Of a stretch of DNA of 64,000 nucleotides, positions 1 through 64,000 are shown piece after piece. The notes under the pieces were generated by a model. The model did not search any database. It saw only the letters and a program-made list of their open reading frames with translations, and was not told where the DNA came from. The stretch lies in contig VEPM01000001.1 of assembly GCA_012026795.1 (NCBI GenBank), forward strand, positions 1 through 64,000, read 5' to 3'. Each line of letters starts with the position of its first letter. The stretch's first letter is position 1. Both the position numbers and the translations under genes were made by a program. The stretch is from Candidatus Methanoperedens sp. (GTDB lineage: Archaea; Halobacteriota; Methanosarcinia; Methanosarcinales; Methanoperedenaceae).

Positions 1-68
1 GTTGGTTTTCTCTGCTTATACCGCAAGAATAATAAGACGATACAGCAGTATTTATTTTTCATGTTTAT

Positions 69-257
69 CTATGAACCAGCAGGTTCATGATTAGTTTCAC
101 TCCAATAGCCCTCATCGCCATTTCTTGTAATCAGTTGGTATCTTTTTGGGTCTGGTATAGATTCTATTGTATAGACCGATGAACCATCTTCATTTTTTTT
201 AGTTTCAACTATTTTTGTTTTACAATATATCCTAATATGATTTGTTTTTTCAACCAT
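69..257 (-). CDS. small hypothetical protein (62 aa)
   Basis: A short open frame encoding a charged, soluble 62-residue protein with no signal peptide or membrane segment. I recognise no domain. The middle reads like a beta-rich fragment (SSVYTIESIPDPKRYQLI). Upstream of its ATG there is no clear Shine-Dalgarno site. It stands alone at the window edge, transcribed in the same direction as the helicase gene beginning about 2.9 kb away, with nothing linking the two. It may be a real small gene or chance. Confidence 0.3.
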   Translation of the reverse strand: MVEKTNHIRIYCKTKIVETKKNEDGSSVYTIESIPDPKRYQLITRNGDEGYWSETNHEPAGS

Positions 258-327
258 TGCTTCAATATATATTGTTGAGGTAGCAAAAACGTTTCCCTCA
301 TTCCCTTCAGTAAGTAACTACCGATAC

Positions 328-3162
328 TTATCCCTCCCAGAACCTCTTCGTCTTCGCATAATTCCTCTCTGCGATTAGAATGTCCCTGTAGAACTCCTCC
401 TCATCCTCCCTCAGCTTCCTGATAACCCTCGAAGCAGTCTCAGGCCCGACACCCCTTGAGGCCAGCGCAATCGCCGCAGTTTTCCCATGCGAGAGAACAA
501 GGTTGGCGTTCTTAAAAACTCGCGCAGTTCTTTTTTTCTCCTCTTTTGATTTGTCCGTCTCCTTCTTTTTCGCGATCTTTATTTCCTCTTCTTCCCAAGG
601 CTTAAGCGCAGCTATCATCCTGCTTCCGCAAAGCGGACATTCCGGGCGCTCCGGTACGTTTTTCACAACCCTTGTCGAGCGCCATTTCTTGCAATTGATG
701 CAAAAAAGTATGACCCTGTCTTCCATTATCCTGCTTTTTAAGGCCATGATTATGGAACTGTCAGCCCTCTCAGGCGCCATCAATTCCCGCCCTCCCATGA
801 AACCCGCCTCTCCGATCGGGCTTACAGGCTGGATAACAAGCCTCAGGCTACCGCCCTGTAACCTTTTCAGGACATCTATGGAACGGGCGATATCAAGCTT
901 ATCATGGAATATTTCACGGACTGCTTCATCATACATCGGTGTGCGCTCAAATACATCGAGCAGCTTTTTCATGCTGATACGCTCGTAATCCACATCCCTG
1001 CTGATAGCCCCGAATTTGCGGGCAACATGCACCATTTTCCATTTAAGTAGCATCGAATTCTTAAGCGTTATCTCTATGATGGGCTCAATGTGGTCAGGAT
1101 TTATTGTAAAGAGTAACTCCCTGATCTTTTCGGCATTGAACAATTTAGGAAGTTCAAGTTTTACCCTGTATGGGTCTATCTCCATCGCAACACTTGCCCC
1201 GAACCTCGCAGTAAGAAGCGATGTAATGACGCGGCCCAGGGTTTCATTTACCTTGTGCCCGCCGCACATATTTATGATAATCGACGTTCCTTCCTGTTCG
1301 ATAACAACGATATCATCAGAAGGCACTGTAAAACCATTCCTGATTTGCTTCTTTACCAGTTCCAGGATCTCATTTGCTGCCTCGTGATCGGCCGGGTAAT
1401 CTTTCCTGTAATCCTCGATTATTTCCCGGTCGGCAACTTTTCTCTTGATTTTTTCCATTATCCGCTTTCTTATTGCTCCCACTTCCCGGGAAACAGCGTA
1501 AGGAACGGGTATCTCCTCCCCGACCCAGTTAGGTACATCAGCGCCAGGGTCGCTTATCGGTTCAACCTTGATCATGCTTTTTTCACTGATAATCTCAATA
1601 ATGCGCCACATTTCACCTTTGGTGATAAATACGGCCCCGGCTTCAGCAAAATCAACAACGAACGCCTCATCAAGCGCACCCACGATCCTTCCGCTTACGA
1701 TGTCAAAGATCTCAAAGCGCCTTTCATCCGGGATCATGGAGAGATTTTCGTAATAATACTGCCAGCTTTTCATTCTCTTGCCGACCATATTGTTCTCAAA
1801 TCGAACAAGGCGGGTATCATCTATCTGTTTTACAACTGCCCTTAAAAGTTCGATCTTAAGTGTTCTAAAAGGATATGCCCTTGTAACAATTGAAAAAATA
1901 CTATCAACCGATATCTTCCCGAAATCAAGCACAAGGCCGCATATCTGGTTTGCAAGTGTGTCAGTACTGTTCTCATGTATGTTGATTATTTCTATCTCGC
2001 CGGATTTTGCCCTGCGCGTGATTGCAGAAGATTCTGCGGCATCATCTGCGCCTGTTGTTATTATTGTCCCGCTTGACTTCTCGCCAACCCAGTGCCCCGC
2101 TCTTCCCACTCTCTGAATCAGGCGTGTAACCTCGCGCGGCGACATATATTGGATAACATTGTCAACATCGCCGATATCAATACCAAGTTCCATAGAGGAT
2201 GTGCAGATAAGCCCCCGGAGGCTGCCATTCTTAAAATTAGTCTCAGCCTCGATGCGCGTCTCTTTTGATAAAGAGCCGTGATGCACACCGATCAATTGCC
2301 CAAGCATCTTGAATCTTGAACCAAGCATTTCAGCTGATTCCCTGGTATTGACAAATATGAGAGTGGATTTGTGTTTTTCCACAATTCCGGAAATGATCCG
2401 AAGATGCGATGCCATTTCAGGCGTACACATCAGTTTTCTGGAAGACACATGGTCTTCCTTTATGGGTTTTGGACACACCACATTGAACTCAAGCCGCTTC
2501 AGGAGCGAAACTTCAACAATCCTGGCGATCCGATTTGTTCCTGCAAGAAAATGAGCGATCTGGTCAGGTTTTCCCACTGTTGCAGAAAGGCCAAGCCTCT
2601 GGAATTCACCTGCGACTTCCACAAGCCGCTCAAGAGCAATCGAAAGTTGCGCACCTCTTTTTGAGGATGCAAGCTCATGCACTTCATCGACTATCACATG
2701 TGTGACTGTTTTGAGGTTATTCCTGAGCCTTTTTCCCGTAAGCAATATCTGGAGGGTTTCAGGTGTTGTGACAAGAAAATCCGGAGGTTCTAAAGACTGT
2801 TTCTGTCTTTCGTATGTGGTAGTATCCCCGTGCCTCACAGCAACCTTTAATCCCAGTTCCTTTCCCCACCATTCAAGACGGGTCAACATGTCCCTGTTAA
2901 GAGCGCGAAGAGGCGTGATATAAATGACAGAGATCCCGCGTTTTTTTTCCGTTTTTTCCTCAGCTTTTTTTTGCATTATCCTGTGAAAAACCGGAAGCAC
3001 GACTGATTCGGTTTTCCCTGAACCTGTGGGCGCTATCAGAAGAACATGTTCACCTGCCATTACGGATGGTATGGTTTGTACCTGCGGTTCGGTGGGAGAA
3101 ATAAATCCCTGCTTGGCCAGAGCTCCCTGGATACGGGGATCAAGTAAACCGAACACGTTCAT
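328..3162 (-). CDS. Lhr-type DEAD/DEAH-box ATP-dependent helicase
   Basis: Superfamily 2 helicase of the Lhr family, about 944 residues. Motif I (APTGSGKTE) lies near residues 44-52, motif II (DEVH) near 159-162 and motif III (SAT) near 193-195. The second RecA domain has the QRVGRAGH motif VI, followed by a long Lhr-type C-terminal part and a late zinc-ribbon-like CxxC...CxxC (CINC, CPLC). Lhr proteins unwind DNA-DNA or RNA-DNA duplexes and are linked to repair and recombination. I chose the ATG at 3162, giving MNVFGLLDP, over an ATG 54 bases upstream because the longer form would overlap the CYTH gene and adds an unlikely leader. Family is clear; the Lhr subgroup is less so. Confidence 0.88.
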   Translation of the reverse strand: MNVFGLLDPRIQGALAKQGFISPTEPQVQTIPSVMAGEHVLLIAPTGSGKTESVVLPVFHRIMQKKAEEKTEKKRGISVIYITPLRALNRDMLTRLEWWGKELGLKVAVRHGDTTTYERQKQSLEPPDFLVTTPETLQILLTGKRLRNNLKTVTHVIVDEVHELASSKRGAQLSIALERLVEVAGEFQRLGLSATVGKPDQIAHFLAGTNRIARIVEVSLLKRLEFNVVCPKPIKEDHVSSRKLMCTPEMASHLRIISGIVEKHKSTLIFVNTRESAEMLGSRFKMLGQLIGVHHGSLSKETRIEAETNFKNGSLRGLICTSSMELGIDIGDVDNVIQYMSPREVTRLIQRVGRAGHWVGEKSSGTIITTGADDAAESSAITRRAKSGEIEIINIHENSTDTLANQICGLVLDFGKISVDSIFSIVTRAYPFRTLKIELLRAVVKQIDDTRLVRFENNMVGKRMKSWQYYYENLSMIPDERRFEIFDIVSGRIVGALDEAFVVDFAEAGAVFITKGEMWRIIEIISEKSMIKVEPISDPGADVPNWVGEEIPVPYAVSREVGAIRKRIMEKIKRKVADREIIEDYRKDYPADHEAANEILELVKKQIRNGFTVPSDDIVVIEQEGTSIIINMCGGHKVNETLGRVITSLLTARFGASVAMEIDPYRVKLELPKLFNAEKIRELLFTINPDHIEPIIEITLKNSMLLKWKMVHVARKFGAISRDVDYERISMKKLLDVFERTPMYDEAVREIFHDKLDIARSIDVLKRLQGGSLRLVIQPVSPIGEAGFMGGRELMAPERADSSIIMALKSRIMEDRVILFCINCKKWRSTRVVKNVPERPECPLCGSRMIAALKPWEEEEIKIAKKKETDKSKEEKKRTARVFKNANLVLSHGKTAAIALASRGVGPETASRVIRKLREDEEEFYRDILIAERNYAKTKRFWEG

Positions 3163-3194
3163 ATTGCTTAAAAAAGAGGATTCAATATATAAAT

Positions 3195-3755
3195 CTATTC
3201 TACTGAATGCGAACAAATATTCTTATCCAGATCAACGGTCATTTCCAGATATGATTTGCGGATAGTTGACTCTTTCTTTATTCCTAATTTGGCGATGAAT
3301 TTAAAAATGCTTTCAACTTTTTCCTGGTAATTCCTTGGATCTTTTACCACAATCTCAACTTCTATATAATTTCCAAGGTTTCGAACTTCATCCAGGGAAA
3401 TATAAAAATCCCCTATCCTGAAATTTTTTCGTTTCTTCGATACGGTAGCAACAGGGGAAAAACCAAGCGATGAAAGTATATTACCCATGCCATCCAGGTC
3501 CTGTATTTCAGTTTGCACCTCTTTTCTTGTTTTAGAGACCGTATCCATTTTAGGCCCCTTATATGTTAAAGTGGCCTTCCCGTCCTGTACCCTTATCCTC
3601 AAAGCTTCATCCGTTTTTCCGAAATCACGGTATGGCGCATTATAATATGTATCTGTCTGCAATTCTATCCCGATTGGCGTAGCTCCCAGCTCGATTATTG
3701 ATCTTTCCATTTGTTTTGGATCTTCAACAGGTGCCTTTACTTCTATCTCTATCAT
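3195..3755 (-). CDS. CYTH-domain protein (class IV adenylate cyclase/thiamine-triphosphatase-like)
   Basis: A 186-residue protein with the CYTH signature ExExK at residues 3-7 (EIEVK) and the expected alternating charged strands, such as DEALRIR and the LTYKGPK strand. CYTH enzymes form an eight-stranded tunnel that binds triphosphate substrates with two metal ions; archaeal members are often named CyaB, but the true substrate is usually unknown. It lies 32 bases upstream of the helicase gene on the same strand and diverges from MCM across about 90 bases that hold AT-rich TATA-like stretches for both directions. Confidence 0.85.
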   Translation of the reverse strand: MIEIEVKAPVEDPKQMERSIIELGATPIGIELQTDTYYNAPYRDFGKTDEALRIRVQDGKATLTYKGPKMDTVSKTRKEVQTEIQDLDGMGNILSSLGFSPVATVSKKRKNFRIGDFYISLDEVRNLGNYIEVEIVVKDPRNYQEKVESIFKFIAKLGIKKESTIRKSYLEMTVDLDKNICSHSVE

Positions 3756-3844
3756 GCATGTTAATCTATCTCCCCGGTTATATTAGATTGTTTATTTAAT
3801 CCGGTTCGAAACATTGAAATACCCACGGGCTTAAGTAGTAAAAA

Positions 3845-5926
3845 ATGGTACAATCATCCATCCAGGTATGGGAAGACTTCTTCAAACGATATTACTGGGA
3901 GAACATCCTTGAATTAGCAAAGAATTTTCCGGAAAAACGAAGTCTAACTGTTCAATTTCCGGATATTGAACGATTCGATATGGAGCTTGCCCGGGAATTG
4001 CTTGAACACCCGGACAAAGTAATAAAGCATGCAAACGAGGCTCTCAGCAGTATTGATCTTCCTGCTGACGTTGTTTTTACAGACACGCATGTAAGGATCA
4101 TTAAAATTCCTGAGCGTATCCAGATAAGGGAACTTCGAAGCGAAAATATCAATAAATTCATAGCAGTTTCAGGTCTTATAAGAAAAGCAACGGAAGTAAG
4201 ACCAAAAATAGTCAATGCAGCTTTCAAATGCCAGAAATGCGGTGAAATAACATATATGCCCCAGGGTGAAGGAAAGTTCGTTGAGCCGTTTGAGTGCGAG
4301 AATGATGTATGCGGACGAAAAGGCGCTTTTAAGCTTGTCCATGACCAATCCGAATTCATTGATGCGCAAAAACTCAGGATACAGGAATCCCCTGATGACT
4401 TAAGAGGCGGCGAGCAGCCCCAGACTCTTGATGTGGATGTTGATGATGACCTTGCAGGCCTTGTCTCACCCGGTGACCGTGTTGTCATATCCGGGGTATT
4501 GCGATCATACCAGAGGAGCAACCGGGAGGGGAAAAGCACATTTTTTGACCTGTTGCTTGACGGGAATTCTATTGATATTGAAGACAAGGAATTTGAGGAT
4601 ATCGAGATATCAAAAGAGGATATCGAAGAAATCATAACTCTCGGGCAAGATCCGGAGATTTATAAAAAGATAATCGGTTCCATTGCACCTTCGATCTATG
4701 GTTATGATGAAGTAAAGGAAGCCATGGCGCTTCAGCTTTTTTCCGGCATGGCAAAGCACTTACCTGATGGCGCACGTATTCGCGGGGATATGCATATTCT
4801 TCTTGTGGGAGATCCCGGCGTGGCCAAATCCCAGCTATTGCGGTATGCTGTAAAACTTGCGCCTCGCGGCATCTACACCAGCGGTAAAAGCTCAACATCG
4901 GCTGGTCTTACTGCCACAGCCGTAAAGGACGAGTTCGGGGATGGCCGCTGGACGCTTGAAGCTGGAGCACTTGTGCTTGCTGATATGGGTCTGGCCTGTG
5001 TTGATGAGCTTGACAAGATGGAAGCGGATGACAGGAGTTCCATGCATGAAGCAATGGAACAGCAGACCATAAGTATAGCAAAAGCAGGGATCATGGCTAC
5101 ATTGAAATCGCGCTGCGCTCTTCTTGGTGCCGCTAACCCGAAATTCGGGAGGTTTGACAGGTACGAACCTATCGCAAAACAAATAAACATGCCCCCGGCT
5201 CTGCTTTCCCGTTTTGACCTGATCTTTATACTTACGGATGAGCCGTCGGTCAACAGGGATACTGCGATAGCGGAACATATCCTGAAAGCCCATTATGCAG
5301 GTGAACTTTCAACCAGGAGAAAAAACATAATAAATTCAGGGATAAGCCCGGATGATATTACGAAAGCCATGGAGATCATCAGGCCGGTGCTGGAAGCAGA
5401 GAAACTCAGGAAATATATTGCATATACGAAGAGGAATATCTTCCCCATTATCCAGGATGATGCAAGGAAACATTTGATCGACTTTTATCTTGGCCTGAGG
5501 AAACAGGGTGAGGCCCCGGATTCTCCGGTACCTGTTACAGCCCGCCAGCTTGAAGCCCTGATACGCCTGGCTGAAGCAAGTGCGCGCGTACGCCTGAGTA
5601 ATGTCATAACCACAGATGACACAAGCCGGATCATCCGGATTGTGATGGCAAGCTTAAAACAGGTCATGACAGATCCGGAAACGGGAAGGCTTGATGCAGA
5701 TATCGTTAATGTAGGGATGGGTAAAAGCCAGAGGGACAGGATCAAGGTACTCAGGGAAATAATCAGGGATCTCCAGAAAGAAATGGGTGCCGCACCAATG
5801 GAAGAGATTATATCAAGGACTGAAGAATCAGGTATAAAAAAAGAGACCGTTGAAGATATGATACAAAAGTTAAAGAGTGCTGGAGAGATAATTGAGTCTA
5901 GTAATGAAAGGTTCAGGGTTGTTTGA
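3845..5926 (+). CDS. mcm: replicative helicase MCM
   Basis: Minichromosome maintenance protein, 693 residues, the hexameric 3'-5' helicase that unwinds DNA at archaeal replication forks. Visible parts: an N-terminal domain with a zinc finger (Cys129, Cys132, Cys151, Cys156), an AAA+ core with Walker A GDPGVAKS at 322-329, Walker B DELD at 387-390, sensor 1 AAN at 429-431 and arginine finger SRF at 455-457, then a C-terminal winged helix. The length matches the archaeal family. A TATA-like TTTATTTAA lies about 50 bases upstream. It probably heads an operon with the DUF424 gene and two coiled-coil genes. No Cdc6/Orc1 gene or clear origin repeat lies nearby. Confidence 0.97.
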   Translation: MVQSSIQVWEDFFKRYYWENILELAKNFPEKRSLTVQFPDIERFDMELARELLEHPDKVIKHANEALSSIDLPADVVFTDTHVRIIKIPERIQIRELRSENINKFIAVSGLIRKATEVRPKIVNAAFKCQKCGEITYMPQGEGKFVEPFECENDVCGRKGAFKLVHDQSEFIDAQKLRIQESPDDLRGGEQPQTLDVDVDDDLAGLVSPGDRVVISGVLRSYQRSNREGKSTFFDLLLDGNSIDIEDKEFEDIEISKEDIEEIITLGQDPEIYKKIIGSIAPSIYGYDEVKEAMALQLFSGMAKHLPDGARIRGDMHILLVGDPGVAKSQLLRYAVKLAPRGIYTSGKSSTSAGLTATAVKDEFGDGRWTLEAGALVLADMGLACVDELDKMEADDRSSMHEAMEQQTISIAKAGIMATLKSRCALLGAANPKFGRFDRYEPIAKQINMPPALLSRFDLIFILTDEPSVNRDTAIAEHILKAHYAGELSTRRKNIINSGISPDDITKAMEIIRPVLEAEKLRKYIAYTKRNIFPIIQDDARKHLIDFYLGLRKQGEAPDSPVPVTARQLEALIRLAEASARVRLSNVITTDDTSRIIRIVMASLKQVMTDPETGRLDADIVNVGMGKSQRDRIKVLREIIRDLQKEMGAAPMEEIISRTEESGIKKETVEDMIQKLKSAGEIIESSNERFRVV

Positions 5927-5928
5927 AC

Positions 5929-6219
5929 ATGTATATGAAAAAATATGACACTGACGGCAAATTGATCGTGGCAGTCTGTGATACGGAAATTCTTGGGAAA
6001 AAATTCAAAGAAGGAAAACTTGTCCTTAAAATTGAAGAAAACTTCTATAAAGGTGAGGAAGTTTGCGAAAATGAAGTAAAGGAAGCACTTTCATGCGCAA
6101 ATATCGCAAATATCACAGGTGAAAGAGCCATTGCATGTGCTGTAGAGTGCGGATGTATCGACCCTGATGTCGTTATCTTTATCGATGGGATACCCCACGC
6201 ACAGATGGTAGAAATATGA
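5929..6219 (+). CDS. DUF424 family protein
   Basis: A 97-residue archaeal protein matching my recollection of DUF424: N-terminal MYMKKYD, a GKxFKEGKLxL segment, and the motif ANITGERAIxxAVExGxIDPDxVIxIxGIPHAQ. Its function is unknown. The ATG at 5929 follows the MCM stop by 2 bases; a TTG at 5923 in the same frame overlaps the MCM stop and is a less likely start. It ends with a 4-base overlap into the next gene, so translation is likely coupled along the MCM operon. The family is restricted to archaea and often sits beside replication or translation genes. Confidence 0.8.
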   Translation: MYMKKYDTDGKLIVAVCDTEILGKKFKEGKLVLKIEENFYKGEEVCENEVKEALSCANIANITGERAIACAVECGCIDPDVVIFIDGIPHAQMVEI

Positions 6220-6875
6220 CTGGAATAATTGACAATAATACATTAATGGATCTTGTTATTGAGAAACATAATAAGTTCCTTGCAGCTTTTAAAGATGAAT
6301 CTTCCGGGATTGAAAATAAACTTGAAGCTGTTAAGAAGCAAACCGATGATCTTAGAAAGGAAATAGAGACCAAAGAAACAAAAATAATTGTTCTTAATGA
6401 AAAGTATTTTCTCTATTTCCACCAGGCGAAAAAACAAAGGGAAGACCTTTTTAAAGAAGTGATTGAGAAATTGCAGCAGGCCAGATCACCAAATATACAT
6501 GAAGTAACGCGTCTTTCAGCCAGGATCGAAGAATACGAGAAGAAACTCCAGAATTCAAGAAATATTGATGATGAAGAAAAAGCCATAGCTGAGGTTAAGA
6601 AACTTCTTTATGATTTTGAAACCGAGGCAAGAAAAGCCGGAATATCCGTAACCTCAAAAGCAATTATTGATAAATTAAATGAAGCGAATGAATCGCATAA
6701 AGAGTTCATATCGATCCAGGATAAACCAAAACAGGACATGGGAACTGCAAAGGATTATAATAAACAGGCAGAAGAATTAGAGGGAAGGCGTAACTGGCTA
6801 AAAAGAAGGATCGAAAGCCACACCAATGCTTTGGGTTACTGGGAGAAACAAAAAGGGGGAGTAAAAGTTGAGTGA
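6216..6875 (+). CDS. coiled-coil protein, unknown function
   Basis: A 219-residue protein, highly charged and helical almost throughout, with heptad-like runs of Lys, Glu and Leu (for example at about 35-75 and 95-140). There is no signal peptide, membrane span or ATPase motif. It starts in an ATGA overlap with the DUF424 gene and overlaps the next coiled-coil gene by 8 bases. Paired coiled-coil genes of this kind are found in methanogens, sometimes loosely named as SMC-like or phosphoserine-phosphatase-like; neither activity is supported here. Partnership with the following protein is an inference. Confidence 0.72.
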   Translation: MTGIIDNNTLMDLVIEKHNKFLAAFKDESSGIENKLEAVKKQTDDLRKEIETKETKIIVLNEKYFLYFHQAKKQREDLFKEVIEKLQQARSPNIHEVTRLSARIEEYEKKLQNSRNIDDEEKAIAEVKKLLYDFETEARKAGISVTSKAIIDKLNEANESHKEFISIQDKPKQDMGTAKDYNKQAEELEGRRNWLKRRIESHTNALGYWEKQKGGVKVE

Positions 6876-7938
6876 GATCGAAAATCCGGCGGAATCGCAG
6901 GTTGAGACCCACATAGGTAGTGAAGTCCATCCTGAAGTCCATCCTGAAGATACATCAAATTTACCTGTTGAACAAAAGCCCGAATCCAAGACACATGTTG
7001 AAATTCCGAAAGTTTACCCGAAACTATCGGAACGTGACCTGAAAGAGAAGATCAATCTCCTGCGGCAGCGGATTGAGCAGGAGGAAAGGGAATTAAAAAC
7101 GATATTCAGGGATATTTCCCTTCACAGCCAGGGCGGAAATGAACTCAAAGCCAAACGCGACGGCCTAAATGCAAGAGTCAAGGAACTGTCACCAAAAGCT
7201 GCTGAGCTTAGAAAAAAGAGGGATGAAACAAACGCAAAGATCGCGGAATTAAAAGCACAGCGAGACCAGATGAGGGGTAAGGGGAAAGAATTCAGTGAGA
7301 GAATAGAGGAACTTAAGAAATCGCGGGATGAATTGAACCTTACAGCCAGGGGAAGATTTGAAACCCTTGAAAAGGCTTATCAGGAAGAGCTTAATCTCTT
7401 TTTGACGGCAGACATTCCGCTTGAACATGAGATCAATATTTTCAGCCGTTTAAATGAGTTAAACGAAAGATTGAAAGCCACCCGGAAAGCCAATGAGATA
7501 CATTCCGTAATCACACTCGAATATACTAAGGGAAAAGAGATCTACACGGATATGGATGCTTTGCATGCTAAGGTCCAGACGCTTGCCCAGGAATCCCAGA
7601 AGTCCCATGAGGAAATGATAAAGATTTACAATGAGATAGACACGCTGCGTAAGGAAGCTGACTCATATCATGCCCAATTGAATGAAAAATTCAAAGGCAT
7701 CGCGCCTCTTCGAAAGAAAATAAGCGCACTGAAAGCGGAAATCCCAAAGCTTCGTGATGAACTTGGGGTTTATCTTGAGCAGATGAAAGAATACCAGCTT
7801 GATCGCGACCAGCAGAAAAATGTTGGGAAACGTGAGCAAGCCAGGGAGAAGTTCAAGAAAGACGGACGTTTGAGCCTTGATGAGTTCAGGCTGCTTGTTG
7901 AGAATGAGGATATCAAGCTTAAGACCACACGCCCGTAG
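6868..7938 (+). CDS. long coiled-coil protein (COG1340-like)
   Basis: A 356-residue protein. The first 50 residues are acidic and Pro-rich, possibly disordered; the rest is an almost continuous coiled coil (about 55-310), and a short C-terminal helical tail contains KKDGRLSLDEFRLL. This layout resembles the archaeal coiled-coil family COG1340, which has no established activity. The start is TTG at 6868, preceded by the strong Shine-Dalgarno AAGGGGGA about 8 bases upstream; no ATG in that frame fits. It is the last gene of the MCM run and converges with the radical SAM gene, with a 20-base overlap of 3' ends. Confidence 0.75.
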   Translation: MSEIENPAESQVETHIGSEVHPEVHPEDTSNLPVEQKPESKTHVEIPKVYPKLSERDLKEKINLLRQRIEQEERELKTIFRDISLHSQGGNELKAKRDGLNARVKELSPKAAELRKKRDETNAKIAELKAQRDQMRGKGKEFSERIEELKKSRDELNLTARGRFETLEKAYQEELNLFLTADIPLEHEINIFSRLNELNERLKATRKANEIHSVITLEYTKGKEIYTDMDALHAKVQTLAQESQKSHEEMIKIYNEIDTLRKEADSYHAQLNEKFKGIAPLRKKISALKAEIPKLRDELGVYLEQMKEYQLDRDQQKNVGKREQAREKFKKDGRLSLDEFRLLVENEDIKLKTTRP

Positions 7939-9028
7939 TTTTTCTTTTTAGCGCCATCTCCCCCATTACCTTTTTCACTTCTCTTGATAACGGAGCAGGC
8001 GTTGAATTTTCAAACTCTGTGCCTGGAAGCGGCATGAAATAATGGGAATGCACATTTCCTCCTTTTCCTGTCAGCCATTTTATCAATTTGAGAGTTTCAA
8101 GCTGGTCAGATTCAGTTTCACCAGGAAGCCCGAATATGAAATCAACGATAGGAGTAAAACCATGTTCCAGGCATTTCTCAGCACCAATAATAATATCTTC
8201 CACATTATGTTTTCGCTTTATGCTTTCAAGTATCCTCTGGCTACCTGATTGCCCTCCCATGCTGATAGTGGTATTCTGGCAATATTTCGACACAATTTCA
8301 AGGATACTGTCATTTATGAATTCCGGCCTTACCTCTGAAGGAAATGTCCCGAAAAAAATCCTTCCTGGTTGCATTGAACGAAGAAGCGATTCAATTTTAT
8401 CAATGCGCGGATGGATGCCATCTGAACCGTAAGCAAAGGCATTCGGGGATGTGAACCTGATATCCCTGAGGAACTTTGAATATTTTGAGATAATATCAAT
8501 GTTCCTGTGTCTTATATTGTGGCCGAATAATTGCGGGGTAGAGCAGTAAGCGCAATTGTATGGGCACCCGCGGGTGATCTCAATTGTATTGTGCATGATC
8601 CCGGGATCAAAAGGCGGATATTTATCTAAATCAACCTTGCTTCTCTTTTCGCTGAAAACGATATTATCAGTCTCATTTTTATAAGCTATTCCTTTAACCG
8701 ATGAAATATCTCCTTTATTCTGGATTACATCGACCAATTCAGGCAATGTTTCTTCACCTTCGCCTATTACCACATAGTCAAAAAACCGAAGCGTTTCTTC
8801 CGGCCGGGCAGTAGGGTGTGGTCCCCCGGCTATGAATATTGATTCTGTTCGTGCCTGTGACACTTCCCTGAATATCGATGGTGCCTGCTGCGTTGCAAAG
8901 CTGTAGATCATTATGCCGTCACAGGGTTTTTCTATTATACCCGATCCCGGGACAAGAGGCGTCAGGACGGCTATGCTTTGCATGTTCTTCTTGAAGAACC
9001 TGAAATTAATTTGATTGGTTTTGTTCAT
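7919..9028 (-). CDS. B12-binding/radical SAM protein, MJ_1487-like family
   Basis: A 369-residue radical SAM enzyme. The N-terminal half resembles a cobalamin-binding Rossmann domain with GGPHPTARPEE around 69-79 and GEGEETLPEL. The [4Fe-4S]/SAM motif CPYNCAYC is at residues 155-162, followed by the TIM-barrel half. The GGPH motif and layout fit the archaeal MJ_1487-type family, whose substrate is unknown. It lies 10 bases downstream of hypB on the same strand, so the two may be co-transcribed; that alone does not show a role in nickel-enzyme maturation. The first ATG gives a 15-residue lead; Met16 is an alternative start. Confidence 0.85.
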   Translation of the reverse strand: MNKTNQINFRFFKKNMQSIAVLTPLVPGSGIIEKPCDGIMIYSFATQQAPSIFREVSQARTESIFIAGGPHPTARPEETLRFFDYVVIGEGEETLPELVDVIQNKGDISSVKGIAYKNETDNIVFSEKRSKVDLDKYPPFDPGIMHNTIEITRGCPYNCAYCSTPQLFGHNIRHRNIDIISKYSKFLRDIRFTSPNAFAYGSDGIHPRIDKIESLLRSMQPGRIFFGTFPSEVRPEFINDSILEIVSKYCQNTTISMGGQSGSQRILESIKRKHNVEDIIIGAEKCLEHGFTPIVDFIFGLPGETESDQLETLKLIKWLTGKGGNVHSHYFMPLPGTEFENSTPAPLSREVKKVMGEMALKRKTTGVWS

Positions 9029-9038
9029 ATGCAGGAGT

Positions 9039-9698
9039 CTATTTTGCGATACATTCCTCTATGAATCCTATCCATTTATCGAATCCTTCCCCGGTTTTAA
9101 GACTCATCTTCTGGACATCAATGCGCGGATTGATGAGACGGGCATCTTTTACCATTTTATCCGCATCTGCATTTACAGCTTCTGCAATGTCGATCTTATT
9201 TATGATAATAAGGTCAGCCGTGCTAAATATCAGGGGATGTTTCTCAACAATATCATCGCCTTCACTGACGCTTACGATCACGATCCGTTTATGTTCCCCA
9301 AGTTCAAAATCCGCGGGACAGATGAGGTTTCCCACATTTTCTATGAATAATATATCCAGTTTATCAAGAGGAAGCTGCGTAAGTCCGTGTTCAACAAGGT
9401 GGGCATCCAGGTGACATTCCTTTCCGGTGTTCAATCCTACAACGGGTATGCCAAGCTTTTCAAACCGGGACGCATCAAGACGTGCTACCACATCCCCTGC
9501 AATGGCGCCGATCCTGTAGCTATCACCCAGCCTTTGAATTGTCTTTTCGATCAGTAATGTTTTCCCTGAGCCTATTGCGCCCATGATATTAAATGCTGTA
9601 ATCCCGAGTTTTTCAAGTTTATTCTGGTTGTTTCGAGCAAGTTTTTTATTTGCTTCAAGAACATCGTAGTTGATCGATATATCTTCAGTAGTATGCAT
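9039..9698 (-). CDS. hypB: hydrogenase nickel incorporation GTPase HypB
   Basis: A SIMIBI-class GTPase of 219 residues that, with HypA, inserts nickel into [NiFe] hydrogenases. Walker A is GAIGSGKT at 40-47; the family hallmarks FIENVGNLICPADFxLGE and the guanine-specificity motif NKID are present. It lacks the N-terminal His-rich nickel store and CxxCGC motif of some bacterial HypB proteins, as is usual in archaea. HypA is encoded about 1.7 kb away on the opposite strand, so hypA and hypB are neighbours but not one operon. No hydrogenase structural genes occur in this window. Confidence 0.95.
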   Translation of the reverse strand: MHTTEDISINYDVLEANKKLARNNQNKLEKLGITAFNIMGAIGSGKTLLIEKTIQRLGDSYRIGAIAGDVVARLDASRFEKLGIPVVGLNTGKECHLDAHLVEHGLTQLPLDKLDILFIENVGNLICPADFELGEHKRIVIVSVSEGDDIVEKHPLIFSTADLIIINKIDIAEAVNADADKMVKDARLINPRIDVQKMSLKTGEGFDKWIGFIEECIAK

Positions 9699-9713
9699 GG
9701 TTAATCAAAAATC

Positions 9714-9950
9714 TTAAAAGAAAGCGTAAAATGCAGCCATTGCAATCATGATAAATAGCGTCAAACCTATCCATACCTTAGCAGCACCATATTTCCCTAA
9801 TAAATATCCCATAAATAGAAGTGTTGGAATTGAAGACAGAGATGCCACATCTTGTGGTTTGTGCACTATATTCTTAAAAAATATTGTCACTGCCATCGTA
9901 AGAATGGCTGCAACTATTGCTAATTTTATTGGCTCTTCGATTTTTACCAT
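9714..9950 (-). CDS. small membrane protein, three predicted spans
   Basis: A 78-residue hydrophobic protein with three likely membrane helices, around residues 8-25, 38-52 and 57-77, joined by short loops; the first loop carries the conspicuous sequence NIVHKPQDVAS. I recognise no family. It sits 15 bases upstream of hypB on the same strand and may be the first gene of a hypB-radical SAM transcript. A link with nickel uptake or maturation is conceivable from position only. Confidence 0.6.
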   Translation of the reverse strand: MVKIEEPIKLAIVAAILTMAVTIFFKNIVHKPQDVASLSSIPTLLFMGYLLGKYGAAKVWIGLTLFIMIAMAAFYAFF

Positions 9951-10402
9951 TAATTTTACCCCTTTCCAAATTTAATTATCTGCCTTATATATGTTTGTAT
10001 AAGGTAACAACATTCGTTAGATGCGAGAGCCTCCAATATTCAAAATGGTCATGAAAAGGCATGCGCGCCTATTTTTCAGTAATTCAGAGGAATGTGGATA
10101 TATCCATAGCCATATCCGAGCATGAAAACCTATCGTCTTCAGTCACCCCAAACCCCGTACAAATGTTACGAGGCCTGTAGATAGCGTTTTTGACTATATA
10201 GAATCTTATTGAATATTATAGTTCTAACTTATGAAGCCTTAAAATTTATGATCAGTCGCTTAATTCTATATAAATCGATAGATTATATCTAACTACTAAC
10301 ATGGACAGAACTGGAACCTTCAAAATATCAAAAAAATTCTTCATAAGCCGTAATGATAAAGATTTAATATAATGATCAATAATAATGAATTAATGAAAAA
10401 AT
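9951..10402. other. 452-base intergenic region between divergent genes
   Basis: AT-rich divergent promoter region upstream of the small membrane protein gene and the cysteine-rich gene. TTTAATATAA, about 35 bases before the 10403 start, is a plausible TATA box for the rightward gene; TATATAAATCG near 10270 is another AT-rich candidate. I found no RNA gene, no convincing inverted repeat, and only trivial open frames, such as a 22-codon frame at 10301. Confidence 0.5.
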
Positions 10403-11413
10403 ATGGATTTCGTTGAGCAAGTCAGGAAGAACCTGGAAGGTAAGCTGCATATCGAAGATGGCAACTGCGGTACGACACATAAAGTTTTAAGAGAAATATC
10501 GAAACTGGGTGGGAAAGCGATTGTCTGGGAGCGCCCGGATGGGGTGTATTCAAGAATACTTGATGACAAAGGGAATATCGTAGGAGAAGGAGAAGGCATA
10601 ACCTGGCCTCCTGCAATTCTTTTTGCAATGGTTGAGGGAGGATTTTTCCCGAAGGATATCGGATCAGAGCTGACAAAGTCCCTGCAATGCATCATCGACA
10701 TGGAAAAGGTAGCGGATATCTATGGTTACGGAAGGGTGGTCACACCTGTAGCTTCAGCATATAATGAGGTCTGGAAGAACGGGGGGCGCGTTGCCATAAG
10801 GCGCAATTCATGGGGTATAGAAGTAGTATTTATCGATAAAGAAGACAAAGAAATAGCTGTCGGGCCGATATCTTATTGTCCAACATGCGGCACAGCGGCG
10901 ACAATACCGCGCGCTCCTGCTCTTGCGGCAAAGATCAAAGAAGAGCTAAAGGATAAGCGCAACACCGGAAAAGACAAATACGAACGCGGGATGGAGAATC
11001 ACTTCTTCTTTAAGAACGATAAGATGTGCTGTGAGATCCGTGAGAATGGGCAATTACTGGGAAGGGCCTCACGATGCTGCATAGCATACGCAGGTGTTGT
11101 TGCAGAAGTACATGCAGGTATTGCAGGACCGAAATGGGGGGCATTATTCAAGGAGTATTGCAAGATATGTCCCGTGAAACTGTGCCGGAAAGGAAAAAAT
11201 ACGGGAGAGGAAGCAAATAATCTTCTTGTTTCACTTGAAAAGAGGAATCTGAAAACAGATGTCAGTATAGAAACCTATATTACTGCCACAGTAAAAAAAG
11301 ATGGTGAGCCTTTGGGTGAAGGTATCGGGACTGTCTGTGCATTTTCATCACTGATGTATGCTAAAGCCAGATGCATCCAGCTAAGGTCTGAAATAGAGGT
11401 CGTAAGGGAATAG
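10403..11413 (+). CDS. cysteine-rich protein of unknown function next to hypA
   Basis: A 336-residue soluble protein I do not recognise. Its first half is a mixed alpha/beta region without cysteine clusters apart from two single residues. The second half is rich in cysteines: CPTC near 169-172, a CC pair in KMCCEI, another in SRCCIAYAG, and CKICPVKLC near 253-261. This spacing would suit a zinc site or an iron-sulfur cluster, but matches no ferredoxin pattern. It is followed after 3 bases by hypA on the same strand, so the two are almost certainly co-transcribed. The ATG at 10403 was chosen as the longest start; an upstream TATA box fits it. Confidence 0.7.
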   Translation: MDFVEQVRKNLEGKLHIEDGNCGTTHKVLREISKLGGKAIVWERPDGVYSRILDDKGNIVGEGEGITWPPAILFAMVEGGFFPKDIGSELTKSLQCIIDMEKVADIYGYGRVVTPVASAYNEVWKNGGRVAIRRNSWGIEVVFIDKEDKEIAVGPISYCPTCGTAATIPRAPALAAKIKEELKDKRNTGKDKYERGMENHFFFKNDKMCCEIRENGQLLGRASRCCIAYAGVVAEVHAGIAGPKWGALFKEYCKICPVKLCRKGKNTGEEANNLLVSLEKRNLKTDVSIETYITATVKKDGEPLGEGIGTVCAFSSLMYAKARCIQLRSEIEVVRE

Positions 11414-11416
11414 TAA

Positions 11417-11782
11417 ATGCATGAAATATCTATAGCAGGAGCAATAATTGATTCGGTGCTTGATGCTGCAAGAAAAAATAATGCCACAATCGTTAAAGAG
11501 GTTTTTCTTGAGATCGGGGAGCTTACAGCGCTAAATCCGGACCAGTTGAAGTTCATCTTTGAAACAATTACTAAAGGAACTATTGCACAGGGCGCGATAT
11601 ATAATATCAGGGTCATTAAACCCGTGATAAACTGTACGAAATGTTCCTATAACGGTCCGATAGAATTCTTTGAAAAAATGCATTTTTTCCTGCCAGTAAT
11701 AAAATGCCCACGATGTGATGGAATGGATGTGGACATTGTGGACGGACGGGAATGCTGTATCAAGAAAATAAATATATCTTGA
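11417..11782 (+). CDS. hypA: hydrogenase/urease nickel metallochaperone HypA
   Basis: A 121-residue nickel chaperone that delivers Ni(II) with HypB to [NiFe] hydrogenase. The N-terminal MHEISIA, with nickel-binding His2, is intact, and the zinc site is formed by Cys73, Cys76, Cys97 and Cys100 (CTKC and CPRC). The middle (LEIGELTALNPDQLKFIFE) is typical of the family. It lies 3 bases after the cysteine-rich 10403 gene. An extra CC pair (residues 113-114) occurs near the C terminus. Confidence 0.95.
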   Translation: MHEISIAGAIIDSVLDAARKNNATIVKEVFLEIGELTALNPDQLKFIFETITKGTIAQGAIYNIRVIKPVINCTKCSYNGPIEFFEKMHFFLPVIKCPRCDGMDVDIVDGRECCIKKINIS

Positions 11783-11842
11783 ATAATTTATTAAACTTTG
11801 GTGGAAAGACATATTATCACGCAAATATATTGAATAACCTGA

Positions 11843-12406
11843 ATGAGCCGGGAAGTAAAAGAGCGGACAATTCTTGATAAGTTTGCAGAAGATTTTGTTA
11901 ATGTAGTAGAAAAGCATGCAAAGTATATCATTGTTTCAGGATTTGTAGCGATAGCTCATGGGAGAAGCAGGGGAACGGAAGATGTGGATCTGATAATCGA
12001 AAAGATCAAAAAAGATACATTCATAAAAATGCATAATGATCTTGTAGAGGCAGGTTTTGAATGCATTCAGTCAGAATATCCGGAACTTATTTATGATGAC
12101 TATTTAAAAGATAAAACCAGTGTGCGCTATGTCAGAAAAGGACATTTTATTCCTGAAATGGAATTGAAACTGGCTAAAGATGAACTTGATAATTATCAAA
12201 TCCGGACAAGAAAAAAACTGCCTCTTACAGGGCTGGATCTATATTTTTCAAATATTGAAATGAATATTGCTTTTAAGGAAGAACTGCTAAAATCAGAAAA
12301 GGATATGGAAGATGCAAGGCATTTGAGGATCATCTATTCTGACGTCATTGATGAAAAAGAAATCACAAAGATAAAAGCGGATATCTGCAGGTTGAGGCTA
12401 TCATGA
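11843..12406 (+). CDS. nucleotidyltransferase-fold protein
   Basis: A 187-residue protein with the minimal nucleotidyltransferase signature: GFVAIAHGRSRGTEDVDL around residues 33-51 gives the G-(S/R)-R-(G)-T-x-D-x-D metal-binding motif. Such proteins are often the NTase half of two-gene toxin-antitoxin or AbiE-like modules. It overlaps the following 73-residue gene by 4 bases (ATGA), which supports a coupled pair. The partner is not an obvious HEPN protein, so the module type is open. Confidence 0.75.
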   Translation: MSREVKERTILDKFAEDFVNVVEKHAKYIIVSGFVAIAHGRSRGTEDVDLIIEKIKKDTFIKMHNDLVEAGFECIQSEYPELIYDDYLKDKTSVRYVRKGHFIPEMELKLAKDELDNYQIRTRKKLPLTGLDLYFSNIEMNIAFKEELLKSEKDMEDARHLRIIYSDVIDEKEITKIKADICRLRLS

Positions 12407-12624
12407 GAGATAGGACTCACGATGAGCAAGTGATACGGTGGGCTGAATTCGTAAAGACACATCCCCGCTCGGTCTGGATCAGGGAGGTTGGCCCACTAAT
12501 AGACTCACAGATAATTATGGCAAATGCCTTCTATGAGCGCCTTGCCAAAACAGAGGGTGGACTTGAGAAAATAAGAAAACTAAGGAAGTTGGAAAAAAAG
12601 CATAATACCGTCAGATCCCGTTAA
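12403..12624 (+). CDS. small protein paired with nucleotidyltransferase
   Basis: A 73-residue protein starting in the ATGA overlap with the nucleotidyltransferase gene. It is mostly helical and basic at the C terminus (RKLRKLEKKH), with a conserved-looking core HPRSVWIREVGPLIDSQI. I do not recognise the family; it is too short and lacks the RxxxxH motif expected of HEPN. By position it is the partner of the nucleotidyltransferase, perhaps as antitoxin or substrate adaptor. Confidence 0.6.
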   Translation: MRDRTHDEQVIRWAEFVKTHPRSVWIREVGPLIDSQIIMANAFYERLAKTEGGLEKIRKLRKLEKKHNTVRSR

Positions 12625-12651
12625 TCAACCTTTAACACCGATTTATGAATT

Positions 12652-13557
12652 TCATATAACCCTATTAATCCCGTATCTCTTAAACATCATTGCTTCCACC
12701 TTGCTGATATCAAGCATCCTGATAAGCATTTTTATATCCTTTTCATCGACCTGAACACCCGGGACTATGGCATCCCCTTTATAAAAAATCGTCCCTCCTT
12801 TCATATTAGCACCAACATAACCCTGAGCTTTCCCACTTATAATAAGCATGCCATCTTTCAGATATGCGCCAGCGAACTCTCCGGTATCCCCTGTAATGAT
12901 TATCCCGCCGCGCAGGAGTACGGCAGTGTTCAAGCCTGCATCCCCATCTATCCTGATAAATCCGCGCTTCATCAGGATTCCTGTGCTCATCCCCGCATCG
13001 CCTTCCACAATTACCTTCCTGTCAGCATCAAGGCGGGCCGCGATTGTATCACGGATAATCCCATCTCTTATGCATAAGAAGCTATTTTCCAAAATATTCG
13101 GGGGAAGTATTTTTTCATTTGACACTTCTGAAAGGATATCTGTAATAGATACGAACTTTCGATACTCCGGGCGGTCAGATACAACCTCCACAACGTTTCC
13201 CACTGGTTGTTTGACATTACCTTTTATATAGATCGCCCCTGAGACCATGCTGATACCCATCCGCGTATCAACATCCCCATCAACGATTATCGAACCTGCT
13301 TTTATTTTATTTCCTGTGCCCCCGAAAAACTTAAGATCAACTCCAAGGCTGCTTCCAAGCCTTTTGCCTGCATTGCCTTTTATGTTCACATCTTCCCCAT
13401 TCTTTAAAGCAAAAACAAGGTCCTGATAGGTATATGATGTACCGGTCTGGTGCGGGATAACTGCTGACGGTGAAAGCCTGCTGCCCCTGTGCTGCCAGAA
13501 AAAATCATATGTAAAATCGCATAAGCACTCAACCGGATAAGATAGTTCAAGAATCAC
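12652..13557 (-). CDS. FwdC/GltS-type GXGXG beta-helix protein, stand-alone
   Basis: A 301-residue protein whose residues from about 55 onward consist of repeated right-handed beta-helix turns with GDxGxxxGxxMxxGxIxIxG spacing (for example GDAGMSTGILMKRG and GDTGEFAGAYLKDG). This is the fold of formylmethanofuran dehydrogenase subunit C and of the glutamate synthase C-terminal domain. No other Fwd/Fmd or GltS subunit gene is nearby, so it is an orphan paralogue; some archaeal copies carry the doubtful name tributyrin esterase. The catalytic role is unknown. It is followed on the same strand by no close gene; upstream, a DUF5658-like membrane protein gene lies 10 bases away. Confidence 0.75.
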   Translation of the reverse strand: MILELSYPVECLCDFTYDFFWQHRGSRLSPSAVIPHQTGTSYTYQDLVFALKNGEDVNIKGNAGKRLGSSLGVDLKFFGGTGNKIKAGSIIVDGDVDTRMGISMVSGAIYIKGNVKQPVGNVVEVVSDRPEYRKFVSITDILSEVSNEKILPPNILENSFLCIRDGIIRDTIAARLDADRKVIVEGDAGMSTGILMKRGFIRIDGDAGLNTAVLLRGGIIITGDTGEFAGAYLKDGMLIISGKAQGYVGANMKGGTIFYKGDAIVPGVQVDEKDIKMLIRMLDISKVEAMMFKRYGINRVI

Positions 13558-13567
13558 AACGGATAAT

Positions 13568-14110
13568 TCACTTGAAAGTAGATGAATATTTTTTATTTAA
13601 TCCCTTAATCCGGTTGGAAAAAGAATTTTGCGCCTTGACCTTTACATAATTATCTATTATCGTACCCGCAAATGTGAACAATAATAAAGCCACCAGGTAA
13701 ATTGTATTGATTTCCGTAGGGCTCATGTGCTCAAGACCGGATATTTCCTGGATATTTGCCTGGATGGCTAAAAGTCCAAATAATATCAATGACACCAGCA
13801 CACCGTTTATGAACCAGAAGCTGTCTTTGACCCTCATCGATGCGATCATAAGAGGAACGATTATAAACCATAGCTTGGCTGCAATAAGCCCGGAGAGTCC
13901 AAAGTTAAAATAGATATACCGGATTATAGGGTTATATTCAACATCCAATCCTTTTGAATCCATCATAATAGCAGCTGTAACTGTATCTCCTATATCGAAT
14001 GTGATGAAAACGCAAAAGTAAAGAAAATGCTGGAAATTTAATCTGCGGTATATATACCCGAAAAGAAGTTTCATAAAACCAAATTCAGATTCTTCTCTGT
14101 TTTCAATCAT
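13568..14110 (-). CDS. membrane protein, DUF5658-like
   Basis: A 180-residue integral membrane protein with about four helices (near 27-50, 68-90, 98-118 and 134-155). The first helix carries DIGDTVTAAIM, then a loop with EYNPIIRY, the D...T...(E)xNP arrangement I associate with DUF5658. Its function is unknown. A short basic C-terminal tail follows. It lies 10 bases upstream of the FwdC-like gene on the same strand and is likely co-transcribed with it; nothing shows a shared function. Confidence 0.65.
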   Translation of the reverse strand: MIENREESEFGFMKLLFGYIYRRLNFQHFLYFCVFITFDIGDTVTAAIMMDSKGLDVEYNPIIRYIYFNFGLSGLIAAKLWFIIVPLMIASMRVKDSFWFINGVLVSLILFGLLAIQANIQEISGLEHMSPTEINTIYLVALLLFTFAGTIIDNYVKVKAQNSFSNRIKGLNKKYSSTFK

Positions 14111-14227
14111 TTTTTCACCATAAAAGTGATATCAACTGCCGCGTAGGCTAGAATGATGATCATAGTTATAATAATTAATAGATTGTTTTAAAGACAAATA
14201 AAGCCAGTCTTAAAATAAAATGAGCAT

Positions 14228-16297
14228 TTATTTGAACTTTTTTAGCAATTTACTGTAGAATTCGGTATCTGCATACTTTCGCGCAAGCCTTTCTACAATA
14301 AGCTCAGGAGTGCTGCGGGCAAGATAATTATATCTCGGATTCCTGTCAACTATAAGATTCAGGTTTTCATCAAGACCTTTTGCTTCAATACCATCAACCC
14401 GGATTTTATGGATTGTATTTTTCAATATCGATTCTGCCAGGTGGCTAACAAATACTCCAATGCCTTTGTTATCGTCAAGTTCCTCAAGTATCCCCGAAAT
14501 GATCCTGGCAGAGGCGCCGGGCTCAGTAATAGATTCCATTTCATCAGTAAGGACGATCTTGGTTTTATTATTCGAAACTGCAGAGAAATCCTTGATAGTG
14601 CTCTCAAAAGCCCCGGCATCCATAGTGCCTTTGGATTTGCCGAAATAATAGAATTCTTCGACAAGACCCAGTTCGCATTCTTTCGCAGGAACAGGATATC
14701 CCATATGGGCAAGTATGGTAATCTGGGCAAGAAGATCAAGTGTTGATGTTTTACCGCCGGAGTTTACCCCGCTTAACAATACCACACGCGCATCTTTGAG
14801 TTTACCGATGCCGGAATTCATGCTGCATCTTCCGATTGCGTAATCTATCGGGACTGCATTTGCCAGGAAAAGGTTTGATCCTCCTTTTATGCCTATCCCG
14901 TTATCATTCTGAAGATGCGGCATGTTAAGGGCGAATTTTTTTGAAAAACAGGCGATCGTATATACGACATCAAAATCAAGAACTTCGCGGACAAGAAGGG
15001 ATGCGGTTTCTTTTAAATTTGAAAGAAAACGGGCATTATTTCTCAGGATTACGATCTTTCGTGACGCTATGCTTCTTAGCAGATGGTTTTTCAATCCTTC
15101 AACACCGCGAACGTTTATTTTGATCGGGTGCGATATTTCCTCATTGAAAAAAGTGTTGACATACTGTGATTCTGTTGGGTTCAGGTCAAGTTCTGCCACG
15201 ATTCCCCGCAACGCATTGGCAGTCACTGTGTTGTATTTTTCCCTGATCTCTTTTTCAAGCAGCCTGTTAATGCTCCCATCCATTGCAGTGAGCATGTCAA
15301 AGCCTTTGACAGTAATTGAGCTTTTTTCGATAAGAGCCCCGAATTCAGCATTTGCCTGCCTCTCCGAATTAACAACTGCATTGTTGAGCCTGTCGATAAT
15401 TGATTTACACCGATCTATTTCATTATCAAGCCCGCTTTTTATATCCGATTCGCCGCAGAGTTTCATTAAACCCGAAGATAGCTGCTGGATATCCCCGGGT
15501 TTTATTTTTTCACAAAAATCAGGTGCATGCTGCCTGATTTTATTAAAGATACCAATTGAGCAGGTGATAGACTCAAGGTTTTTTGTAAAGAATGCCAGTT
15601 CTTTTTCAGGAGCGACCTGCCAGGTCTCTAATTTTTTAATATCAAGGAAATCAACCTCTATATCCTCAGGAAAATCAATGCCGGCGAGACTTGTACCCAG
15701 TATAACATACGAATAACCGCGGGCTATATCAGCAATTTCCTTTTTATCGGGAACAAGCTGGACTGAAACAGGGAATTTTTTGGCAGCTTCAAATTCTTCA
15801 GTGTTCGTAGCGATGATGACCCTGTCCCTTATTACAGGTATATTTAAATTCGTCTTCAGGGGTTTTATTTTTGATAACAGGGAAGAGAGTTCTTTTTCAT
15901 CGAGTTTATCCGCAATCCCCGAAATTTCGCGAATTTCTTCCTGGATATGCAGTATCTTTTCCAGCTTTTGCGAAGGATAAGGGAAATATAAGCTCAGTTT
16001 GCTTCTTGCATGGTCCGTATGTGCAAAACCCTTGATGAGTTCTAAGAGCTTTTCATAAAAATCAAAAGCTTCATTTGTTTTAAGGAAATCCCTTGCACCT
16101 GTGCCCTCATTTATTGCAACAGCCTCCAGAACAAGTGATATCGCGGATTTCTCGGTCATTCCCTCAAGTTCGCTGATGGCAGCGATATCCTGGCTTATTA
16201 TGGCATCAATTGCCTGTTTTTCAGAGCCGAAATGCTCAACAAGGCGGCGTGCTGTTTTTTCACCAATGCGGGGGATGGATTTCAGGGTGTTTATCAT
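14228..16297 (-). CDS. MutS-family ATPase (archaeal MutS-related)
   Basis: A 689-residue protein: an N-terminal helix-hairpin-helix region (about 1-60, IPRIGEKTARRLVEHFG), a central helical lever and clamp region, and a C-terminal MutS ATPase with Walker A GVNSGGKT at about 510-517 and Walker B VLTDEMES near 581-588. It has no mismatch-recognition domain with the Phe-x-Glu motif and no Smr domain at the C terminus, so it is neither MutS1 nor a typical bacterial MutS2. Related archaeal proteins are uncharacterised; a role in handling branched or recombining DNA is inferred. Confidence 0.85.
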   Translation of the reverse strand: MINTLKSIPRIGEKTARRLVEHFGSEKQAIDAIISQDIAAISELEGMTEKSAISLVLEAVAINEGTGARDFLKTNEAFDFYEKLLELIKGFAHTDHARSKLSLYFPYPSQKLEKILHIQEEIREISGIADKLDEKELSSLLSKIKPLKTNLNIPVIRDRVIIATNTEEFEAAKKFPVSVQLVPDKKEIADIARGYSYVILGTSLAGIDFPEDIEVDFLDIKKLETWQVAPEKELAFFTKNLESITCSIGIFNKIRQHAPDFCEKIKPGDIQQLSSGLMKLCGESDIKSGLDNEIDRCKSIIDRLNNAVVNSERQANAEFGALIEKSSITVKGFDMLTAMDGSINRLLEKEIREKYNTVTANALRGIVAELDLNPTESQYVNTFFNEEISHPIKINVRGVEGLKNHLLRSIASRKIVILRNNARFLSNLKETASLLVREVLDFDVVYTIACFSKKFALNMPHLQNDNGIGIKGGSNLFLANAVPIDYAIGRCSMNSGIGKLKDARVVLLSGVNSGGKTSTLDLLAQITILAHMGYPVPAKECELGLVEEFYYFGKSKGTMDAGAFESTIKDFSAVSNNKTKIVLTDEMESITEPGASARIISGILEELDDNKGIGVFVSHLAESILKNTIHKIRVDGIEAKGLDENLNLIVDRNPRYNYLARSTPELIVERLARKYADTEFYSKLLKKFK

Positions 16298-16467
16298 TGG
16301 AATTCAATTTGAATTATATATTTCATCTTAATGGTGCGTGGATTTTAAAAATGTTGGTATCATGCCACAAAGTATGTCATACATAATCATCATATGTATG
16401 AAACACATAACCACTTGTTATGGACATGTATCAGGAAGCTTAATTGATGATTTTACTCTGTTTAGAA

Positions 16468-16614
16468 TTATTGCAGTAGTCTGCTTCTTTGCTTCTTTAT
16501 TCCACGTTTTTTTGGCTGATCTTGAAATATCAAAGGTGGTGGATTTTCCTTCATGCCAGTTTTTATCAGGCGAAGGGCTTCAGCTTTGGTTTTAACTATA
16601 CCCGGATCCACCAT
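16468..16614 (-). CDS. 48-residue ORF coupled to cysH
   Basis: A short open frame starting with ATG at 16614, one base after the cysH stop codon (TAAGATG), and ending with TAA at 16468. The product is basic: an amphipathic stretch (KAEALRLIKTGM), a Pro-rich middle (ENPPPLIFQDQPKKRG) and a KKQRSR end. The tight junction with cysH and coding-like composition suggest translational coupling within the sulfur cluster. No strong Shine-Dalgarno site is visible. I recognise no family and it could be spurious. Confidence 0.42.
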   Translation of the reverse strand: MVDPGIVKTKAEALRLIKTGMKENPPPLIFQDQPKKRGIKKQRSRLLQ

Positions 16615-16615
16615 C

Positions 16616-17335
16616 TTATTTCTTCACATTCCCCGCATGCAGCCCGCATTCCTTCTTCGTTGCATCTTCCCACCACCAGCGCCCTTCGCGCTCATGCTGG
16701 CCCGGAAGCACAGGTTTCGTGCAGGGTTCGCATCCGATGCTGACAAACCCTTTTTCATGCAACTTATTATAAGGAACATTGTTTTCCCGTATATAATCCC
16801 AGACCTGCTTTGAAGTCCAGTTGGCAAGAGGATTAAACTTAATCAGGTTTCCCGTCCCGAATGTAGGATCTTTCTGTATGACAGGAACATTTGCCCTTGT
16901 TCCAGGGCTCTGGTCTTTTCGCTGTCCTGTTATCCAGGCATCCACAGTATTCAGGGCGCGCTTTAACGGGTCAACCTTACGTGCATCGCAGCATTCCTTA
17001 TGACCATCCTTATAAAATGAAAACAATCCTTTTTCTTTCACCAGCTTTTCAGTTGCATCGCGGTTTGCGAAAAATATTTCAATAGGGATATTATATGTAT
17101 TCCTGACCTCTTCGATGAACTGGTATGTTTCAGGATGAAGGCGCCCTGTATCAAGAGAAAAGACCCTGAAACCATTACTGATCTTTTTTGCCATGTCGAC
17201 CAGTACGACATCTTCAGCCCCGCTGAACGATATTGCGATATTCTTGAAATTATTAAGTGCTAACTCAAGGATTTCCTGAGGCGACTTATTTTCATAATCT
17301 TTTGCCAATTTTTCAATGTTAAGTTGTTCTGACAT
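16616..17335 (-). CDS. cysH: APS/PAPS reductase with [4Fe-4S] cysteine motif
   Basis: Assimilatory adenylyl-sulfate or phosphoadenylyl-sulfate reductase, 239 residues, reducing activated sulfate to sulfite. The PP-loop is SFSGAEDVV near 37-45, and [10 protein letters not shown] lies near 61-70. Paired cysteines Cys115-Cys116 and Cys202/Cys205 form the [4Fe-4S]-binding set of APS-type reductases, and the catalytic ECGLH occurs at 229-233. The cluster motif favours APS over PAPS as substrate. The sulfite-reductase-like gene lies 20 bases upstream on the same strand, making a two-step sulfate-to-sulfide unit. No ATP sulfurylase gene is in the window. Confidence 0.92.
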
Positions 17336-17355
17336 TTTTATCCTTATCCTTATTT

Positions 17356-18213
17356 CTACCCCACGATCTGTTCTTTGAACTTCTCAAATCCCACACGTTC
17401 TATGCAATCTCCAAACCTCTCGCCGATATTGGTATTCTTCTTTGACCAATCAATAATTCTCCTGAATATGGCGACTGCCTCTTCGGCGGATTTTGCGTCG
17501 GTCAATTCTCTTCCGAGTTTGGGATGTTTTCCTATTTTCCCGCCCACAAAGAGCTTATAGCCTTTCCACTCTTCAGTTATAAGATCTGAAGGGCAGGCTC
17601 CGACACATGCTCCGCACAGGTTGCACTTGTCCCAGATGATTGTGGCCTTATCATCTTCCAGAATTATAGCCTTTTCAGGGCACATGAAAGTGCATGTCCC
17701 GCATCCTGAACAGGCATCGCTGTCGATAATGGGTTTGAGTATGCCCATCACTCCGAGGTCGTTCTCCTGCGGCTTGGCACAGGCGTTCGGGCATCCTGTT
17801 ACAGCAAATTTTATCTTAACAGGCATATCCTCGCCAAAGAATTCCTTGTCGAGTATTCCTGCCAGGCCGTAGGTATCTATAATGCCGTAATTGCATTCGA
17901 GATTCCCGGGGCATGAAATTATATTACGCACCCGCGGGCCGCAGGAGCCTGGCGGCGTCCCGTTGTCTTCGAGCTCTTTTGTTATAGCATCCAGGTCGTG
18001 TATATTCACATTCGGGATCTGCATCCCCTGGCGGGTTGTGATATGTATGTATCCGGTGCCGTATTTCCGGGCAAGACGGCTTATCCCTGATAGCTGGTCT
18101 GAAGTGACATTGCCGCAGGGCATCCGAAGCCTGACCACGAAAAGGTCTTTCTGCTTCTGTTTCATATAACCGGATTTTTTAAGGATCGATATGTCAAGTT
18201 TTTCTAGGGTCAT
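17356..18213 (-). CDS. siroheme sulfite-reductase-like protein with two [4Fe-4S] ferredoxin clusters
   Basis: A 285-residue single-subunit protein of the nitrite/sulfite reductase superfamily. A ferredoxin-like half domain (about 20-90) is followed by the siroheme-[4Fe-4S] site, Cys101/Cys107 (C-x5-C) and Cys141/Cys145 (C-x3-C), then an inserted two-cluster ferredoxin (Cys168, 171, 174, 178 and Cys197, 200, 203, 207) and a C-terminal helical part. Small proteins of this type in methanogens are called Dsr-like proteins, and some reduce sulfite for assimilation. Pairing with cysH supports sulfite reduction to sulfide. It should act in the cytoplasm with ferredoxin as electron donor. Confidence 0.88.
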
Positions 18214-18381
18214 GGTTCACCTTGATATACAGTTGATATTTAAATAATTCTGGGTGTTTAACTTGCAGGATCAAATATAACTGATGAATGCGGCAATATT
18301 TGTCATAATTAATCCATACCTGGAGCGTGTTTTATGTAATATCCATATAAAATCGTTTTTGTTTGTGCGCATCAAAAGCCC

Positions 18382-18393
18382 CTATATTTATAA
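18382..18393 (+). promoter_or_regulatory. TATA box for argH
   Basis: CTATATTTATAA preceded by the purine-rich AAAAGCCC (a possible BRE), about 30 bases before the argH ATG. This spacing implies a transcript with a very short or absent leader. No Shine-Dalgarno site precedes the ATG, consistent with that. Confidence 0.55.
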
Positions 18394-18419
18394 CCATTGA
18401 CATGAATTAAAGACAATTT

Positions 18420-19886
18420 ATGAATATATTAAGACGAGGGCGGCTTGAGGTTACACCGGACGAAGATATTATGCGATTCACTTCATCAATGGAAGCTGAC
18501 AAGCGCATATTCGATGCTGATATCCAGGTTGATAAGGCTCATGTGGTCATGCTGAAAGAACAGGATATAATAAAAGAGAGCGAATGCCGTGCAATTCTTT
18601 CGGGTCTTGACAAAATAAAAAAGGATGGCATATCAGCCCTTGATACCTCCTATGAGGACGTACATATCGCTCTTGAAGCGCGCCTCATTGAAATGGTGGG
18701 TGAAGATACAGGCGGAAGGATGCATTCGGGACGGTCGCGTAATGACGAAGTTGCGACATGCATACGCCTTACGCTGCGGGCGGAGCTTTTATTTCTTATG
18801 GAGGAAGCACAGGATCTTGTTGGAACGCTCATCAAGACAGCAGGAAAACATCATGAGACCTTAATGCCCGGATACACTCATACCCAGCATGCACAACCCA
18901 CTACCCTTGCTCACAATCTTCTTGCTCATGCAAATGCAATACTTCGTGATATTGAACGGATAAAAGGAGCTTTCAGGCACACCAACCAGAATCCCCTGGG
19001 AGCTGCCGCGTTTGCTTCCACAGGTTTTCCGATAAACAGGAAAAGGACAACTGAACTTCTCGGTTTTGATTCGGCAATCGAAAATTCCATGGATGCAGTC
19101 AGCACGCGCGATTTCATCATCGAAAGCATAAGCTGTTTTTCAAACATGATGACAAATCTGGGCAGAATGGCAGAAGAACTGATACTCTGGAGTTCATCGG
19201 AATTCGGATTTATTGAACTTGACGACAGTTATTCATCAACGTCCTCGATCATGCCGCAAAAGAAAAACCCCGATATTGCCGAACTCATGCGCGCAAAAAC
19301 CGGGACTGTTAACGGCGCACTTGTGTCTGTACTGACGATATGCAAAGCCCTTCCTTACAGCTACAATCGCGACCTTCAGGAAGCAACACCGCACCTGTGG
19401 CGCGCCCTTGATACGGTGCGGGCTTCGGTACGAATGGCCCGGGGTATGATCGGGACAATGAGTGTCAAGAAAAATGCCATGATAACAGCAACAAATACAG
19501 GTTTTATGACAGCTACAGAGCTTGCTGATGTCATTGTCAGGACTACGGGTATTCCTTTTCGGACCGCACACCATATTGTCGGCTCAATTGCAAAAACAGG
19601 TTCGGTTCCAGCTCTTTCAATACTTGATGAACTCTCATCAGAAATAATACATGAGAAATTAAGCGATAGGGGCCTAACAGGAAAAGCTATCAGGGAGGCT
19701 CTTGACCCTGTGGATAATGTCAGGAAACGTAAAGTAATGGGGGGTCCTTCGCCTCTTGAAACAAAAAGACAGATTGCTGTTATTAAGAAAAAGATAGTGA
19801 CAATCGAAAAAGATATTGGATTACTTCATAAAAAAATAAACGAAGCATCGGATAAACTCACAAAAGCCTGCAAAAAATGCACATGA
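18420..19886 (+). CDS. argH: argininosuccinate lyase
   Basis: Last enzyme of arginine synthesis, splitting argininosuccinate into arginine and fumarate; cytoplasmic homotetramer. At 488 residues it has the fumarase/aspartase superfamily signature SSIMPQKKNPD (near 278-288), the TRSGRNDEVATCIR-like segment (HSGRSRNDEV) and GYTHTQHAQPTT. A C-terminal charged helix ends in a CKKC motif, longer than most family members. Other arginine genes are not adjacent, although argF is in the same window about 37 kb away. Confidence 0.97.
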   Translation: MNILRRGRLEVTPDEDIMRFTSSMEADKRIFDADIQVDKAHVVMLKEQDIIKESECRAILSGLDKIKKDGISALDTSYEDVHIALEARLIEMVGEDTGGRMHSGRSRNDEVATCIRLTLRAELLFLMEEAQDLVGTLIKTAGKHHETLMPGYTHTQHAQPTTLAHNLLAHANAILRDIERIKGAFRHTNQNPLGAAAFASTGFPINRKRTTELLGFDSAIENSMDAVSTRDFIIESISCFSNMMTNLGRMAEELILWSSSEFGFIELDDSYSSTSSIMPQKKNPDIAELMRAKTGTVNGALVSVLTICKALPYSYNRDLQEATPHLWRALDTVRASVRMARGMIGTMSVKKNAMITATNTGFMTATELADVIVRTTGIPFRTAHHIVGSIAKTGSVPALSILDELSSEIIHEKLSDRGLTGKAIREALDPVDNVRKRKVMGGPSPLETKRQIAVIKKKIVTIEKDIGLLHKKINEASDKLTKACKKCT

Positions 19887-19961
19887 ACCGAAGCAAGGCA
19901 GATATGGCAGATATAAATATAATACCTTGCATATAAGGTCCGGGACTAAAGAGGCAATATT

Positions 19962-21101
19962 ATGAACGAGGAAAAATCTGCACAGATTACTATTAATTCA
20001 ATACCGGATGAAAAAAGAGAGCATGGCAGCATCCCACTGTCTCCGCTGCCTCTTTCTGACAGCAAGCAAGCTTTCTGCGTCGCATTGCCAATATCGGGCG
20101 GAAGACCCATAAAAGTAATGGGGAATAATCCGCATGATTTCATTTCATTCCTGAAAGATTCTTCAGTAGCATGGTTAAATTTTCCAGTAAAAGACATCAA
20201 AAAGGATGCAGAAATTATTGCAATGTCCCTGGGATTCAGTTCATCACTTGCGCCTACAATCCTGTCCAATTATCTTTCTGCCTATGAAGACAGGGATACG
20301 GAAATGGGATTGATGCTTCCTGCCGTTGCAGTAAAGAAATTTGATGTTCTTATAAGCCCGATACTTTTCCTCATAAGAAAAGACCTGATCGTAACAATTC
20401 ATGAAGATAACGTGACACGTCTTGTGCGTCTTTCCCGCTATGCTGACGCATTTATGAGAAAAATAAAGCCAAATCTGGTACTTGAAGACAAATTGACAAT
20501 AATCCTGACAAGGCTCATAGATGAAAACATTAACAGGAATTTTGACCATTTAAGACAGATTGAATCCCAGGGGGATGAATTGAGCAAGATCCTGATGGAT
20601 CCTATGAGCCCGCGAGGAATGATCGCTCCTGAGATCCATAACATGAAACATGCCCTTATAAGTTATATGGATACTCTCTGGGCCACCCTTGATGTAGTGA
20701 ACTCACTCAGGCACGGTGATGCCGAATTGATAAGCGACAGCCCGAAATTGCTTGCAAGAGTTGGTATTCTTTCAGATGACGTGAACAGGCATATTGCCCT
20801 GAGCGAACACATGTCCGATGTGCTTGCTTCAGGACTGGAAGTGCTTCAGAGTATATACAACAACCAGCTTCAGATATTAAATAACAGGCTGGCTCTTGTC
20901 ATGACATGGTTGACCATATTAGGTACGGCAGTTCTGGTTCCAAATACTATTGCCACCGTACTGGGAAATGCGGCTTTCGATATGGGGCCCGGGGACCGGG
21001 GCTGGTATGTGATACTTATTATTTTCTCTACAATAATCGCAACTTGGGCAGCATACTGGTGGATTAGTAAAAAAGGATTAATGCCAAAAGTAGTGGAATG
21101 A
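19962..21101 (+). CDS. CorA-like divalent cation transporter without a canonical GMN motif
   Basis: A 379-residue protein with an N-terminal cytoplasmic alpha/beta domain, a long helical stalk (about 170-300) and two C-terminal membrane helices, the layout of the CorA magnesium/cobalt channel. Where CorA has YGMN after the first span, this protein reads IATVLGNAAFDMG: the Met is missing and GN remains. Such divergent CorA relatives occur in methanogens, and their ions are not established. A TATA-rich stretch (ATATAAATATAATA) and a GAGG site precede the ATG. Confidence 0.8.
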   Translation: MNEEKSAQITINSIPDEKREHGSIPLSPLPLSDSKQAFCVALPISGGRPIKVMGNNPHDFISFLKDSSVAWLNFPVKDIKKDAEIIAMSLGFSSSLAPTILSNYLSAYEDRDTEMGLMLPAVAVKKFDVLISPILFLIRKDLIVTIHEDNVTRLVRLSRYADAFMRKIKPNLVLEDKLTIILTRLIDENINRNFDHLRQIESQGDELSKILMDPMSPRGMIAPEIHNMKHALISYMDTLWATLDVVNSLRHGDAELISDSPKLLARVGILSDDVNRHIALSEHMSDVLASGLEVLQSIYNNQLQILNNRLALVMTWLTILGTAVLVPNTIATVLGNAAFDMGPGDRGWYVILIIFSTIIATWAAYWWISKKGLMPKVVE

Positions 21102-22226
21102 TTATTTCTTCTTTGATTTCGAATCTTTGGATGCATTAATAGCCAATATTATTATCACTACCAGACCAAGTATAACTACAAGGGGTAATACGATTCCCTC
21201 AAGAGAACTTTTCTCTGGTGTTTTTTCAATTACCGGTGTTTCTATGGCGGTTGGTGTGATCATCGGTCCTGTAACAACGGGAGTGGAGGATACCGTAGAT
21301 ATAACTCCAGGTTTTTGAAGATTCAATAACTCAATTAGTTTATTTCCCCTGATGTCTGTAGCCTCATAAAGAATTGTATTCCCATCCCTGCTCCACGTGG
21401 GATTTCCCTGATTGAAACCATCTTCCATAAGACGTCTTTTCCCGGTGCCATCAGGGTTAATGATAAATATCTTTTCACTGCTTGCTAATTGGGCTTCAGT
21501 CGAAACAAAAAGAATACCATCCCTTCCCCAATTCAAATTATATTTCTTAAATGCATCATCTGTTACCTGTGTTATGCCAGTACCATCGGCACTGGCAATG
21601 TATAATTGATCAAGATTCTTTTTGTCCTGTGATATAAAAACAAAGGAAGTGCCGTCCGGGCTCCACCTGGGGTTCCACTGGCGCGAGGTATCATTAATTA
21701 CCATTCTCAGTCCGGTTCCATCGATATTTACTTCAAATATCTTTTCATCTCCGTTTTTACCAAATGATGTGAATAATATCTTTTCCTCTGCTGGATTCCA
21801 TGAGGCTGCGCCCCAGAAACGATCTCTCTTTATAGGTTCTTTTCCCTGGCGGATGGTTTCATTGAGTAATTTTCGATTTTCCGGCCCATCCGGTGAAACA
21901 ATGTATATTTTTTCTATGCCATCATTGTCATAGGACATATAGGAGATTGCATCCGTTAACCATTCAATTCCCCATTTTCGATTTGGGTCATTGGTTAACT
22001 GTTTTCTTCCTGAACCATCGGTCCTTATAGTGAAGATCTGCTGATTATTTGATGTATCATAAGAAACATATGCCACTGTGGCGCCATCCGGGCTTATTGC
22101 AGTACTCCAGAAATCTTTATCCGGAATATTGACTGTAGCATTACTTTCTATAATAAGGTCAGCAGAAACCGGAGCCGAAAATAACGTTATTAAGAATAAA
22201 TAAATGAATATATTTGATATTTTCAT
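21102..22226 (-). CDS. exported TolB-like beta-propeller protein with C-terminal anchor
   Basis: A 374-residue protein: signal peptide (about 1-22, ending FSAPVSA), then six or so WD40-like/TolB repeats with the SPDG or SRDG plus W signature (for example DRFWGAASWNPAEEK and RWSPDGTSF), a Pro/Thr-rich linker, and a C-terminal transmembrane helix (about 342-364) with a lysine-rich tail. It is therefore an extracellular propeller anchored in the membrane, probably binding proteins or glycans. Its partner is unknown. It converges with the CorA-like gene with no gap. Confidence 0.82.
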   Translation of the reverse strand: MKISNIFIYLFLITLFSAPVSADLIIESNATVNIPDKDFWSTAISPDGATVAYVSYDTSNNQQIFTIRTDGSGRKQLTNDPNRKWGIEWLTDAISYMSYDNDGIEKIYIVSPDGPENRKLLNETIRQGKEPIKRDRFWGAASWNPAEEKILFTSFGKNGDEKIFEVNIDGTGLRMVINDTSRQWNPRWSPDGTSFVFISQDKKNLDQLYIASADGTGITQVTDDAFKKYNLNWGRDGILFVSTEAQLASSEKIFIINPDGTGKRRLMEDGFNQGNPTWSRDGNTILYEATDIRGNKLIELLNLQKPGVISTVSSTPVVTGPMITPTAIETPVIEKTPEKSSLEGIVLPLVVILGLVVIIILAINASKDSKSKKK

Positions 22227-22300
22227 AAAACCCGGCCGATTATATATCTATTTACCATAATAAATGTTACGCTGCTATTACAGTTCCAATTTATAATTAC

Positions 22301-23551
22301 TTATTTATCAAAATTATACAATGATGTTTGTTGGTCAGATTTTTTTTTATTCATCCCCTGGTTAGATGCAATTGATTCTGGCAATTCAACACTTCCATAT
22401 TGTCCTCCCCCGCCTGGATTTACCTTTACCTTCCCTTCCCTGAAAGCAATTACAGCATTGATAACCCGCGCATCTGCTCCTGACGTCTTTATATCCGCAT
22501 CAATGAGCACTGCTACTTCGGACCCATATTGGTCAATCAGAGCATTCCAGGCGTTCCGGACGCCTTTAGTATTGGGGCCGACCCCCAGCGCTTTTGCGAT
22601 TATTTCTGATAATGGGATGATGTGAATATATGGAGGCCTGTGACCGGGATATTGCGGTTCATCAAAAGAAGAAAGTTCATTTACCCTGTCCTTTACCCCT
22701 TTTTTTATAATTCCCCCGCATGGACATTTCCAGTTTCTCATGACACTCTCCTTTATTGTATAATGGGTGAAACACCGGATACATGCGCTCTCATTGTATT
22801 TTCCTTCCTCTGGCGGCATTCCCACGTTAAGAACAGGTTTTCTTCCTTTTTCCCGGATTATTGCCATCTTCAGTTCATCAAAACTTATGTCTTCCATTTC
22901 AAAACGGTTGAACTCGCGGGCGAGCTTATTGACATAAGGTGAATGTGCATCGGAGTTTGAGAGGTATGTGAGGCATTTAAGTTCTGCGATCCTGTCTGCA
23001 TAAGAAGTATCTGCGCTCAATCCCAGTTCCAGGAAATAAATATGCTTATGCATATCCCCATAGCATTCTTTGAGTGAATTATGATATGCATACATCGCAG
23101 TCCATGGAGTGAAAGCATGCGAAGGCCCGATAAGGGCGCCTGCCGATATTGCAGCGTCGGCGATCTCTTTACCATCCAGCCTGACATTAGGCCTGCCGTT
23201 GGAATCTATGTCTTTTGAATGAGGTTTCATAAATTCATACAGCTCCTCTGCTTTGGAAATTGAAGGGACGATCAGGAGATGATGAACCTGGTTTACGTCT
23301 TCGATCTCGGTTGTGAGAACAAAAATGGCATCTTTTTTTGTATTTGTTTTTTTAGAATTTAGCCTGAAAATACCGTTTTCTTCCTTTAGCGTTTTGATAT
23401 CTGAAAGCCACCCTGGATGGAGGCAATCCCCAGTAGCCACAAGCTGGATACCTTTCTTCATCGATTCCGAAGCTAAGGTGGGAATATCCATTTTCGGGGA
23501 CGTTGCCTTGCTGTACTTTGAATGAATATGAAGGTCTGCGTTTACTAGCAT
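22301..23551 (-). CDS. endonuclease Q (TIGR00375 family), PHP-domain repair nuclease
   Basis: A 416-residue PHP-domain protein. The metal motif DLHIHSKYS is at residues 6-14, a GDCLHPGW segment is at 41-48, and a four-cysteine zinc site is formed by CIRCF and WKCPCGG. This is the EndoQ/TIGR00375 family, which nicks DNA 5' of deaminated bases (uracil, hypoxanthine) and abasic sites; it is found in Thermococcales and some methanogens. The last nine residues, QTSLYNFDK, look like a PCNA-interacting peptide, which fits a replication-linked role. The N-terminal start at the DLHIHS strand agrees with family length. Confidence 0.88.
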   Translation of the reverse strand: MLVNADLHIHSKYSKATSPKMDIPTLASESMKKGIQLVATGDCLHPGWLSDIKTLKEENGIFRLNSKKTNTKKDAIFVLTTEIEDVNQVHHLLIVPSISKAEELYEFMKPHSKDIDSNGRPNVRLDGKEIADAAISAGALIGPSHAFTPWTAMYAYHNSLKECYGDMHKHIYFLELGLSADTSYADRIAELKCLTYLSNSDAHSPYVNKLAREFNRFEMEDISFDELKMAIIREKGRKPVLNVGMPPEEGKYNESACIRCFTHYTIKESVMRNWKCPCGGIIKKGVKDRVNELSSFDEPQYPGHRPPYIHIIPLSEIIAKALGVGPNTKGVRNAWNALIDQYGSEVAVLIDADIKTSGADARVINAVIAFREGKVKVNPGGGGQYGSVELPESIASNQGMNKKKSDQQTSLYNFDK

Positions 23552-23741
23552 AGGGAACTAATAAACTGGAAAAGATATAGGGCTTATGCTTATCATGTCG
23601 GCGCGTGACATGACAGAAAGTGAAAAGAAGAAATAAGCTTTTGAATTAGGCAAAATCCAGAAAATCTTATGGCTGCTGGAATAAGTAACTGTTTTTTGGC
23701 TCTTCATGTGCTTTGTCGTTTAAATCTATATTACCAATCAA

Positions 23742-24118
23742 TTAAAAATCACTAATCTTTATAGTTCTAACTTTATCTTTATTTACAACTACGAAATTTC
23801 CTTCAAATGAGAGTTTTTCCTCTAATAAAAGCCATTTTAGTACCTGCAATATATACGCAGGTGATTTTGGTGCCACTCGCAAGAGAATAATCCCTGCTGG
23901 TTTATCATACTTCTCCTTATAAATTAGTTCTCCAAAGTCTTTATCGAATGTGATTATCACCCACTTATTTCTTGAAGATATTTCCAGTATCTTCGCATCA
24001 CTTGATCCTGCGAACTCTCTTCCATAACTGATATTATCTTAAGTCCTTCCTTCCTTAATTATTTAATTACATAGAAAGGAACGTTTTCGTCGGCCAAAAA
24101 GGTGAGTAAATTGTTCAA
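23742..24118 (-). pseudogene. decayed DUF5615 PIN-like toxin gene
   Basis: From a TTG at 24118 the frame encodes FLADENVPFYVIK, the N terminus of the DUF5615 PIN-like family, then hits TAA after 19 codons. Translation past the stop continues plausibly (LRKEGLKIISV), then a frameshift near 24025 is needed to reach GREFAGSSDAKILEI and TFDKDFGEL, the second PIN-like acidic motif. Only the 3' part (72 codons from 23960) remains open. It overlaps the DUF433 gene by 4 bases (TTGA), as in working DUF433/DUF5615 pairs. The toxin-type partner is thus inactivated by at least two lesions. Confidence 0.8.
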
Positions 24119-24363
24119 ACGGTGGCCTTTTCGGGAATTAAATAGATATGTTCTTCTTTCAGGAGCGACAGCGAATATTCTAATGCTGCAAGAATATCCT
24201 CTTTTTTGATATGGGGATAGTTCTCCATTATTTCTTCGTGAGTCCAGTTGTTTGCCAGCAGTTCCAGCAGCATCTCAACAGATATTCGAGTTCCTTTTAT
24301 AACTGGCTTTCCACAAAGAATATTGGGATCGCATATAATGCGCTTGAAAATTTCCGTTTGCAT
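24115..24363 (-). CDS. DUF433 family antitoxin-like protein
   Basis: An 82-residue DUF433 protein with the usual CxGKPxIKGTRISVxxLLELLANxWTxEEI core and the NYPHIKKEDILAALEYS end, a small DNA-binding helix-turn-helix fold. DUF433 proteins are the putative antitoxins of DUF5615 PIN-like toxins. The reading frame is intact, but its downstream partner is a pseudogene, so it is probably a left-over antitoxin. Confidence 0.85.
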   Translation of the reverse strand: MQTEIFKRIICDPNILCGKPVIKGTRISVEMLLELLANNWTHEEIMENYPHIKKEDILAALEYSLSLLKEEHIYLIPEKATV

Positions 24364-24986
24364 GATGATCCAACATATAATTAGCCATGCGCTTATATAA
24401 ATGTCTTGTCGTTGGATAAGTCACTATCTTAATATTAAATCCCTTGAAGTTGAGATGTTCCCGAAGTACCCACTTGCGCTACATTCAGCCAGCGCTGGTC
24501 TTTTGTGAAAGGGGTCACTGGAGCAGCCGATGATAGGGATGTCGGGCTAACCGCATTAGAGGGGAATCGGAATTTAAGAAATTTTATGCTTGCAAGAAAT
24601 TACAAACACTTTGATGGCTTCGCTTTATGAAAAAGAAAACCGCAGATGAACGCGGATAAACGCAGATTTGTTGCTTCGCATCTTATCTACGACGAATTAC
24701 CGAAATTGAGCGCGGCCTATTTAGCGAAATCTGTAATGTGAAAACGTATGAGCCGCTGGTTCATCTTTATGTGGTGGCGCCGGAGGATGATTTACATTAT
24801 CTCTACCTTTTGTTCTTGCGAACTTTTCAGGGTGATATATTTATAATTATTAACATATTAAAGTTTGGCGCCGATACGTCATAGATGCAATCATTTACAT
24901 TATAAACCGCACAACACAGGTACTAAACTCGTAGGAACGTTACATACGAAACCATTAAGATCAAAGGATTTTATTTAAGTCATCAA
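24364..24986. other. 623-base region with gene remnants and a repeat
   Basis: No intact gene. A segment around 24690-24840 reads as a protein-like fragment in one plus-strand frame (IERGLFSEICNVKTYEPLVH and VVAPEDDLHYL), which suggests a remnant whose family I cannot name. At 24641-24668 is the direct motif CGCAGATGAACGCGGATAAACGCAGAT, internally repetitive (CGCAGAT twice, ACGCGGAT). The rest is featureless AT-rich DNA. Confidence 0.45.
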
Positions 24987-25493
24987 ATGAAGAGCGAAAT
25001 TAAATTGACATGGAAAGATGTTGTAAAAGAAGCTCTTGAAAAAACAGGTAATTACGGGCATCTGGAAGAAATAAATTCAAAAATCGAGGGGCATTGGAAA
25101 ACCGAAACAAATCCCACCTGGAAAGATACAGTAAGGAGGACGCTGCAGCAGTATAGCATTTTTTATCAGAAAGAAAAAGGGAGCGGCGTATGGTACCTCA
25201 AAGAAGAAAAACCTATTGACGAATTTGACCCGAAGAAGAACCCGGACTCGCCGCATGAAAATGTCCAGGGGATACTGCTTGTACTCGGGAGGATATATGG
25301 CTATGAGACCTCGGCAGCGATCAATGACGCCAAGAAGAAATTTATGAATATCCTATCCATAACTGTGCTTGATGTAAGCGCCTATAAGTCCAAAAATGTT
25401 AAGAAGAACCTGTCAGAATCAGGGAATTTTGCTTCATGCAGCATCCCACTTTGTGATTTTCGACTTAAACACACATATTTAATGTTGAAATAA
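24987..25493 (+). pseudogene. truncated HARE-HTH/restriction-associated DNA-binding protein
   Basis: A 168-residue open frame. Residues 1-72 (TWKDVVKEALEKTGNYGHLEEI, then TWKDTVRRTLQQYS and KGSGVWYL) form a winged-helix HARE-like domain seen at the N terminus of some restriction enzymes and chromatin factors. Residues 85-120 (HENVQGILLVLGRIYGYETSAA) resemble the start of a nuclease-associated region. From about 145 the translation looks non-coding and ends abruptly. I read it as the 5' remnant of a larger gene; a short functional protein is possible. Confidence 0.5.
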
Positions 25494-25565
25494 TAACTCT
25501 CAATACTAATATAACAAGGAAAGATTATTAATCTTAAGGACGTATAAATCAAAGAGATTGATCAG

Positions 25566-25809
25566 ATGACAGACGCCAATATCATTGATGAAAAAGCAAG
25601 GCACATCTACGAAACGCATAGGGAAGAATGGGAGAAATTGTATTGGAAAGATCATTGCCGTAGATATCGAGGAGAATAACCTCGTTTCTGTTGGAGAACA
25701 CATTAGTGATGTCGATCTCGAAGCCAGGAAAAAGCGACCAAGTCACAGGCTTTTCATGCGTAGGGTAGGTAAAAATCCAGCTACCGTCAGGCTAAGGAAA
25801 CATGCCTGA
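25566..25809 (+). pseudogene. frameshifted DUF5678-like gene
   Basis: From ATG 25566 the frame gives an acidic helix (DEKARHIYETHREEWEKL) and soon stops. The other frame resumes with GKIIAVDIEENNLVSVGEH and ends with FMRRVGKNPATVRLR. Joined at about 25640 they make a typical DUF5678-like protein of about 80 residues, in which a helix is followed by the GKxxAV strand. A single +1/-1 shift separates the halves. Genes of this family often precede retropepsin-like proteases, as here. Confidence 0.65.
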
Positions 25810-26174
25810 AAAAGCATCTTTTGATTATATAGACAACGACCCGCTTGTATCACAGTTACCCTTATAAACCCAGTCTCTAAAAAGAAGGCAAAGGCTTTTG
25901 CCTATCTCAATATGGGTTCGGACACAGTTGTTATACTAAGGGAACTTTGGCTGAAGCTGGGGCTGGAAATGCTTTATCGTCCAATATTTGCGTGGTGGGA
26001 GGAATAGTCACTGCATGGTATACCAGAATAAACATGGAATTCCTTGATGATAAACACAAAGAAATCATCGCTTTCTATCAGGATGAGAGAGATGTTCTGA
26101 TAGGGCGAAATGTCATGGATGAGTATTCAATTACATTTGATGGCAGAAACTCGAGTTTAATAATAAATCCATGA
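25802..26174 (+). pseudogene. frameshifted retropepsin-like aspartic protease gene
   Basis: Three frames in succession give an aspartyl protease of clan AA: MPEKASFDYIDNDPL, then ITVTLINPVSKKKAKAFAYL, then AEAGAGNALSSNI... with the closing motif DVLIGRNVMDEYSITFDG. At least two frameshifts are required. The catalytic segment reads LNMGSDTV where LDTGSDTV is expected, so the active aspartate is also lost. It follows the DUF5678-like pseudogene directly, and the pair decayed together. Confidence 0.7.
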
Positions 26175-26280
26175 CCTACAGCGAAAGGTGAATATATTTA
26201 TTATAATATAACTATTAAAAATATAGCGCCGACATTTCTGAAACATCCGATATATATCATAACCAGAGTAAGAACATATT

Positions 26281-26428
26281 TCGACAGGATGGACTGGATT
26301 GACAGGATTCGAACCGCAGCTTTCATGAAATCCCCAGGCGGCGCGCTCCCATGTCCCGATAGCCGTCCCGGGTTACGTCCGATTGTGACGTGCCGAGAAT
26401 CATCGAGTCGATGGGCGCCGGGATTTTA
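26281..26428. repeat. GACAGGATT tract plus imperfect inverted repeat
   Basis: The left end has the tandem GACAGGAT/GACTGGATT/GACAGGATT motif, related to repeats at 36061 and 63460. The rest contains complementary blocks: AAATCCC, GGCGC and CCCAT on the left (26329-26352) match ATGGG, GCGCC and GGGATTT on the right (26411-26426). This could be a folded RNA, a terminator or a non-autonomous element. The right arm recurs at 27061 on the far side of the RelE gene pair. Confidence 0.5.
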
Positions 26429-26489
26429 GAAAAAAAGAGTCTTAGCAATTTGAAACAGCAGATTTATATGAAACGGTGTAGAACTTATA

Positions 26490-26765
26490 TTAGTATACTT
26501 CATCATGCGTTCCTAAATCTATTAGCAAGATTTTCTTTTTTTCTTTATCCACGAATCTAAATATCAATCTTTGCTCATAATTTATCCGCATTCCCCATGA
26601 CCCTTTTAAGATACCACTTAAGCTATGTGTTTTCAAAGATGGATGAAAGGGATCGATCACAAATAATTCCATTTTATTCCTGAATTGCTCCTTTAAATCA
26701 GGATGTTTCTGGCACCACTTTTTAAATAGTCTTTTAAACTTCTCATCCCATATAAGTTCAATCAT
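26490..26765 (-). CDS. RelE/YafQ-type toxin
   Basis: A 91-residue member of the RelE/ParE fold: N-terminal WDEKFKRLFKKW helix, LKTHSLSGILKGSWGMRI, YEQRLIFRF and a final strand LLIDLGTHDEVY. The C-terminal GTHDEVY places it near YafQ-like ribosome-dependent mRNA endonucleases. It overlaps the upstream antitoxin gene by 8 bases. The frame is intact. Confidence 0.85.
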   Translation of the reverse strand: MIELIWDEKFKRLFKKWCQKHPDLKEQFRNKMELFVIDPFHPSLKTHSLSGILKGSWGMRINYEQRLIFRFVDKEKKKILLIDLGTHDEVY

Positions 26766-26976
26766 TCAGGTCTTTCCAGAGTTCTTCAAGCTTCCCGCTC
26801 TTTACATTATCCTCTTTGTAAGCCTTCAATGCTTCTTTTACCCTTTTAGATATTTCAATCCTTCTTAACTCAATCTGCCTTTTAGAAAGAATATTCAATA
26901 GATACTCCCTATCATCAAATTCTAAATGTTCTGCTTCTTCGAGAACTTTATCAAGGGTAACCATTTTGTTCATCAT
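26758..26976 (-). CDS. antitoxin of RelE-type pair
   Basis: About 72 residues when started at the ATG pair at 26976/26973; the frame stays open up to 27039 but that leader looks non-coding. It has helical, charged sequence (TLDKVLEEAEHLEFDDREYL, then RRIEISKRVKEALKAYKED) typical of small antitoxins for RelE toxins, with a C-terminal SGKLEELWKDL that would wrap the toxin. It is translated first and overlaps the toxin gene. Confidence 0.75.
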   Translation of the reverse strand: MMNKMVTLDKVLEEAEHLEFDDREYLLNILSKRQIELRRIEISKRVKEALKAYKEDNVKSGKLEELWKDLND

Positions 26977-27060
26977 TTTACCACGATATTTCTTGTTTGC
27001 CTTACTATTTAAATAAATCCATTTTACAAGCATTTTCATTTTATTACGCGCCGGAAATCA

Positions 27061-27084
27061 ATCGAGTCGATGGACTCCGGGGTT
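27061..27084. repeat. direct repeat copy flanking RelE pair
   Basis: ATCGAGTCGATGGACTCCGG and the next bases match 26402-26425 (ATCGAGTCGATGGGCGCCGG) at about 21 of 24 positions. The two copies bracket the RelE toxin-antitoxin genes. Confidence 0.6.
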
Positions 27085-27181
27085 TAAGCGAAAATGATTA
27101 CACTCCATTTATTCTATAGATGATACTCGAAAATTATCGCTTGCGCTGATGGATAAAGGTGTAATGTTAGCTGTTGTTATC

Positions 27182-28609
27182 TTAAATAGCGGATTTATTT
27201 AACTTATATAACTCCAAAATGTCTAAGATATCTCTATCGGTAGTTAGAGTCTCAATATCATTAAAATTATTAGCAAATATTGTTCTCATGAGAGTATCCT
27301 TCTGTCCTTTATTCAATGAATTGATTTTGGCTTCTAATTTATTTCTATCATCATTATTTAAGTGGATATTTCTATGAATTATATAATCTTCTGGCAATGT
27401 AACTATCTTCAGAAATTCTTCTACATCTTTCCCAAATGCTCTCTCAAAGAATTTCTTTTTTGGACTAACTACCCCATGGGTAGCAAGTAATACACATTGA
27501 ACACCCCTTAAATATTTTTTATTCCAATTTCGACCAATATATTTCCTATTTTTACTAAAATTGCCATGTATCGGGGAATACTTCATTGGAAACGACCAAA
27601 TCCGACTTTCATATCCATTTCTCTCAAATTCCTCATTCAATTCCACATTAATTTTTAACCTTTCATAAAAATCTTCTGGTGTATCCTCAAAGTTAAATAA
27701 AATATAATTTGATAAAATTTTAATTCCGTGTTCCGCTGCTAACCTTACTTTTTCTACGTAAGTATCTTTAAATTTTATATCATCAAAAGCGATTCGCAAC
27801 GGGTAAATAGCAATTTCACTTAACAGTTTCATTTTTTCTTTTGTTAGTAATCTTGAATCTATACCTTGATTAAAATCTACATAACGATTTGAAAAAAACT
27901 TTCTGCCGTTTATGTTTAGAGAATATTTAGCCCCTTTTTCAAAACCAGCAGATTTGATCTCATCAATTATTTTTGGAAATTCCTTAGAGGCTAAAATATT
28001 ATTGTCGAGTAAAAGTAAATGTTTTTTTTCTCCGAATTCCTTTTTTATGGCTTCTACTTGCTTAGCAATTGATATACTATTTGTAAAATGTGGTTCTATT
28101 ATTGGCACAGCACAAAATTTGCATTTTCTAATACAGCCCCTTGTAGCATAAGCAATATAAGAATCATTTGTTGGATAAGAATATCCTAATAAACTATTTG
28201 ATTTCTGATCTATAATTGAATAATCTGGAAGAATAGAATCTATTTTGTCATCATCTGTATAGCGCAACTTCCATTGCTCATTTAATAAACCCTCAACTAT
28301 AGTTACATCAATCTCTTTTTTTATTTCATCTTTCATTAAGGTGGCCATTACGCCACCAACAAAAATATGGGAAGGGTGCCTAACACTTTGGCTGTAATAT
28401 TTTATTGTCTTAATGGTTTTATTCCAATAAAAGGTAAACAAGGTTGAGATATAGATTCTATCCCAAATCTGTTCTTTTAATGTTGGTGAACATCCCTTGT
28501 AAAAAACTACATTATCTCCTCTTTGTTTATGATAGGTAGATATTTTCATTAATCCCAGAGGTGGGTATTTATTCTTATAATCAGGTTCTATTAGTAAAAT
28601 ATTTTCCAT
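27182..28609 (-). CDS. radical SAM protein of GHKL-associated cassette
   Basis: A 475-residue radical SAM enzyme. Residues 1-110 look like a cobalamin-binding Rossmann domain (ILLIEPDYKNKYPPLGLMKI; FVGGVMATL) but lack the DxHxxG histidine loop. The cluster motif CIRKCKFC lies at 159-166 and is followed by AVPIIEP and a LLLDNNIL strand. The C terminus is a long helical extension of unknown type. It is the third gene of a run with the GHKL ATPase and a Rossmann-fold protein, 47 bases after the second. Substrate unknown; modification of RNA, DNA or protein is possible. Confidence 0.82.
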   Translation of the reverse strand: MENILLIEPDYKNKYPPLGLMKISTYHKQRGDNVVFYKGCSPTLKEQIWDRIYISTLFTFYWNKTIKTIKYYSQSVRHPSHIFVGGVMATLMKDEIKKEIDVTIVEGLLNEQWKLRYTDDDKIDSILPDYSIIDQKSNSLLGYSYPTNDSYIAYATRGCIRKCKFCAVPIIEPHFTNSISIAKQVEAIKKEFGEKKHLLLLDNNILASKEFPKIIDEIKSAGFEKGAKYSLNINGRKFFSNRYVDFNQGIDSRLLTKEKMKLLSEIAIYPLRIAFDDIKFKDTYVEKVRLAAEHGIKILSNYILFNFEDTPEDFYERLKINVELNEEFERNGYESRIWSFPMKYSPIHGNFSKNRKYIGRNWNKKYLRGVQCVLLATHGVVSPKKKFFERAFGKDVEEFLKIVTLPEDYIIHRNIHLNNDDRNKLEAKINSLNKGQKDTLMRTIFANNFNDIETLTTDRDILDILELYKLNKSAI

Positions 28610-28656
28610 AACATGAACAAACTAATTTATTGATTGCATTATATAATTTTCAATTG

Positions 28657-29670
28657 TCAAAATGTAATCCCCATATATCTTGTTTTAATGCCATTATCAG
28701 ATTCAAAGAGGTCATTAATTACGATAAATTTAGATGTAAAATAATCAAGAACTCTCATAGGATACCTTTCATTTAATAGTTCCACTGGATTTTTTCCAGT
28801 ATAACCATCTGAATTTCCTATAAGTTCGCACTCAAAAACGAATGTTAGCATATTTGTTAGATTACTTCTACCATCATAATGGTCGCCCCTATAAGAAAAT
28901 CTTTCACAACAAACTACGTCAAAACTCTCCCTAGTTCCCATATTTATGACCATTTTAGGAATTGATATTAAAAGATATTCGCGATAATCAATTTGATCGA
29001 AAATATAAGAGTTCATATTAATATTATATTTTTCAAAAAATTTCTTTTTAAATTGAATTTGTCTAGGATTAACAAGATTATCTTTAACAATATTATCAAG
29101 TTTTTCTTTACCGCTAAGAATATCATCATCTTTACGAGCAGGTAATGTTAGGAACAATGTGAATGAGGTATGTCTAATTTTCTGAATTTGAAAAGTTCTA
29201 AGTATTGAATTAGTAACCTTCTCTTTATTTACAGAATATTTCCAATAAAATAAGGGTGAAGTAAAATCTAAATTTATAACATCGAATGGAAACCATCTCT
29301 GAGCTTTGTCAGGTATTGAAGTATTATACGCTCCAACAAGGTCTTCGTATTCACCATTATGATGTCTAGCATCAGGAAGTTTTTCTTGGATTCTTGCAAA
29401 TTTCTCTGAATCAGTTTCACAAAAACCTACGCTCTTGTATTTAGTTCTTCCATTGATTTGCAGCGTTTTTAAAAGTCCCATCCCTTCAAGTATTTTTATA
29501 TCGTAACACCCTTCCGCTGGAAACGTAAGATATCTTACGAAATCTGAATGACATTTCTCCTTCCTTATTCTTGCATATTTAGACCATACTTCATGTCTTA
29601 TATACTTTTTTTGGGGTGTATTGAAGACTTCTTCATCTGCCTTTCTATTGAAAAAACCATCTTCGGGCAT
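28657..29670 (-). CDS. Rossmann/methyltransferase-like protein of GHKL-associated cassette
   Basis: A 337-residue protein. After a basic N terminus (WSKYARIRKEKCHSDFVRYL) comes a possible nucleotide-binding strand-loop (FPAEGCYDIKILEGMG), a second strand ending in an acidic residue (SVGFCETDSEKFARIQ) and FPFDVINLDFTSPLFYWKYS, which resembles motif IV of class I SAM methyltransferases. I see no clear GxGxG, so catalytic activity is uncertain. The ATG directly follows the GHKL stop codon (TAAATG), with GGAGGA overlapping that stop, so translation is tightly coupled. I cannot name a family. Confidence 0.7.
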   Translation of the reverse strand: MPEDGFFNRKADEEVFNTPQKKYIRHEVWSKYARIRKEKCHSDFVRYLTFPAEGCYDIKILEGMGLLKTLQINGRTKYKSVGFCETDSEKFARIQEKLPDARHHNGEYEDLVGAYNTSIPDKAQRWFPFDVINLDFTSPLFYWKYSVNKEKVTNSILRTFQIQKIRHTSFTLFLTLPARKDDDILSGKEKLDNIVKDNLVNPRQIQFKKKFFEKYNINMNSYIFDQIDYREYLLISIPKMVINMGTRESFDVVCCERFSYRGDHYDGRSNLTNMLTFVFECELIGNSDGYTGKNPVELLNERYPMRVLDYFTSKFIVINDLFESDNGIKTRYMGITF

Positions 29671-31449
29671 TTATCTCCTCCATTCTTCAAGGTTTTTAAA
29701 AAATAATTGTTTTAATTTGTTAATATTTCCTCCAGAGTTCTCCAGAGATATTTCAAATAAAGTCAAAATTTCTTCTAATGATTCTTTGTCCTTCTTTTTA
29801 AGTCTTTTAAACACATTATGGCGATCGTTTAAAATAATTATTCTCTTCTTATTATCTACAACTACTGGCTCAGATTGGTTAAAATCCTGTAATTTCAAAT
29901 AATCCGATAATTCTTTTTCTTTAGACTTCTGTGAAATGTGAAATATTTTTACGCTGGGTATTGTCTTTTCTTTTTCTGGTATTTCCACTCTTATTGGAAC
30001 TTCCGTTTTAACTGGAATTTCTATTCTTGGTGGTGTTGTTACTTTTGAAATTTCTTCTTTCTTTCTGGGTTGCTGTAAAACATTATTAATTATTTCAGTT
30101 CTCTTTTCAGCTTGAATTATTTTCGTTTTTTCCTTTCTTTCTTCGTATCTCGCTCTTGCCCTTTTGAAAATAATATCATGTAAAATATTATGTATATATC
30201 TCTGAATATACATATAATGTGGATGATTAATCACAAAAGAGTTTCTGTTAATATTTAAAGAATCCTCTAATCCTTCATCAACATATATTTCACCAAATGT
30301 CCATGCCATCCATAGTTTTTCCATCCAAGGATAATTAAGAAAATTTCGATCCGCTTTTCCAATTGAAACGTTGCGTACTCGAACTAATACCCCTTGAAAA
30401 TCAACGGGAATTATTCGATTTTTTTGATTATAGAAATAACCCCTGAATTTGAGATGCTTATTATCTACTATTTGTTTTTCCTCAAAGAAATATACATCGA
30501 AATCTTCCCCTTCTATTTTTATATCATCTGAATTTGGTAGGATTATTGGTTTCCGTAAATCTATTCCATCGATCTCAACTGAAAAATCATATTTTTTGAT
30601 ATCATCAACTATTTTTTTGAGGACAGGATGCATATTCTTGATATTAAGTGGTCCATTAGGTAAATAGGGGACTGGAACTGTATTCGCAATGTCAAAAACA
30701 AATTGCCAATATGTACCGACATTTTTTTCAATTTCTCTAATAGTCTTTAATGAGATAATTTCAGATATTTTTTCGAATGATATATCCTCTAAATCTATTC
30801 TTTCATTTTTTTTACGTTCCTTCTCATCCATTTCCTCCAGTTTTTCTAATATTTCCTTGTCAGTAAGAATATCTATAAATTCCCGGCTTAGCTCTGATAA
30901 TATGATTATAGTATAATGAGCTCCAATTTCTTCCTCTAAATTGATAAAATTGTATTGACTTACATCGTAGATATTTTCAGGTCCTCCATCTGGCTTGTAT
31001 CCTTCCCCTTTATATCTGCTAAAATCTATATCAACTCTAAATTTCTTTTTCTCACCTGCCTTCGAAGAGATAACAGTCATTTTATTGCATAACTGAGAAG
31101 CTGAGATGAAACCGATACCAAATTTACCCACCAAGGGCCTCTCAAATTTGTCTGAAAACTCATTCTCTCTTCGTTTTTCAGAGTGGCTAATCCATGCGAA
31201 TTTATTTTCAAAGTCATCACAATTCATTCCTATTCCATCATCTATAATTGTAAATGAATCAAGGTCTGGCTTGGCCCTTATTGTTACTTTTGAAGCACTT
31301 GCATCATAGGAATTTATTATTAATTCTTTTATTGCATTTGCGGGATTGCTATAGATTCCAGAGCTTAAATCTTTAAGAATTTTACTATGAACTTTCATAT
31401 GCCCTGTTTGAGGTACATTCATTAGTTCAGGATTAAGTTCTCTACTCAT
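29671..31449 (-). CDS. GHKL (Hsp90/MutL/MORC-type) ATPase
   Basis: A 592-residue protein with a GHKL ATP-binding domain: N box KELIINSYDA at 41-50, G1 box DDGIGM at 70-75 and G2 box GKFGIGFIS at 108-116. A transducer-like region follows (about 200-420), then a charged coiled stretch, a low-complexity Pro/Val/Glu linker (about 480-510) and a C-terminal helical domain (RIIILNDRHNVF). Prokaryotic stand-alone GHKL ATPases of the MutL/MORC type occur in restriction and defence operons. It heads the three-gene cassette and is clearly more AT-rich than the ribosomal genes. Confidence 0.85.
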   Translation of the reverse strand: MSRELNPELMNVPQTGHMKVHSKILKDLSSGIYSNPANAIKELIINSYDASASKVTIRAKPDLDSFTIIDDGIGMNCDDFENKFAWISHSEKRRENEFSDKFERPLVGKFGIGFISASQLCNKMTVISSKAGEKKKFRVDIDFSRYKGEGYKPDGGPENIYDVSQYNFINLEEEIGAHYTIIILSELSREFIDILTDKEILEKLEEMDEKERKKNERIDLEDISFEKISEIISLKTIREIEKNVGTYWQFVFDIANTVPVPYLPNGPLNIKNMHPVLKKIVDDIKKYDFSVEIDGIDLRKPIILPNSDDIKIEGEDFDVYFFEEKQIVDNKHLKFRGYFYNQKNRIIPVDFQGVLVRVRNVSIGKADRNFLNYPWMEKLWMAWTFGEIYVDEGLEDSLNINRNSFVINHPHYMYIQRYIHNILHDIIFKRARARYEERKEKTKIIQAEKRTEIINNVLQQPRKKEEISKVTTPPRIEIPVKTEVPIRVEIPEKEKTIPSVKIFHISQKSKEKELSDYLKLQDFNQSEPVVVDNKKRIIILNDRHNVFKRLKKKDKESLEEILTLFEISLENSGGNINKLKQLFFKNLEEWRR

Positions 31450-32031
31450 TTTTTTCTTGATGAAAATTATTTTACTTCAATCTAAACTTTTCGGTAAATT
31501 TTTGTATTTAGTTATAACTTGCCTACAACTTAATTATATTTAAAAAAATTGGATAATAATTTATATATTAAAAATCAGATCAATATGATTCTTGCGTGAA
31601 ATTACAGAGACTGAATACTAACCATTCCTCCAATCCCACGCCGAAGTTAGAATGGAAGGAACAAAGATAAAGCTCGACCACGACTAGAAAATCCATAATT
31701 TCGTCCTCTCCACCTTCACTCCAAAATCACCATCCTCTAATCCTTCCCGACAGTGGCAACTGGTAACGCAAATTGGAAATTACAGAGGCAACTGGTCGCC
31801 CTGCACTCCACGTATCCTCATCCTGCGCTATACCAAGCTCGGCAAGCTTGTTCTTGATAAGCTCTCGGAATCCATTTATGCCAGCAGGCACACATATCTG
31901 CCCTCTCCCTATGCGCGATTCGGGATGATTCATTCTAATTTCATCCTTATTTCATCAAAAACGCTTTACTATTTCCTGGGATTTCATCACATTTAAATAT
32001 TCAAAAGGCATAATATTCACAGTATCGATCT
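31450..32031. other. 582-base region: promoter and remnants
   Basis: The first 120 bases, read on the minus strand, hold AT-rich TATA candidates (TTAAATATAATTAAG near 31540 and TTTAATATATAAATT near 31565) for the GHKL cassette. The rest has only a 68-residue minus-strand frame at 31727-31933 (NHPESRIGRGQICVPAGING...), described separately. A short duplication, GAAATTACAGAG, occurs at 31600 and 31783. No RNA gene seen. Confidence 0.45.
31727..31933 (-). CDS. small hypothetical protein or gene fragment
   Basis: A 68-residue frame. The N-terminal part (ESRIGRGQICVPAGINGFRELIKNKL) reads like a real protein, with helical AELGIAQDEDTW after it, while the C terminus looks less conserved. I do not recognise it; it may be the start of a longer gene now truncated. 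It diverges from the 32032 antitoxin gene. Confidence 0.35.
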   Translation of the reverse strand: MNHPESRIGRGQICVPAGINGFRELIKNKLAELGIAQDEDTWSAGRPVASVISNLRYQLPLSGRIRGW

Positions 32032-32232
32032 ATGGCTGCAACTATTGAGAGTATATATAGAGAACTGAAACTCCTAAGAACGGAAATAAAAGACCTAAAG
32101 AGCTTGCTTGTTCCCGAAGTTGAACCTGAAAATGATGAACTTGAAGCTATTGTTGAAGGGGAGAAGGAATTCAAGTCTGGTAAATATACGGATTGGCGAG
32201 CATTAAAAGCAAAAAAGGTCTTGAATGTTTAA
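32032..32232 (+). CDS. antitoxin-like protein (66 aa)
   Basis: A 66-residue helical protein (SIYRELKLLRTEIKDLKSLL, then acidic linker, EKEFKSGKYTDWRALKA). The C-terminal GKYTDWRALK motif is typical of antitoxins paired with RelE/ParE toxins. It overlaps the truncated RelE-like frame by 8 bases. Confidence 0.72.
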   Translation: MAATIESIYRELKLLRTEIKDLKSLLVPEVEPENDELEAIVEGEKEFKSGKYTDWRALKAKKVLNV

Positions 32233-32353
32233 TGTTGTTTTGACGAAAAAAGCTGAAAAAAGTCTTGCACGTCTACCCGAAGATGTTCAAAATAGCTGTG
32301 GGGAGATATTTGATGAACTTCAAGCCTCTTTTGCTCCTCTTAAGTTAGTGTAA
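32225..32353 (+). pseudogene. truncated RelE/ParE-type toxin
   Basis: Only 42 codons (MFNVVLTKKAEKSLARLPED... to FAPLKLV) remain of a RelE-type toxin normally about 85 residues long; the N-terminal strand and helix are present, the catalytic C-terminal sheet is gone. It starts inside the end of the antitoxin gene. The toxin is therefore dead while the antitoxin frame is intact. Confidence 0.75.
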
Positions 32354-32456
32354 AGAAAATGATGATAACGGCGGCGTTCATAGAGATCAGAACTTAAATA
32401 GACAGGAAATACAACATAACAATTATAACAGAATAAAGATATAGAAATATAATACC

Positions 32457-32660
32457 ATGGTAAATGTGGCAAAAAAAGAATTAATCTTGCATGAAATGGA
32501 ACATATTCCAGAACCCCTTTTAGATGAAGTACTGGATTTTATCCATTTTCTCAAAACAAAGACCGTTAAAGAAAAGCTGGAAACAGCGATTGCAAGTGAA
32601 TCTTCCCTTAAAAAGGATTGGCTGAGGGAAGAAGAAGATAAGGCATGGCAAGATTTGTAA
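32457..32660 (+). CDS. DUF2281-like antitoxin
   Basis: A 67-residue protein with the DUF2281-type N terminus (ELILHEMEHIPEPLLDEVLDFIHFLKTK) and an acidic C-terminal tail (DWLREEEDKAWQDL) suited to neutralise a toxin. It overlaps the MazF-like toxin gene by 16 bases, so the pair is translationally coupled. Confidence 0.82.
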   Translation: MVNVAKKELILHEMEHIPEPLLDEVLDFIHFLKTKTVKEKLETAIASESSLKKDWLREEEDKAWQDL

Positions 32661-32977
32661 AAGGGGATGTTGTTGTCGTTCCTTTCCAGTTTTCAGATCT
32701 AACGCAATCTAAAAGACGCCCAGCGCTGGTCATTGCAGAGTTAACAGGAAAAGATATAATTCTATGTCAAATAACGAGCCAATGGATAAATGATGATTAT
32801 GCTATCCAGATCGATGATAAAGACTTCGCGAAAGGCAATATTAAACAAAGAAGCCATATTAGACCAAACCGGATTTTTACAGCAGATAGCGGCATAATTT
32901 TATATTCTGTGGGACATCTCAAAAAGAAAATTATTGATGATGTTATAGACAAAATCATTGAAATCTTGCGGCGATAA
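32645..32977 (+). CDS. MazF/PemK-type endoribonuclease toxin
   Basis: A 110-residue MazF/PemK protein. Family features are visible: KGDVVVVPFQFSD at 6-18, KRRPALVIA (the arginine-proline core), an ILCQITS strand and SHIRPNRIFTAD. MazF toxins cut mRNA at short motifs. Both genes of this module are intact, unlike most others in the island. Confidence 0.9.
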   Translation: MARFVKGDVVVVPFQFSDLTQSKRRPALVIAELTGKDIILCQITSQWINDDYAIQIDDKDFAKGNIKQRSHIRPNRIFTADSGIILYSVGHLKKKIIDDVIDKIIEILRR

Positions 32978-33085
32978 AGTCTCCAACTTACGCTATCAAT
33001 TTCATTTTATCTATAGCAGTCCGGAGAGCTTGTATTTGAAAAGATAATAGGTTCAAGTACAGCGCTTGTGAAGTACAAAATATTT

Positions 33086-34186
33086 TTATAAATTCCTGAA
33101 TGAATATTTTCTACTGCCACAACCTATTTTTTCAGCAGCTTCCAGATGTATGGATGGATCTGTGCCCCACAAGTGGTATATCGACTTGCCGTTTATTTTC
33201 ATTCGTTCATTTATCAGGTCAATCGTGGCGGCATCAATAGCTACCGGGTCTGTTCCTGCAAGTATTCCGATATCTTCCACAAAACGCTCGCCTGAAAAAT
33301 TGAAGCAATCGCATCCGGGTGTAAGGTCATAAACCCAGTTGATATAACCGATGCGCCCTTTGAGCGCCCTGATAGGTCCAAGTGCTGCTTCACCTAACCT
33401 TTTTTGCATTTTAAGAGATGCATCCGCAGGAGGAATTATCGCTTCGTTGCTGCATGCATCAGCGCAGGATAATTCTCCGCAGCATTTTGAATGGTCTATC
33501 TGTGGAGGATTAATTGCCCCCCAGGGGCAAATCTCCACACAATCCCCGCACTGGATACATTTTTCAGGATCGATGGAAGGTCTTCCTACCTCATGGACTT
33601 TGATTTTTCCTGCCCTGTCAAGACATCCCATGCCCAGGTGTTTCACGGCGCCGCCGAATCCTGAGGCAGGATGTCCTTTCCCGTGGGAAATGACTATCAT
33701 GGAATCAGCTTCTGCGATACCTGATGCAATCGTAATACTGTCAAGCACATCTCCATTGATCTTTATCTCTCTTCCATCCCCGCCCCTTAATCCATCTGCC
33801 ACAATAAAGGGAGCATTCATACTCGCATGTGTAAATCCGTTCATGGCCGCCCCCTGAATGAGTTCTGCGGCATTAAGCTTCATACCTCTGTATAAGGTCG
33901 TGGTTTCTGTAACAAACGGTATCCCGCCTTCTTTTATTACCATGTCAACTACTGTTCTTACAATCACGGGTCTGATGTGTGTTGTATTGCCATATTCACC
34001 AGGATGAATTTTGATAGCTACAATATCTCCTTTTTTTACAGGTGATATATCCGGAAATATTTCTTTTATCTGCTCCGGCTGATTATCCTCTGGTTTTGTA
34101 ATTCTGGCATCTTTAAAAATAATTTTATTCAATATTGTCACATCCTGTTTGACTATATATGCAACAGTATTAATTAAGATTTTCAA
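33086..34186 (-). CDS. DUF362 protein with ferredoxin domain
   Basis: A 366-residue protein. The DUF362 part spans the N-terminal two thirds (KIHPGEYGNTTHIRP, GGIPFVTETTTLY, SHGKGHPASGFGGAVKHLGMG), with a [4Fe-4S] ferredoxin insert around 200-250 (CIQCGDCVEICPWGAI and a second CCGELSCADACSNEAI, which is irregular). DUF362 proteins are widespread in anaerobes with no assigned reaction. The start is uncertain: an in-frame GTG giving VTILNKI, 13 codons in, may be used. Confidence 0.82.
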   Translation of the reverse strand: MKILINTVAYIVKQDVTILNKIIFKDARITKPEDNQPEQIKEIFPDISPVKKGDIVAIKIHPGEYGNTTHIRPVIVRTVVDMVIKEGGIPFVTETTTLYRGMKLNAAELIQGAAMNGFTHASMNAPFIVADGLRGGDGREIKINGDVLDSITIASGIAEADSMIVISHGKGHPASGFGGAVKHLGMGCLDRAGKIKVHEVGRPSIDPEKCIQCGDCVEICPWGAINPPQIDHSKCCGELSCADACSNEAIIPPADASLKMQKRLGEAALGPIRALKGRIGYINWVYDLTPGCDCFNFSGERFVEDIGILAGTDPVAIDAATIDLINERMKINGKSIYHLWGTDPSIHLEAAEKIGCGSRKYSFRNL

Positions 34187-34439
34187 TAGAAGTAATTAGC
34201 GTCATGAGCATTCATATATTTTTTTTAAAGCGACCATCAACCTCAAATTCAAAAAAAAATAGCTATTAAACTATAGAGAACTAAAATAAACAATAATAAA
34301 ACTTATAACAACTGAATAAACCCAAAAACTTTCATTATATTTAATATCATTAATGCTCATAATGATGATTATGAAGACGCATGCTTCAATGCAAAAACAG
34401 ACGTGCTCAAAAAACAAAGAACAAAAATGGAGATAGTAT

Positions 34440-34637
34440 ATGTTAGAAACATCCGAAGAAAGGGTGAAATTATTAAAATCTGGAATTTCAGCCAAAAAAA
34501 TAGAACAGCTTTACATTACAAAAAATGATATCAAAATATTAAGTGTTCCTGTGCTCTTTGAGACAGTTGAAATACATCAGGAAATCGAAGGTAATGGATT
34601 TTTTTGTGAATTAACTCCTGAATACGTGAACGCTTAA
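34440..34637 (+). CDS. small hypothetical protein (65 aa)
   Basis: A 65-residue soluble protein (SEERVKLLKSGISAKKIEQLYITKNDIKIL) with a GGAG site just before its ATG, which supports expression. It precedes the ferredoxin gene by 39 bases on the same strand. I see no motif that assigns a function. Confidence 0.5.
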   Translation: MLETSEERVKLLKSGISAKKIEQLYITKNDIKILSVPVLFETVEIHQEIEGNGFFCELTPEYVNA

Positions 34638-34676
34638 CAAAATTTATATGTGCTGAACGCGTTAACAAGGCAGCCT

Positions 34677-34856
34677 ATGAGTGTTATTGTTAATCGTTAT
34701 AAGTGCGGTTACTGTGGAGCCTGCGTGGGAGTGTGTCCTGTTGGCGCACTCGAACTGGCGGAAACATGGATTGAAGTGGATAATACCTGCACGAGCTGCG
34801 GAGCATGTGCAAAAATATGTCCTGTTGGGGCGCTTGAGCTGGTGGTAATAAGATGA
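34677..34856 (+). CDS. 2[4Fe-4S] ferredoxin
   Basis: A 59-residue ferredoxin from the ATG at 34677, with two CxxCxxCxxxCP clusters (CGYCGACVGVCP and CTSCGACAKICP). The frame is open from a GTG at 34650, but the ATG matches the usual length. It overlaps the geranylgeranyl reductase gene by 4 bases (ATGA). In Methanosarcina, this ferredoxin-reductase pair supplies electrons for saturating archaeal lipid chains. Confidence 0.88.
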   Translation: MSVIVNRYKCGYCGACVGVCPVGALELAETWIEVDNTCTSCGACAKICPVGALELVVIR

Positions 34857-36031
34857 AATCCAGTTATGATGTTATTATAGTTGGGGCAGGTCCCGGTGGT
34901 TCGATAACTGCAAAAACCTGTGCACAAGCAGGGCTGGAAGTGCTATTGATTGAGAAAAGACAGGAAATAGGAGATCCGGTAAGATGTGCTGAGGGAGTTG
35001 GAAAAGAAGGTTTAGTAAAACATATTCAGCCTGATAGCAGATGGATAGCTGCCGAATTAAAAGGCTCGAAGATATTTGCTCCTGATGGAACTGAGATCAA
35101 AATGTCCGAAGAAGCATCAAGCCAAAAAGCGGGTTTTAATCTTGAAAGAAAAGTTTTTGACCGTGTGCTTGCGCAGCAGGCAGCCATGGCAGGCGCAGAC
35201 GTCATGGTAAAAACCAGAGCCATGGGATTATTAAGTAACAACGGAAGCATTTCAGGTATAAAAGCCATGTATATGGGAGAAGTCACTGACATCAAGGCCA
35301 GCATAGTCATTGGGGCTGATGGTGTGGAATCCAAGGTCGGCAGGTGGGGAGGAATAGATACTTCATTGAGACCTGTAGATATCAACACATGCACCCAGTT
35401 CCTTGTTTCAAATATTGATGCGGGTGAGTACAACAAATTTTACGTTGGAGAAAAATATGCGCCTGGAGGTTACCTGTGGTTATTTCCCAAAGGAGAACAT
35501 ACGGCAAATGTAGGCCTGGGAATACTCGGCAGCAAATGCGGCACTGTGAAGCCGATTTCATTGCTCCATAATTTCATGAAAACTTATATGCCTGAGGGTA
35601 AGATCATTGAAATGGTAGTGGGAGGCGTTCCCGTAAGCGGGCCGATAAAACAAACAGTGGCGGATGGTCTTATTCTTGTAGGTGATGCAGCAAGGCAGTC
35701 AGATCCCCTGACAGGAGGAGGTATCATCAATGCAATGGATGCAGGAAAAATTGCAGGGGAGGTATGTATCAAGGCAAAAGAAAAGGGAGATTATTCGGTT
35801 AAGATACTGAAAGAATACGAAGATAGGTGGCGCGCCACGATAGGAAAAGAATTGAGTAAATCCCTGATGATAAAAAATCTTCTTATAAAGGTGTCAGACG
35901 AGCAGTTAAACCAGCTAGCTCATTCACTATCCGGGATAGATACCAGCAAGATGGCTCTGCCAAAAGTGCTGCCAATTTTATTTAAGAAAAATCCGAAGAT
36001 ATTGTGGGAATTAAGGACGCTATTTATATAA
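34853..36031 (+). CDS. geranylgeranyl reductase family protein (archaeal lipid saturation)
   Basis: A 392-residue FAD enzyme: dinucleotide-binding GAGPGG at 11-16, the CAEGVG substrate-loop motif at about 44-49, and GDAARQSDPLTGGGI near 276-290. Members reduce the double bonds of di-geranylgeranylglycerophospholipids to give saturated phytanyl chains at the membrane. The preceding ferredoxin, fused by a 4-base overlap, is the likely electron donor. It is one of several paralogues usual in Methanosarcinales, so exact substrate is not certain. Confidence 0.88.
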   Translation: MKSSYDVIIVGAGPGGSITAKTCAQAGLEVLLIEKRQEIGDPVRCAEGVGKEGLVKHIQPDSRWIAAELKGSKIFAPDGTEIKMSEEASSQKAGFNLERKVFDRVLAQQAAMAGADVMVKTRAMGLLSNNGSISGIKAMYMGEVTDIKASIVIGADGVESKVGRWGGIDTSLRPVDINTCTQFLVSNIDAGEYNKFYVGEKYAPGGYLWLFPKGEHTANVGLGILGSKCGTVKPISLLHNFMKTYMPEGKIIEMVVGGVPVSGPIKQTVADGLILVGDAARQSDPLTGGGIINAMDAGKIAGEVCIKAKEKGDYSVKILKEYEDRWRATIGKELSKSLMIKNLLIKVSDEQLNQLAHSLSGIDTSKMALPKVLPILFKKNPKILWELRTLFI

Positions 36032-36061
36032 ATTCATTTAAAAAAGCACATAATCATTTGT

Positions 36062-36120
36062 GACAGGATTTACCGGATCGACAGGATTCGATTTATATAG
36101 TTAATCCCGTCGATCCTGTC
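36062..36120. terminator. nested inverted repeat between convergent genes
   Basis: Outer arms GACAGGAT (36062-36069) and ATCCTGTC (36113-36120), inner arms GATCGACAGGATT (36076-36088) and AATCCCGTCGATC (36103-36115, one mismatch). It separates the 3' ends of the geranylgeranyl reductase and secY genes and may serve as a two-way terminator, or be a copy of a dispersed repeat. Confidence 0.55.
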
Positions 36121-36124
36121 TATA

Positions 36125-37603
36125 TCATTCCTTCCCGAAGAAGCTTCTCATCATCGGGTGCATTTCCATCATCTGCTGGCTTGCAATATCCTCATACAAC
36201 CTGTACATGATACTGACTGTCAGCAATAGTCCTGTTCCGCCTGCCCCGCCAAGAGTACCAAGTAAACTTGCAATGAGTGTAAGAATCCCGATAAATGCCC
36301 CGCCTATAACTGTTACTTTGGGAACATACCGCTGCATTACGCGTTCAAGTGTCCCGCTGCTTCTGCGATAGCCCGGAATCTGCATTCCCGACTTCTGGAT
36401 CTTTTCGGCGACCTGCTTTGCGCCCATTCCTGTGGTTTCGACCCAGAAAAGAGCAAAGATTATACCTCCAATGATAAGCATGGACGCATCAGTGAAAACA
36501 TGCAGGATTATCTTCCATAACGCAGGTTCTGCTACACCAAGGTTCGTAAATCTGGGTCCAACAAGACTGGGTATCCAGTCACTCGGCCCGTTTATGGGCG
36601 AAAGGTAATACATGAGTCCATCGACAGCGGTTCCTTGTTTGTAAGTTCCCAGCGTCGTTATATTTTTGCTTGAAAGAATCAGGCCTATCATCTGGATATT
36701 TGCCTGAAGAGCCCTGACAAGGATCATTGGCAAAACGCTTGCATATATGAGTTTTACAGGGAATCGGCCGCGTGCTCCTCTTACAGCTGCATGGGCAAGG
36801 GGTATCTCGATACGCGTGCTTTCCACGTAAACTACCATCAGATAAATAATTATTGTACTTAACAGCGCAAGTATTCCTGCATTGTAGAGGAACAGGACTT
36901 TGTTTGTCAATATATAATTCAAGTCGACACCGGATGTAGGACCAGCCATGAATATCCATTTTGGAAAGATACCTATCGGAGTTCCTGTGTTATCTGCATT
37001 CCAGTTGAACAGGCCCTGTACAATCTGCTGCGATACGCCGGCGATAATAAACATTCCAACACCTGAGCCTATTCCCCACTTGGAAACTATTTCATCCATA
37101 TAGAGAATTAATACACCGCCCATACAAACCTGGATGAATAACAACAATGTTATGTAGCTTACAGGAACACCCAGAGTAGCTGCCAGTCCGGCATCTGCTT
37201 TCATAAATCCACCAAGGATCTGCGGCAGGGCTTCAAGAGCGATCATTACAAAAACAAGAAGTTTCTGCAAACCCTGGAAGATAGCCTGTTGATGTGGATC
37301 AGTCAGATCCATTTTTATGACATTTGCTCCCACAAGCAATTGCAACACTATTGAAGCTGTCACTATCGGACCTATTCCCAGGACCATCAGTGAACCGGAA
37401 GCTCCGGCGAAGAATGCCCTGTAAAGTTCGAACAGATCGATCGAGCTTTTATCCAGCCCGAATAGCGGGATATTGGCCAAAACGAAATACAGGACAAGAA
37501 TTCCCAGTGTCCATCCAAGTTTTTTCTTAAAATGCACATGGCCTTCCGGGCGTGTAACCGCAGGAAGACGGTTCAATAGGGGTGCAAGACTTTCAAATGC
37601 CAT
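36125..37603 (-). CDS. secY: preprotein translocase subunit SecY
   Basis: The channel-forming subunit of the Sec translocon, 492 residues with about ten membrane helices. SecY hallmarks include GIGPIVTASIVLQLL in the second helix region and the cytoplasmic loop VVYVESTRIEIPLAHAAVRGARGRFPVKLIY near 258. It is the last gene of the spc operon, 21 bases after uL15, the standard archaeal arrangement. No adenylate kinase gene follows, as it does in some archaea. Confidence 0.96.
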   Translation of the reverse strand: MAFESLAPLLNRLPAVTRPEGHVHFKKKLGWTLGILVLYFVLANIPLFGLDKSSIDLFELYRAFFAGASGSLMVLGIGPIVTASIVLQLLVGANVIKMDLTDPHQQAIFQGLQKLLVFVMIALEALPQILGGFMKADAGLAATLGVPVSYITLLLFIQVCMGGVLILYMDEIVSKWGIGSGVGMFIIAGVSQQIVQGLFNWNADNTGTPIGIFPKWIFMAGPTSGVDLNYILTNKVLFLYNAGILALLSTIIIYLMVVYVESTRIEIPLAHAAVRGARGRFPVKLIYASVLPMILVRALQANIQMIGLILSSKNITTLGTYKQGTAVDGLMYYLSPINGPSDWIPSLVGPRFTNLGVAEPALWKIILHVFTDASMLIIGGIIFALFWVETTGMGAKQVAEKIQKSGMQIPGYRRSSGTLERVMQRYVPKVTVIGGAFIGILTLIASLLGTLGGAGGTGLLLTVSIMYRLYEDIASQQMMEMHPMMRSFFGKE

Positions 37604-37624
37604 ATTTTTTTACTCTTGTTTTAT

Positions 37625-38068
37625 CTATTCTGGTTTTTCTAAAGGGGAAATTATCTGCCCTTTAGCTTCTTCAATCTTCTGCTTTGCGACAGACGAGAAC
37701 TCGGAAGCGGTTACAAATAATGGTTTGGTTACTTTTCCACTGCCAAGTACTTTTTCTATACCGATACTGCCAAGGTCAATGTGGAATGCATTTCCTTTCT
37801 TTTCTGCAAATCCATCTGTTACCAGTTGCTCAATGGCCTCATCGATCTCTCCGATATTTACGATGATCAAGTCTGATGTCACGGACTGCGGGCGTTTGAA
37901 CCCGTGTTTACCAAAAAGCAAGCTGCGATGCATTGAGCGGACAAAGTGATGCTTGCATGTTCCGGCATTCCCGCGTCCACCTCTGCTGCCTCCACCTCTC
38001 CGGTTCTTATGCGTGCCTCCGCCACATGTCCTTGAACCCCTGAATTTCTTGGTTTTTTGTTTGCTCAT
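37625..38068 (-). CDS. rpl15: ribosomal protein uL15
   Basis: Large-subunit protein, 147 residues, with the Gly/Arg-rich N terminus ([29 protein letters not shown] in part) that threads into 23S rRNA and a C-terminal globular part. The archaeal form has a characteristic [13 protein letters not shown] segment. Position between uL30 and SecY agrees with the conserved order. Confidence 0.95.
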
Positions 38069-38073
38069 GATAG

Positions 38074-38535
38074 TTACCTCATTTTCGTTAACAGGGCATT
38101 GATCTGGGTTCCGTGGAATCCGAGATCTCCTCCTTCCTGGAAAGTTCTCTTGGTACCTTTCAGGCCTTTTCTTGCCGGATGCATCCTGAAAACAGGTTTC
38201 ATTTTAGGAATGTCAGAGATTGATGTGCTTCCTTCGCATATGGATTTAGCCAGTTCCTTGAAGGATTTGAATTTTGTGTTCTGGCTCAGGTATTCCTCAG
38301 TAAGATCATCCCCGCCTTCGAGCTTGCCCCTGTTCTCAAGCATTTCTGCAAGTGTTTCAGGGGTTATGACTCCCCATGCAACGTAATCCTTTGCTTTATG
38401 GATCATTCCATGATAGGTGGGTGTTTCAGGGACGACCACACAGTGATTTACCCTGTCAAGGCGCAACATTCTTAATGTATCCCTGATATCCTGCCTGGTT
38501 TTTACTTCTCCGCGAAGTTTTACTATAGCGTACAT
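38074..38535 (-). CDS. rpl30: ribosomal protein uL30
   Basis: Archaeal-type uL30, 153 residues, with the N-terminal [35 protein letters not shown] fold core (only part shown) and the longer archaeal/eukaryotic C-terminal half. It lies 3 bases after uS5 and 5 before uL15. Confidence 0.94.
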
Positions 38536-38538
38536 TTT

Positions 38539-39159
38539 TCACACCTTCATAGTTGTTGTCTTTATAAGTGCATCAAAAGTTGCTTTTGCGAAATTAAGGG
38601 TTGTTCGCGTTTCACCGCTGACTTTTGTCCATACATCTTTTATTCCTGCAATCTCAAGCACTTTTTTAGCAGTCCCGCCTGAAGCAATCCCAAGTCCACG
38701 GGGAGCAGGCAAAAGTCTGACTTCCACGCTTCCGGTTTTACCCTTTACTTCAAAAGGTACTGTATGACCCTGCCCGCAGCCGCATTCCCATGAACCGCAG
38801 CCGCGTTTAATACCGATCACATTCATCTTGGCAGTGTCTATCGCTTTTCGGATGGCTATTCCAACCTGGACATCTTTTCCCTCTCCGATACCAATAAAAC
38901 CATCACCATTGCCAACAATGACTGTTGCCCTGAATTTTACTCTTCTTCCTGAGTCTGTCATTCTCTGGACCATATTGATATCAAGAACTTCATCTCTGAT
39001 CTCGGGGAGCAACGCATCCACAATCTGAGACTCTCTTATCGGTAATCCCGATGCAAGGGCTTCACTCATTGTTGTAACCTGCCCCTCCTTGACCAGTTTA
39101 CCCAGTCTTGTCTGAGGGAACCATTCCTCTTTCTCTTGTTCAAATCCTTTGTCTCTCAT
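38539..39159 (-). CDS. rps5: ribosomal protein uS5
   Basis: Small-subunit protein at the mRNA entry and decoding accuracy site, 206 residues when started at the ATG at 39159, which has AGGTGA just upstream; the frame is open three codons further from a GTG. Typical [25 protein letters not shown] and the double-stranded-RNA-binding fold are present, plus the archaeal CGSWECGCG motif. Confidence 0.95.
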
Positions 39160-39164
39160 TTTAT

Positions 39165-39683
39165 TCACCTGAATTCGCCCTCGATTTTTTGTTTAACGGT
39201 CTGGAATTGTTCTGCAATATTGGTTTTTCTGTATTTATCAATATGCTTTCCCATGATCCTGTCTTCCGATGGGAATATTGCCGGGTCATGGGGTATATCA
39301 AGACCTGCATCTACTGCACCTTTTAATGCTGCAAACAGCAGTCCACCCCTGGTAGTATGGTATAATCCCAGGTCGGTTATTGCCTCAGTCTGTCCTTTTT
39401 TCTTTGCCCTGTATCCAAGCAATAATCCCGCCAGATACGCTGATGTGATATTCCCGGTCGGGGCAGCATAGCCATATTTTTTTAAATCCTGTGTGTTGGC
39501 CGAGACGAGTGTCGCATCTCCTGCTGATTGAGGTACTATTATCTGTATCTGCGTGTTTTTCAGGCTTTTCCTGATCACAAGCCTGGGCTTTTTTGATATC
39601 AGCAATTGCTTTCTTGTGCGATAATCCGTTTTGCCCATCCTGACTCTTCTGAATTTTACTTTGTATCGTGATCCTGTTGCCAT
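39165..39683 (-). CDS. rpl18: ribosomal protein uL18
   Basis: The 5S-rRNA-binding protein, 172 residues, archaeal-type. The start is ATG 39683, six bases after a GGAGG site that lies within the end of eL19; the frame extends two codons upstream to a TTG. Core motifs [15 protein letters not shown] and [11 protein letters not shown] are visible. Confidence 0.94.
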
Positions 39684-39685
39684 AT

Positions 39686-40138
39686 TCAAGCCTCCCTGGC
39701 TTTAAGCTGTTCCACATGGGCAATAAGATGTGCCCTGCTTCTGTATTCCCCGCCTTTGGCTTTGCGGTATAATTTCCGGTATGTTGAGACTTCAATGGTC
39801 TTATTCTCTTTCATTTCCTTAAGCTGGCTGCGTAATGCACGGATCTTTTTCATCCATTGTTCTTTCTTCGGGTTCCTTGCTCCTTTTGCTCCCGATCTTG
39901 AACCATGGCCTTTCCTGTGTCCGTATGCACGCGTCTGGGCAACTTTCCGGGCTCTTCCGCGGCTTACTCCCTTGATATTCCTTTTTCCAATCTTCTCTTC
40001 GCTGATCAATTTACGGATATCTTCCCGCGTAAGAGCTGTTGCTATATCCTTGAACGCTTCGGGATCCATCCATACGCGGTTGACCCCGATATCCATAACT
40101 TCTGCCGCAAGTCTTCTCTGATTTGCAAGATCTGCCAT
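39686..40138 (-). CDS. rpl19e: ribosomal protein eL19
   Basis: Archaeal/eukaryotic large-subunit protein, 150 residues, very basic, with [15 protein letters not shown] at the start and the conserved [27 protein letters not shown] region. Absent from bacteria. It lies between eL32 and uL18 in the archaeal order. Confidence 0.95.
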
Positions 40139-40139
40139 T

Positions 40140-40796
40140 TTAATCTACCTTCTGTGTGGGATTTAAAATCTTCAATCCCAGTTCTGCAGCTTTTTTCTCG
40201 ATAATGCTGCGCTTTCTTGCTCCCACAGTTGCGCCTATTCTTCCAGCCTGCCTGTCGGTCTTAAGAGATTCAACTTCTTTAATATTATTTACAATGATCT
40301 CTTCAAATCCTGATGGATGAAGCCCGCGAACAGCCGCCGGACTTCCGTATCCTGCTTCTACAAGAGGGCATTTTCCATGCTTCGCATACCTTGTCTTATT
40401 ATGTATGCCGTCCGGTTTCCTCCAGTAATCTGCAAGCTTCTTCTTTTTATGGGAATCTGTCTGCTTGAATGTGGGTTTCTTACTTTTCTGTTTTTTTCTT
40501 ATATTAAGAAGTCTTTTTGTTTCTGTGTCGAGTGTGATAGTAACAGGTGATGCTTCGATTTTCCCAGCAGTCTCCTCTCCTGTCTCTGTCTTTTCTTCTT
40601 CGATCACCATCTGGTCGGCAGAGGCTTTGATCTTCCGGCCAAGTTTTTCGCCTATTCCTTTTATGCCTGCAATCTCTTCTTCGCTTGCATTTTTTACAGA
40701 TTCTATCGTCTCGAATCCCGCATCATAAAGAATTTTCGCTTTGGCCTTGCCAACACCATCGATAGTTGTAAGTTGTTTGATCGCTTCATTTTCCAT
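40140..40796 (-). CDS. rpl32e: ribosomal protein eL32 with N-terminal HhH domain
   Basis: A 218-residue eL32 starting at ATG 40796 (MENEAIKQL). The C-terminal half is the normal eL32 ([19 protein letters not shown]..., [10 protein letters not shown]). The N-terminal 60 residues form a helix-hairpin-helix module ([29 protein letters not shown]) joined by a Glu/Lys linker. This extension is known in euryarchaeal eL32. A 20-codon upstream reading was rejected as non-coding. Confidence 0.93.
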
Positions 40797-40809
40797 ATTT
40801 TCACCTTCC

Positions 40810-41331
40810 TTACTGTTCCACGAGGTAAACCCCGTCCTGGAACACCCTGGGATCAAATCGTTTGATCTTTGTAGCTGTGCGGATGTTGGCTGCTGTCTGC
40901 CCTACATCTTCCTTATTGATACCGTTAAGGATGACCTGGTCGCCTTTTATCGTGACTTTTGTGTTACCCATGATATTGGCTTTTCTTGCCTTCTTTTCAC
41001 CCAGGAAATTAGCAATTATTACCTTGTTCCCTTCGGTTTTTATCTGGATAGGGAAATGCGAATAAACGACTTTCATCTTATATTCGTATCCCTTAGTCAC
41101 GCCTGCGATCATATTTTTTAAGTGGGACTCATACGTACCAAGGATAGCGAGCTGTTCCCTTCTTGGAATGTTAGTCTCCACAGTAATTTCCAAACCAGCT
41201 TTCTTTATGGCAACTCCCGGATACCAGAGTTTTTTCTGGAGCTGACCCTGCGGGCCTGATACCGATACGTTTGTGGTATCGATGTTAATATTGACGCCTT
41301 CAGGGATCTCTATAGTTCTTTTTGTTTCCAT
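40810..41331 (-). CDS. rpl6: ribosomal protein uL6
   Basis: Large-subunit protein near the sarcin-ricin loop, 173 residues, two repeats of the uL6 fold. Typical VSGPQGQLQKKLWYPGVA and the MKVVYSHFPI segment are present. Spacing of 8 bases to uS8 upstream. Confidence 0.95.
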   Translation of the reverse strand: METKRTIEIPEGVNINIDTTNVSVSGPQGQLQKKLWYPGVAIKKAGLEITVETNIPRREQLAILGTYESHLKNMIAGVTKGYEYKMKVVYSHFPIQIKTEGNKVIIANFLGEKKARKANIMGNTKVTIKGDQVILNGINKEDVGQTAANIRTATKIKRFDPRVFQDGVYLVEQ

Positions 41332-41339
41332 ACTATCAC

Positions 41340-41729
41340 CTAATAAACGAAAGCAAGTAATTCTCCGCCAATGCCATTATCCCTGGCTTCACTGTGGGTC
41401 ATAACACCCTCAGGAGTTGTCAGGATAATAGAGCCGAAGCCCTTTGCTGGCAAATACCGCTTTTCCCATTTTTCAAAATCGGTATTTCTCACTGCATGAC
41501 GCGGTCTGATTACGCCGCATTTGTTGATTTTTCCTTTAAGCTGTACCTTGAAATTGCCCGATTTCCCATCATCGATGAATTCGAAATCGCCAATATAAGC
41601 TTTATCCTTCATGACTTTAAGCACGTTTCCTATTAATTTTGAAGCGGGCTTGATAGTACAATCGGGTTTGCCTATGATTTCTGCATTTTTTATTGTTGAT
41701 AATGCATCTGCAAGTGGATCTAATAACAT
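41340..41729 (-). CDS. rps8: ribosomal protein uS8
   Basis: Small-subunit assembly protein, 129 residues from the ATG at 41729 ([17 protein letters not shown]), which follows AGGTGA by five bases; the open frame runs on to a GTG three codons earlier. C-terminal [24 protein letters not shown] is characteristic. Confidence 0.95.
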
Positions 41730-41738
41730 TGTAATCAC

Positions 41739-41891
41739 CTATGTATATTTCTCAAAGCCCATCTGGTATGCTGTGTCCCTGAAGCACTGCCTGCAGAGGT
41801 ATAATCCATATTTCCGGACTAGCCCCTGTTTCCTGCCGCAGCGTTTGCAGGCATTGGCACCGGCTCCAAATTTTTTATTACTTCGTTCCAT
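41739..41891 (-). CDS. rps14: ribosomal protein uS14 (zinc-binding type)
   Basis: A 50-residue protein read directly from the sequence between uL5 and uS8. It begins [11 protein letters not shown] and has the zinc site CKRCG...CRQC (Cys15, Cys18, Cys33, Cys36) with [14 protein letters not shown]. The length and position are as in other archaea. It ends at a TAG three bases before the AGGTGA site of uS8. Confidence 0.95.
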
Positions 41892-42398
41892 TTAAATTAC
41901 CTCCACACCGTATTTCTCTTTAACAAAAGAAATTACGTCGTCTTTTTTCAATCTGTGATCATGGGATACTTTATGTTTCTCGATTTTTCTTGATTTTATC
42001 CTGTATCCCGCTCTTTTTAAAGCCACATTGATATCCATTCCGTAGATACCAATTGAGGGATCGTATTTCATTCCCGGAAAATCGGTATGTTCTTCAATTC
42101 CGAAAGAAAAATTCCCATTTTCATCGAATTGTGTTGCACTAATCTTATTTTCAATGATCTTCAATGCAGTTTTAAGGAATTCCTGTGCATGGTTCCCTCT
42201 TAAGGTCACCTTGCAACCGATCGGTTCATGTTTCTTTATTGAAAAATTCGGCAAGGTTTTTTTTGCCATGGATCTGACGGGCTTTTGCTTTACGATAGTC
42301 CCGAGCAATTTTTCTGCATTGGTCAGTCGCTCGCCTGATTCTCCGGTACACATATGTACAGTTACTTTATCAATTGAAGGCGTTCTCATCGGATTCAT
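41892..42398 (-). CDS. rpl5: ribosomal protein uL5
   Basis: The 5S-rRNA-contacting protein of the central protuberance, 168 residues. Motifs: [40 protein letters not shown], and [26 protein letters not shown] in the archaeal form. It abuts eS4 upstream; the first of two nearby Met codons is used here. Confidence 0.94.
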
Positions 42399-43091
42399 TT
42401 ATACCACCTTGATTTCTGGTGTGGTTTCACCGATCATATATACATAATCTTCAATTGTCTCAAACTCCCCCTCATTGGATATTGCTACCATGTTCGTTCC
42501 TGAGCCCCTGACTTTTCGGATCTGCTTGATCTTCCCGATCTCACCCGAATGTTCGCCTCCGACGATCATCGCAAGATTTCCGGTTTTGTAGCCAATATGT
42601 TTTATTATCTTGCGGTCTGCGGGATCGAGAATTACAGTATCAAAAGTCTTGTAATCATTGGATGCAAGGACATTAGTACCATCGTGCAGGTTAAGCTGTA
42701 CAGCCCCTTTCCTGACAATTGTTTTATTGTTTACCCTGCATAGCTTCCCGGCATTTGCATCTTCTTTGAACAGTTTGAACCTGTTCTTTGAATCAAAAAG
42801 AACACGATAGTATTCATTAGTAGCTGGTAATGATATTATATCAAAAAGACCGACCATGTATTTATAATCGGTTCTTATCACACCATCTATGCAAATATTC
42901 TTTTCATTAATTATCCTTTTAGCTTCCCTGGCATTGTTTGCGATCTTAAGGATATCACGTACGACCACAAGTAGTGGAATACCTGTTTCCGTTGAATGGG
43001 CTCCGGGATTTGCCCCAACTACCCAGTGGTGTGTTTTTCTGGTAATAGGCCATGATATGGGCGCTGCTACTCTTTTCTGATGTGTTGCCAT
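42399..43091 (-). CDS. rps4e: ribosomal protein eS4
   Basis: Archaeal/eukaryotic small-subunit protein, 230 residues, with an S4-like RNA-binding region (KRIINEKNICIDGVIRTDY) and a C-terminal KOW-like segment (VGGEHSGEIGKIKQI). Ends directly before uL5 and starts after uL24, the normal order. Confidence 0.94.
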   Translation of the reverse strand: MATHQKRVAAPISWPITRKTHHWVVGANPGAHSTETGIPLLVVVRDILKIANNAREAKRIINEKNICIDGVIRTDYKYMVGLFDIISLPATNEYYRVLFDSKNRFKLFKEDANAGKLCRVNNKTIVRKGAVQLNLHDGTNVLASNDYKTFDTVILDPADRKIIKHIGYKTGNLAMIVGGEHSGEIGKIKQIRKVRGSGTNMVAISNEGEFETIEDYVYMIGETTPEIKVV

Positions 43092-43433
43092 TTAATCACC
43101 CAGGCGTCTTTCATCTTTTGTTTCTAATTTCGTTATCATTACATTCGAAGGTTGTACCGGTCTTGGCACTTCTGTGCCATCGGATTTTGTAACGCTTACA
43201 CCATCAACTGTAATTGTCATGCTTGTAAGATTAACTACTGCTACCTTTCCTTCTGTGCCTTTATGGTCTCCGCGCATTACTTTGACAGTATCTCCTGAAT
43301 GAATGGGAATGCTCTTTATTTTATGTTCTTCCCGGAGTTCAGGACTTAACATCGCACCCATGAATTTATGTCTGATATGGAGAGGAGCCTGATATCTGGA
43401 TTTTCTTTGTTTTCTTGGTTGTGTTGATACCAT
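43092..43433 (-). CDS. rpl24: ribosomal protein uL24
   Basis: Archaeal uL24, 113 residues from ATG 43433, just after GGTGAAAAAA; a GTG three codons earlier is an alternative. The KOW motif [18 protein letters not shown] near 48-66 binds rRNA near the peptide exit tunnel. Confidence 0.93.
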
Positions 43434-43442
43434 TTTTTTCAC

Positions 43443-43841
43443 CTACACTATTATCGAAGCTGCGGATGAAATTTTAGAATAGCGTTCCGCTGCTTCCCTG
43501 GCTACAGGTCCTTTTATTTCCGTACCCTTGGGCACGCCTTCATCATCTACGATCACTACTGCGTTATCTTCAAAAGAGACTCTCATTCCATCGGGGCGCC
43601 TGAATTCCTTTTTCTGGCGTATTATAACAGCTTTGAACATCTGTTTCCTTGTTTCCGGGGTTCCTTTTTTAACGCTTACGATAAGAGTATCTCCAACACC
43701 GCCGCGAGGCATTCTGTTCCTTACACCGCGATATTTCAATACCGATATGACTTCTACAATTCGCGCACCTGTATTATCTGCAACTTCCATTCGGGCCGCT
43801 GTGTTTATTGCGCGGGGTATTTTTGCCTTCATCCCTCTCAT
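43443..43841 (-). CDS. rpl14: ribosomal protein uL14
   Basis: Large-subunit interface protein, 132 residues; [22 protein letters not shown] and [15 protein letters not shown] are highly typical. It overlaps uS17 by four bases at the start. Confidence 0.95.
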
Positions 43842-44161
43842 TTTAGCACCTCAATTATTACATAGGATTTTGTCTTACTCAGGGGGCGGCATTCAGCAAT
43901 CGTTACTTTTGCACCTTCTTCTGCATTCATGCAGGGAGGGTTATGAGCATGTACTTTGGTTTTCCTTTTCTCGTATCGCTCATATTTTGTGTTCTTTTTC
44001 ACATATGTTCTCTGCACGACCACCGTTTTATCCATTTTGTCGCTTACGACTACTCCACTTAATACCTGTCCTCTGACCGGCAGGCTTCCATGGAACGGAC
44101 AATTCGGGTCTGTGCATTCTTTTGTTGGCGGTTGAACATCCAACCCAATATCACGTGTCAT
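43838..44161 (-). CDS. rps17: ribosomal protein uS17
   Basis: Small-subunit protein, 107 residues from the ATG at 44161 ([12 protein letters not shown]); the frame is open 29 codons upstream into the Rnp1 gene but that stretch is not coding here. Contains the archaeal [17 protein letters not shown] insert and the OB-fold core [16 protein letters not shown]. Confidence 0.94.
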
Positions 44162-44174
44162 TATTATACCTCTT

Positions 44175-44486
44175 TTATTTCCTGAATTTTTTCTTGAATT
44201 TTGTCTGGATTCTGTTTTCGGGTTGCGAGAGCAATAATCTTCCGTCAACTTTTATTGTTAAAGGCAAGTAACGTTTGCCGTCAACCGACGGAATTGTGAA
44301 TTTAAAAGATGAACAGGATTTTGGAATGTTTTTTTCCCGGACATCAGTTTCTATGGTCAATAAATTTTTTGTTTCATTAACTATTCTTCCCTCAATTCCT
44401 ATGAGGGACATGTTCGTACTGTCCACTACCTGCGTATCAAGACCAATGATTTCATGGTGTATGATATTGTGTGGTGTCAGCTTCAT
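44175..44486 (-). CDS. rnp1: RNase P protein component 1 (Rpp29/Pop4 family)
   Basis: A 103-residue protein of the archaeal RNase P p29 family, the beta-barrel protein that supports the catalytic RNA in 5' tRNA processing. Core: [24 protein letters not shown] and the SSFKFTIP strand. It sits between uL29 and uS17 as in many euryarchaea; the SUI1/eIF1 gene often seen here is absent. It starts one base into the uL29 stop. Confidence 0.92.
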
Positions 44487-44686
44487 TACTTATTTATCTC
44501 CGTCTGAATCGTTTTGATCCTTGCTATCGTCCTTTTTATTTCTTTCATCTTTCCCGGACTTTCAGGAGCGCCGCCTGCTGAGGCAATGGCGCGTTCCCTG
44601 ATCAGTTCCATTAGTATTTTATCCAGTTCATCCTGCCTTTCATTGTCGTTCATTTTCCGTATTTCATCACTTCTCAATATTGCCAT
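44486..44686 (-). CDS. rpl29: ribosomal protein uL29
   Basis: Helical large-subunit protein at the tunnel exit, 66 residues: [10 protein letters not shown] and [20 protein letters not shown], then [17 protein letters not shown]. Two bases separate it from uS3 upstream. Confidence 0.94.
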
Positions 44687-44688
44687 TA

Positions 44689-45552
44689 CTATTCCTCCGT
44701 CTTATGAGTGCGTGATGCCGGATGCCAGTAATCGTATTGTGCATGTTTATGTTCCAGGACATCGCCATGCATCCTTTCTTCGATATTACCGGTATGGGCT
44801 TCTTCAGGAACTGTTTCCTTTGTTGCTTCAGGAGCTGGTTTAGTGACCTCCGGTTTGATGATCTCCGGTTTTATTTCAACAGGAACAGGCGCAGCCTTCA
44901 CGAGTTCTTTGATACCTTCCGGTTTCTTTCCCGCAACTGCAGCTTCCTGTGGAACTGTGATCTGTTCTGTTTTAAACCTGCCTGGAAGTTTAACGCTTGG
45001 CCGGATTAACCGTACGCGGCATCCTATAACTCCAAGTTTCTTTATAGCAATGGCAAAGCCTTTATCAACCAGTTCCATTGCAGGGTTACCTGCATGGAGC
45101 ATATTGCCAGCTACGAATTTTTCAGTCCTCTTCCTGGGGCCTGTCAATTTGCCTGCAATATCAATTTCACATCCGAGCGCCCCTGATTCCATTATTCTTC
45201 TTAGCATATTATGGCCAGCCTTTCGAAAGTACAGGCCGCGTTCGATTGCCCCGGCTAATCTTGATGCCATCATCTGGGCGTTCAGTTCAGGGATTTTTAC
45301 TTCCTGGACATCTATCTGCGGATTATCAACACGGAAAACTGTTTCAAGATCGTGTGTCAACTTGTGAATTGTCCTTCCGCCCTTTCCGATTATCATCCCG
45401 GGCTTTTCAGCAAAAATTGTCACCTGGGTACCCATTGGGGTCCTGTTGATATTCATGCCTCCGTAACCTGCTCTTTCCAGTTGTTTTGAGAAATATTCTG
45501 CCATCTGGGTTTTATCAAACCCGTTCTTGACGAATTTTTTTTCAACGCCCAT
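44689..45552 (-). CDS. rps3: ribosomal protein uS3 with long C-terminal tail
   Basis: Head protein of the small subunit with mRNA helicase role, 287 residues. KH-2 domain with [13 protein letters not shown] near 54-66, and the conserved [14 protein letters not shown]. The core ends near residue 200; the remaining 85 residues are rich in Pro, Glu, Lys and Val ([19 protein letters not shown]) and end in a His-containing stretch. Archaeal uS3 tails vary; this one is long. Confidence 0.94.
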
Positions 45553-45998
45553 TATTGCACCTCTGCTATCATTTCTACTGTAACTGTTTCCTGTTTCTTG
45601 GGCGTTGCTCTTCCCTGTGCCCTGGGAAACTGCCCCATATAAGAATGGCCTTTCTTTGTTTCTACGTGAATAATCCGCATAGATTCCGGATCAAGACCTT
45701 TGTATGTGGCATTACTCTGTGCATTTTTTATAATGCATAAGAATTCCTTTGCGGCTTTCTGTGGATACCTGCCAGTGCACATTCCTTTCCTGTGCGGGAT
45801 ATTCCGAGTGAATCTTTTATAGGGCACAGCCTGTTTCAATGCAGCTACATTTTCAAGAAATTTCTGCGCAATATCGAGTTTCATGCCTTTGATCGCTGTT
45901 GCGATCTCATGTGCCTGTTTTCTTGAAATATGAAGTTCCTTTCCCATGGCCTTAGATGTTTTTTCAGGCGCGGGTTCAATAGAGAAATTTAATTTCAT
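45552..45998 (-). CDS. rpl22: ribosomal protein uL22
   Basis: Peptide exit-tunnel protein, 148 residues from ATG 45998, preceded by AAGTGA; a GTG three codons earlier is possible. Archaeal features: HISRKQAHEIATAIKGM, and the tunnel loop PKKGHSY-like segment (ETKKGHSYMGQFPRAQGR). Confidence 0.94.
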   Translation of the reverse strand: MKLNFSIEPAPEKTSKAMGKELHISRKQAHEIATAIKGMKLDIAQKFLENVAALKQAVPYKRFTRNIPHRKGMCTGRYPQKAAKEFLCIIKNAQSNATYKGLDPESMRIIHVETKKGHSYMGQFPRAQGRATPKKQETVTVEMIAEVQ

Positions 45999-46003
45999 GT
46001 AAA

Positions 46004-46417
46004 TCACTTCAATGGAACGAATTTGCTTGATTTTGTTGCACCGATACCTGCTGCGCCGTGAGAAACTTTCTTTCGTGTAAGCACAAATTCACCGAAATAA
46101 TGACCCAGCATCTCAGGAATAATATCGATCGGCACGAATTCTTTGCCGCTATGGATAGCTATTTTCATACCTACCATTTCAGGAAGGACTATCATGTCCC
46201 TCAAATGCGTCCTTATATTCTGGTCTTTTATTTTGACTTTATGCAGTAATTTTTTGTGATCTTCTGAAAATCCGCGCTGTATAGTGCGGCGCTGTCTTGA
46301 GGGAACAAGCAGTGCGAACTCATCATAACTTAACTTTTTGAGATCCTCTACGGATTTTCCTCTGAATGTGAATTCACCCTTTCTCTTTGGTATTTTCGAT
46401 GATTCTTTTCTTGCCAT
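46004..46417 (-). CDS. rps19: ribosomal protein uS19
   Basis: Head protein of the small subunit, 137 residues. Conserved [24 protein letters not shown] and [19 protein letters not shown] are visible, along with an archaeal N-terminal extension (about 40 residues). Confidence 0.95.
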
Positions 46418-46422
46418 TTAAC

Positions 46423-47133
46423 TCACCTCTTTCCTGTCCTTCTTGCGGCAATAGAGCCGACTTTTCTTCCGGGCGGCGTGCCCCTTGATACGGTCTTTGG
46501 TCTTCCGGGGTGCTGGCGTCCTCCGCCTCCGAACGGATGGTCAACAACATTCATTGCTACGCCTCTGCTTCTTGGCCATTTGCGTGCCCTTACTTTCATC
46601 CTGTAGAATTTCTTTCCTGCCTTGACGAACGGCTTTTCGGTACGTCCGCTTCCTGCGACGACCCCGATGGTTGCCCTGCATTTGGGATTAAGCCATTTCA
46701 TCTCTCCGCTTGGCAATTGCACTACGGTCTTGCCCACATCATGCGCAACAAGGATACCGTACATGCCTGAGGCACGGGCAAATTTCCCACCGTCGCCAGG
46801 CTGTGACTCTACATTGCAGATTGGCACCCCTTCAGGGATTTCTGCCAGTACCAGGGTATTTCCCGGTTCCACCGGGGCTGAAATGCCGCACTGTATTGTC
46901 TGGTTGATTTCTATGCCTTCAGGGATAAGCATCAGGCGTTCCTGCCCGTTATCGAATGATATGCGGGCAATAGGAGCCGAGCGTGCAGTATCATGTATTA
47001 TTTCAAGCACTTTTCCAGTAATAATTCCTTCTTCCACTTTCAAATGCATAAGATTCGCTTTGAATTTATGAGAAGGTGCTTTATATGTAGGAGAACCTTT
47101 TCCCCTGCTTTGACCCATTACTCTGTGTCCCAT
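46423..47133 (-). CDS. rpl2: ribosomal protein uL2
   Basis: Core large-subunit protein near the peptidyl transferase centre, 236 residues. Contains MNVVDHPFGGGGRQHPGRP, with the His essential for transferase activity, and GSGRTEKPFVKAGKKFYRM. Archaeal type with the N-terminal SRGKGSPTYKAPSHK. Confidence 0.96.
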   Translation of the reverse strand: MGHRVMGQSRGKGSPTYKAPSHKFKANLMHLKVEEGIITGKVLEIIHDTARSAPIARISFDNGQERLMLIPEGIEINQTIQCGISAPVEPGNTLVLAEIPEGVPICNVESQPGDGGKFARASGMYGILVAHDVGKTVVQLPSGEMKWLNPKCRATIGVVAGSGRTEKPFVKAGKKFYRMKVRARKWPRSRGVAMNVVDHPFGGGGRQHPGRPKTVSRGTPPGRKVGSIAARRTGKR

Positions 47134-47142
47134 TTTCTCACC

Positions 47143-47388
47143 TTAGAATATTCCCAGCCTTGAAGCAAGTTCTGTCGCAGTGTTTGGGTCTGCGAAACTC
47201 ACAATAGCTTTCTTTTTTCCTTTTGAGGTCATCATCATATTGACGCCTGCCACTTTTACTTTAAAAAGCGTCTCAATCTCTCTTTTCACATTGGTTCTGC
47301 TGTCATTGATATCAACGATGAACTGGAGAACATTGTTATTTTCAGCCATCAGCGTTGCTTTTTCTGTGACATAAGGGTGCTGTATCAT
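47143..47388 (-). CDS. rpl23: ribosomal protein uL23
   Basis: Docking site at the tunnel exit for SRP and other factors, 81 residues ([38 protein letters not shown]). Overlaps uL4 by 4 bases. Confidence 0.94.
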
Positions 47389-48137
47389 TGCATTTTCTCC
47401 TCGAGTTTCGATATTGCTGACTCGGTATATATTGTCAGGCGTCCTGCATGCGTTCCAGGGGCCAGTAATTCTGCATTGAGCTGATCATAATTTACTACAT
47501 CAACACCTGCAAGATTGCGTGCAGCCTTGACTACACCTTTGTCTTCAGCCGTGACGATCAGAATGCTTTTTGGCTGTTTATACCGCCTGCCCCTGAGCTT
47601 GCCTTTGCCTGCCCGGACTCTTGTATGTTTTGCTCTTATGACATCATCGTACAATTCGGCTGCTTCAAGGAATGATTTAACATCCTTTGTTCTTGTCAGG
47701 GAGCTAAGCTCATCAGCAACGATAAAAGGCAATGATGCAGAGAACTGGTGTCCTCTCTTTTTGACAAGTTCAACATTTCCTGTTGCGGCAAGCGCCGACT
47801 TGATGGCTTTCTTTCGCTCCTTGTCATTGATCTTTTCAGTCCTGTCAGTTTCAGGCTTGGGAGGATGTGCCTCTCTGCCTTTAACGGCCTGTGGGATCCT
47901 TGCTGCCTTGCTGCCATTCATAAGCCTGGCGACACGTGATACGCCTCTGCCCGGTCCCCACCCCTCAGCTGAGGTCCTCAATCCCGCATAAATATGCGGC
48001 CCATAAGGCTGCATGCGATTTGCCTGAGCTGCCAGCACTGCTTTCTTAATGAGGTCGGGTCTGTATGGCTCATCGAACAATGTTGAAGTAATTTTTTTCG
48101 TAGATTTTCCGGATAAATCGATTATATTCAAATCCAT
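47385..48137 (-). CDS. rpl4: ribosomal protein uL4
   Basis: Tunnel-lining protein, 250 residues from ATG 48137 ([11 protein letters not shown]), after GGTGAT. The extended tunnel loop [12 protein letters not shown]-like segment ([20 protein letters not shown]) and the [12 protein letters not shown] region are typical. The open frame continues 8 codons upstream without use. Confidence 0.95.
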
Positions 48138-48141
48138 GGGA

Positions 48142-49155
48142 TCACCCCTGTTTTGACTCAAGGCTTATATACGTTATTTCAGGTGCCTGGCCCTTTGTTT
48201 GTTTCTTTGGTCTGATAGCGGGTCGCATGCGAACTAATCTCTTGACAGGCCCGGGTACGCTTCCCTTAATAATAACATAATCATTTCTGACAATACCGTA
48301 ATTTATGAATCCGCCTTCAGGGGTGACGTTCTTTCCATCTTTACCCATCTGCATTATCCTCTTGTTAAACTCGGTTCTCTGATGATATCCTGTTTGCCCC
48401 AGCTGTGGAACTCTCCAGCTTACATGTGATGGATGCCACGGACCGAGAGTACCGATCTCCCTGACACTTCCTGCTCTTGAATGTTTGGATTTCTGGAGCT
48501 GTATACCCCAGCGTTTTATAGGTCCCTGTAACCCTTTTCCTATTGTTATCCCAACAAGATCTATAACATCACCATTGTTGAATACATCGTTTATGCTGAC
48601 GTTTTTCCCGAGAAGGCCTTTTGCATACTGGAAACGTCCCATCAGGTCAGTTCCGCCGATACTGTTTTCCATAATCTCCGGTTTTTTCTTGGGAATTCCT
48701 GTTACTTTATCAGGCATCGTGTACATTACCACCTTCAAATCTTTTGCAATACCGTCTTTGATAAGCTGCTCGATTTTGGCAATAGCTGCTGGCAGGTCAT
48801 GTTTCTTAGGTACGGTTATTGCCCTGTTGATTTCTTTATCCAGCTCTGTTGTCCATGCTTCTGCGATGGCAGTTGCTCCATAAGTAGTATTTTTATATAG
48901 CCTGATAGCTGCTACCTTCATTGCAGGAACTTCCATAATTGTCACCGGTACTGAAATCTCCATCCCGTTCGTTAAACTGTTCGGGATTTCATCTCTCATT
49001 ATGAGATGTGTCATACCGGCTTTGTACCCTGCAAATCCTAAAAGCTTTGGCTCTTTTTGTACAGGCCATGCTCTCACGCGAGGTACTTCGCTTCTTGCTC
49101 TAACGCGCGGACTGAATCCAATAGAACCGCGTCTTGGTCTGTGCGGATGTGACAT
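48142..49155 (-). CDS. rpl3: ribosomal protein uL3
   Basis: First gene of the S10 operon here, 337 residues, archaeal-type uL3, which reaches towards the peptidyl transferase centre. [20 protein letters not shown] at the start and the [32 protein letters not shown] loop are diagnostic (only parts quoted). A strong Shine-Dalgarno AAAGGAGG precedes the ATG. Confidence 0.96.
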
Positions 49156-49506
49156 TTTTTCCTCCTTTTCGATAATATAAATTAATACGCGGGAGTATTT
49201 TTACGGCAAGTGCAAACCCAATACGGGTTATTGCAAATATGTCTTCACAAATAGATTTTGATTTACACGCATTTTACGGGCATACGACAGCCGCATTGGC
49301 CCTTTGCAATTCATCAAATCCGACTTTGATCGACTTCAACTTGCGTAATCTATACGCATCGTACTTTACGCCTTAAATGAATAAGAACTATATAATACTT
49401 TGGTGATTAAATAGAAAAAATAACGCTGTACTCCAGGCCGATTTTCCCTATTCGCAGGGCGCAAGATAAAGCTTTTTATACCTTTTAGACTATCTACAAC
49501 CTACCT
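49156..49506. promoter_or_regulatory. leader of the S10 operon and tRNA-Gly promoter region
   Basis: 351 bases between divergent transcripts. On the minus strand a TATA-like TATTATATAG near 49390 would give an uL3 leader of roughly 200 bases; it includes short inverted pieces such as AACCCGTATTGGGTT (around 49210), possibly regulatory. Toward the plus strand, TTTTTATA at 49473-49480 is a TATA box 27 bases before tRNA-Gly. No protein gene is visible. Confidence 0.5.
49473..49480 (+). promoter_or_regulatory. TATA box for tRNA-Gly
   Basis: TTTTTATA with the purine-rich AAAGC before it (BRE-like), 27 bases upstream of the first tRNA base, the correct archaeal spacing. Confidence 0.65.
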
Positions 49507-49578
49507 GCACCGATGGTCTAGTGGCTATGACTTTAGCCTTCCAAGCTAATAACTCGGGTTCAAATCCCGATCGGTGCA
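49507..49578 (+). tRNA. tRNA-Gly (anticodon TCC)
   Basis: A 72-base cloverleaf: acceptor GCACCGA pairs TCGGTGC, anticodon stem TTAGC/GCTAA encloses CTTCCAA, so the anticodon is TCC; the T arm is CGGG-TTCAAAT-CCCG and the discriminator base A. CCA is not encoded. No intron. Confidence 0.96.
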
Positions 49579-49763
49579 TCTCATTTTTATGAATTATTAA
49601 ATTTAAAGAACATCTAACACAATCATACAAAGTGGAACCTTTTATATTGAGGTTATAAATAAGTATTTCTATGATAGAATACGAATATAATATGGTGATA
49701 AATTTTATCAAAGGCTGAATTCTTCCTGAATAATGGATAGGATAATGGATAGGATAGGAGATT

Positions 49764-52700
49764 ATGAAAATGAAAACAATTTGGAGTTTAATTGTTGCAG
49801 TTTTAGTTTTGAGCTTGGTAAATGTAGACGGAGTCCGGGGCGAAACACGACAATCCCTGATTGATCAATCTTTTACTTCGCCTTCTAGTGCTAATTCGAA
49901 TATAAACGGATGCTGTGAATATGTCTCCCAGACATTTACGACAGGAATGAACGGGACACTAAAAGGAGCCAGTATAAATGTAATTCAGGATTATCCTTAT
50001 TTAACTAAATTACGGGTTTCCATCAATTCCGTTGAGAATGGTGTACCCACAATGAATGTTCTTGTTTCTAAAAACCTCAGTTCCGGAAGTTCATCAATTT
50101 CGGAAATTATCAAATTCTCCCAGGGCATTCCCGTAACTTCAGGAGTTCAATATGCGATAGTTGTCAGCTATATAGATCCACCAGCTGGAGTAGTTCAAGG
50201 CTATTGGACAGGAGATATCAATAATTCCTATGCAGGTGGAGAATGTTTTGCCTTCAATGGAAATTCTTGGACTCCCTGTGTGCAGGTAGGGGATGTCAAT
50301 TTTCGGACATATATAAATACGGATTCTATGTATGATTCCGTACACAATATTAACCGCAGCATCAATTATGATGGCACCATCCAGGCTGCGATCGACGAGG
50401 CAAATGCAGGTGATGAAATACAGGTAGATAGCGGCAAATATTATGGGTATTTTGATGTTACAAAACCTCTGATCTTGCGAGGCGTGGACACAGGTATGGG
50501 AAAGCCCATTGTGGATTCAGAAGGCATAATGATGAATACAATCAATTTAACAGGTGGCGGAATTATCCTTGAGGGATTTAACGTTACCAATACGAGTCCA
50601 TGGAATTCCGGGATATTTATAGTCTCAGATCATAACACCGTTACTGGTAATGATGTTTCGGAAAAAGACTACGGCATCTTTGTTTATGAATCAAATGATA
50701 ACATCATTAAATCCAACAATGCTACTAATAACGGTATGGGATTATTAACGATGGATGCCACAAATAACACATTCCTTAATAACAATATTTCTGAAAATAA
50801 TTACGCCATTTCTCTTTACTTCGCTTACAATAACACTTACTATAATAACAATATTTATAACAATAATCTGGCAATTTATCTTTATGATACTTATAGCAAC
50901 ATTTTCTATAATAACCTGTTCAATAGTACAAATTACTTGAGTTTAAATGGCGCAAATAGCAACCACTGGAATATAACAAAGACGCCAGATACAACTATAA
51001 CAGGAGGTCCCTATCTTGGAGGGAACTTCTGGGCAAATCCCGGGGGAACAGGCTTCAGCCAGAACTGCTCGGATGCGGACAGGGATGGGATATGCAATTC
51101 ATCATTTACAATTGCAGGTACAAATATTGACTACCTGCCGATTACATACTTTGTCCCGGATTCAATAATACCAGGAAGTATCAGCAATTTAAGAAACATT
51201 ACCTATGCCCAGACCTATACCAACTGGACATGGGATGAACCAGCAGATCCGGATTACTACAAAGTAATGATATACATTGATGGAATATTCCGGAAAAATG
51301 TTTTTAAAGGAGAACAGTTCTTCAACGCTACAGGCCTGGTTCCAGATACAGAACATACCATATCAACAAGAACTGTAGATACTTCGGGTAACATCAATCA
51401 GACATGGACAAACCATACAGCTACAACAGAACCGGATTTAATACCCCCAATAATAACCATAATCTCTCCCCGGAATATTACTTATACTACTACCAATATC
51501 AGCTTGAGCGTTTCAGCCAATGAGGTGATCCCGGTCTGGAATTATAGCTTAAATGGCGAACCTAACGTTTCATTCGCACCTGATACTACAATAATAGCAT
51601 CCCAGGGAGAAAATAACATAATCATATACGCCAGGGATATAGCGGGTAACTGGAATTCCAGCACAGTTGTATTCTGGGTTGATTCCATTGCTCCTTCAAG
51701 CATTACTGACCTACAAAACATTAGTTATGCGAGGTCTATCAACTGGACATGGACTGACCCCTCAGACCCTGATTTCTCCAGAGTAATGATATACCTTGAC
51801 GGAATATTCCAGACAAATGTCACAAATGGTTCACAGTATTATTTTGCCAGTAACCTTACTGGGAATACTGAATATAATATTAGCACGCACACAGTCGATA
51901 GTTCGGGTAATATCAATTCGACTTGGGTCAATGGTACTGCGAGAACCCCGGCTTATGCACCAGCGGTAATTACCGTGGACGATAGCGGTGGTGCGGATTT
52001 TACGAGAATCCAGGACGCTATGAATGCTTCAAATAATGGTGACACGATAAATGTTGCGGCCGGGATTTACAATGAAAATGTGTTAGCCAACAAATCTGTA
52101 ACCCTTGCTGGGGCAGGGGCTGATGTTACTATTGTTAATGCATCTAATGATAACGAACATGTGTTTAACGTTACAGTAAACAATGTTACTATCCATGGTT
52201 TTACATTAACAGGCGCAACCGGGCCTGAAAAAGCCGGCATATATCTTAATGCAGCTAATTTCACAAACATTTCAAATAACAATATCTGGAATGATACAAA
52301 TGGGATATTCCTATATTCTTCTAATAACAACACGATTTATAACAACTTTTTCAACAATACTAATAATTTCAAATTCGAAGTTACGAATTATGATAACTCC
52401 TGGAATTTATCAAAAATACAAAGCAAAAACATCGCTGGCGGCCCATACACAGGTGGAAACTTCTGGGCAGACCCTGGCGGTACAGGTTTCAGCCAGAATT
52501 GTATGGACCTGGAAAAGGATGGGATATGCGATTCAAACTATACGCTTGATTCCATGAATGTGGACTTTCTTCCGCTGGCAATACCCCCGCCTGGATATAT
52601 CAATGGTACTGTGATGAACAACAGTGTAGCGATCGCGGGCGCTATTCTCACTTTAAATTCCAACGTAACAGCGACTGCCAATGCATCAGGTTTCTATTCA

Positions 52701-52868
52701 TTCCTGTTCCCGGCTGGAACCTATAACCTTACAGCCACCAGCGAGCCCATGTACTATACAAATACCTCGATCATTGTTACAGTGATATCAGGTATGACTG
52801 TTATACAGGATATTGAACTCGAAAAAAAGCAGACAGGCAATATTAGCGGCGTTGTGACGAACATATAA
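49764..52868 (+). CDS. secreted beta-helix/FN3-type surface protein, probably truncated
   Basis: A 1034-residue exported protein: signal peptide (1-26), a jelly-roll-like region (30-175), right-handed beta-helix repeats of the NosD type (about 205-400, rich in NN and NTxxNN), two fibronectin-like repeats (about 465-560 and 645-730, SxxPGSISNL and TWDEPADPD/TWTDPSDPD), a second beta-helix (about 735-935) and a carboxypeptidase-regulatory-like domain (about 945-1025). It then ends suddenly in TGNISGVVTNI, the start of another such domain. Typical of archaeal cell-surface or S-layer proteins. A duplicated AATGGATAGGAT lies just before the start. Confidence 0.8.
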   Translation: MKMKTIWSLIVAVLVLSLVNVDGVRGETRQSLIDQSFTSPSSANSNINGCCEYVSQTFTTGMNGTLKGASINVIQDYPYLTKLRVSINSVENGVPTMNVLVSKNLSSGSSSISEIIKFSQGIPVTSGVQYAIVVSYIDPPAGVVQGYWTGDINNSYAGGECFAFNGNSWTPCVQVGDVNFRTYINTDSMYDSVHNINRSINYDGTIQAAIDEANAGDEIQVDSGKYYGYFDVTKPLILRGVDTGMGKPIVDSEGIMMNTINLTGGGIILEGFNVTNTSPWNSGIFIVSDHNTVTGNDVSEKDYGIFVYESNDNIIKSNNATNNGMGLLTMDATNNTFLNNNISENNYAISLYFAYNNTYYNNNIYNNNLAIYLYDTYSNIFYNNLFNSTNYLSLNGANSNHWNITKTPDTTITGGPYLGGNFWANPGGTGFSQNCSDADRDGICNSSFTIAGTNIDYLPITYFVPDSIIPGSISNLRNITYAQTYTNWTWDEPADPDYYKVMIYIDGIFRKNVFKGEQFFNATGLVPDTEHTISTRTVDTSGNINQTWTNHTATTEPDLIPPIITIISPRNITYTTTNISLSVSANEVIPVWNYSLNGEPNVSFAPDTTIIASQGENNIIIYARDIAGNWNSSTVVFWVDSIAPSSITDLQNISYARSINWTWTDPSDPDFSRVMIYLDGIFQTNVTNGSQYYFASNLTGNTEYNISTHTVDSSGNINSTWVNGTARTPAYAPAVITVDDSGGADFTRIQDAMNASNNGDTINVAAGIYNENVLANKSVTLAGAGADVTIVNASNDNEHVFNVTVNNVTIHGFTLTGATGPEKAGIYLNAANFTNISNNNIWNDTNGIFLYSSNNNTIYNNFFNNTNNFKFEVTNYDNSWNLSKIQSKNIAGGPYTGGNFWADPGGTGFSQNCMDLEKDGICDSNYTLDSMNVDFLPLAIPPPGYINGTVMNNSVAIAGAILTLNSNVTATANASGFYSFLFPAGTYNLTATSEPMYYTNTSIIVTVISGMTVIQDIELEKKQTGNISGVVTNI

Positions 52869-52976
52869 TCGGAAATATAATTAACAAACGCAGACTTTAA
52901 GAATCTCCCAGCCGAATCTCCAGAAATCTATATGAATAATGGAGTTGTATGCGAAGGAAAATGGAGATAATTAATT

Positions 52977-53177
52977 ATGGGAAATATTAGACAAGGATAT
53001 GTAAAATCATTAACAGCCCAATTACTTGAAAAACATGGTGATGCTTTTAGTCTTGATTTTAACCAGAACAAGGAAAACGTTACGAAATATACGGACATCG
53101 AAAGTAAGATTATCAGGAACCGGGTAGCCGGGTATGTAGTGAGGCAGTTGAGAGTTAAAGCTACAAGAAAGAGATAA
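52977..53177 (+). CDS. rps17e: ribosomal protein eS17
   Basis: Archaeal/eukaryotic small-subunit protein, 66 residues ([34 protein letters not shown]). It stands outside the S10 operon and, as in other Methanosarcinales, precedes dapA by 5 bases, so it probably leads the lysine-gene transcript. GGAG lies upstream. Confidence 0.93.
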
Positions 53178-53182
53178 GATTT

Positions 53183-54058
53183 ATGTTAAACGGTGTTCTG
53201 CCTGCTCTTATTACTCCCTTCACGAGGGATAATAAGGTCGACAAAGAAGGTTTGCAGCAGAATATCGGTTTTCTTATTGAGAACGGGGTTTCCGGTATTG
53301 TTCCCTGTGGAACCACAGGCGAATCTGCGACACTTTCCATAGAAGAGCACGAAAAGGTCATTGAGATCGCAATAGAATGCTCCACTGTTCCGGTTGTTGC
53401 TGGAACAGGCTCTAATAATACTACTGAGGCACTGGAATTGACCGGTTCTGCCAGAGATGCGGGGGCGGATGCGGCACTTTTGATCACGCCTTATTACAAT
53501 AAGCCCAATGATCGTGGAATGCTTGCTCATTTTAAGAAAATCGCCAGTAAAGTTGATATTCCAATAATCCTCTACAATGTACCTTCGAGAACAGGTATCA
53601 ATCTTAAGCCTGAGGTTGTGGCCGAGCTTGCAAAAGAGAGTAATATAATCGGTGTAAAAGAAGCAAGCGGCAATCTTGACCAGGTTACAAAAATCCTGGA
53701 ACTTACCAGGGATGAGGATTTTGTTGTTTTTTCCGGAGATGACGGCCTGACACTCCCTATAATGGCAATCGGAGGAGCAGGCGTAATTTCCGTTGTAGCT
53801 AATATAGCCCCGAAGCTTACGGTTTCCATGGTTGAGGCGTTTCGCAATGGGAATTTTGAAGAAGCAAAAAAATTGCATATTATGCTTGCTCCTCTTATAC
53901 GCGCAGTCTTTTTGGAGACAAATCCTATCCCGATCAAGAAAGCTGTTGAACTTATCGGACTTCCTGCCGGGGATTTGAGGCTTCCTCTTGCTCCTATGAG
54001 CCACGATAATGAGCGAAAGCTAAAAGCTGCTTTAAATGACCTTCATCTATTGAAGTGA
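53183..54058 (+). CDS. dapA: 4-hydroxy-tetrahydrodipicolinate synthase
   Basis: A 291-residue aldolase-type TIM barrel that condenses pyruvate and aspartate semialdehyde in lysine synthesis. GTTGES at 43-48, Tyr131 in YNVPSRTG, and the Schiff-base Lys159 in GVKEASGN are all present. Cytoplasmic, followed by dapB after 4 bases. Confidence 0.96.
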   Translation: MLNGVLPALITPFTRDNKVDKEGLQQNIGFLIENGVSGIVPCGTTGESATLSIEEHEKVIEIAIECSTVPVVAGTGSNNTTEALELTGSARDAGADAALLITPYYNKPNDRGMLAHFKKIASKVDIPIILYNVPSRTGINLKPEVVAELAKESNIIGVKEASGNLDQVTKILELTRDEDFVVFSGDDGLTLPIMAIGGAGVISVVANIAPKLTVSMVEAFRNGNFEEAKKLHIMLAPLIRAVFLETNPIPIKKAVELIGLPAGDLRLPLAPMSHDNERKLKAALNDLHLLK

Positions 54059-54062
54059 TCCT

Positions 54063-54857
54063 ATGATAAAAATAGCCGTAACAGGTGCATGCGGAAAAAT
54101 GGGCGGCCTTATTATTGAAAATGTCCTGAAATCAAAAGAGATGAAGCTTGTGTCCGCCATTGATGTCACAAATATTGGAAAGGATATAGGAGAGGTCATG
54201 AGGACAGGAAAGATGGACGTTCCTGTGACCGATGCAAAAGATATTGAAAATGTCCTGAAAAAGTCAAAACCCGATGTTCTTATTGATTTCACGATAGCTC
54301 AGGCTGCTGTGAAAAATGTAGTTACCTGCGCCAGGAATAAGGTCAATCTTATTGTAGGTACGACAGGTTTCACAAAAGAGCAAAGAGCCGAAATGGATAA
54401 AGCAATATCCGAAAATAATATCAGCGCAGTCATCACACCAAATTTTTCTATAGGTGTTAATGTTTTCTGGGGTTTGCTTGCAGAAGCCGCAAAGCGGCTC
54501 GAGGATTATGATATTGAAATAATAGAAGCCCACCACAACCAGAAAAAGGATGCTCCCAGCGGTACTGCAATAAAGGCTGCTGAAGTTATTTCAAAGACGC
54601 TTGGCAAAAAAGAACTGGTATATGGGAGACACGGAATTGCTCCCAGGCATAAGGAAATCGGCATCCATGCAGTACGAGGCGGGGATATCGTGGGCGACCA
54701 TACAGTGCTTTTTGCGGGTGATGGCGAGCGAATCGAGATAAAGCACCAGGCGCATAGCAGGCAGGCATTCGCAAAAGGGGCCGTGACAGCTGCACTCTGG
54801 ATATCAAAAGCACAACCTGGCATATATGAAATGTCGGATGTTCTGGGGATCAAATAA
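54063..54857 (+). CDS. dapB: 4-hydroxy-tetrahydrodipicolinate reductase
   Basis: A 264-residue NAD(P)H-dependent reductase, the step after DapA. Rossmann GACGKMGG at 8-15, the catalytic HHNQKKDAPSGTA near 157-169, and VGTTGF near 99. The neighbours place it firmly in lysine biosynthesis. Confidence 0.96.
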   Translation: MIKIAVTGACGKMGGLIIENVLKSKEMKLVSAIDVTNIGKDIGEVMRTGKMDVPVTDAKDIENVLKKSKPDVLIDFTIAQAAVKNVVTCARNKVNLIVGTTGFTKEQRAEMDKAISENNISAVITPNFSIGVNVFWGLLAEAAKRLEDYDIEIIEAHHNQKKDAPSGTAIKAAEVISKTLGKKELVYGRHGIAPRHKEIGIHAVRGGDIVGDHTVLFAGDGERIEIKHQAHSRQAFAKGAVTAALWISKAQPGIYEMSDVLGIK

Positions 54858-54897
54858 TTATAATAATAGATGATCACAAAGATAATATTTGATCACA

Positions 54898-55146
54898 ATG
54901 ACTGAAAATGAGAACATCAAACCAAAATTACTTGTAGATTGTGTTGGACTCTATTGTCCGATACCGATTTTTAATACAACCACTGAAATGGAAAAGTTAA
55001 TGCCGGGTGAAGTCCTGGAGATGGTTACCGGAGACCCTGCGGCTGTCCAGGATATCCCGAGATGGGCAAAAAGGGCGGGACATAAGCTGATAAAACTATT
55101 CAAGGAAGGCGAACAGTTCCATTTCTTAATACAGAAAGGGGATTAG
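54898..55146 (+). CDS. TusA-like sulfurtransferase
   Basis: An 82-residue TusA/SirA-like protein with the active-site CPIP motif (LYCPIPIF, Cys18 region) and PGEVLEMVTGDPAAVQDIPRWAKRAGH. These carry persulfide sulfur to tRNA or other targets. ATG 54898 chosen; an upstream in-frame TTG exists. It follows dapB by 40 bases but with its own AT-rich lead. Confidence 0.9.
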   Translation: MTENENIKPKLLVDCVGLYCPIPIFNTTTEMEKLMPGEVLEMVTGDPAAVQDIPRWAKRAGHKLIKLFKEGEQFHFLIQKGD

Positions 55147-55513
55147 AACCTGTAAATTGGATGTGCCTACTTGTTATAAATTCCAGTTAGCAAATTGCTA
55201 TTGCTATTTGGGTATCATACTTATTCTTTGATTTTTTGGTTTTTTAATTTTTTTGTTCATGTAAAATTTTTTTAATAGAGTGATTCAACTGTAACTTTGA
55301 GGATTGAATCTGTTAGCGATTATCAAAACACGAAATTATAGAAACAATTTTCTCAAAATTGCCATCAATAAACAATAGAAAACTAATCAGCACTTTTTTC
55401 ACCTTTTAATAAAAACCATGAACTTAAGGCATATTTATGGTAAAAGACCGTAATTAAGAGATTGCAATTCATTAAAATATAAGACAGTATATTAAAATAA
55501 TTGAAAATGGTTT
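55147..55513. other. 367-base intergenic region
   Basis: Very AT-rich with long T runs (TTTTTTGGTTTTTTAATTTTTTTG near 55220), suited to termination downstream of the TusA-like gene, and a TATA-like AAAATATAAG near 55475 for the DUF3795-like gene. No gene or repeat recognised. Confidence 0.5.
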
Positions 55514-55759
55514 GTGAAAGAAATGGTAGTTACAGTAGGAAAATGCGGTATTGCCTGTGGATTATGCAAGAACTTCAATAACGGATGTGCTGGCTGTGAA
55601 ATAGAGAATATGTCAAAACATCCATGCATCATTTTCAATTGCGCCGAGAAAAAAAATATTGAATGCTGTTTGAAATGCAATGACTACCCGTGCAATTTGA
55701 TGCGCGGTCTTTCCAGAGCGTATTGTCCTGTATTCCCTTTAATTAAGTTGAATTTATGA
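55514..55759 (+). CDS. DUF3795-like cysteine-rich protein
   Basis: An 81-residue protein with regular cysteines (GKCGIACGLCKNF, GCAGC, CIIFNCAEKKNIECCLKCNDYPC), the DUF3795 pattern, probably binding zinc or iron-sulfur. The C-terminal part (FPLIKLNL) is shorter than most members, which run to about 110 residues. ATG 55523 is an alternative start to the GTG at 55514. Confidence 0.75.
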   Translation: MKEMVVTVGKCGIACGLCKNFNNGCAGCEIENMSKHPCIIFNCAEKKNIECCLKCNDYPCNLMRGLSRAYCPVFPLIKLNL

Positions 55760-55768
55760 CAACCTGTT

Positions 55769-56554
55769 TTACAGTTTATCTTTCACATACTCAACTGCAT
55801 TTCGAAATATCGCTATTCCTGCCCCCTCTTCCGGCAATTCCTGACGAGTCCATCCGGGATGGTTAGTCCTGTGCTGGAATGCCTCAGGATGCGGCATCAT
55901 CCCGAAAATACGGCCTGTTTCATCGCATATCGCTGCAATATTATCTATTGAGCCATTTGGATTATGGGGATATCCGGCAGGATTTCCCTGTATATCCGTG
56001 TATTGGAAAACAATTTGGTTCCCTTTTTTTAATTTTGCAAGCTCCAGCGGGCTTTTTGTTATGAACTTCCCCTCACCGTGGCGAACGGGAAGATATATCC
56101 TGTCTATTCCTTTCGTAAATACACATTTTGATTTTTCATTTGCTTTAAGATGTACCCACCTGTCCTCGAATCTTCCCGAATCATTAAAGGTAAGCGTAAC
56201 TTCCTGTGTGACATAATCGCCATTGAATCCTGGCAGCAAACCCATTTTCACCATGGCCTGGAAACCATTACAGATACCAATTATCAATTTTCCCGTATCA
56301 ATGAATTCCTGTATTTGCTCCCCAAGATTATATTTGACCATATTCGCAAGTACTTTACCGGATGCGATATCATCCCCGAATGAGAAGCCTCCCGGGAAAG
56401 CAAGGACATGGTAATCTTCGAGTCTTTCTTTTTCATTGATTAAATCGTTAATATGCACACGTTCGGCTTCGGCGCCTGCAAGTTTAAATGCATGCCAGGT
56501 TTCCGTATCGCAGTTTATGCCGTAGCCGGTAAGGACAAGAACTTTCGGGGTCAT
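55769..56554 (-). CDS. purQ: phosphoribosylformylglycinamidine synthase subunit PurQ
   Basis: Glutamine amidotransferase subunit of the fourth purine step, 261 residues from ATG 56554 (MTPKVLVLTGYGIN); the frame runs 22 codons further upstream without coding character. The nucleophile motif GICNGFQ near 92-98 and the later HPE (PHPEAFQHRTNH) complete the triad. PurL/PurS are not in the window. Confidence 0.94.
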   Translation of the reverse strand: MTPKVLVLTGYGINCDTETWHAFKLAGAEAERVHINDLINEKERLEDYHVLAFPGGFSFGDDIASGKVLANMVKYNLGEQIQEFIDTGKLIIGICNGFQAMVKMGLLPGFNGDYVTQEVTLTFNDSGRFEDRWVHLKANEKSKCVFTKGIDRIYLPVRHGEGKFITKSPLELAKLKKGNQIVFQYTDIQGNPAGYPHNPNGSIDNIAAICDETGRIFGMMPHPEAFQHRTNHPGWTRQELPEEGAGIAIFRNAVEYVKDKL

Positions 56555-56646
56555 TGTAATGTCACTATGGAAAAGAAATTTAAATAAGTATCTACATCTA
56601 TACCTACAAGTCTGGAACAATCAACTACAAAAGGAGTGTCCTGGTT

Positions 56647-57555
56647 TTGCCATCTCATCTATTATCTATTTCCGATCTATCGTATGCAGATATCATCAGT
56701 TTACTTGATACCGCCTCTGACCTGAAAGAGAAAAGGGCGCGCGGAAAAATATTTGATATACTCAAGAATAAAACTCTTGCCATGCTTTTTGAGAAATCCT
56801 CAACCCGCACAAGGTTATCCTTTGAAGTGGCGATGACTGACCTTGGAGGGCATGCGATATATCTTAATTATAAAGATATCCAGCTCGGACGCGGGGAATC
56901 CATAGCTGATACGGCCCGTGTGATGTCGCGTTACGTCCATGCGATCATGGCACGGGTGTATAAGCATGAAACGCTTATCGAACTTTCGGAAAATGGTACA
57001 ATACCTGTAATTAACGGTCTTTCTGATCTTGAACATCCCTGCCAGCTCCTTGCAGATCTTCTTACCATCCGGGAATACAAGGGAAAAATCAAGGGTTTGA
57101 ATTTTGCATGGATCGGAGATGGGAATAATGTATGTAATTCTGCTATGCTTGCATGCGCGCTGACCGGGATGAAAATGACCGTAGCATGCCCGGAAGGGTA
57201 TGAGCCCAATACCGAAATCCTCGCCAAAGCCAGGGAACTGGGAGGAATAATAAATGTTATCAATGACCCGATGAAAGCAGCAAAGAATGCTGACATCCTA
57301 TCAACTGATGTCTGGGTTTCAATGGGTGATGAGGAAGAGCAGGATCAGAGGTTACACGACTTCAAACCCTACCAGATCAATAGCAAGCTTTTAGAACAAG
57401 CCAAGCATGATGTGATGGTGCTTCACTGTCTTCCTGCCCACAGGGGCGAGGAGATCACAGCAGAAGTTGTTGACGGGCCAAACTCGGCTGTATTTGACCA
57501 GGCCGAGAACAGGCTGCATGTCCAGAAGGCATTGCTACTGAAAATGCTTTCATAG
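56647..57555 (+). CDS. argF: ornithine carbamoyltransferase
   Basis: Makes citrulline from ornithine and carbamoyl phosphate, 302 residues. Carbamoyl-phosphate motif SSTRTR near 51-56, HPCQ (ornithine side) near 130, and the HCLPAHRG loop near 259-266. The start is TTG at 56647 after GGAGTG; no ATG fits. It is followed after 8 bases by tRNA-Leu. Confidence 0.96.
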
Positions 57556-57563
57556 ACCCTATT

Positions 57564-57648
57564 GCGGGGGTCGCCCAGTCCGGTCAAAGGCGTTAGCTTC
57601 AGGGGCTAATCTCGCAGGAGTTCGTGGGTTCAAATCCCATCCCCCGCA
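57564..57648 (+). tRNA. tRNA-Leu (anticodon CAG)
   Basis: An 85-base class II tRNA with a long variable arm. Acceptor GCGGGGG pairs CCCCCGC; anticodon stem TTAGC/GCTAA encloses TTCAGGG, anticodon CAG; T loop GGGTTCAAATCCC; discriminator A. CCA not encoded. It begins 8 bases after argF, so it may be processed from the argF transcript. Confidence 0.95.
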
Positions 57649-57718
57649 TAACAATTTTGGGGTTACATATATAATGACCCAATGACTGCATTGTTAATTT
57701 TATTCTTTCAATTGGTAT

Positions 57719-57978
57719 TTCCTGGCTTACAAGCTGCATCGCACGATCCAACTTTATTGCTCATATCCTGCTTTTCCCATGTGTGTAATACAACCTCGTT
57801 CTCATGTAATGTAGTCAGATTCTCCAGCTTTTTCTTTAAATATTCATTTTCGTAATGCAACTGAGACACGTGTGCATTCTCATGGGAGCCAACTGCCTTC
57901 CCCTGGGATACAACTCCATTATTTTGGGATGCAAAAAAAGCAATTATGACTTCACTTAATAAAGTTACCCCTATCCTT
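57719..57978 (-). pseudogene. decayed copy of the 58489 gene (internal part)
   Basis: This stretch aligns with 58579-58855 with many substitutions and small gaps: CTCATATCCTGCTTTTCC, TCTTTAAATATTC and TTTTCGTAATGCAA occur in both. It lacks an intact frame. Together with the repeats at 57979 and 58308 it shows that the 58489 gene was partially duplicated. Confidence 0.75.
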
Positions 57979-58125
57979 CCAAAATGGTTTTCTTATTCAA
58001 AATCAAAAAAACTGTAAAAAACATCGAAAGTTATTTTACATGCTCATGTATTTATCAACCAAGCGCGCCATCTCTCTAACAACACACCATTCCCAACACG
58101 GGCGCGCTTAATATATTGATTTTTA
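57979..58125. repeat. direct repeat, copy 1
   Basis: About 147 bases nearly identical to 58308-58455 (AAAATGGTTTTCTTATT, CATCGAAAGTTATTTTA, CAAGCGCGCCATCTCT, ACACACCATTCCCAACACGG). It contains the short inverted pair GCGCGCC/GGGCGCGC, a possible hairpin. It is a duplicated 3' flank of the 58489 gene. Confidence 0.8.
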
Positions 58126-58185
58126 ATTAATATAATACCTCGGAATATTGCTTTCTGGTAGCGATATTGTAAAAACGCATATTAT

Positions 58186-58283
58186 ATGAAACGAAAAACC
58201 AATGATATTTAACAATTATATCGCCAGAACTGCCACCATGTTTTTTATGATCTCCTGAGGCGCCGGCACAAGTTGTTTTTGCA
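58186..58283 (-). pseudogene. fragment of the 58489 gene (3' end copy)
   Basis: Matches 58458-58560, the C-terminal coding end and downstream bases of the RHH/coiled-coil gene, including TCGCCAGAACTGCCACCATG. The stop codon is altered and two bases of a T run are lost, so it does not code. Confidence 0.7.
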
Positions 58284-58307
58284 ATGCGTATATTTAGGAA
58301 GTATGCA

Positions 58308-58455
58308 TACAAAATGGTTTTCTTATTTAAAATCAAGAAAACTGTAAAAAACATCGAAAGTTATTTTATATGCTCACGTATTTATGAACCAAGCGCGCCA
58401 TCTCTGTAATAACACACCATTCCCAACACGGGCGCGCTTAATATATTGATTTTTA
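58308..58455. repeat. direct repeat, copy 2
   Basis: Second copy of the 147-base repeat (see 57979), immediately downstream of the intact gene when read on the minus strand. Confidence 0.8.
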
Positions 58456-58488
58456 TGTGAACGGAAAAACCAATGATATTTAACAATC

Positions 58489-58920
58489 CTATCGCCAGAA
58501 CTGCCACCATGTTTTTTTTATGATCTCCTGAGGTGCTGGCATGAGTTGCTTCTGCATCGTCATGTTAATACTTTGTTCCTGGCTCACAAGCTGCATGGCA
58601 CGATCCAACTTATTGCTCATATCCTGCTTTTCCTGGCTGTGCAATGCAACAGCACTCTCATGTAATGCAGTCAGGTCTTCCAGTTTTTTCTTTAAATATT
58701 CGTTTTCGTAATGCAATTGAGATACGTTTGCATTCTCATGAGGCGCATTTGCACTCTGCCGGGAGTCAACTGCATTCTCCGGGGATGCAACTGCATTTTT
58801 GTTGGATGTAAAATAAGCAATTATGACATCCCGTAAAAATGTGCTTCTATCCTTGTCACCCTTCTTTTCCTCTATGCTATCGTATAATTCCTGCTCAACC
58901 CTTAAAGTAATCTGCGGCAT
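58489..58920 (-). CDS. ribbon-helix-helix/coiled-coil protein
   Basis: A 143-residue protein from ATG 58920 (MPQITLRVEQELYDSIEEK), preceded by AGGTG. Residues 1-40 resemble a ribbon-helix-helix DNA-binding domain (RSTFLRDVIIAYF); 41-70 are a low-complexity Asn/Ala/Ser stretch (NAVASPENAVDSRQ); 75-125 form a coiled coil; the end is KKTWWQFWR. Probably a DNA-binding regulator of unknown target. Two broken copies of it lie downstream. Confidence 0.7.
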   Translation of the reverse strand: MPQITLRVEQELYDSIEEKKGDKDRSTFLRDVIIAYFTSNKNAVASPENAVDSRQSANAPHENANVSQLHYENEYLKKKLEDLTALHESAVALHSQEKQDMSNKLDRAMQLVSQEQSINMTMQKQLMPAPQEIIKKTWWQFWR

Positions 58921-58997
58921 TTTACACACCTTTTTTACACCTTTGTTACAAATGCCTCCCAGATATAAAAACAGCATGCTTTCTTTTCAGATCATCA

Positions 58998-61823
58998 CTA
59001 ACTATTTGACAACTCCAACACCTTCTTCAAATAATATCCTGTATACGACCCCTCGATCCTTGCCACCTTCTCAGGCGTTCCCTCTGCTATGATCCGTCCT
59101 CCATTATCCCCGCCCTCAGGCCCAAGGTCAATTATATGATCAGCGACTTTTATCACATCAAGATTGTGCTCAATAACCACAACACTATTACCAGCATCTA
59201 CCAGCCTTGAAAGCATATCAATAAGCTTCTGGATATCCGCAAAATGAAGCCCTGTCGTGGGTTCATCAAGTATATACAGCGTCCTTCCCGTACTTCGTTT
59301 ACTGAGTTCCGTGGAAAGCTTAATGCGCTGGGCTTCTCCTCCTGAAAGTGTAGTAGCAGGCTGCCCCAGTCTTATATATCCGAGCCCGACATCAAAAAGT
59401 GTCTGAAGCTGCCTTTTTATCCTAGGGATATTCTCAAAGAAGGTAAGCGCTTCCTCCACGGTCATATCCAGCACCTGCGCGATATTCTTTCCTTTGTATG
59501 CAATTTCAAGTGTCTCGCTATTGAAACGCTTTCCGTGGCAGACTTCACAGGGCACATAGACATCGGGGAGGAAATGCATCTCTATTGTGATAATCCCGTC
59601 CCCGCTGCATGCTTCACATCGTCCTCCTTTCAGGTTGAAGCTAAAGCGCCCGGGCTGGTAACCCCGGGCTTTCGCTGACGGGAGTTTTGCGAAAATATCC
59701 CTGATGGGTGTAAAAAGTCCTGTATATGTTGCAGGATTTGAGCGCGGCGTCCTTCCGATTGGCGACTGGTCGATTATTATGATCTTATCGATATTATCAA
59801 GCCCGATTATCCCCCTGTGCTTCCCGGGCTTTTCTTTTGCATGATAAAACTTTTGCGCAAGCGCCTTATAAAGAATGTCATTCACAAGAGTGCTCTTTCC
59901 CGATCCTGAAACGCCTGTTACGCATGTCATGACCCCAAGAGGAATGTTTACATCTATCTGTTTTAAGTTATTCTCTCCTGCCCCGACTATGGTTATTTTG
60001 TCTCCTGGTTTTCTCCGGCTATAAGGAACTGCTATCGATTTCCGGTCACCGATATAATCACCCGTGAGACTATTTTCACAATTGACGATATCCTCAAGGC
60101 TTCCAGTCACAACGATTTCACCGCCATGCACTCCAGCTCCGGGTCCCATGTCCACGATAAAATCAGCGCTTCGTATCATCTCTTCATCATGTTCTACCAC
60201 TATCACAGTATTCCCAAGGTCGCGAAGCCTGGTGAGCATGTTTATAAGCCTCCCGTTATCCCTCTGGTGAAGGCCAATACTTGGTTCGTCAAGAATGTAA
60301 AGAACGCCTACAAGGCTTGAACCGATTTGTGTCGCAAGCCTGATCCTCTGGCTTTCTCCTCCGGAAAGCGTGCCTGCCGCCCTGTCAAGGGTCAGGTAAT
60401 CAAGACCAACATCCATCAGGAATCCCAGGCGAGCCCTCAGCTCTTTCATGATAGGCTTTGATATGATCATCTCTTTTTCTGAAAAACTAATTCCCTCAAG
60501 GAACTCAAGTGCTTTTTTCACGGACAGGCGTGTGGTCGTAATGATCGATCTGCCTGCGATCGTAACTGCAAGGCTTGATGGTTTTAATCTTTCGCCATTA
60601 CATACCGTACATGGCTTGATGCTCATGTATTGCTGGATTTTCTCCCGCGCTTCCTCTGATTGGGATTCCCTGTATTTTCTATTAAGGTGTGGAATTATCC
60701 CCTCAAAAACGCTCCTGTGTTCCCAGATACCGTCCCTGTCCCTGGGCACATACTTAAAAAGTATCGCTTCAAGACTCCCATGCAAGATTATTTGCTGGTG
60801 TTCAGGCTTAAGCTGCGAAAACGGCGTATCCAGTGAAAAATCATAGTGTCTTGCAACAGATTGCAGCATCTGGCGGTAATACCCATGTTCATATCCCCAT
60901 GGTTCTATGGCACCCTCACCGATCGACCTGGTTTTATCGGGGATTATAAGGTCGGGATCAAATTCCATTGTGTTCCCAAGTCCCTGGCAAGTCGGACAGG
61001 CCCCGCGCGGGCTATTGAATGAGAACATATTGGGTTCAAGAGGCTCAAAACTAATTCCGCATTTTACGCATGCTGCATGCTCACTGAAAAGAAACTCTTT
61101 ACCATCAAGGATCTGCGCCACTGCAATACCATTTCCCTCGCGAAGGGCCGTGGCAACGGAATCCGCAAGCCTTTCTTCTATGCCTTTTTTTACTGCCAGG
61201 CGGTCTACTATGACATCGATATCGTGCTTTTGCTGTTTGTTCAGCGTGATCTCTTCAGCCAGTTCGAGCATTTTGCCATCAACACGAACCCTGCTGTATC
61301 CGGATTTAGAGAGACCATCAAATATCTGCTTATATTCTCCTTTCCTTTGCCTGGCAATAGGGGCAAGTATATGGAGTTTCGTATTTTCAGGAAGCAACAT
61401 CAGCCTGCCTACGATCTGTTCTACGGTCTGCGGCGTTATCTCGCTTTCACAATTCGGGCAGTGCTGTTTACCTATCCGGGCATACAGAAGACGCAGGTAA
61501 TCGTAAATTTCCGTAACTGTACCTACAGTTGAACGTGGATTCTTGCTTGTGGATTTTTGTTCGATAGAGATGGCTGGAGACAGGCCTTCAATATATTCCA
61601 CATCTGGTTTATCCATCTGTCCCAGGAACTGGCGGGCATATGCTGACAGCGATTCAACGTACCTGCGCTGGCCTTCCGCATACAGCGTATCAAAAGCAAG
61701 AGAGGATTTTCCCGAACCTGAAAGTCCGGTTATGACTATTAGTTTGTTCCTGGGAAGTTCCAGGTCTATATTCTTGAGATTATGGACGCGTGCGCCTTTT
61801 ATTATGATTTTATCTGTTGACAT
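58998..61823 (-). CDS. uvrA: excinuclease ABC subunit A
   Basis: DNA-damage sensor of nucleotide excision repair, 941 residues with two ABC ATPase modules. Walker [10 protein letters not shown] near 33-41 and GVSGSGKST near 640; signature LSGGE twice ([18 protein letters not shown]); zinc modules CVKCG...CPTCQG and CEACSGDG...CEVCHG. UvrB and UvrC are not nearby. In archaea the Uvr set is a bacterial-type acquisition, common in Methanosarcinales. Confidence 0.97.
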
Positions 61824-61940
61824 AAAGAAAGTAGTTTTATATTGTTTTGAAAAGCTAAAGAATAATGGTGATAGTACATATAAATATTCGTATAACTCTC
61901 ATATAGTGAATATTTATAATATTATAAGTATATTCAAATA

Positions 61941-63242
61941 TTAGCCTGTCTTCGTTCTTTTTTTGTTATAATAATATGCCACCATGCCAACCGCAATCCA
62001 TGCTCCTGCAAACATAATAGCATTAAGATTCAAATAAAGGGCAAGTATAAAGCAGCATAATAATCCGAGTACCGGCGGGACAGGGTATAGTGGTATCTTG
62101 AATGTACGGTCTGCATGAGGCATTTTTCGCCTTAACCGCACCGCGCTTAGATTAATAAAAAAGAAAGTCAGCAATGTTCCGAAGTTAAAGACCGAAGCAA
62201 GCCATTCCAGATCGCCCCGGGTAATAATAACAATTAATGCAATTATAACCCCAGTTATCAGTATTGTGAGGAAAGGAACACCATTTTTTGATACTCTTGC
62301 AAGTGAACGCGGGATCACATGCTGTCTTGCCATTGCGAACAGAGCCCTTGAACCGCCAAATATGGAAGCCATAACAACGGATGCTGTTGCAAACAGCGCA
62401 GAAATAGAGATGAATTTAAGCAGGAAAAAATTATTTGTCGCGACCCTCATTGATTCCTCCAGCGGTGCGCTCGAAGCGCCCAGGGTCTTCCAGTTCAACA
62501 ATCCTACCTCAACCGCCGAAACACCGATATACAGCAACGTACTTATTCCAAATGCAAGCATTATTGCCCTTGGCACTGTCTTCTCAGGGTTCCTTATTTC
62601 TTCAGAAAGCACTGTAACCGTATTGAAGCCTATGAACGCAAAGAAAATTATTGCAGCGCCTGAAAGCATCCCGGCAAAACCTCCGGGGAAAAATGGATGA
62701 TAATTGGAAAAATCCCCGCGTGAAAATATGAAAGATCCTCCTACAATTATGAAAAGCACAAGTGCCGTAACCTTCAGTATCACCAGTAAATTGTTTGTGC
62801 TTGAAGCTTCTTTTGTTCCTTTGAGGTTTAGCAGCATGAACAGCAAAGGCAACGCTGCCCCGATGATTATTATTACATTTTGCATGGCCGGGATTCCCAC
62901 AAAATATGTAAAGTATGTTGCGAATCCTATGCTAACTGCGCTTGCTCCGACTATATAGTCAAATGATTTGGTCCAGCCGACCAGGAATCCCCAGAATTTC
63001 CCGAACGCCTTATCTGCATAAATGTAGGAGCCTCCGGCTTCGGTAATAAATGAAGATAGTTCGGCAGAACTCAATGCTGTAAGAAACGCAGTAGCCCCTG
63101 CAATCATAAATGAAATTATGACAGCAGGCCCGGCTATCCCTGAGGCAACACCGCTCAGGACAAAGATTCCCGCGCCGATTATTGCGCCGATACTTACGTT
63201 CGTGGCCCCCAGCAACCCCAGACTCTTTTTCAATTCAGGCAT
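61941..63242 (-). CDS. APC-family amino acid permease
   Basis: A 433-residue transporter with about twelve membrane helices. Family motifs: [15 protein letters not shown] in helix 1, the [25 protein letters not shown] loop after helix 6, and the cationic tail [10 protein letters not shown]. Likely imports amino acids; substrate not readable from sequence. Confidence 0.9.
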
Positions 63243-63381
63243 CTATACCCCCGATTTTTATTAGCCATTTATATTCCCCCTATTAATTCCTGGCTTGTTC
63301 ACCAGATGTTTACCGTATAAAATTTTATATTATAGTAAACGCCCATTAAAGTAATTATTTATTATACTATTTAAATATTGT

Positions 63382-63552
63382 ATCATGCGGGAGCCCATCC
63401 AATAAATCCAACTTTACGAATTGTGCATTGTTTTTTGAAGGCTAAGATTCCATCAATTGACAGGATTAACAAGATTAACAGGATAGATTTCTTGCATTTC
63501 ATCCTGTCAATCCTGTTATCCCGTCTAATTATTGGATGGGCTCATCATGCGG
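63382..63552. mobile_element. MITE-like element with 9-bp target duplication
   Basis: Element 63391-63543 (153 bases) with perfect 15-base terminal inverted repeats, GAGCCCATCCAATAA at the left and TTATTGGATGGGCTC at the right, flanked by the exact 9-base direct repeat ATCATGCGG (63382-63390 and 63544-63552). Inside are GACAGGATTAACAAGATTAACAGGAT and, in reverse, ATCCTGTCAATCCTGTTATCCC. It codes for nothing recognisable, so it would need a transposase elsewhere. Confidence 0.8.
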
Positions 63553-63621
63553 GTTCTGTCAAGTTTGATAATATTTATATATCATCAACTCTTCATCTAA
63601 CTTCCTCTAAGGGAGCAACAT

Positions 63622-64000
63622 ATGAAAAAGGAATCAATACTTCCGGAATCAAGAGACACTGCTTTCAGGGATCAGGTCTTAAAAACCCATGTCGGAGAGA
63701 AAATCCTGACCTGCATGCAATGTGGAACATGCGCGGGTTCCTGTCCTGTCAGTCACGAAATGGACTATACACCGCGCCAGCTTGTGCGCATGGTGCAGCT
63801 TGGCCTTAAAAAAGAAGTGCTTTCAAGCAACACGATATGGATATGCACGACATGCTTCTCATGCTCTGTCAGGTGTCCGAGGGGAATTCATCCGACAGAA
63901 CTTATGGAAGCGTTAAAACCAATAGCTGTAGCTGAAGGAATAACAAATAAAAATGCAAAGTTCGATAACATTTTTTCAAATATAATTAAGAATAGCGGCA
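63622..64000 (+). CDS. hdrC: heterodisulfide reductase subunit C (partial)
   Basis: The first 126 codons of an HdrC-type protein, running off the window. Two [4Fe-4S] sites are complete: CMQCGTCAGSCPVS near 31-44 and CTTCFSCSVRCPRGI near 75-89. HdrC passes electrons to HdrB, which reduces the CoM-S-S-CoB heterodisulfide, a central step in methane metabolism. AAGGGAG lies upstream of the ATG at 63622; AATATTTATATATC near 63570 is a TATA candidate. HdrB is expected next, outside the window. Confidence 0.9.
   Translation, partial: MKKESILPESRDTAFRDQVLKTHVGEKILTCMQCGTCAGSCPVSHEMDYTPRQLVRMVQLGLKKEVLSSNTIWICTTCFSCSVRCPRGIHPTELMEALKPIAVAEGITNKNAKFDNIFSNIIKNSG

Follow-up and report, generated by a model that had tools for sequence, protein, structure and literature searches.

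A three-gene cassette (genes A, B and C) was identified in the window, that is, the 64,000-nucleotide stretch of Candidatus Methanoperedens sp. DNA that was analysed, and it probably represents a horizontally acquired restriction-modification-like system. With a probability of roughly 0.7, the radical SAM (rSAM) enzyme encoded by C is a modification (self-mark) enzyme that replaces a DNA methyltransferase (MTase), and A plus B form the restriction arm.

Cassette layout and genomic island

The cassette consists of three minus-strand ORFs at 27182-31449, each of which starts with ATG and has an intact frame (Table 1). Genes A and B meet at a stop-start junction, gaggagaTAAATG (TAAATG, in which the stop of A is followed by the start of B), and 47 bases (28610-28656) carrying no clear ribosome site separate B from C. 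The initial annotation, which described three genes on one strand, the TAAATG junction and a 47-base gap, was exact in its coordinates, and its placement of the cassette in an AT-rich stretch between toxin-antitoxin modules likewise held: GC content is 0.298-0.299 across 27-31 kb versus about 0.40-0.45 around it, and genes of the YafQ/RelE and PemK/MazF types flank the cassette. The operon comprises A, B and C alone, none of which matches a DNA MTase family, and the scan of ORFs close to the cassette revealed no MTase.

In congeners, the sequences bordering this region are nearly adjacent: the flanks at 18370-23588 and 33101-42886 are separated by about 55 bp in one congener (L188), and the corresponding distances are about 18 bp in a second (L189, where the left match is shorter) and about 250 bp in a third (L186). 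Therefore, the cassette lies within an accessory island of ~9.5 kb that is missing from congeners. Also found in the island were a DUF433 gene beside a short toxin-like ORF (23742-24363, minus strand), a probable additional toxin-antitoxin pair, and a 168-aa ORF (24987-25493, plus strand) that has a weak winged-helix-like match at its N-terminus and appears to be part of a once longer gene.

This genomic setting bears on whether the three are house-keeping genes for a cofactor or for tRNA modification, with no role in defence. Such a role is very improbable: the combination of a radical SAM and a B12-like domain is common in biosynthesis, as known from the family, yet the island is absent from congeners, B and C are each single-copy in the genome (for C, one match at E <= 1e-20), toxin-antitoxin genes are the neighbours, and the partners of C relatives elsewhere were typed by PADLOC as restriction or defence proteins.

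Table 1. Positions of the cassette, its genes and motifs, and the surrounding island in the window.
Feature	Position	Strand	Basis or remark
Accessory island with cassette and toxin-antitoxin genes	23589..33100	.	Flanks near-adjacent in congeners
YafQ/RelE-like toxin and partner	26490-27039		Flanks cassette
Gene C, radical SAM enzyme with B12-binding-like N-terminal domain, 475 aa	27182..28609	-	PF04055
Radical SAM CxxxCxxC motif of C (C159-C166)	28112..28135	-	Three Cys invariant, 47 sequences
Gene B, divergent PP_RS20740-family relative, partner of A, 337 aa	28657..29670	-	NF047698, 4.7e-18
Gene A, GHKL ATPase with transducer-like region, 592 aa	29671..31449	-	PF13589, 4e-21
GHKL G2 box of A (G108-K-x-G111-I-G113; GKFGIG)	31111..31128	-	Alignment
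GHKL G1 box of A (D70-x-G72-x-G74; DDGIGM region, D70-M75)	31225..31242	-	Alignment
GHKL N box of A (E42, N46, D49)	31303..31326	-	Invariant versus L148 and L193 homologues
PemK/MazF-like toxin-antitoxin gene	32457-32977		Flanks cassette

Genes A and B

Gene A scored 75.9 bits against PF13589 (cut-off 25), and its N, G1 and G2 boxes, previously noted as intact, did not vary when A was aligned with two distant homologues, from the loci L148 and L193; by both measures it belongs to the GHKL family, whose members are dimerising ATP-gated clamps. Among curated models, A best matches the N-terminal portion of the BbrUII/HgiDII restriction enzyme family (NF050001; 8e-27); the match is restricted to residues 18-190 and, at 94 bits, lies under the family cut-off of 550. 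A scan of genome contigs with A returned no matches, and the one ‘htpG' plasmid match that was examined proved to be an ordinary chaperone beside recR/adk. A is a probable restriction-arm ATPase.

Gene B had been described as Rossmann/methyltransferase-like, a label that found no support: no Pfam match exceeded its cut-off (the best was BpsA_C, E=0.028), no PDB match was obtained, and the sole significant relation is that of residues 18-282 to the PP_RS20740_fam model (NF047698). At 65.6 bits against a cut-off of 200, B is homologous to the curated family, yet stands outside it; the motif PF-x-(V/I)-(V/I)-N-(L/I)-D is kept between B and its homologues, and a single-sequence structure model was uninformative (pLDDT 33). 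Neither tblastn (plasmids, E up to 10; phages, E up to 1e-5) nor a peptide-pattern search of viral contigs gave a homologue of B, and neither B nor NF047698 was found in 30 plus 10 rSAM-bearing genomes; a match to B in genome G245 is partial and sits at a contig end (L165). In the available passages of PMC9630843, the Pseudomonas putida namesake PP_RS20740 appears as a mutation target in furfural tolerance, with neither a function given nor a restriction link mentioned.

Two genuine members of the PP_RS20740 family, scoring 331 and 305 bits, were found by a genome search, both in proteobacterial genomes. In L148 as in L193, the family gene comes immediately after that of a GHKL protein homologous to A over its full length (phmmer 3e-35 and 4e-42, respectively), and a cytosine-5 DNA MTase is encoded nearby, on the same strand and upstream in L148, convergently in L193. 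These loci thus share with the window an A-type GHKL protein with a B-type protein directly after it and, if the role proposed for C holds, an adjacent modification enzyme; that enzyme is a cytosine-5 DNA MTase in L148 and L193 and a radical SAM enzyme in the window, and identity between the proteins is just 22-28%. As the A+B-type pair lies beside a cytosine-5 MTase in L148 and L193 and beside C in the window, C would take the modification slot, and this swap, seen against two comparison loci, is the most direct reason for so placing it. The earlier proposal that the ATPase senses or remodels and the other two proteins modify is accordingly retained for C but given up for B, which goes with A in the restriction slot.

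Across genome, plasmid and viral searches, no second A-B-C locus was found. This result, together with the 47-base gap between B and C, would suit a different arrangement, in which A and B work on their own as a GHKL pair for defence or restriction, and the radical SAM gene C has no connection to them, having inserted alongside. We regard that arrangement as quite unlikely, given that A, B and C share one strand, a common GC of 30% and intact frames, that relatives of A plus B adjoin a modification enzyme, and that relatives of C adjoin restriction modules in most mapped loci.

Gene C

Gene C scored 34.3 bits against PF04055 (cut-off 29.5), which makes it a member of the radical SAM superfamily, and C159, C163 and C166 of the CxxxCxxC motif, already read as intact in the initial annotation, are invariant in 47 homologues. 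Its N-terminal domain is sub-threshold for the B12-binding family PF02310 (20.9 bits; cut-off 32.1), while the fold agrees with that of B12-type enzymes. An AlphaFold2 model based on 47 aligned sequences reached a pLDDT of 95.5, and a Foldseek search with it returned MgmA, a methyl-coenzyme M reductase glutamine methylase, as the best match (8.6e-13), followed by MiaB (7.7e-11) and then by AprD4, RimO and CysS; mouse viperin matched weakly. The predicted fold, a B12-like Rossmann domain plus a radical SAM barrel, is common to C, MgmA and MiaB/RimO, whereas sequence identity is about 14-16%. Moreover, C reached 18.2 bits against the MiaB/RimO model TIGR00089 (cut-off 251). The three further N-terminal Cys of MiaB, which bind its auxiliary cluster, are absent from C and its family, where C159, C163 and C166 are the sole invariant or near-invariant Cys; a MiaB-type second cluster in C is, on this pattern, unlikely.

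Neighbourhoods of the gene C family

One genome scan yielded 207 relatives of C, from which 80 loci were kept; to these were added 32 viral-contig loci and, from the phylum of the window, 16 genomes. The family is spread over many phyla and is patchy, being present in 16 of the 394 genomes of the window's phylum. Among the 111 mapped rows, SNF2/ParB modules accompany C relatives in 46, DrmA/DrmB in 11, PbeA/PbeC in 10, an F15-F16-GHKL module in nine and PD-lambda-5_A in four; some loci with DGQHR or PIN partners resemble classical restriction less.

Full-length relatives (41-43% identity) occur on alphaproteobacterial plasmids with DGQHR, SNF2-helicase, ParB-like, PIN and GHKL genes. On five such plasmids (L005, L006, L008, L009 and L010), the set comprises a ParB-like pair, a 139-aa protein, an SNF2 helicase, a DGQHR protein, the rSAM enzyme, two GHKL proteins and a PIN protein, with parts varying. 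Plasmids of cultured species that carry C relatives include pNL1 of Novosphingobium aromaticivorans and one of Rhizobium leguminosarum.

In Pbe-type operons, the rSAM gene lies beside PbeA, PbeC and a small protein. Two archaeal loci (L155, from 8071; L162, around 6500-13950) contain rSAM, a DGQHR protein, PbeA, PbeC and a small conserved protein in a DndE-like position, and in a further rSAM-Pbe operon (L031:2088-5168, plus strand) a large protein with Sigma70 region 4 and RNA polymerase alpha C-terminal-like domains is encoded upstream of PbeA. A DISARM-like archaeal operon (L153:5331-14850, plus strand) encodes rSAM, DrmA, DrmB, a PLD nuclease and DrmE; neither MTase (DrmMI or DrmMII) was found in this locus, and its upstream genes are metabolic only. 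A cytosine-5 MTase motif screen, which is insensitive to some N6/N4 enzymes, detected the enzyme of L148 and none in any rSAM neighbourhood.

On the rSAM tree, well-supported branches force at least five partner changes each for DISARM and Pbe; the radical SAM enzyme has thus acquired new partners time and again. One row of the tree (L016) is a wrong paralogue with a very long branch, which leaves the conclusions unaffected.

In 67 of 95 mapped loci, the gene immediately after the long rSAM form encodes a GHKL protein of a subfamily other than that of A; such a protein could thus be a helper of the rSAM enzyme instead of a restriction factor, and the GHKL proteins near rSAM genes may have more than one role.

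Short C homologues (about 290-300 aa) were found close to N6/N4 DNA methylase genes on viral contigs (L103, L115, L121 and L122). Their position fits a role of C on DNA, hinting for the viral enzymes at DNA modification or counter-defence.

These neighbourhoods also bear on the possibility that C modifies RNA or a small molecule or nucleotide, in the manner of MiaB or viperin, so that the cassette would act by abortive infection and mark no DNA. Viperin is a radical SAM antiviral protein, and its weak match to C, together with the second place of MiaB in the Foldseek search, speaks for such a target; the absence of the MiaB auxiliary-cluster ligands, the patchy occurrence of the family and the DNA-acting nature of the partner modules (DrmA/B, PbeA/C, SNF2 and the GHKL proteins linked to cytosine-5 MTases) render it unlikely.

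The initial annotation had guessed at a defence or nucleic-acid-modification system and named co-occurrence of all three genes as the check. That co-occurrence was not seen, yet each half of the cassette lies in restriction-type contexts: the closest matches of A plus B are found in cytosine-5 MTase loci, and the C family stands beside DrmA/DrmB, PbeA/PbeC, PD-lambda-5 and SNF2/ParB/DGQHR genes. The defence reading is therefore strengthened, even though homologues of the trio occur apart.

Proposed mechanism and significance

For the cassette as a self-marking restriction system, we infer the DNA target, the chemistry and the restriction activity as follows, the cooperation of A, B and C in the window being suggested by the operon layout. 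C would chemically mark the host's own DNA, most likely, as judged from the modelled fold, by a radical reaction at an unactivated base carbon such as C-methylation. A, an ATP-gated clamp by analogy with its family, and its stop-start partner B, which may be a nuclease, a clamp partner or a specificity factor, would inspect DNA, and DNA without the mark would be destroyed or blocked by them. Radical SAM enzymes have precedents in DNA modification: they take part in the hypermodification of thymidine in phages and in the synthesis of deazaguanine.

For the family as a whole, the balance tips slightly towards a widespread group of radical SAM enzymes that write an undescribed DNA modification and serve as an interchangeable self-mark module for at least six restriction machineries, which would be the DISARM-like, Pbe/CxC-DndE, SNF2-ParB-DGQHR, PD-lambda-5 and GHKL/PIN ones and the GHKL-PP_RS20740 pair of the window. 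The chance that such a mark would be novel in kind is substantial. The classification of restriction systems follows the mark they read, be it methylation, phosphorothioation or deazaguanine; from an rSAM enzyme acting as mark-writer in several unrelated machineries, one further class of epigenetic mark would be expected on bacterial and archaeal DNA. If true, this would explain DISARM-like and Pbe-like operons that seemingly have no methyltransferase.

Comparison with known systems

No described system with such a trio surfaced in the open-licence literature searched, as the initial annotation had supposed, nor was the arrangement described in open-licence papers on radical SAM enzymes with DISARM, Pbe, DndB/GHKL, hypermodification or gene neighbourhoods. 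The type II restriction-modification layout has a DNA MTase in the operon, unlike the A-B-C operon.

A DrmMI and/or DrmMII methyltransferase is typically part of a DISARM operon (PMC9142583). DrmA-DrmB accompany some C relatives (L017, L036, L061 and others), with a PLD nuclease and DrmE also present in L153; in the window, none of A, B and C has a Drm match.

In the Pbe, or CxC ABC ATPase-DndE, type, C relatives come after PbeA, PbeC and the small conserved protein (L020, L028, L031, L034, L155 and L162), whereas no DndD/CxC ATPase or DndE match was obtained for A, B or C of the window. In the available passages of PMC10853773, CxC-ATPase (Pbe) systems are presented with phosphorothioate genes or cytosine methylases and not with a radical SAM enzyme, the term ‘radical SAM' being used there only for DndC.

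With Dpd and Dnd, the plasmid-borne C relatives share a DGQHR protein (TIGR03187, 142 bits; DndB, PF14072) and a DpdE/ZorD-related SNF2 helicase; no DndC/D/E genes and no Dpd genes for deazaguanine were recognised in the plasmid cassettes, and the window has none.

The type II restriction enzymes BbrUII/HgiDII (NF050001) have in common with A an N-terminal GHKL ATPase, matched by residues 18-190, and the bona fide member examined (L126; 800.8 bits) has a cytosine-5 MTase as its neighbour. The other two thirds of that model are unmatched by A, which comes instead with its partner B.
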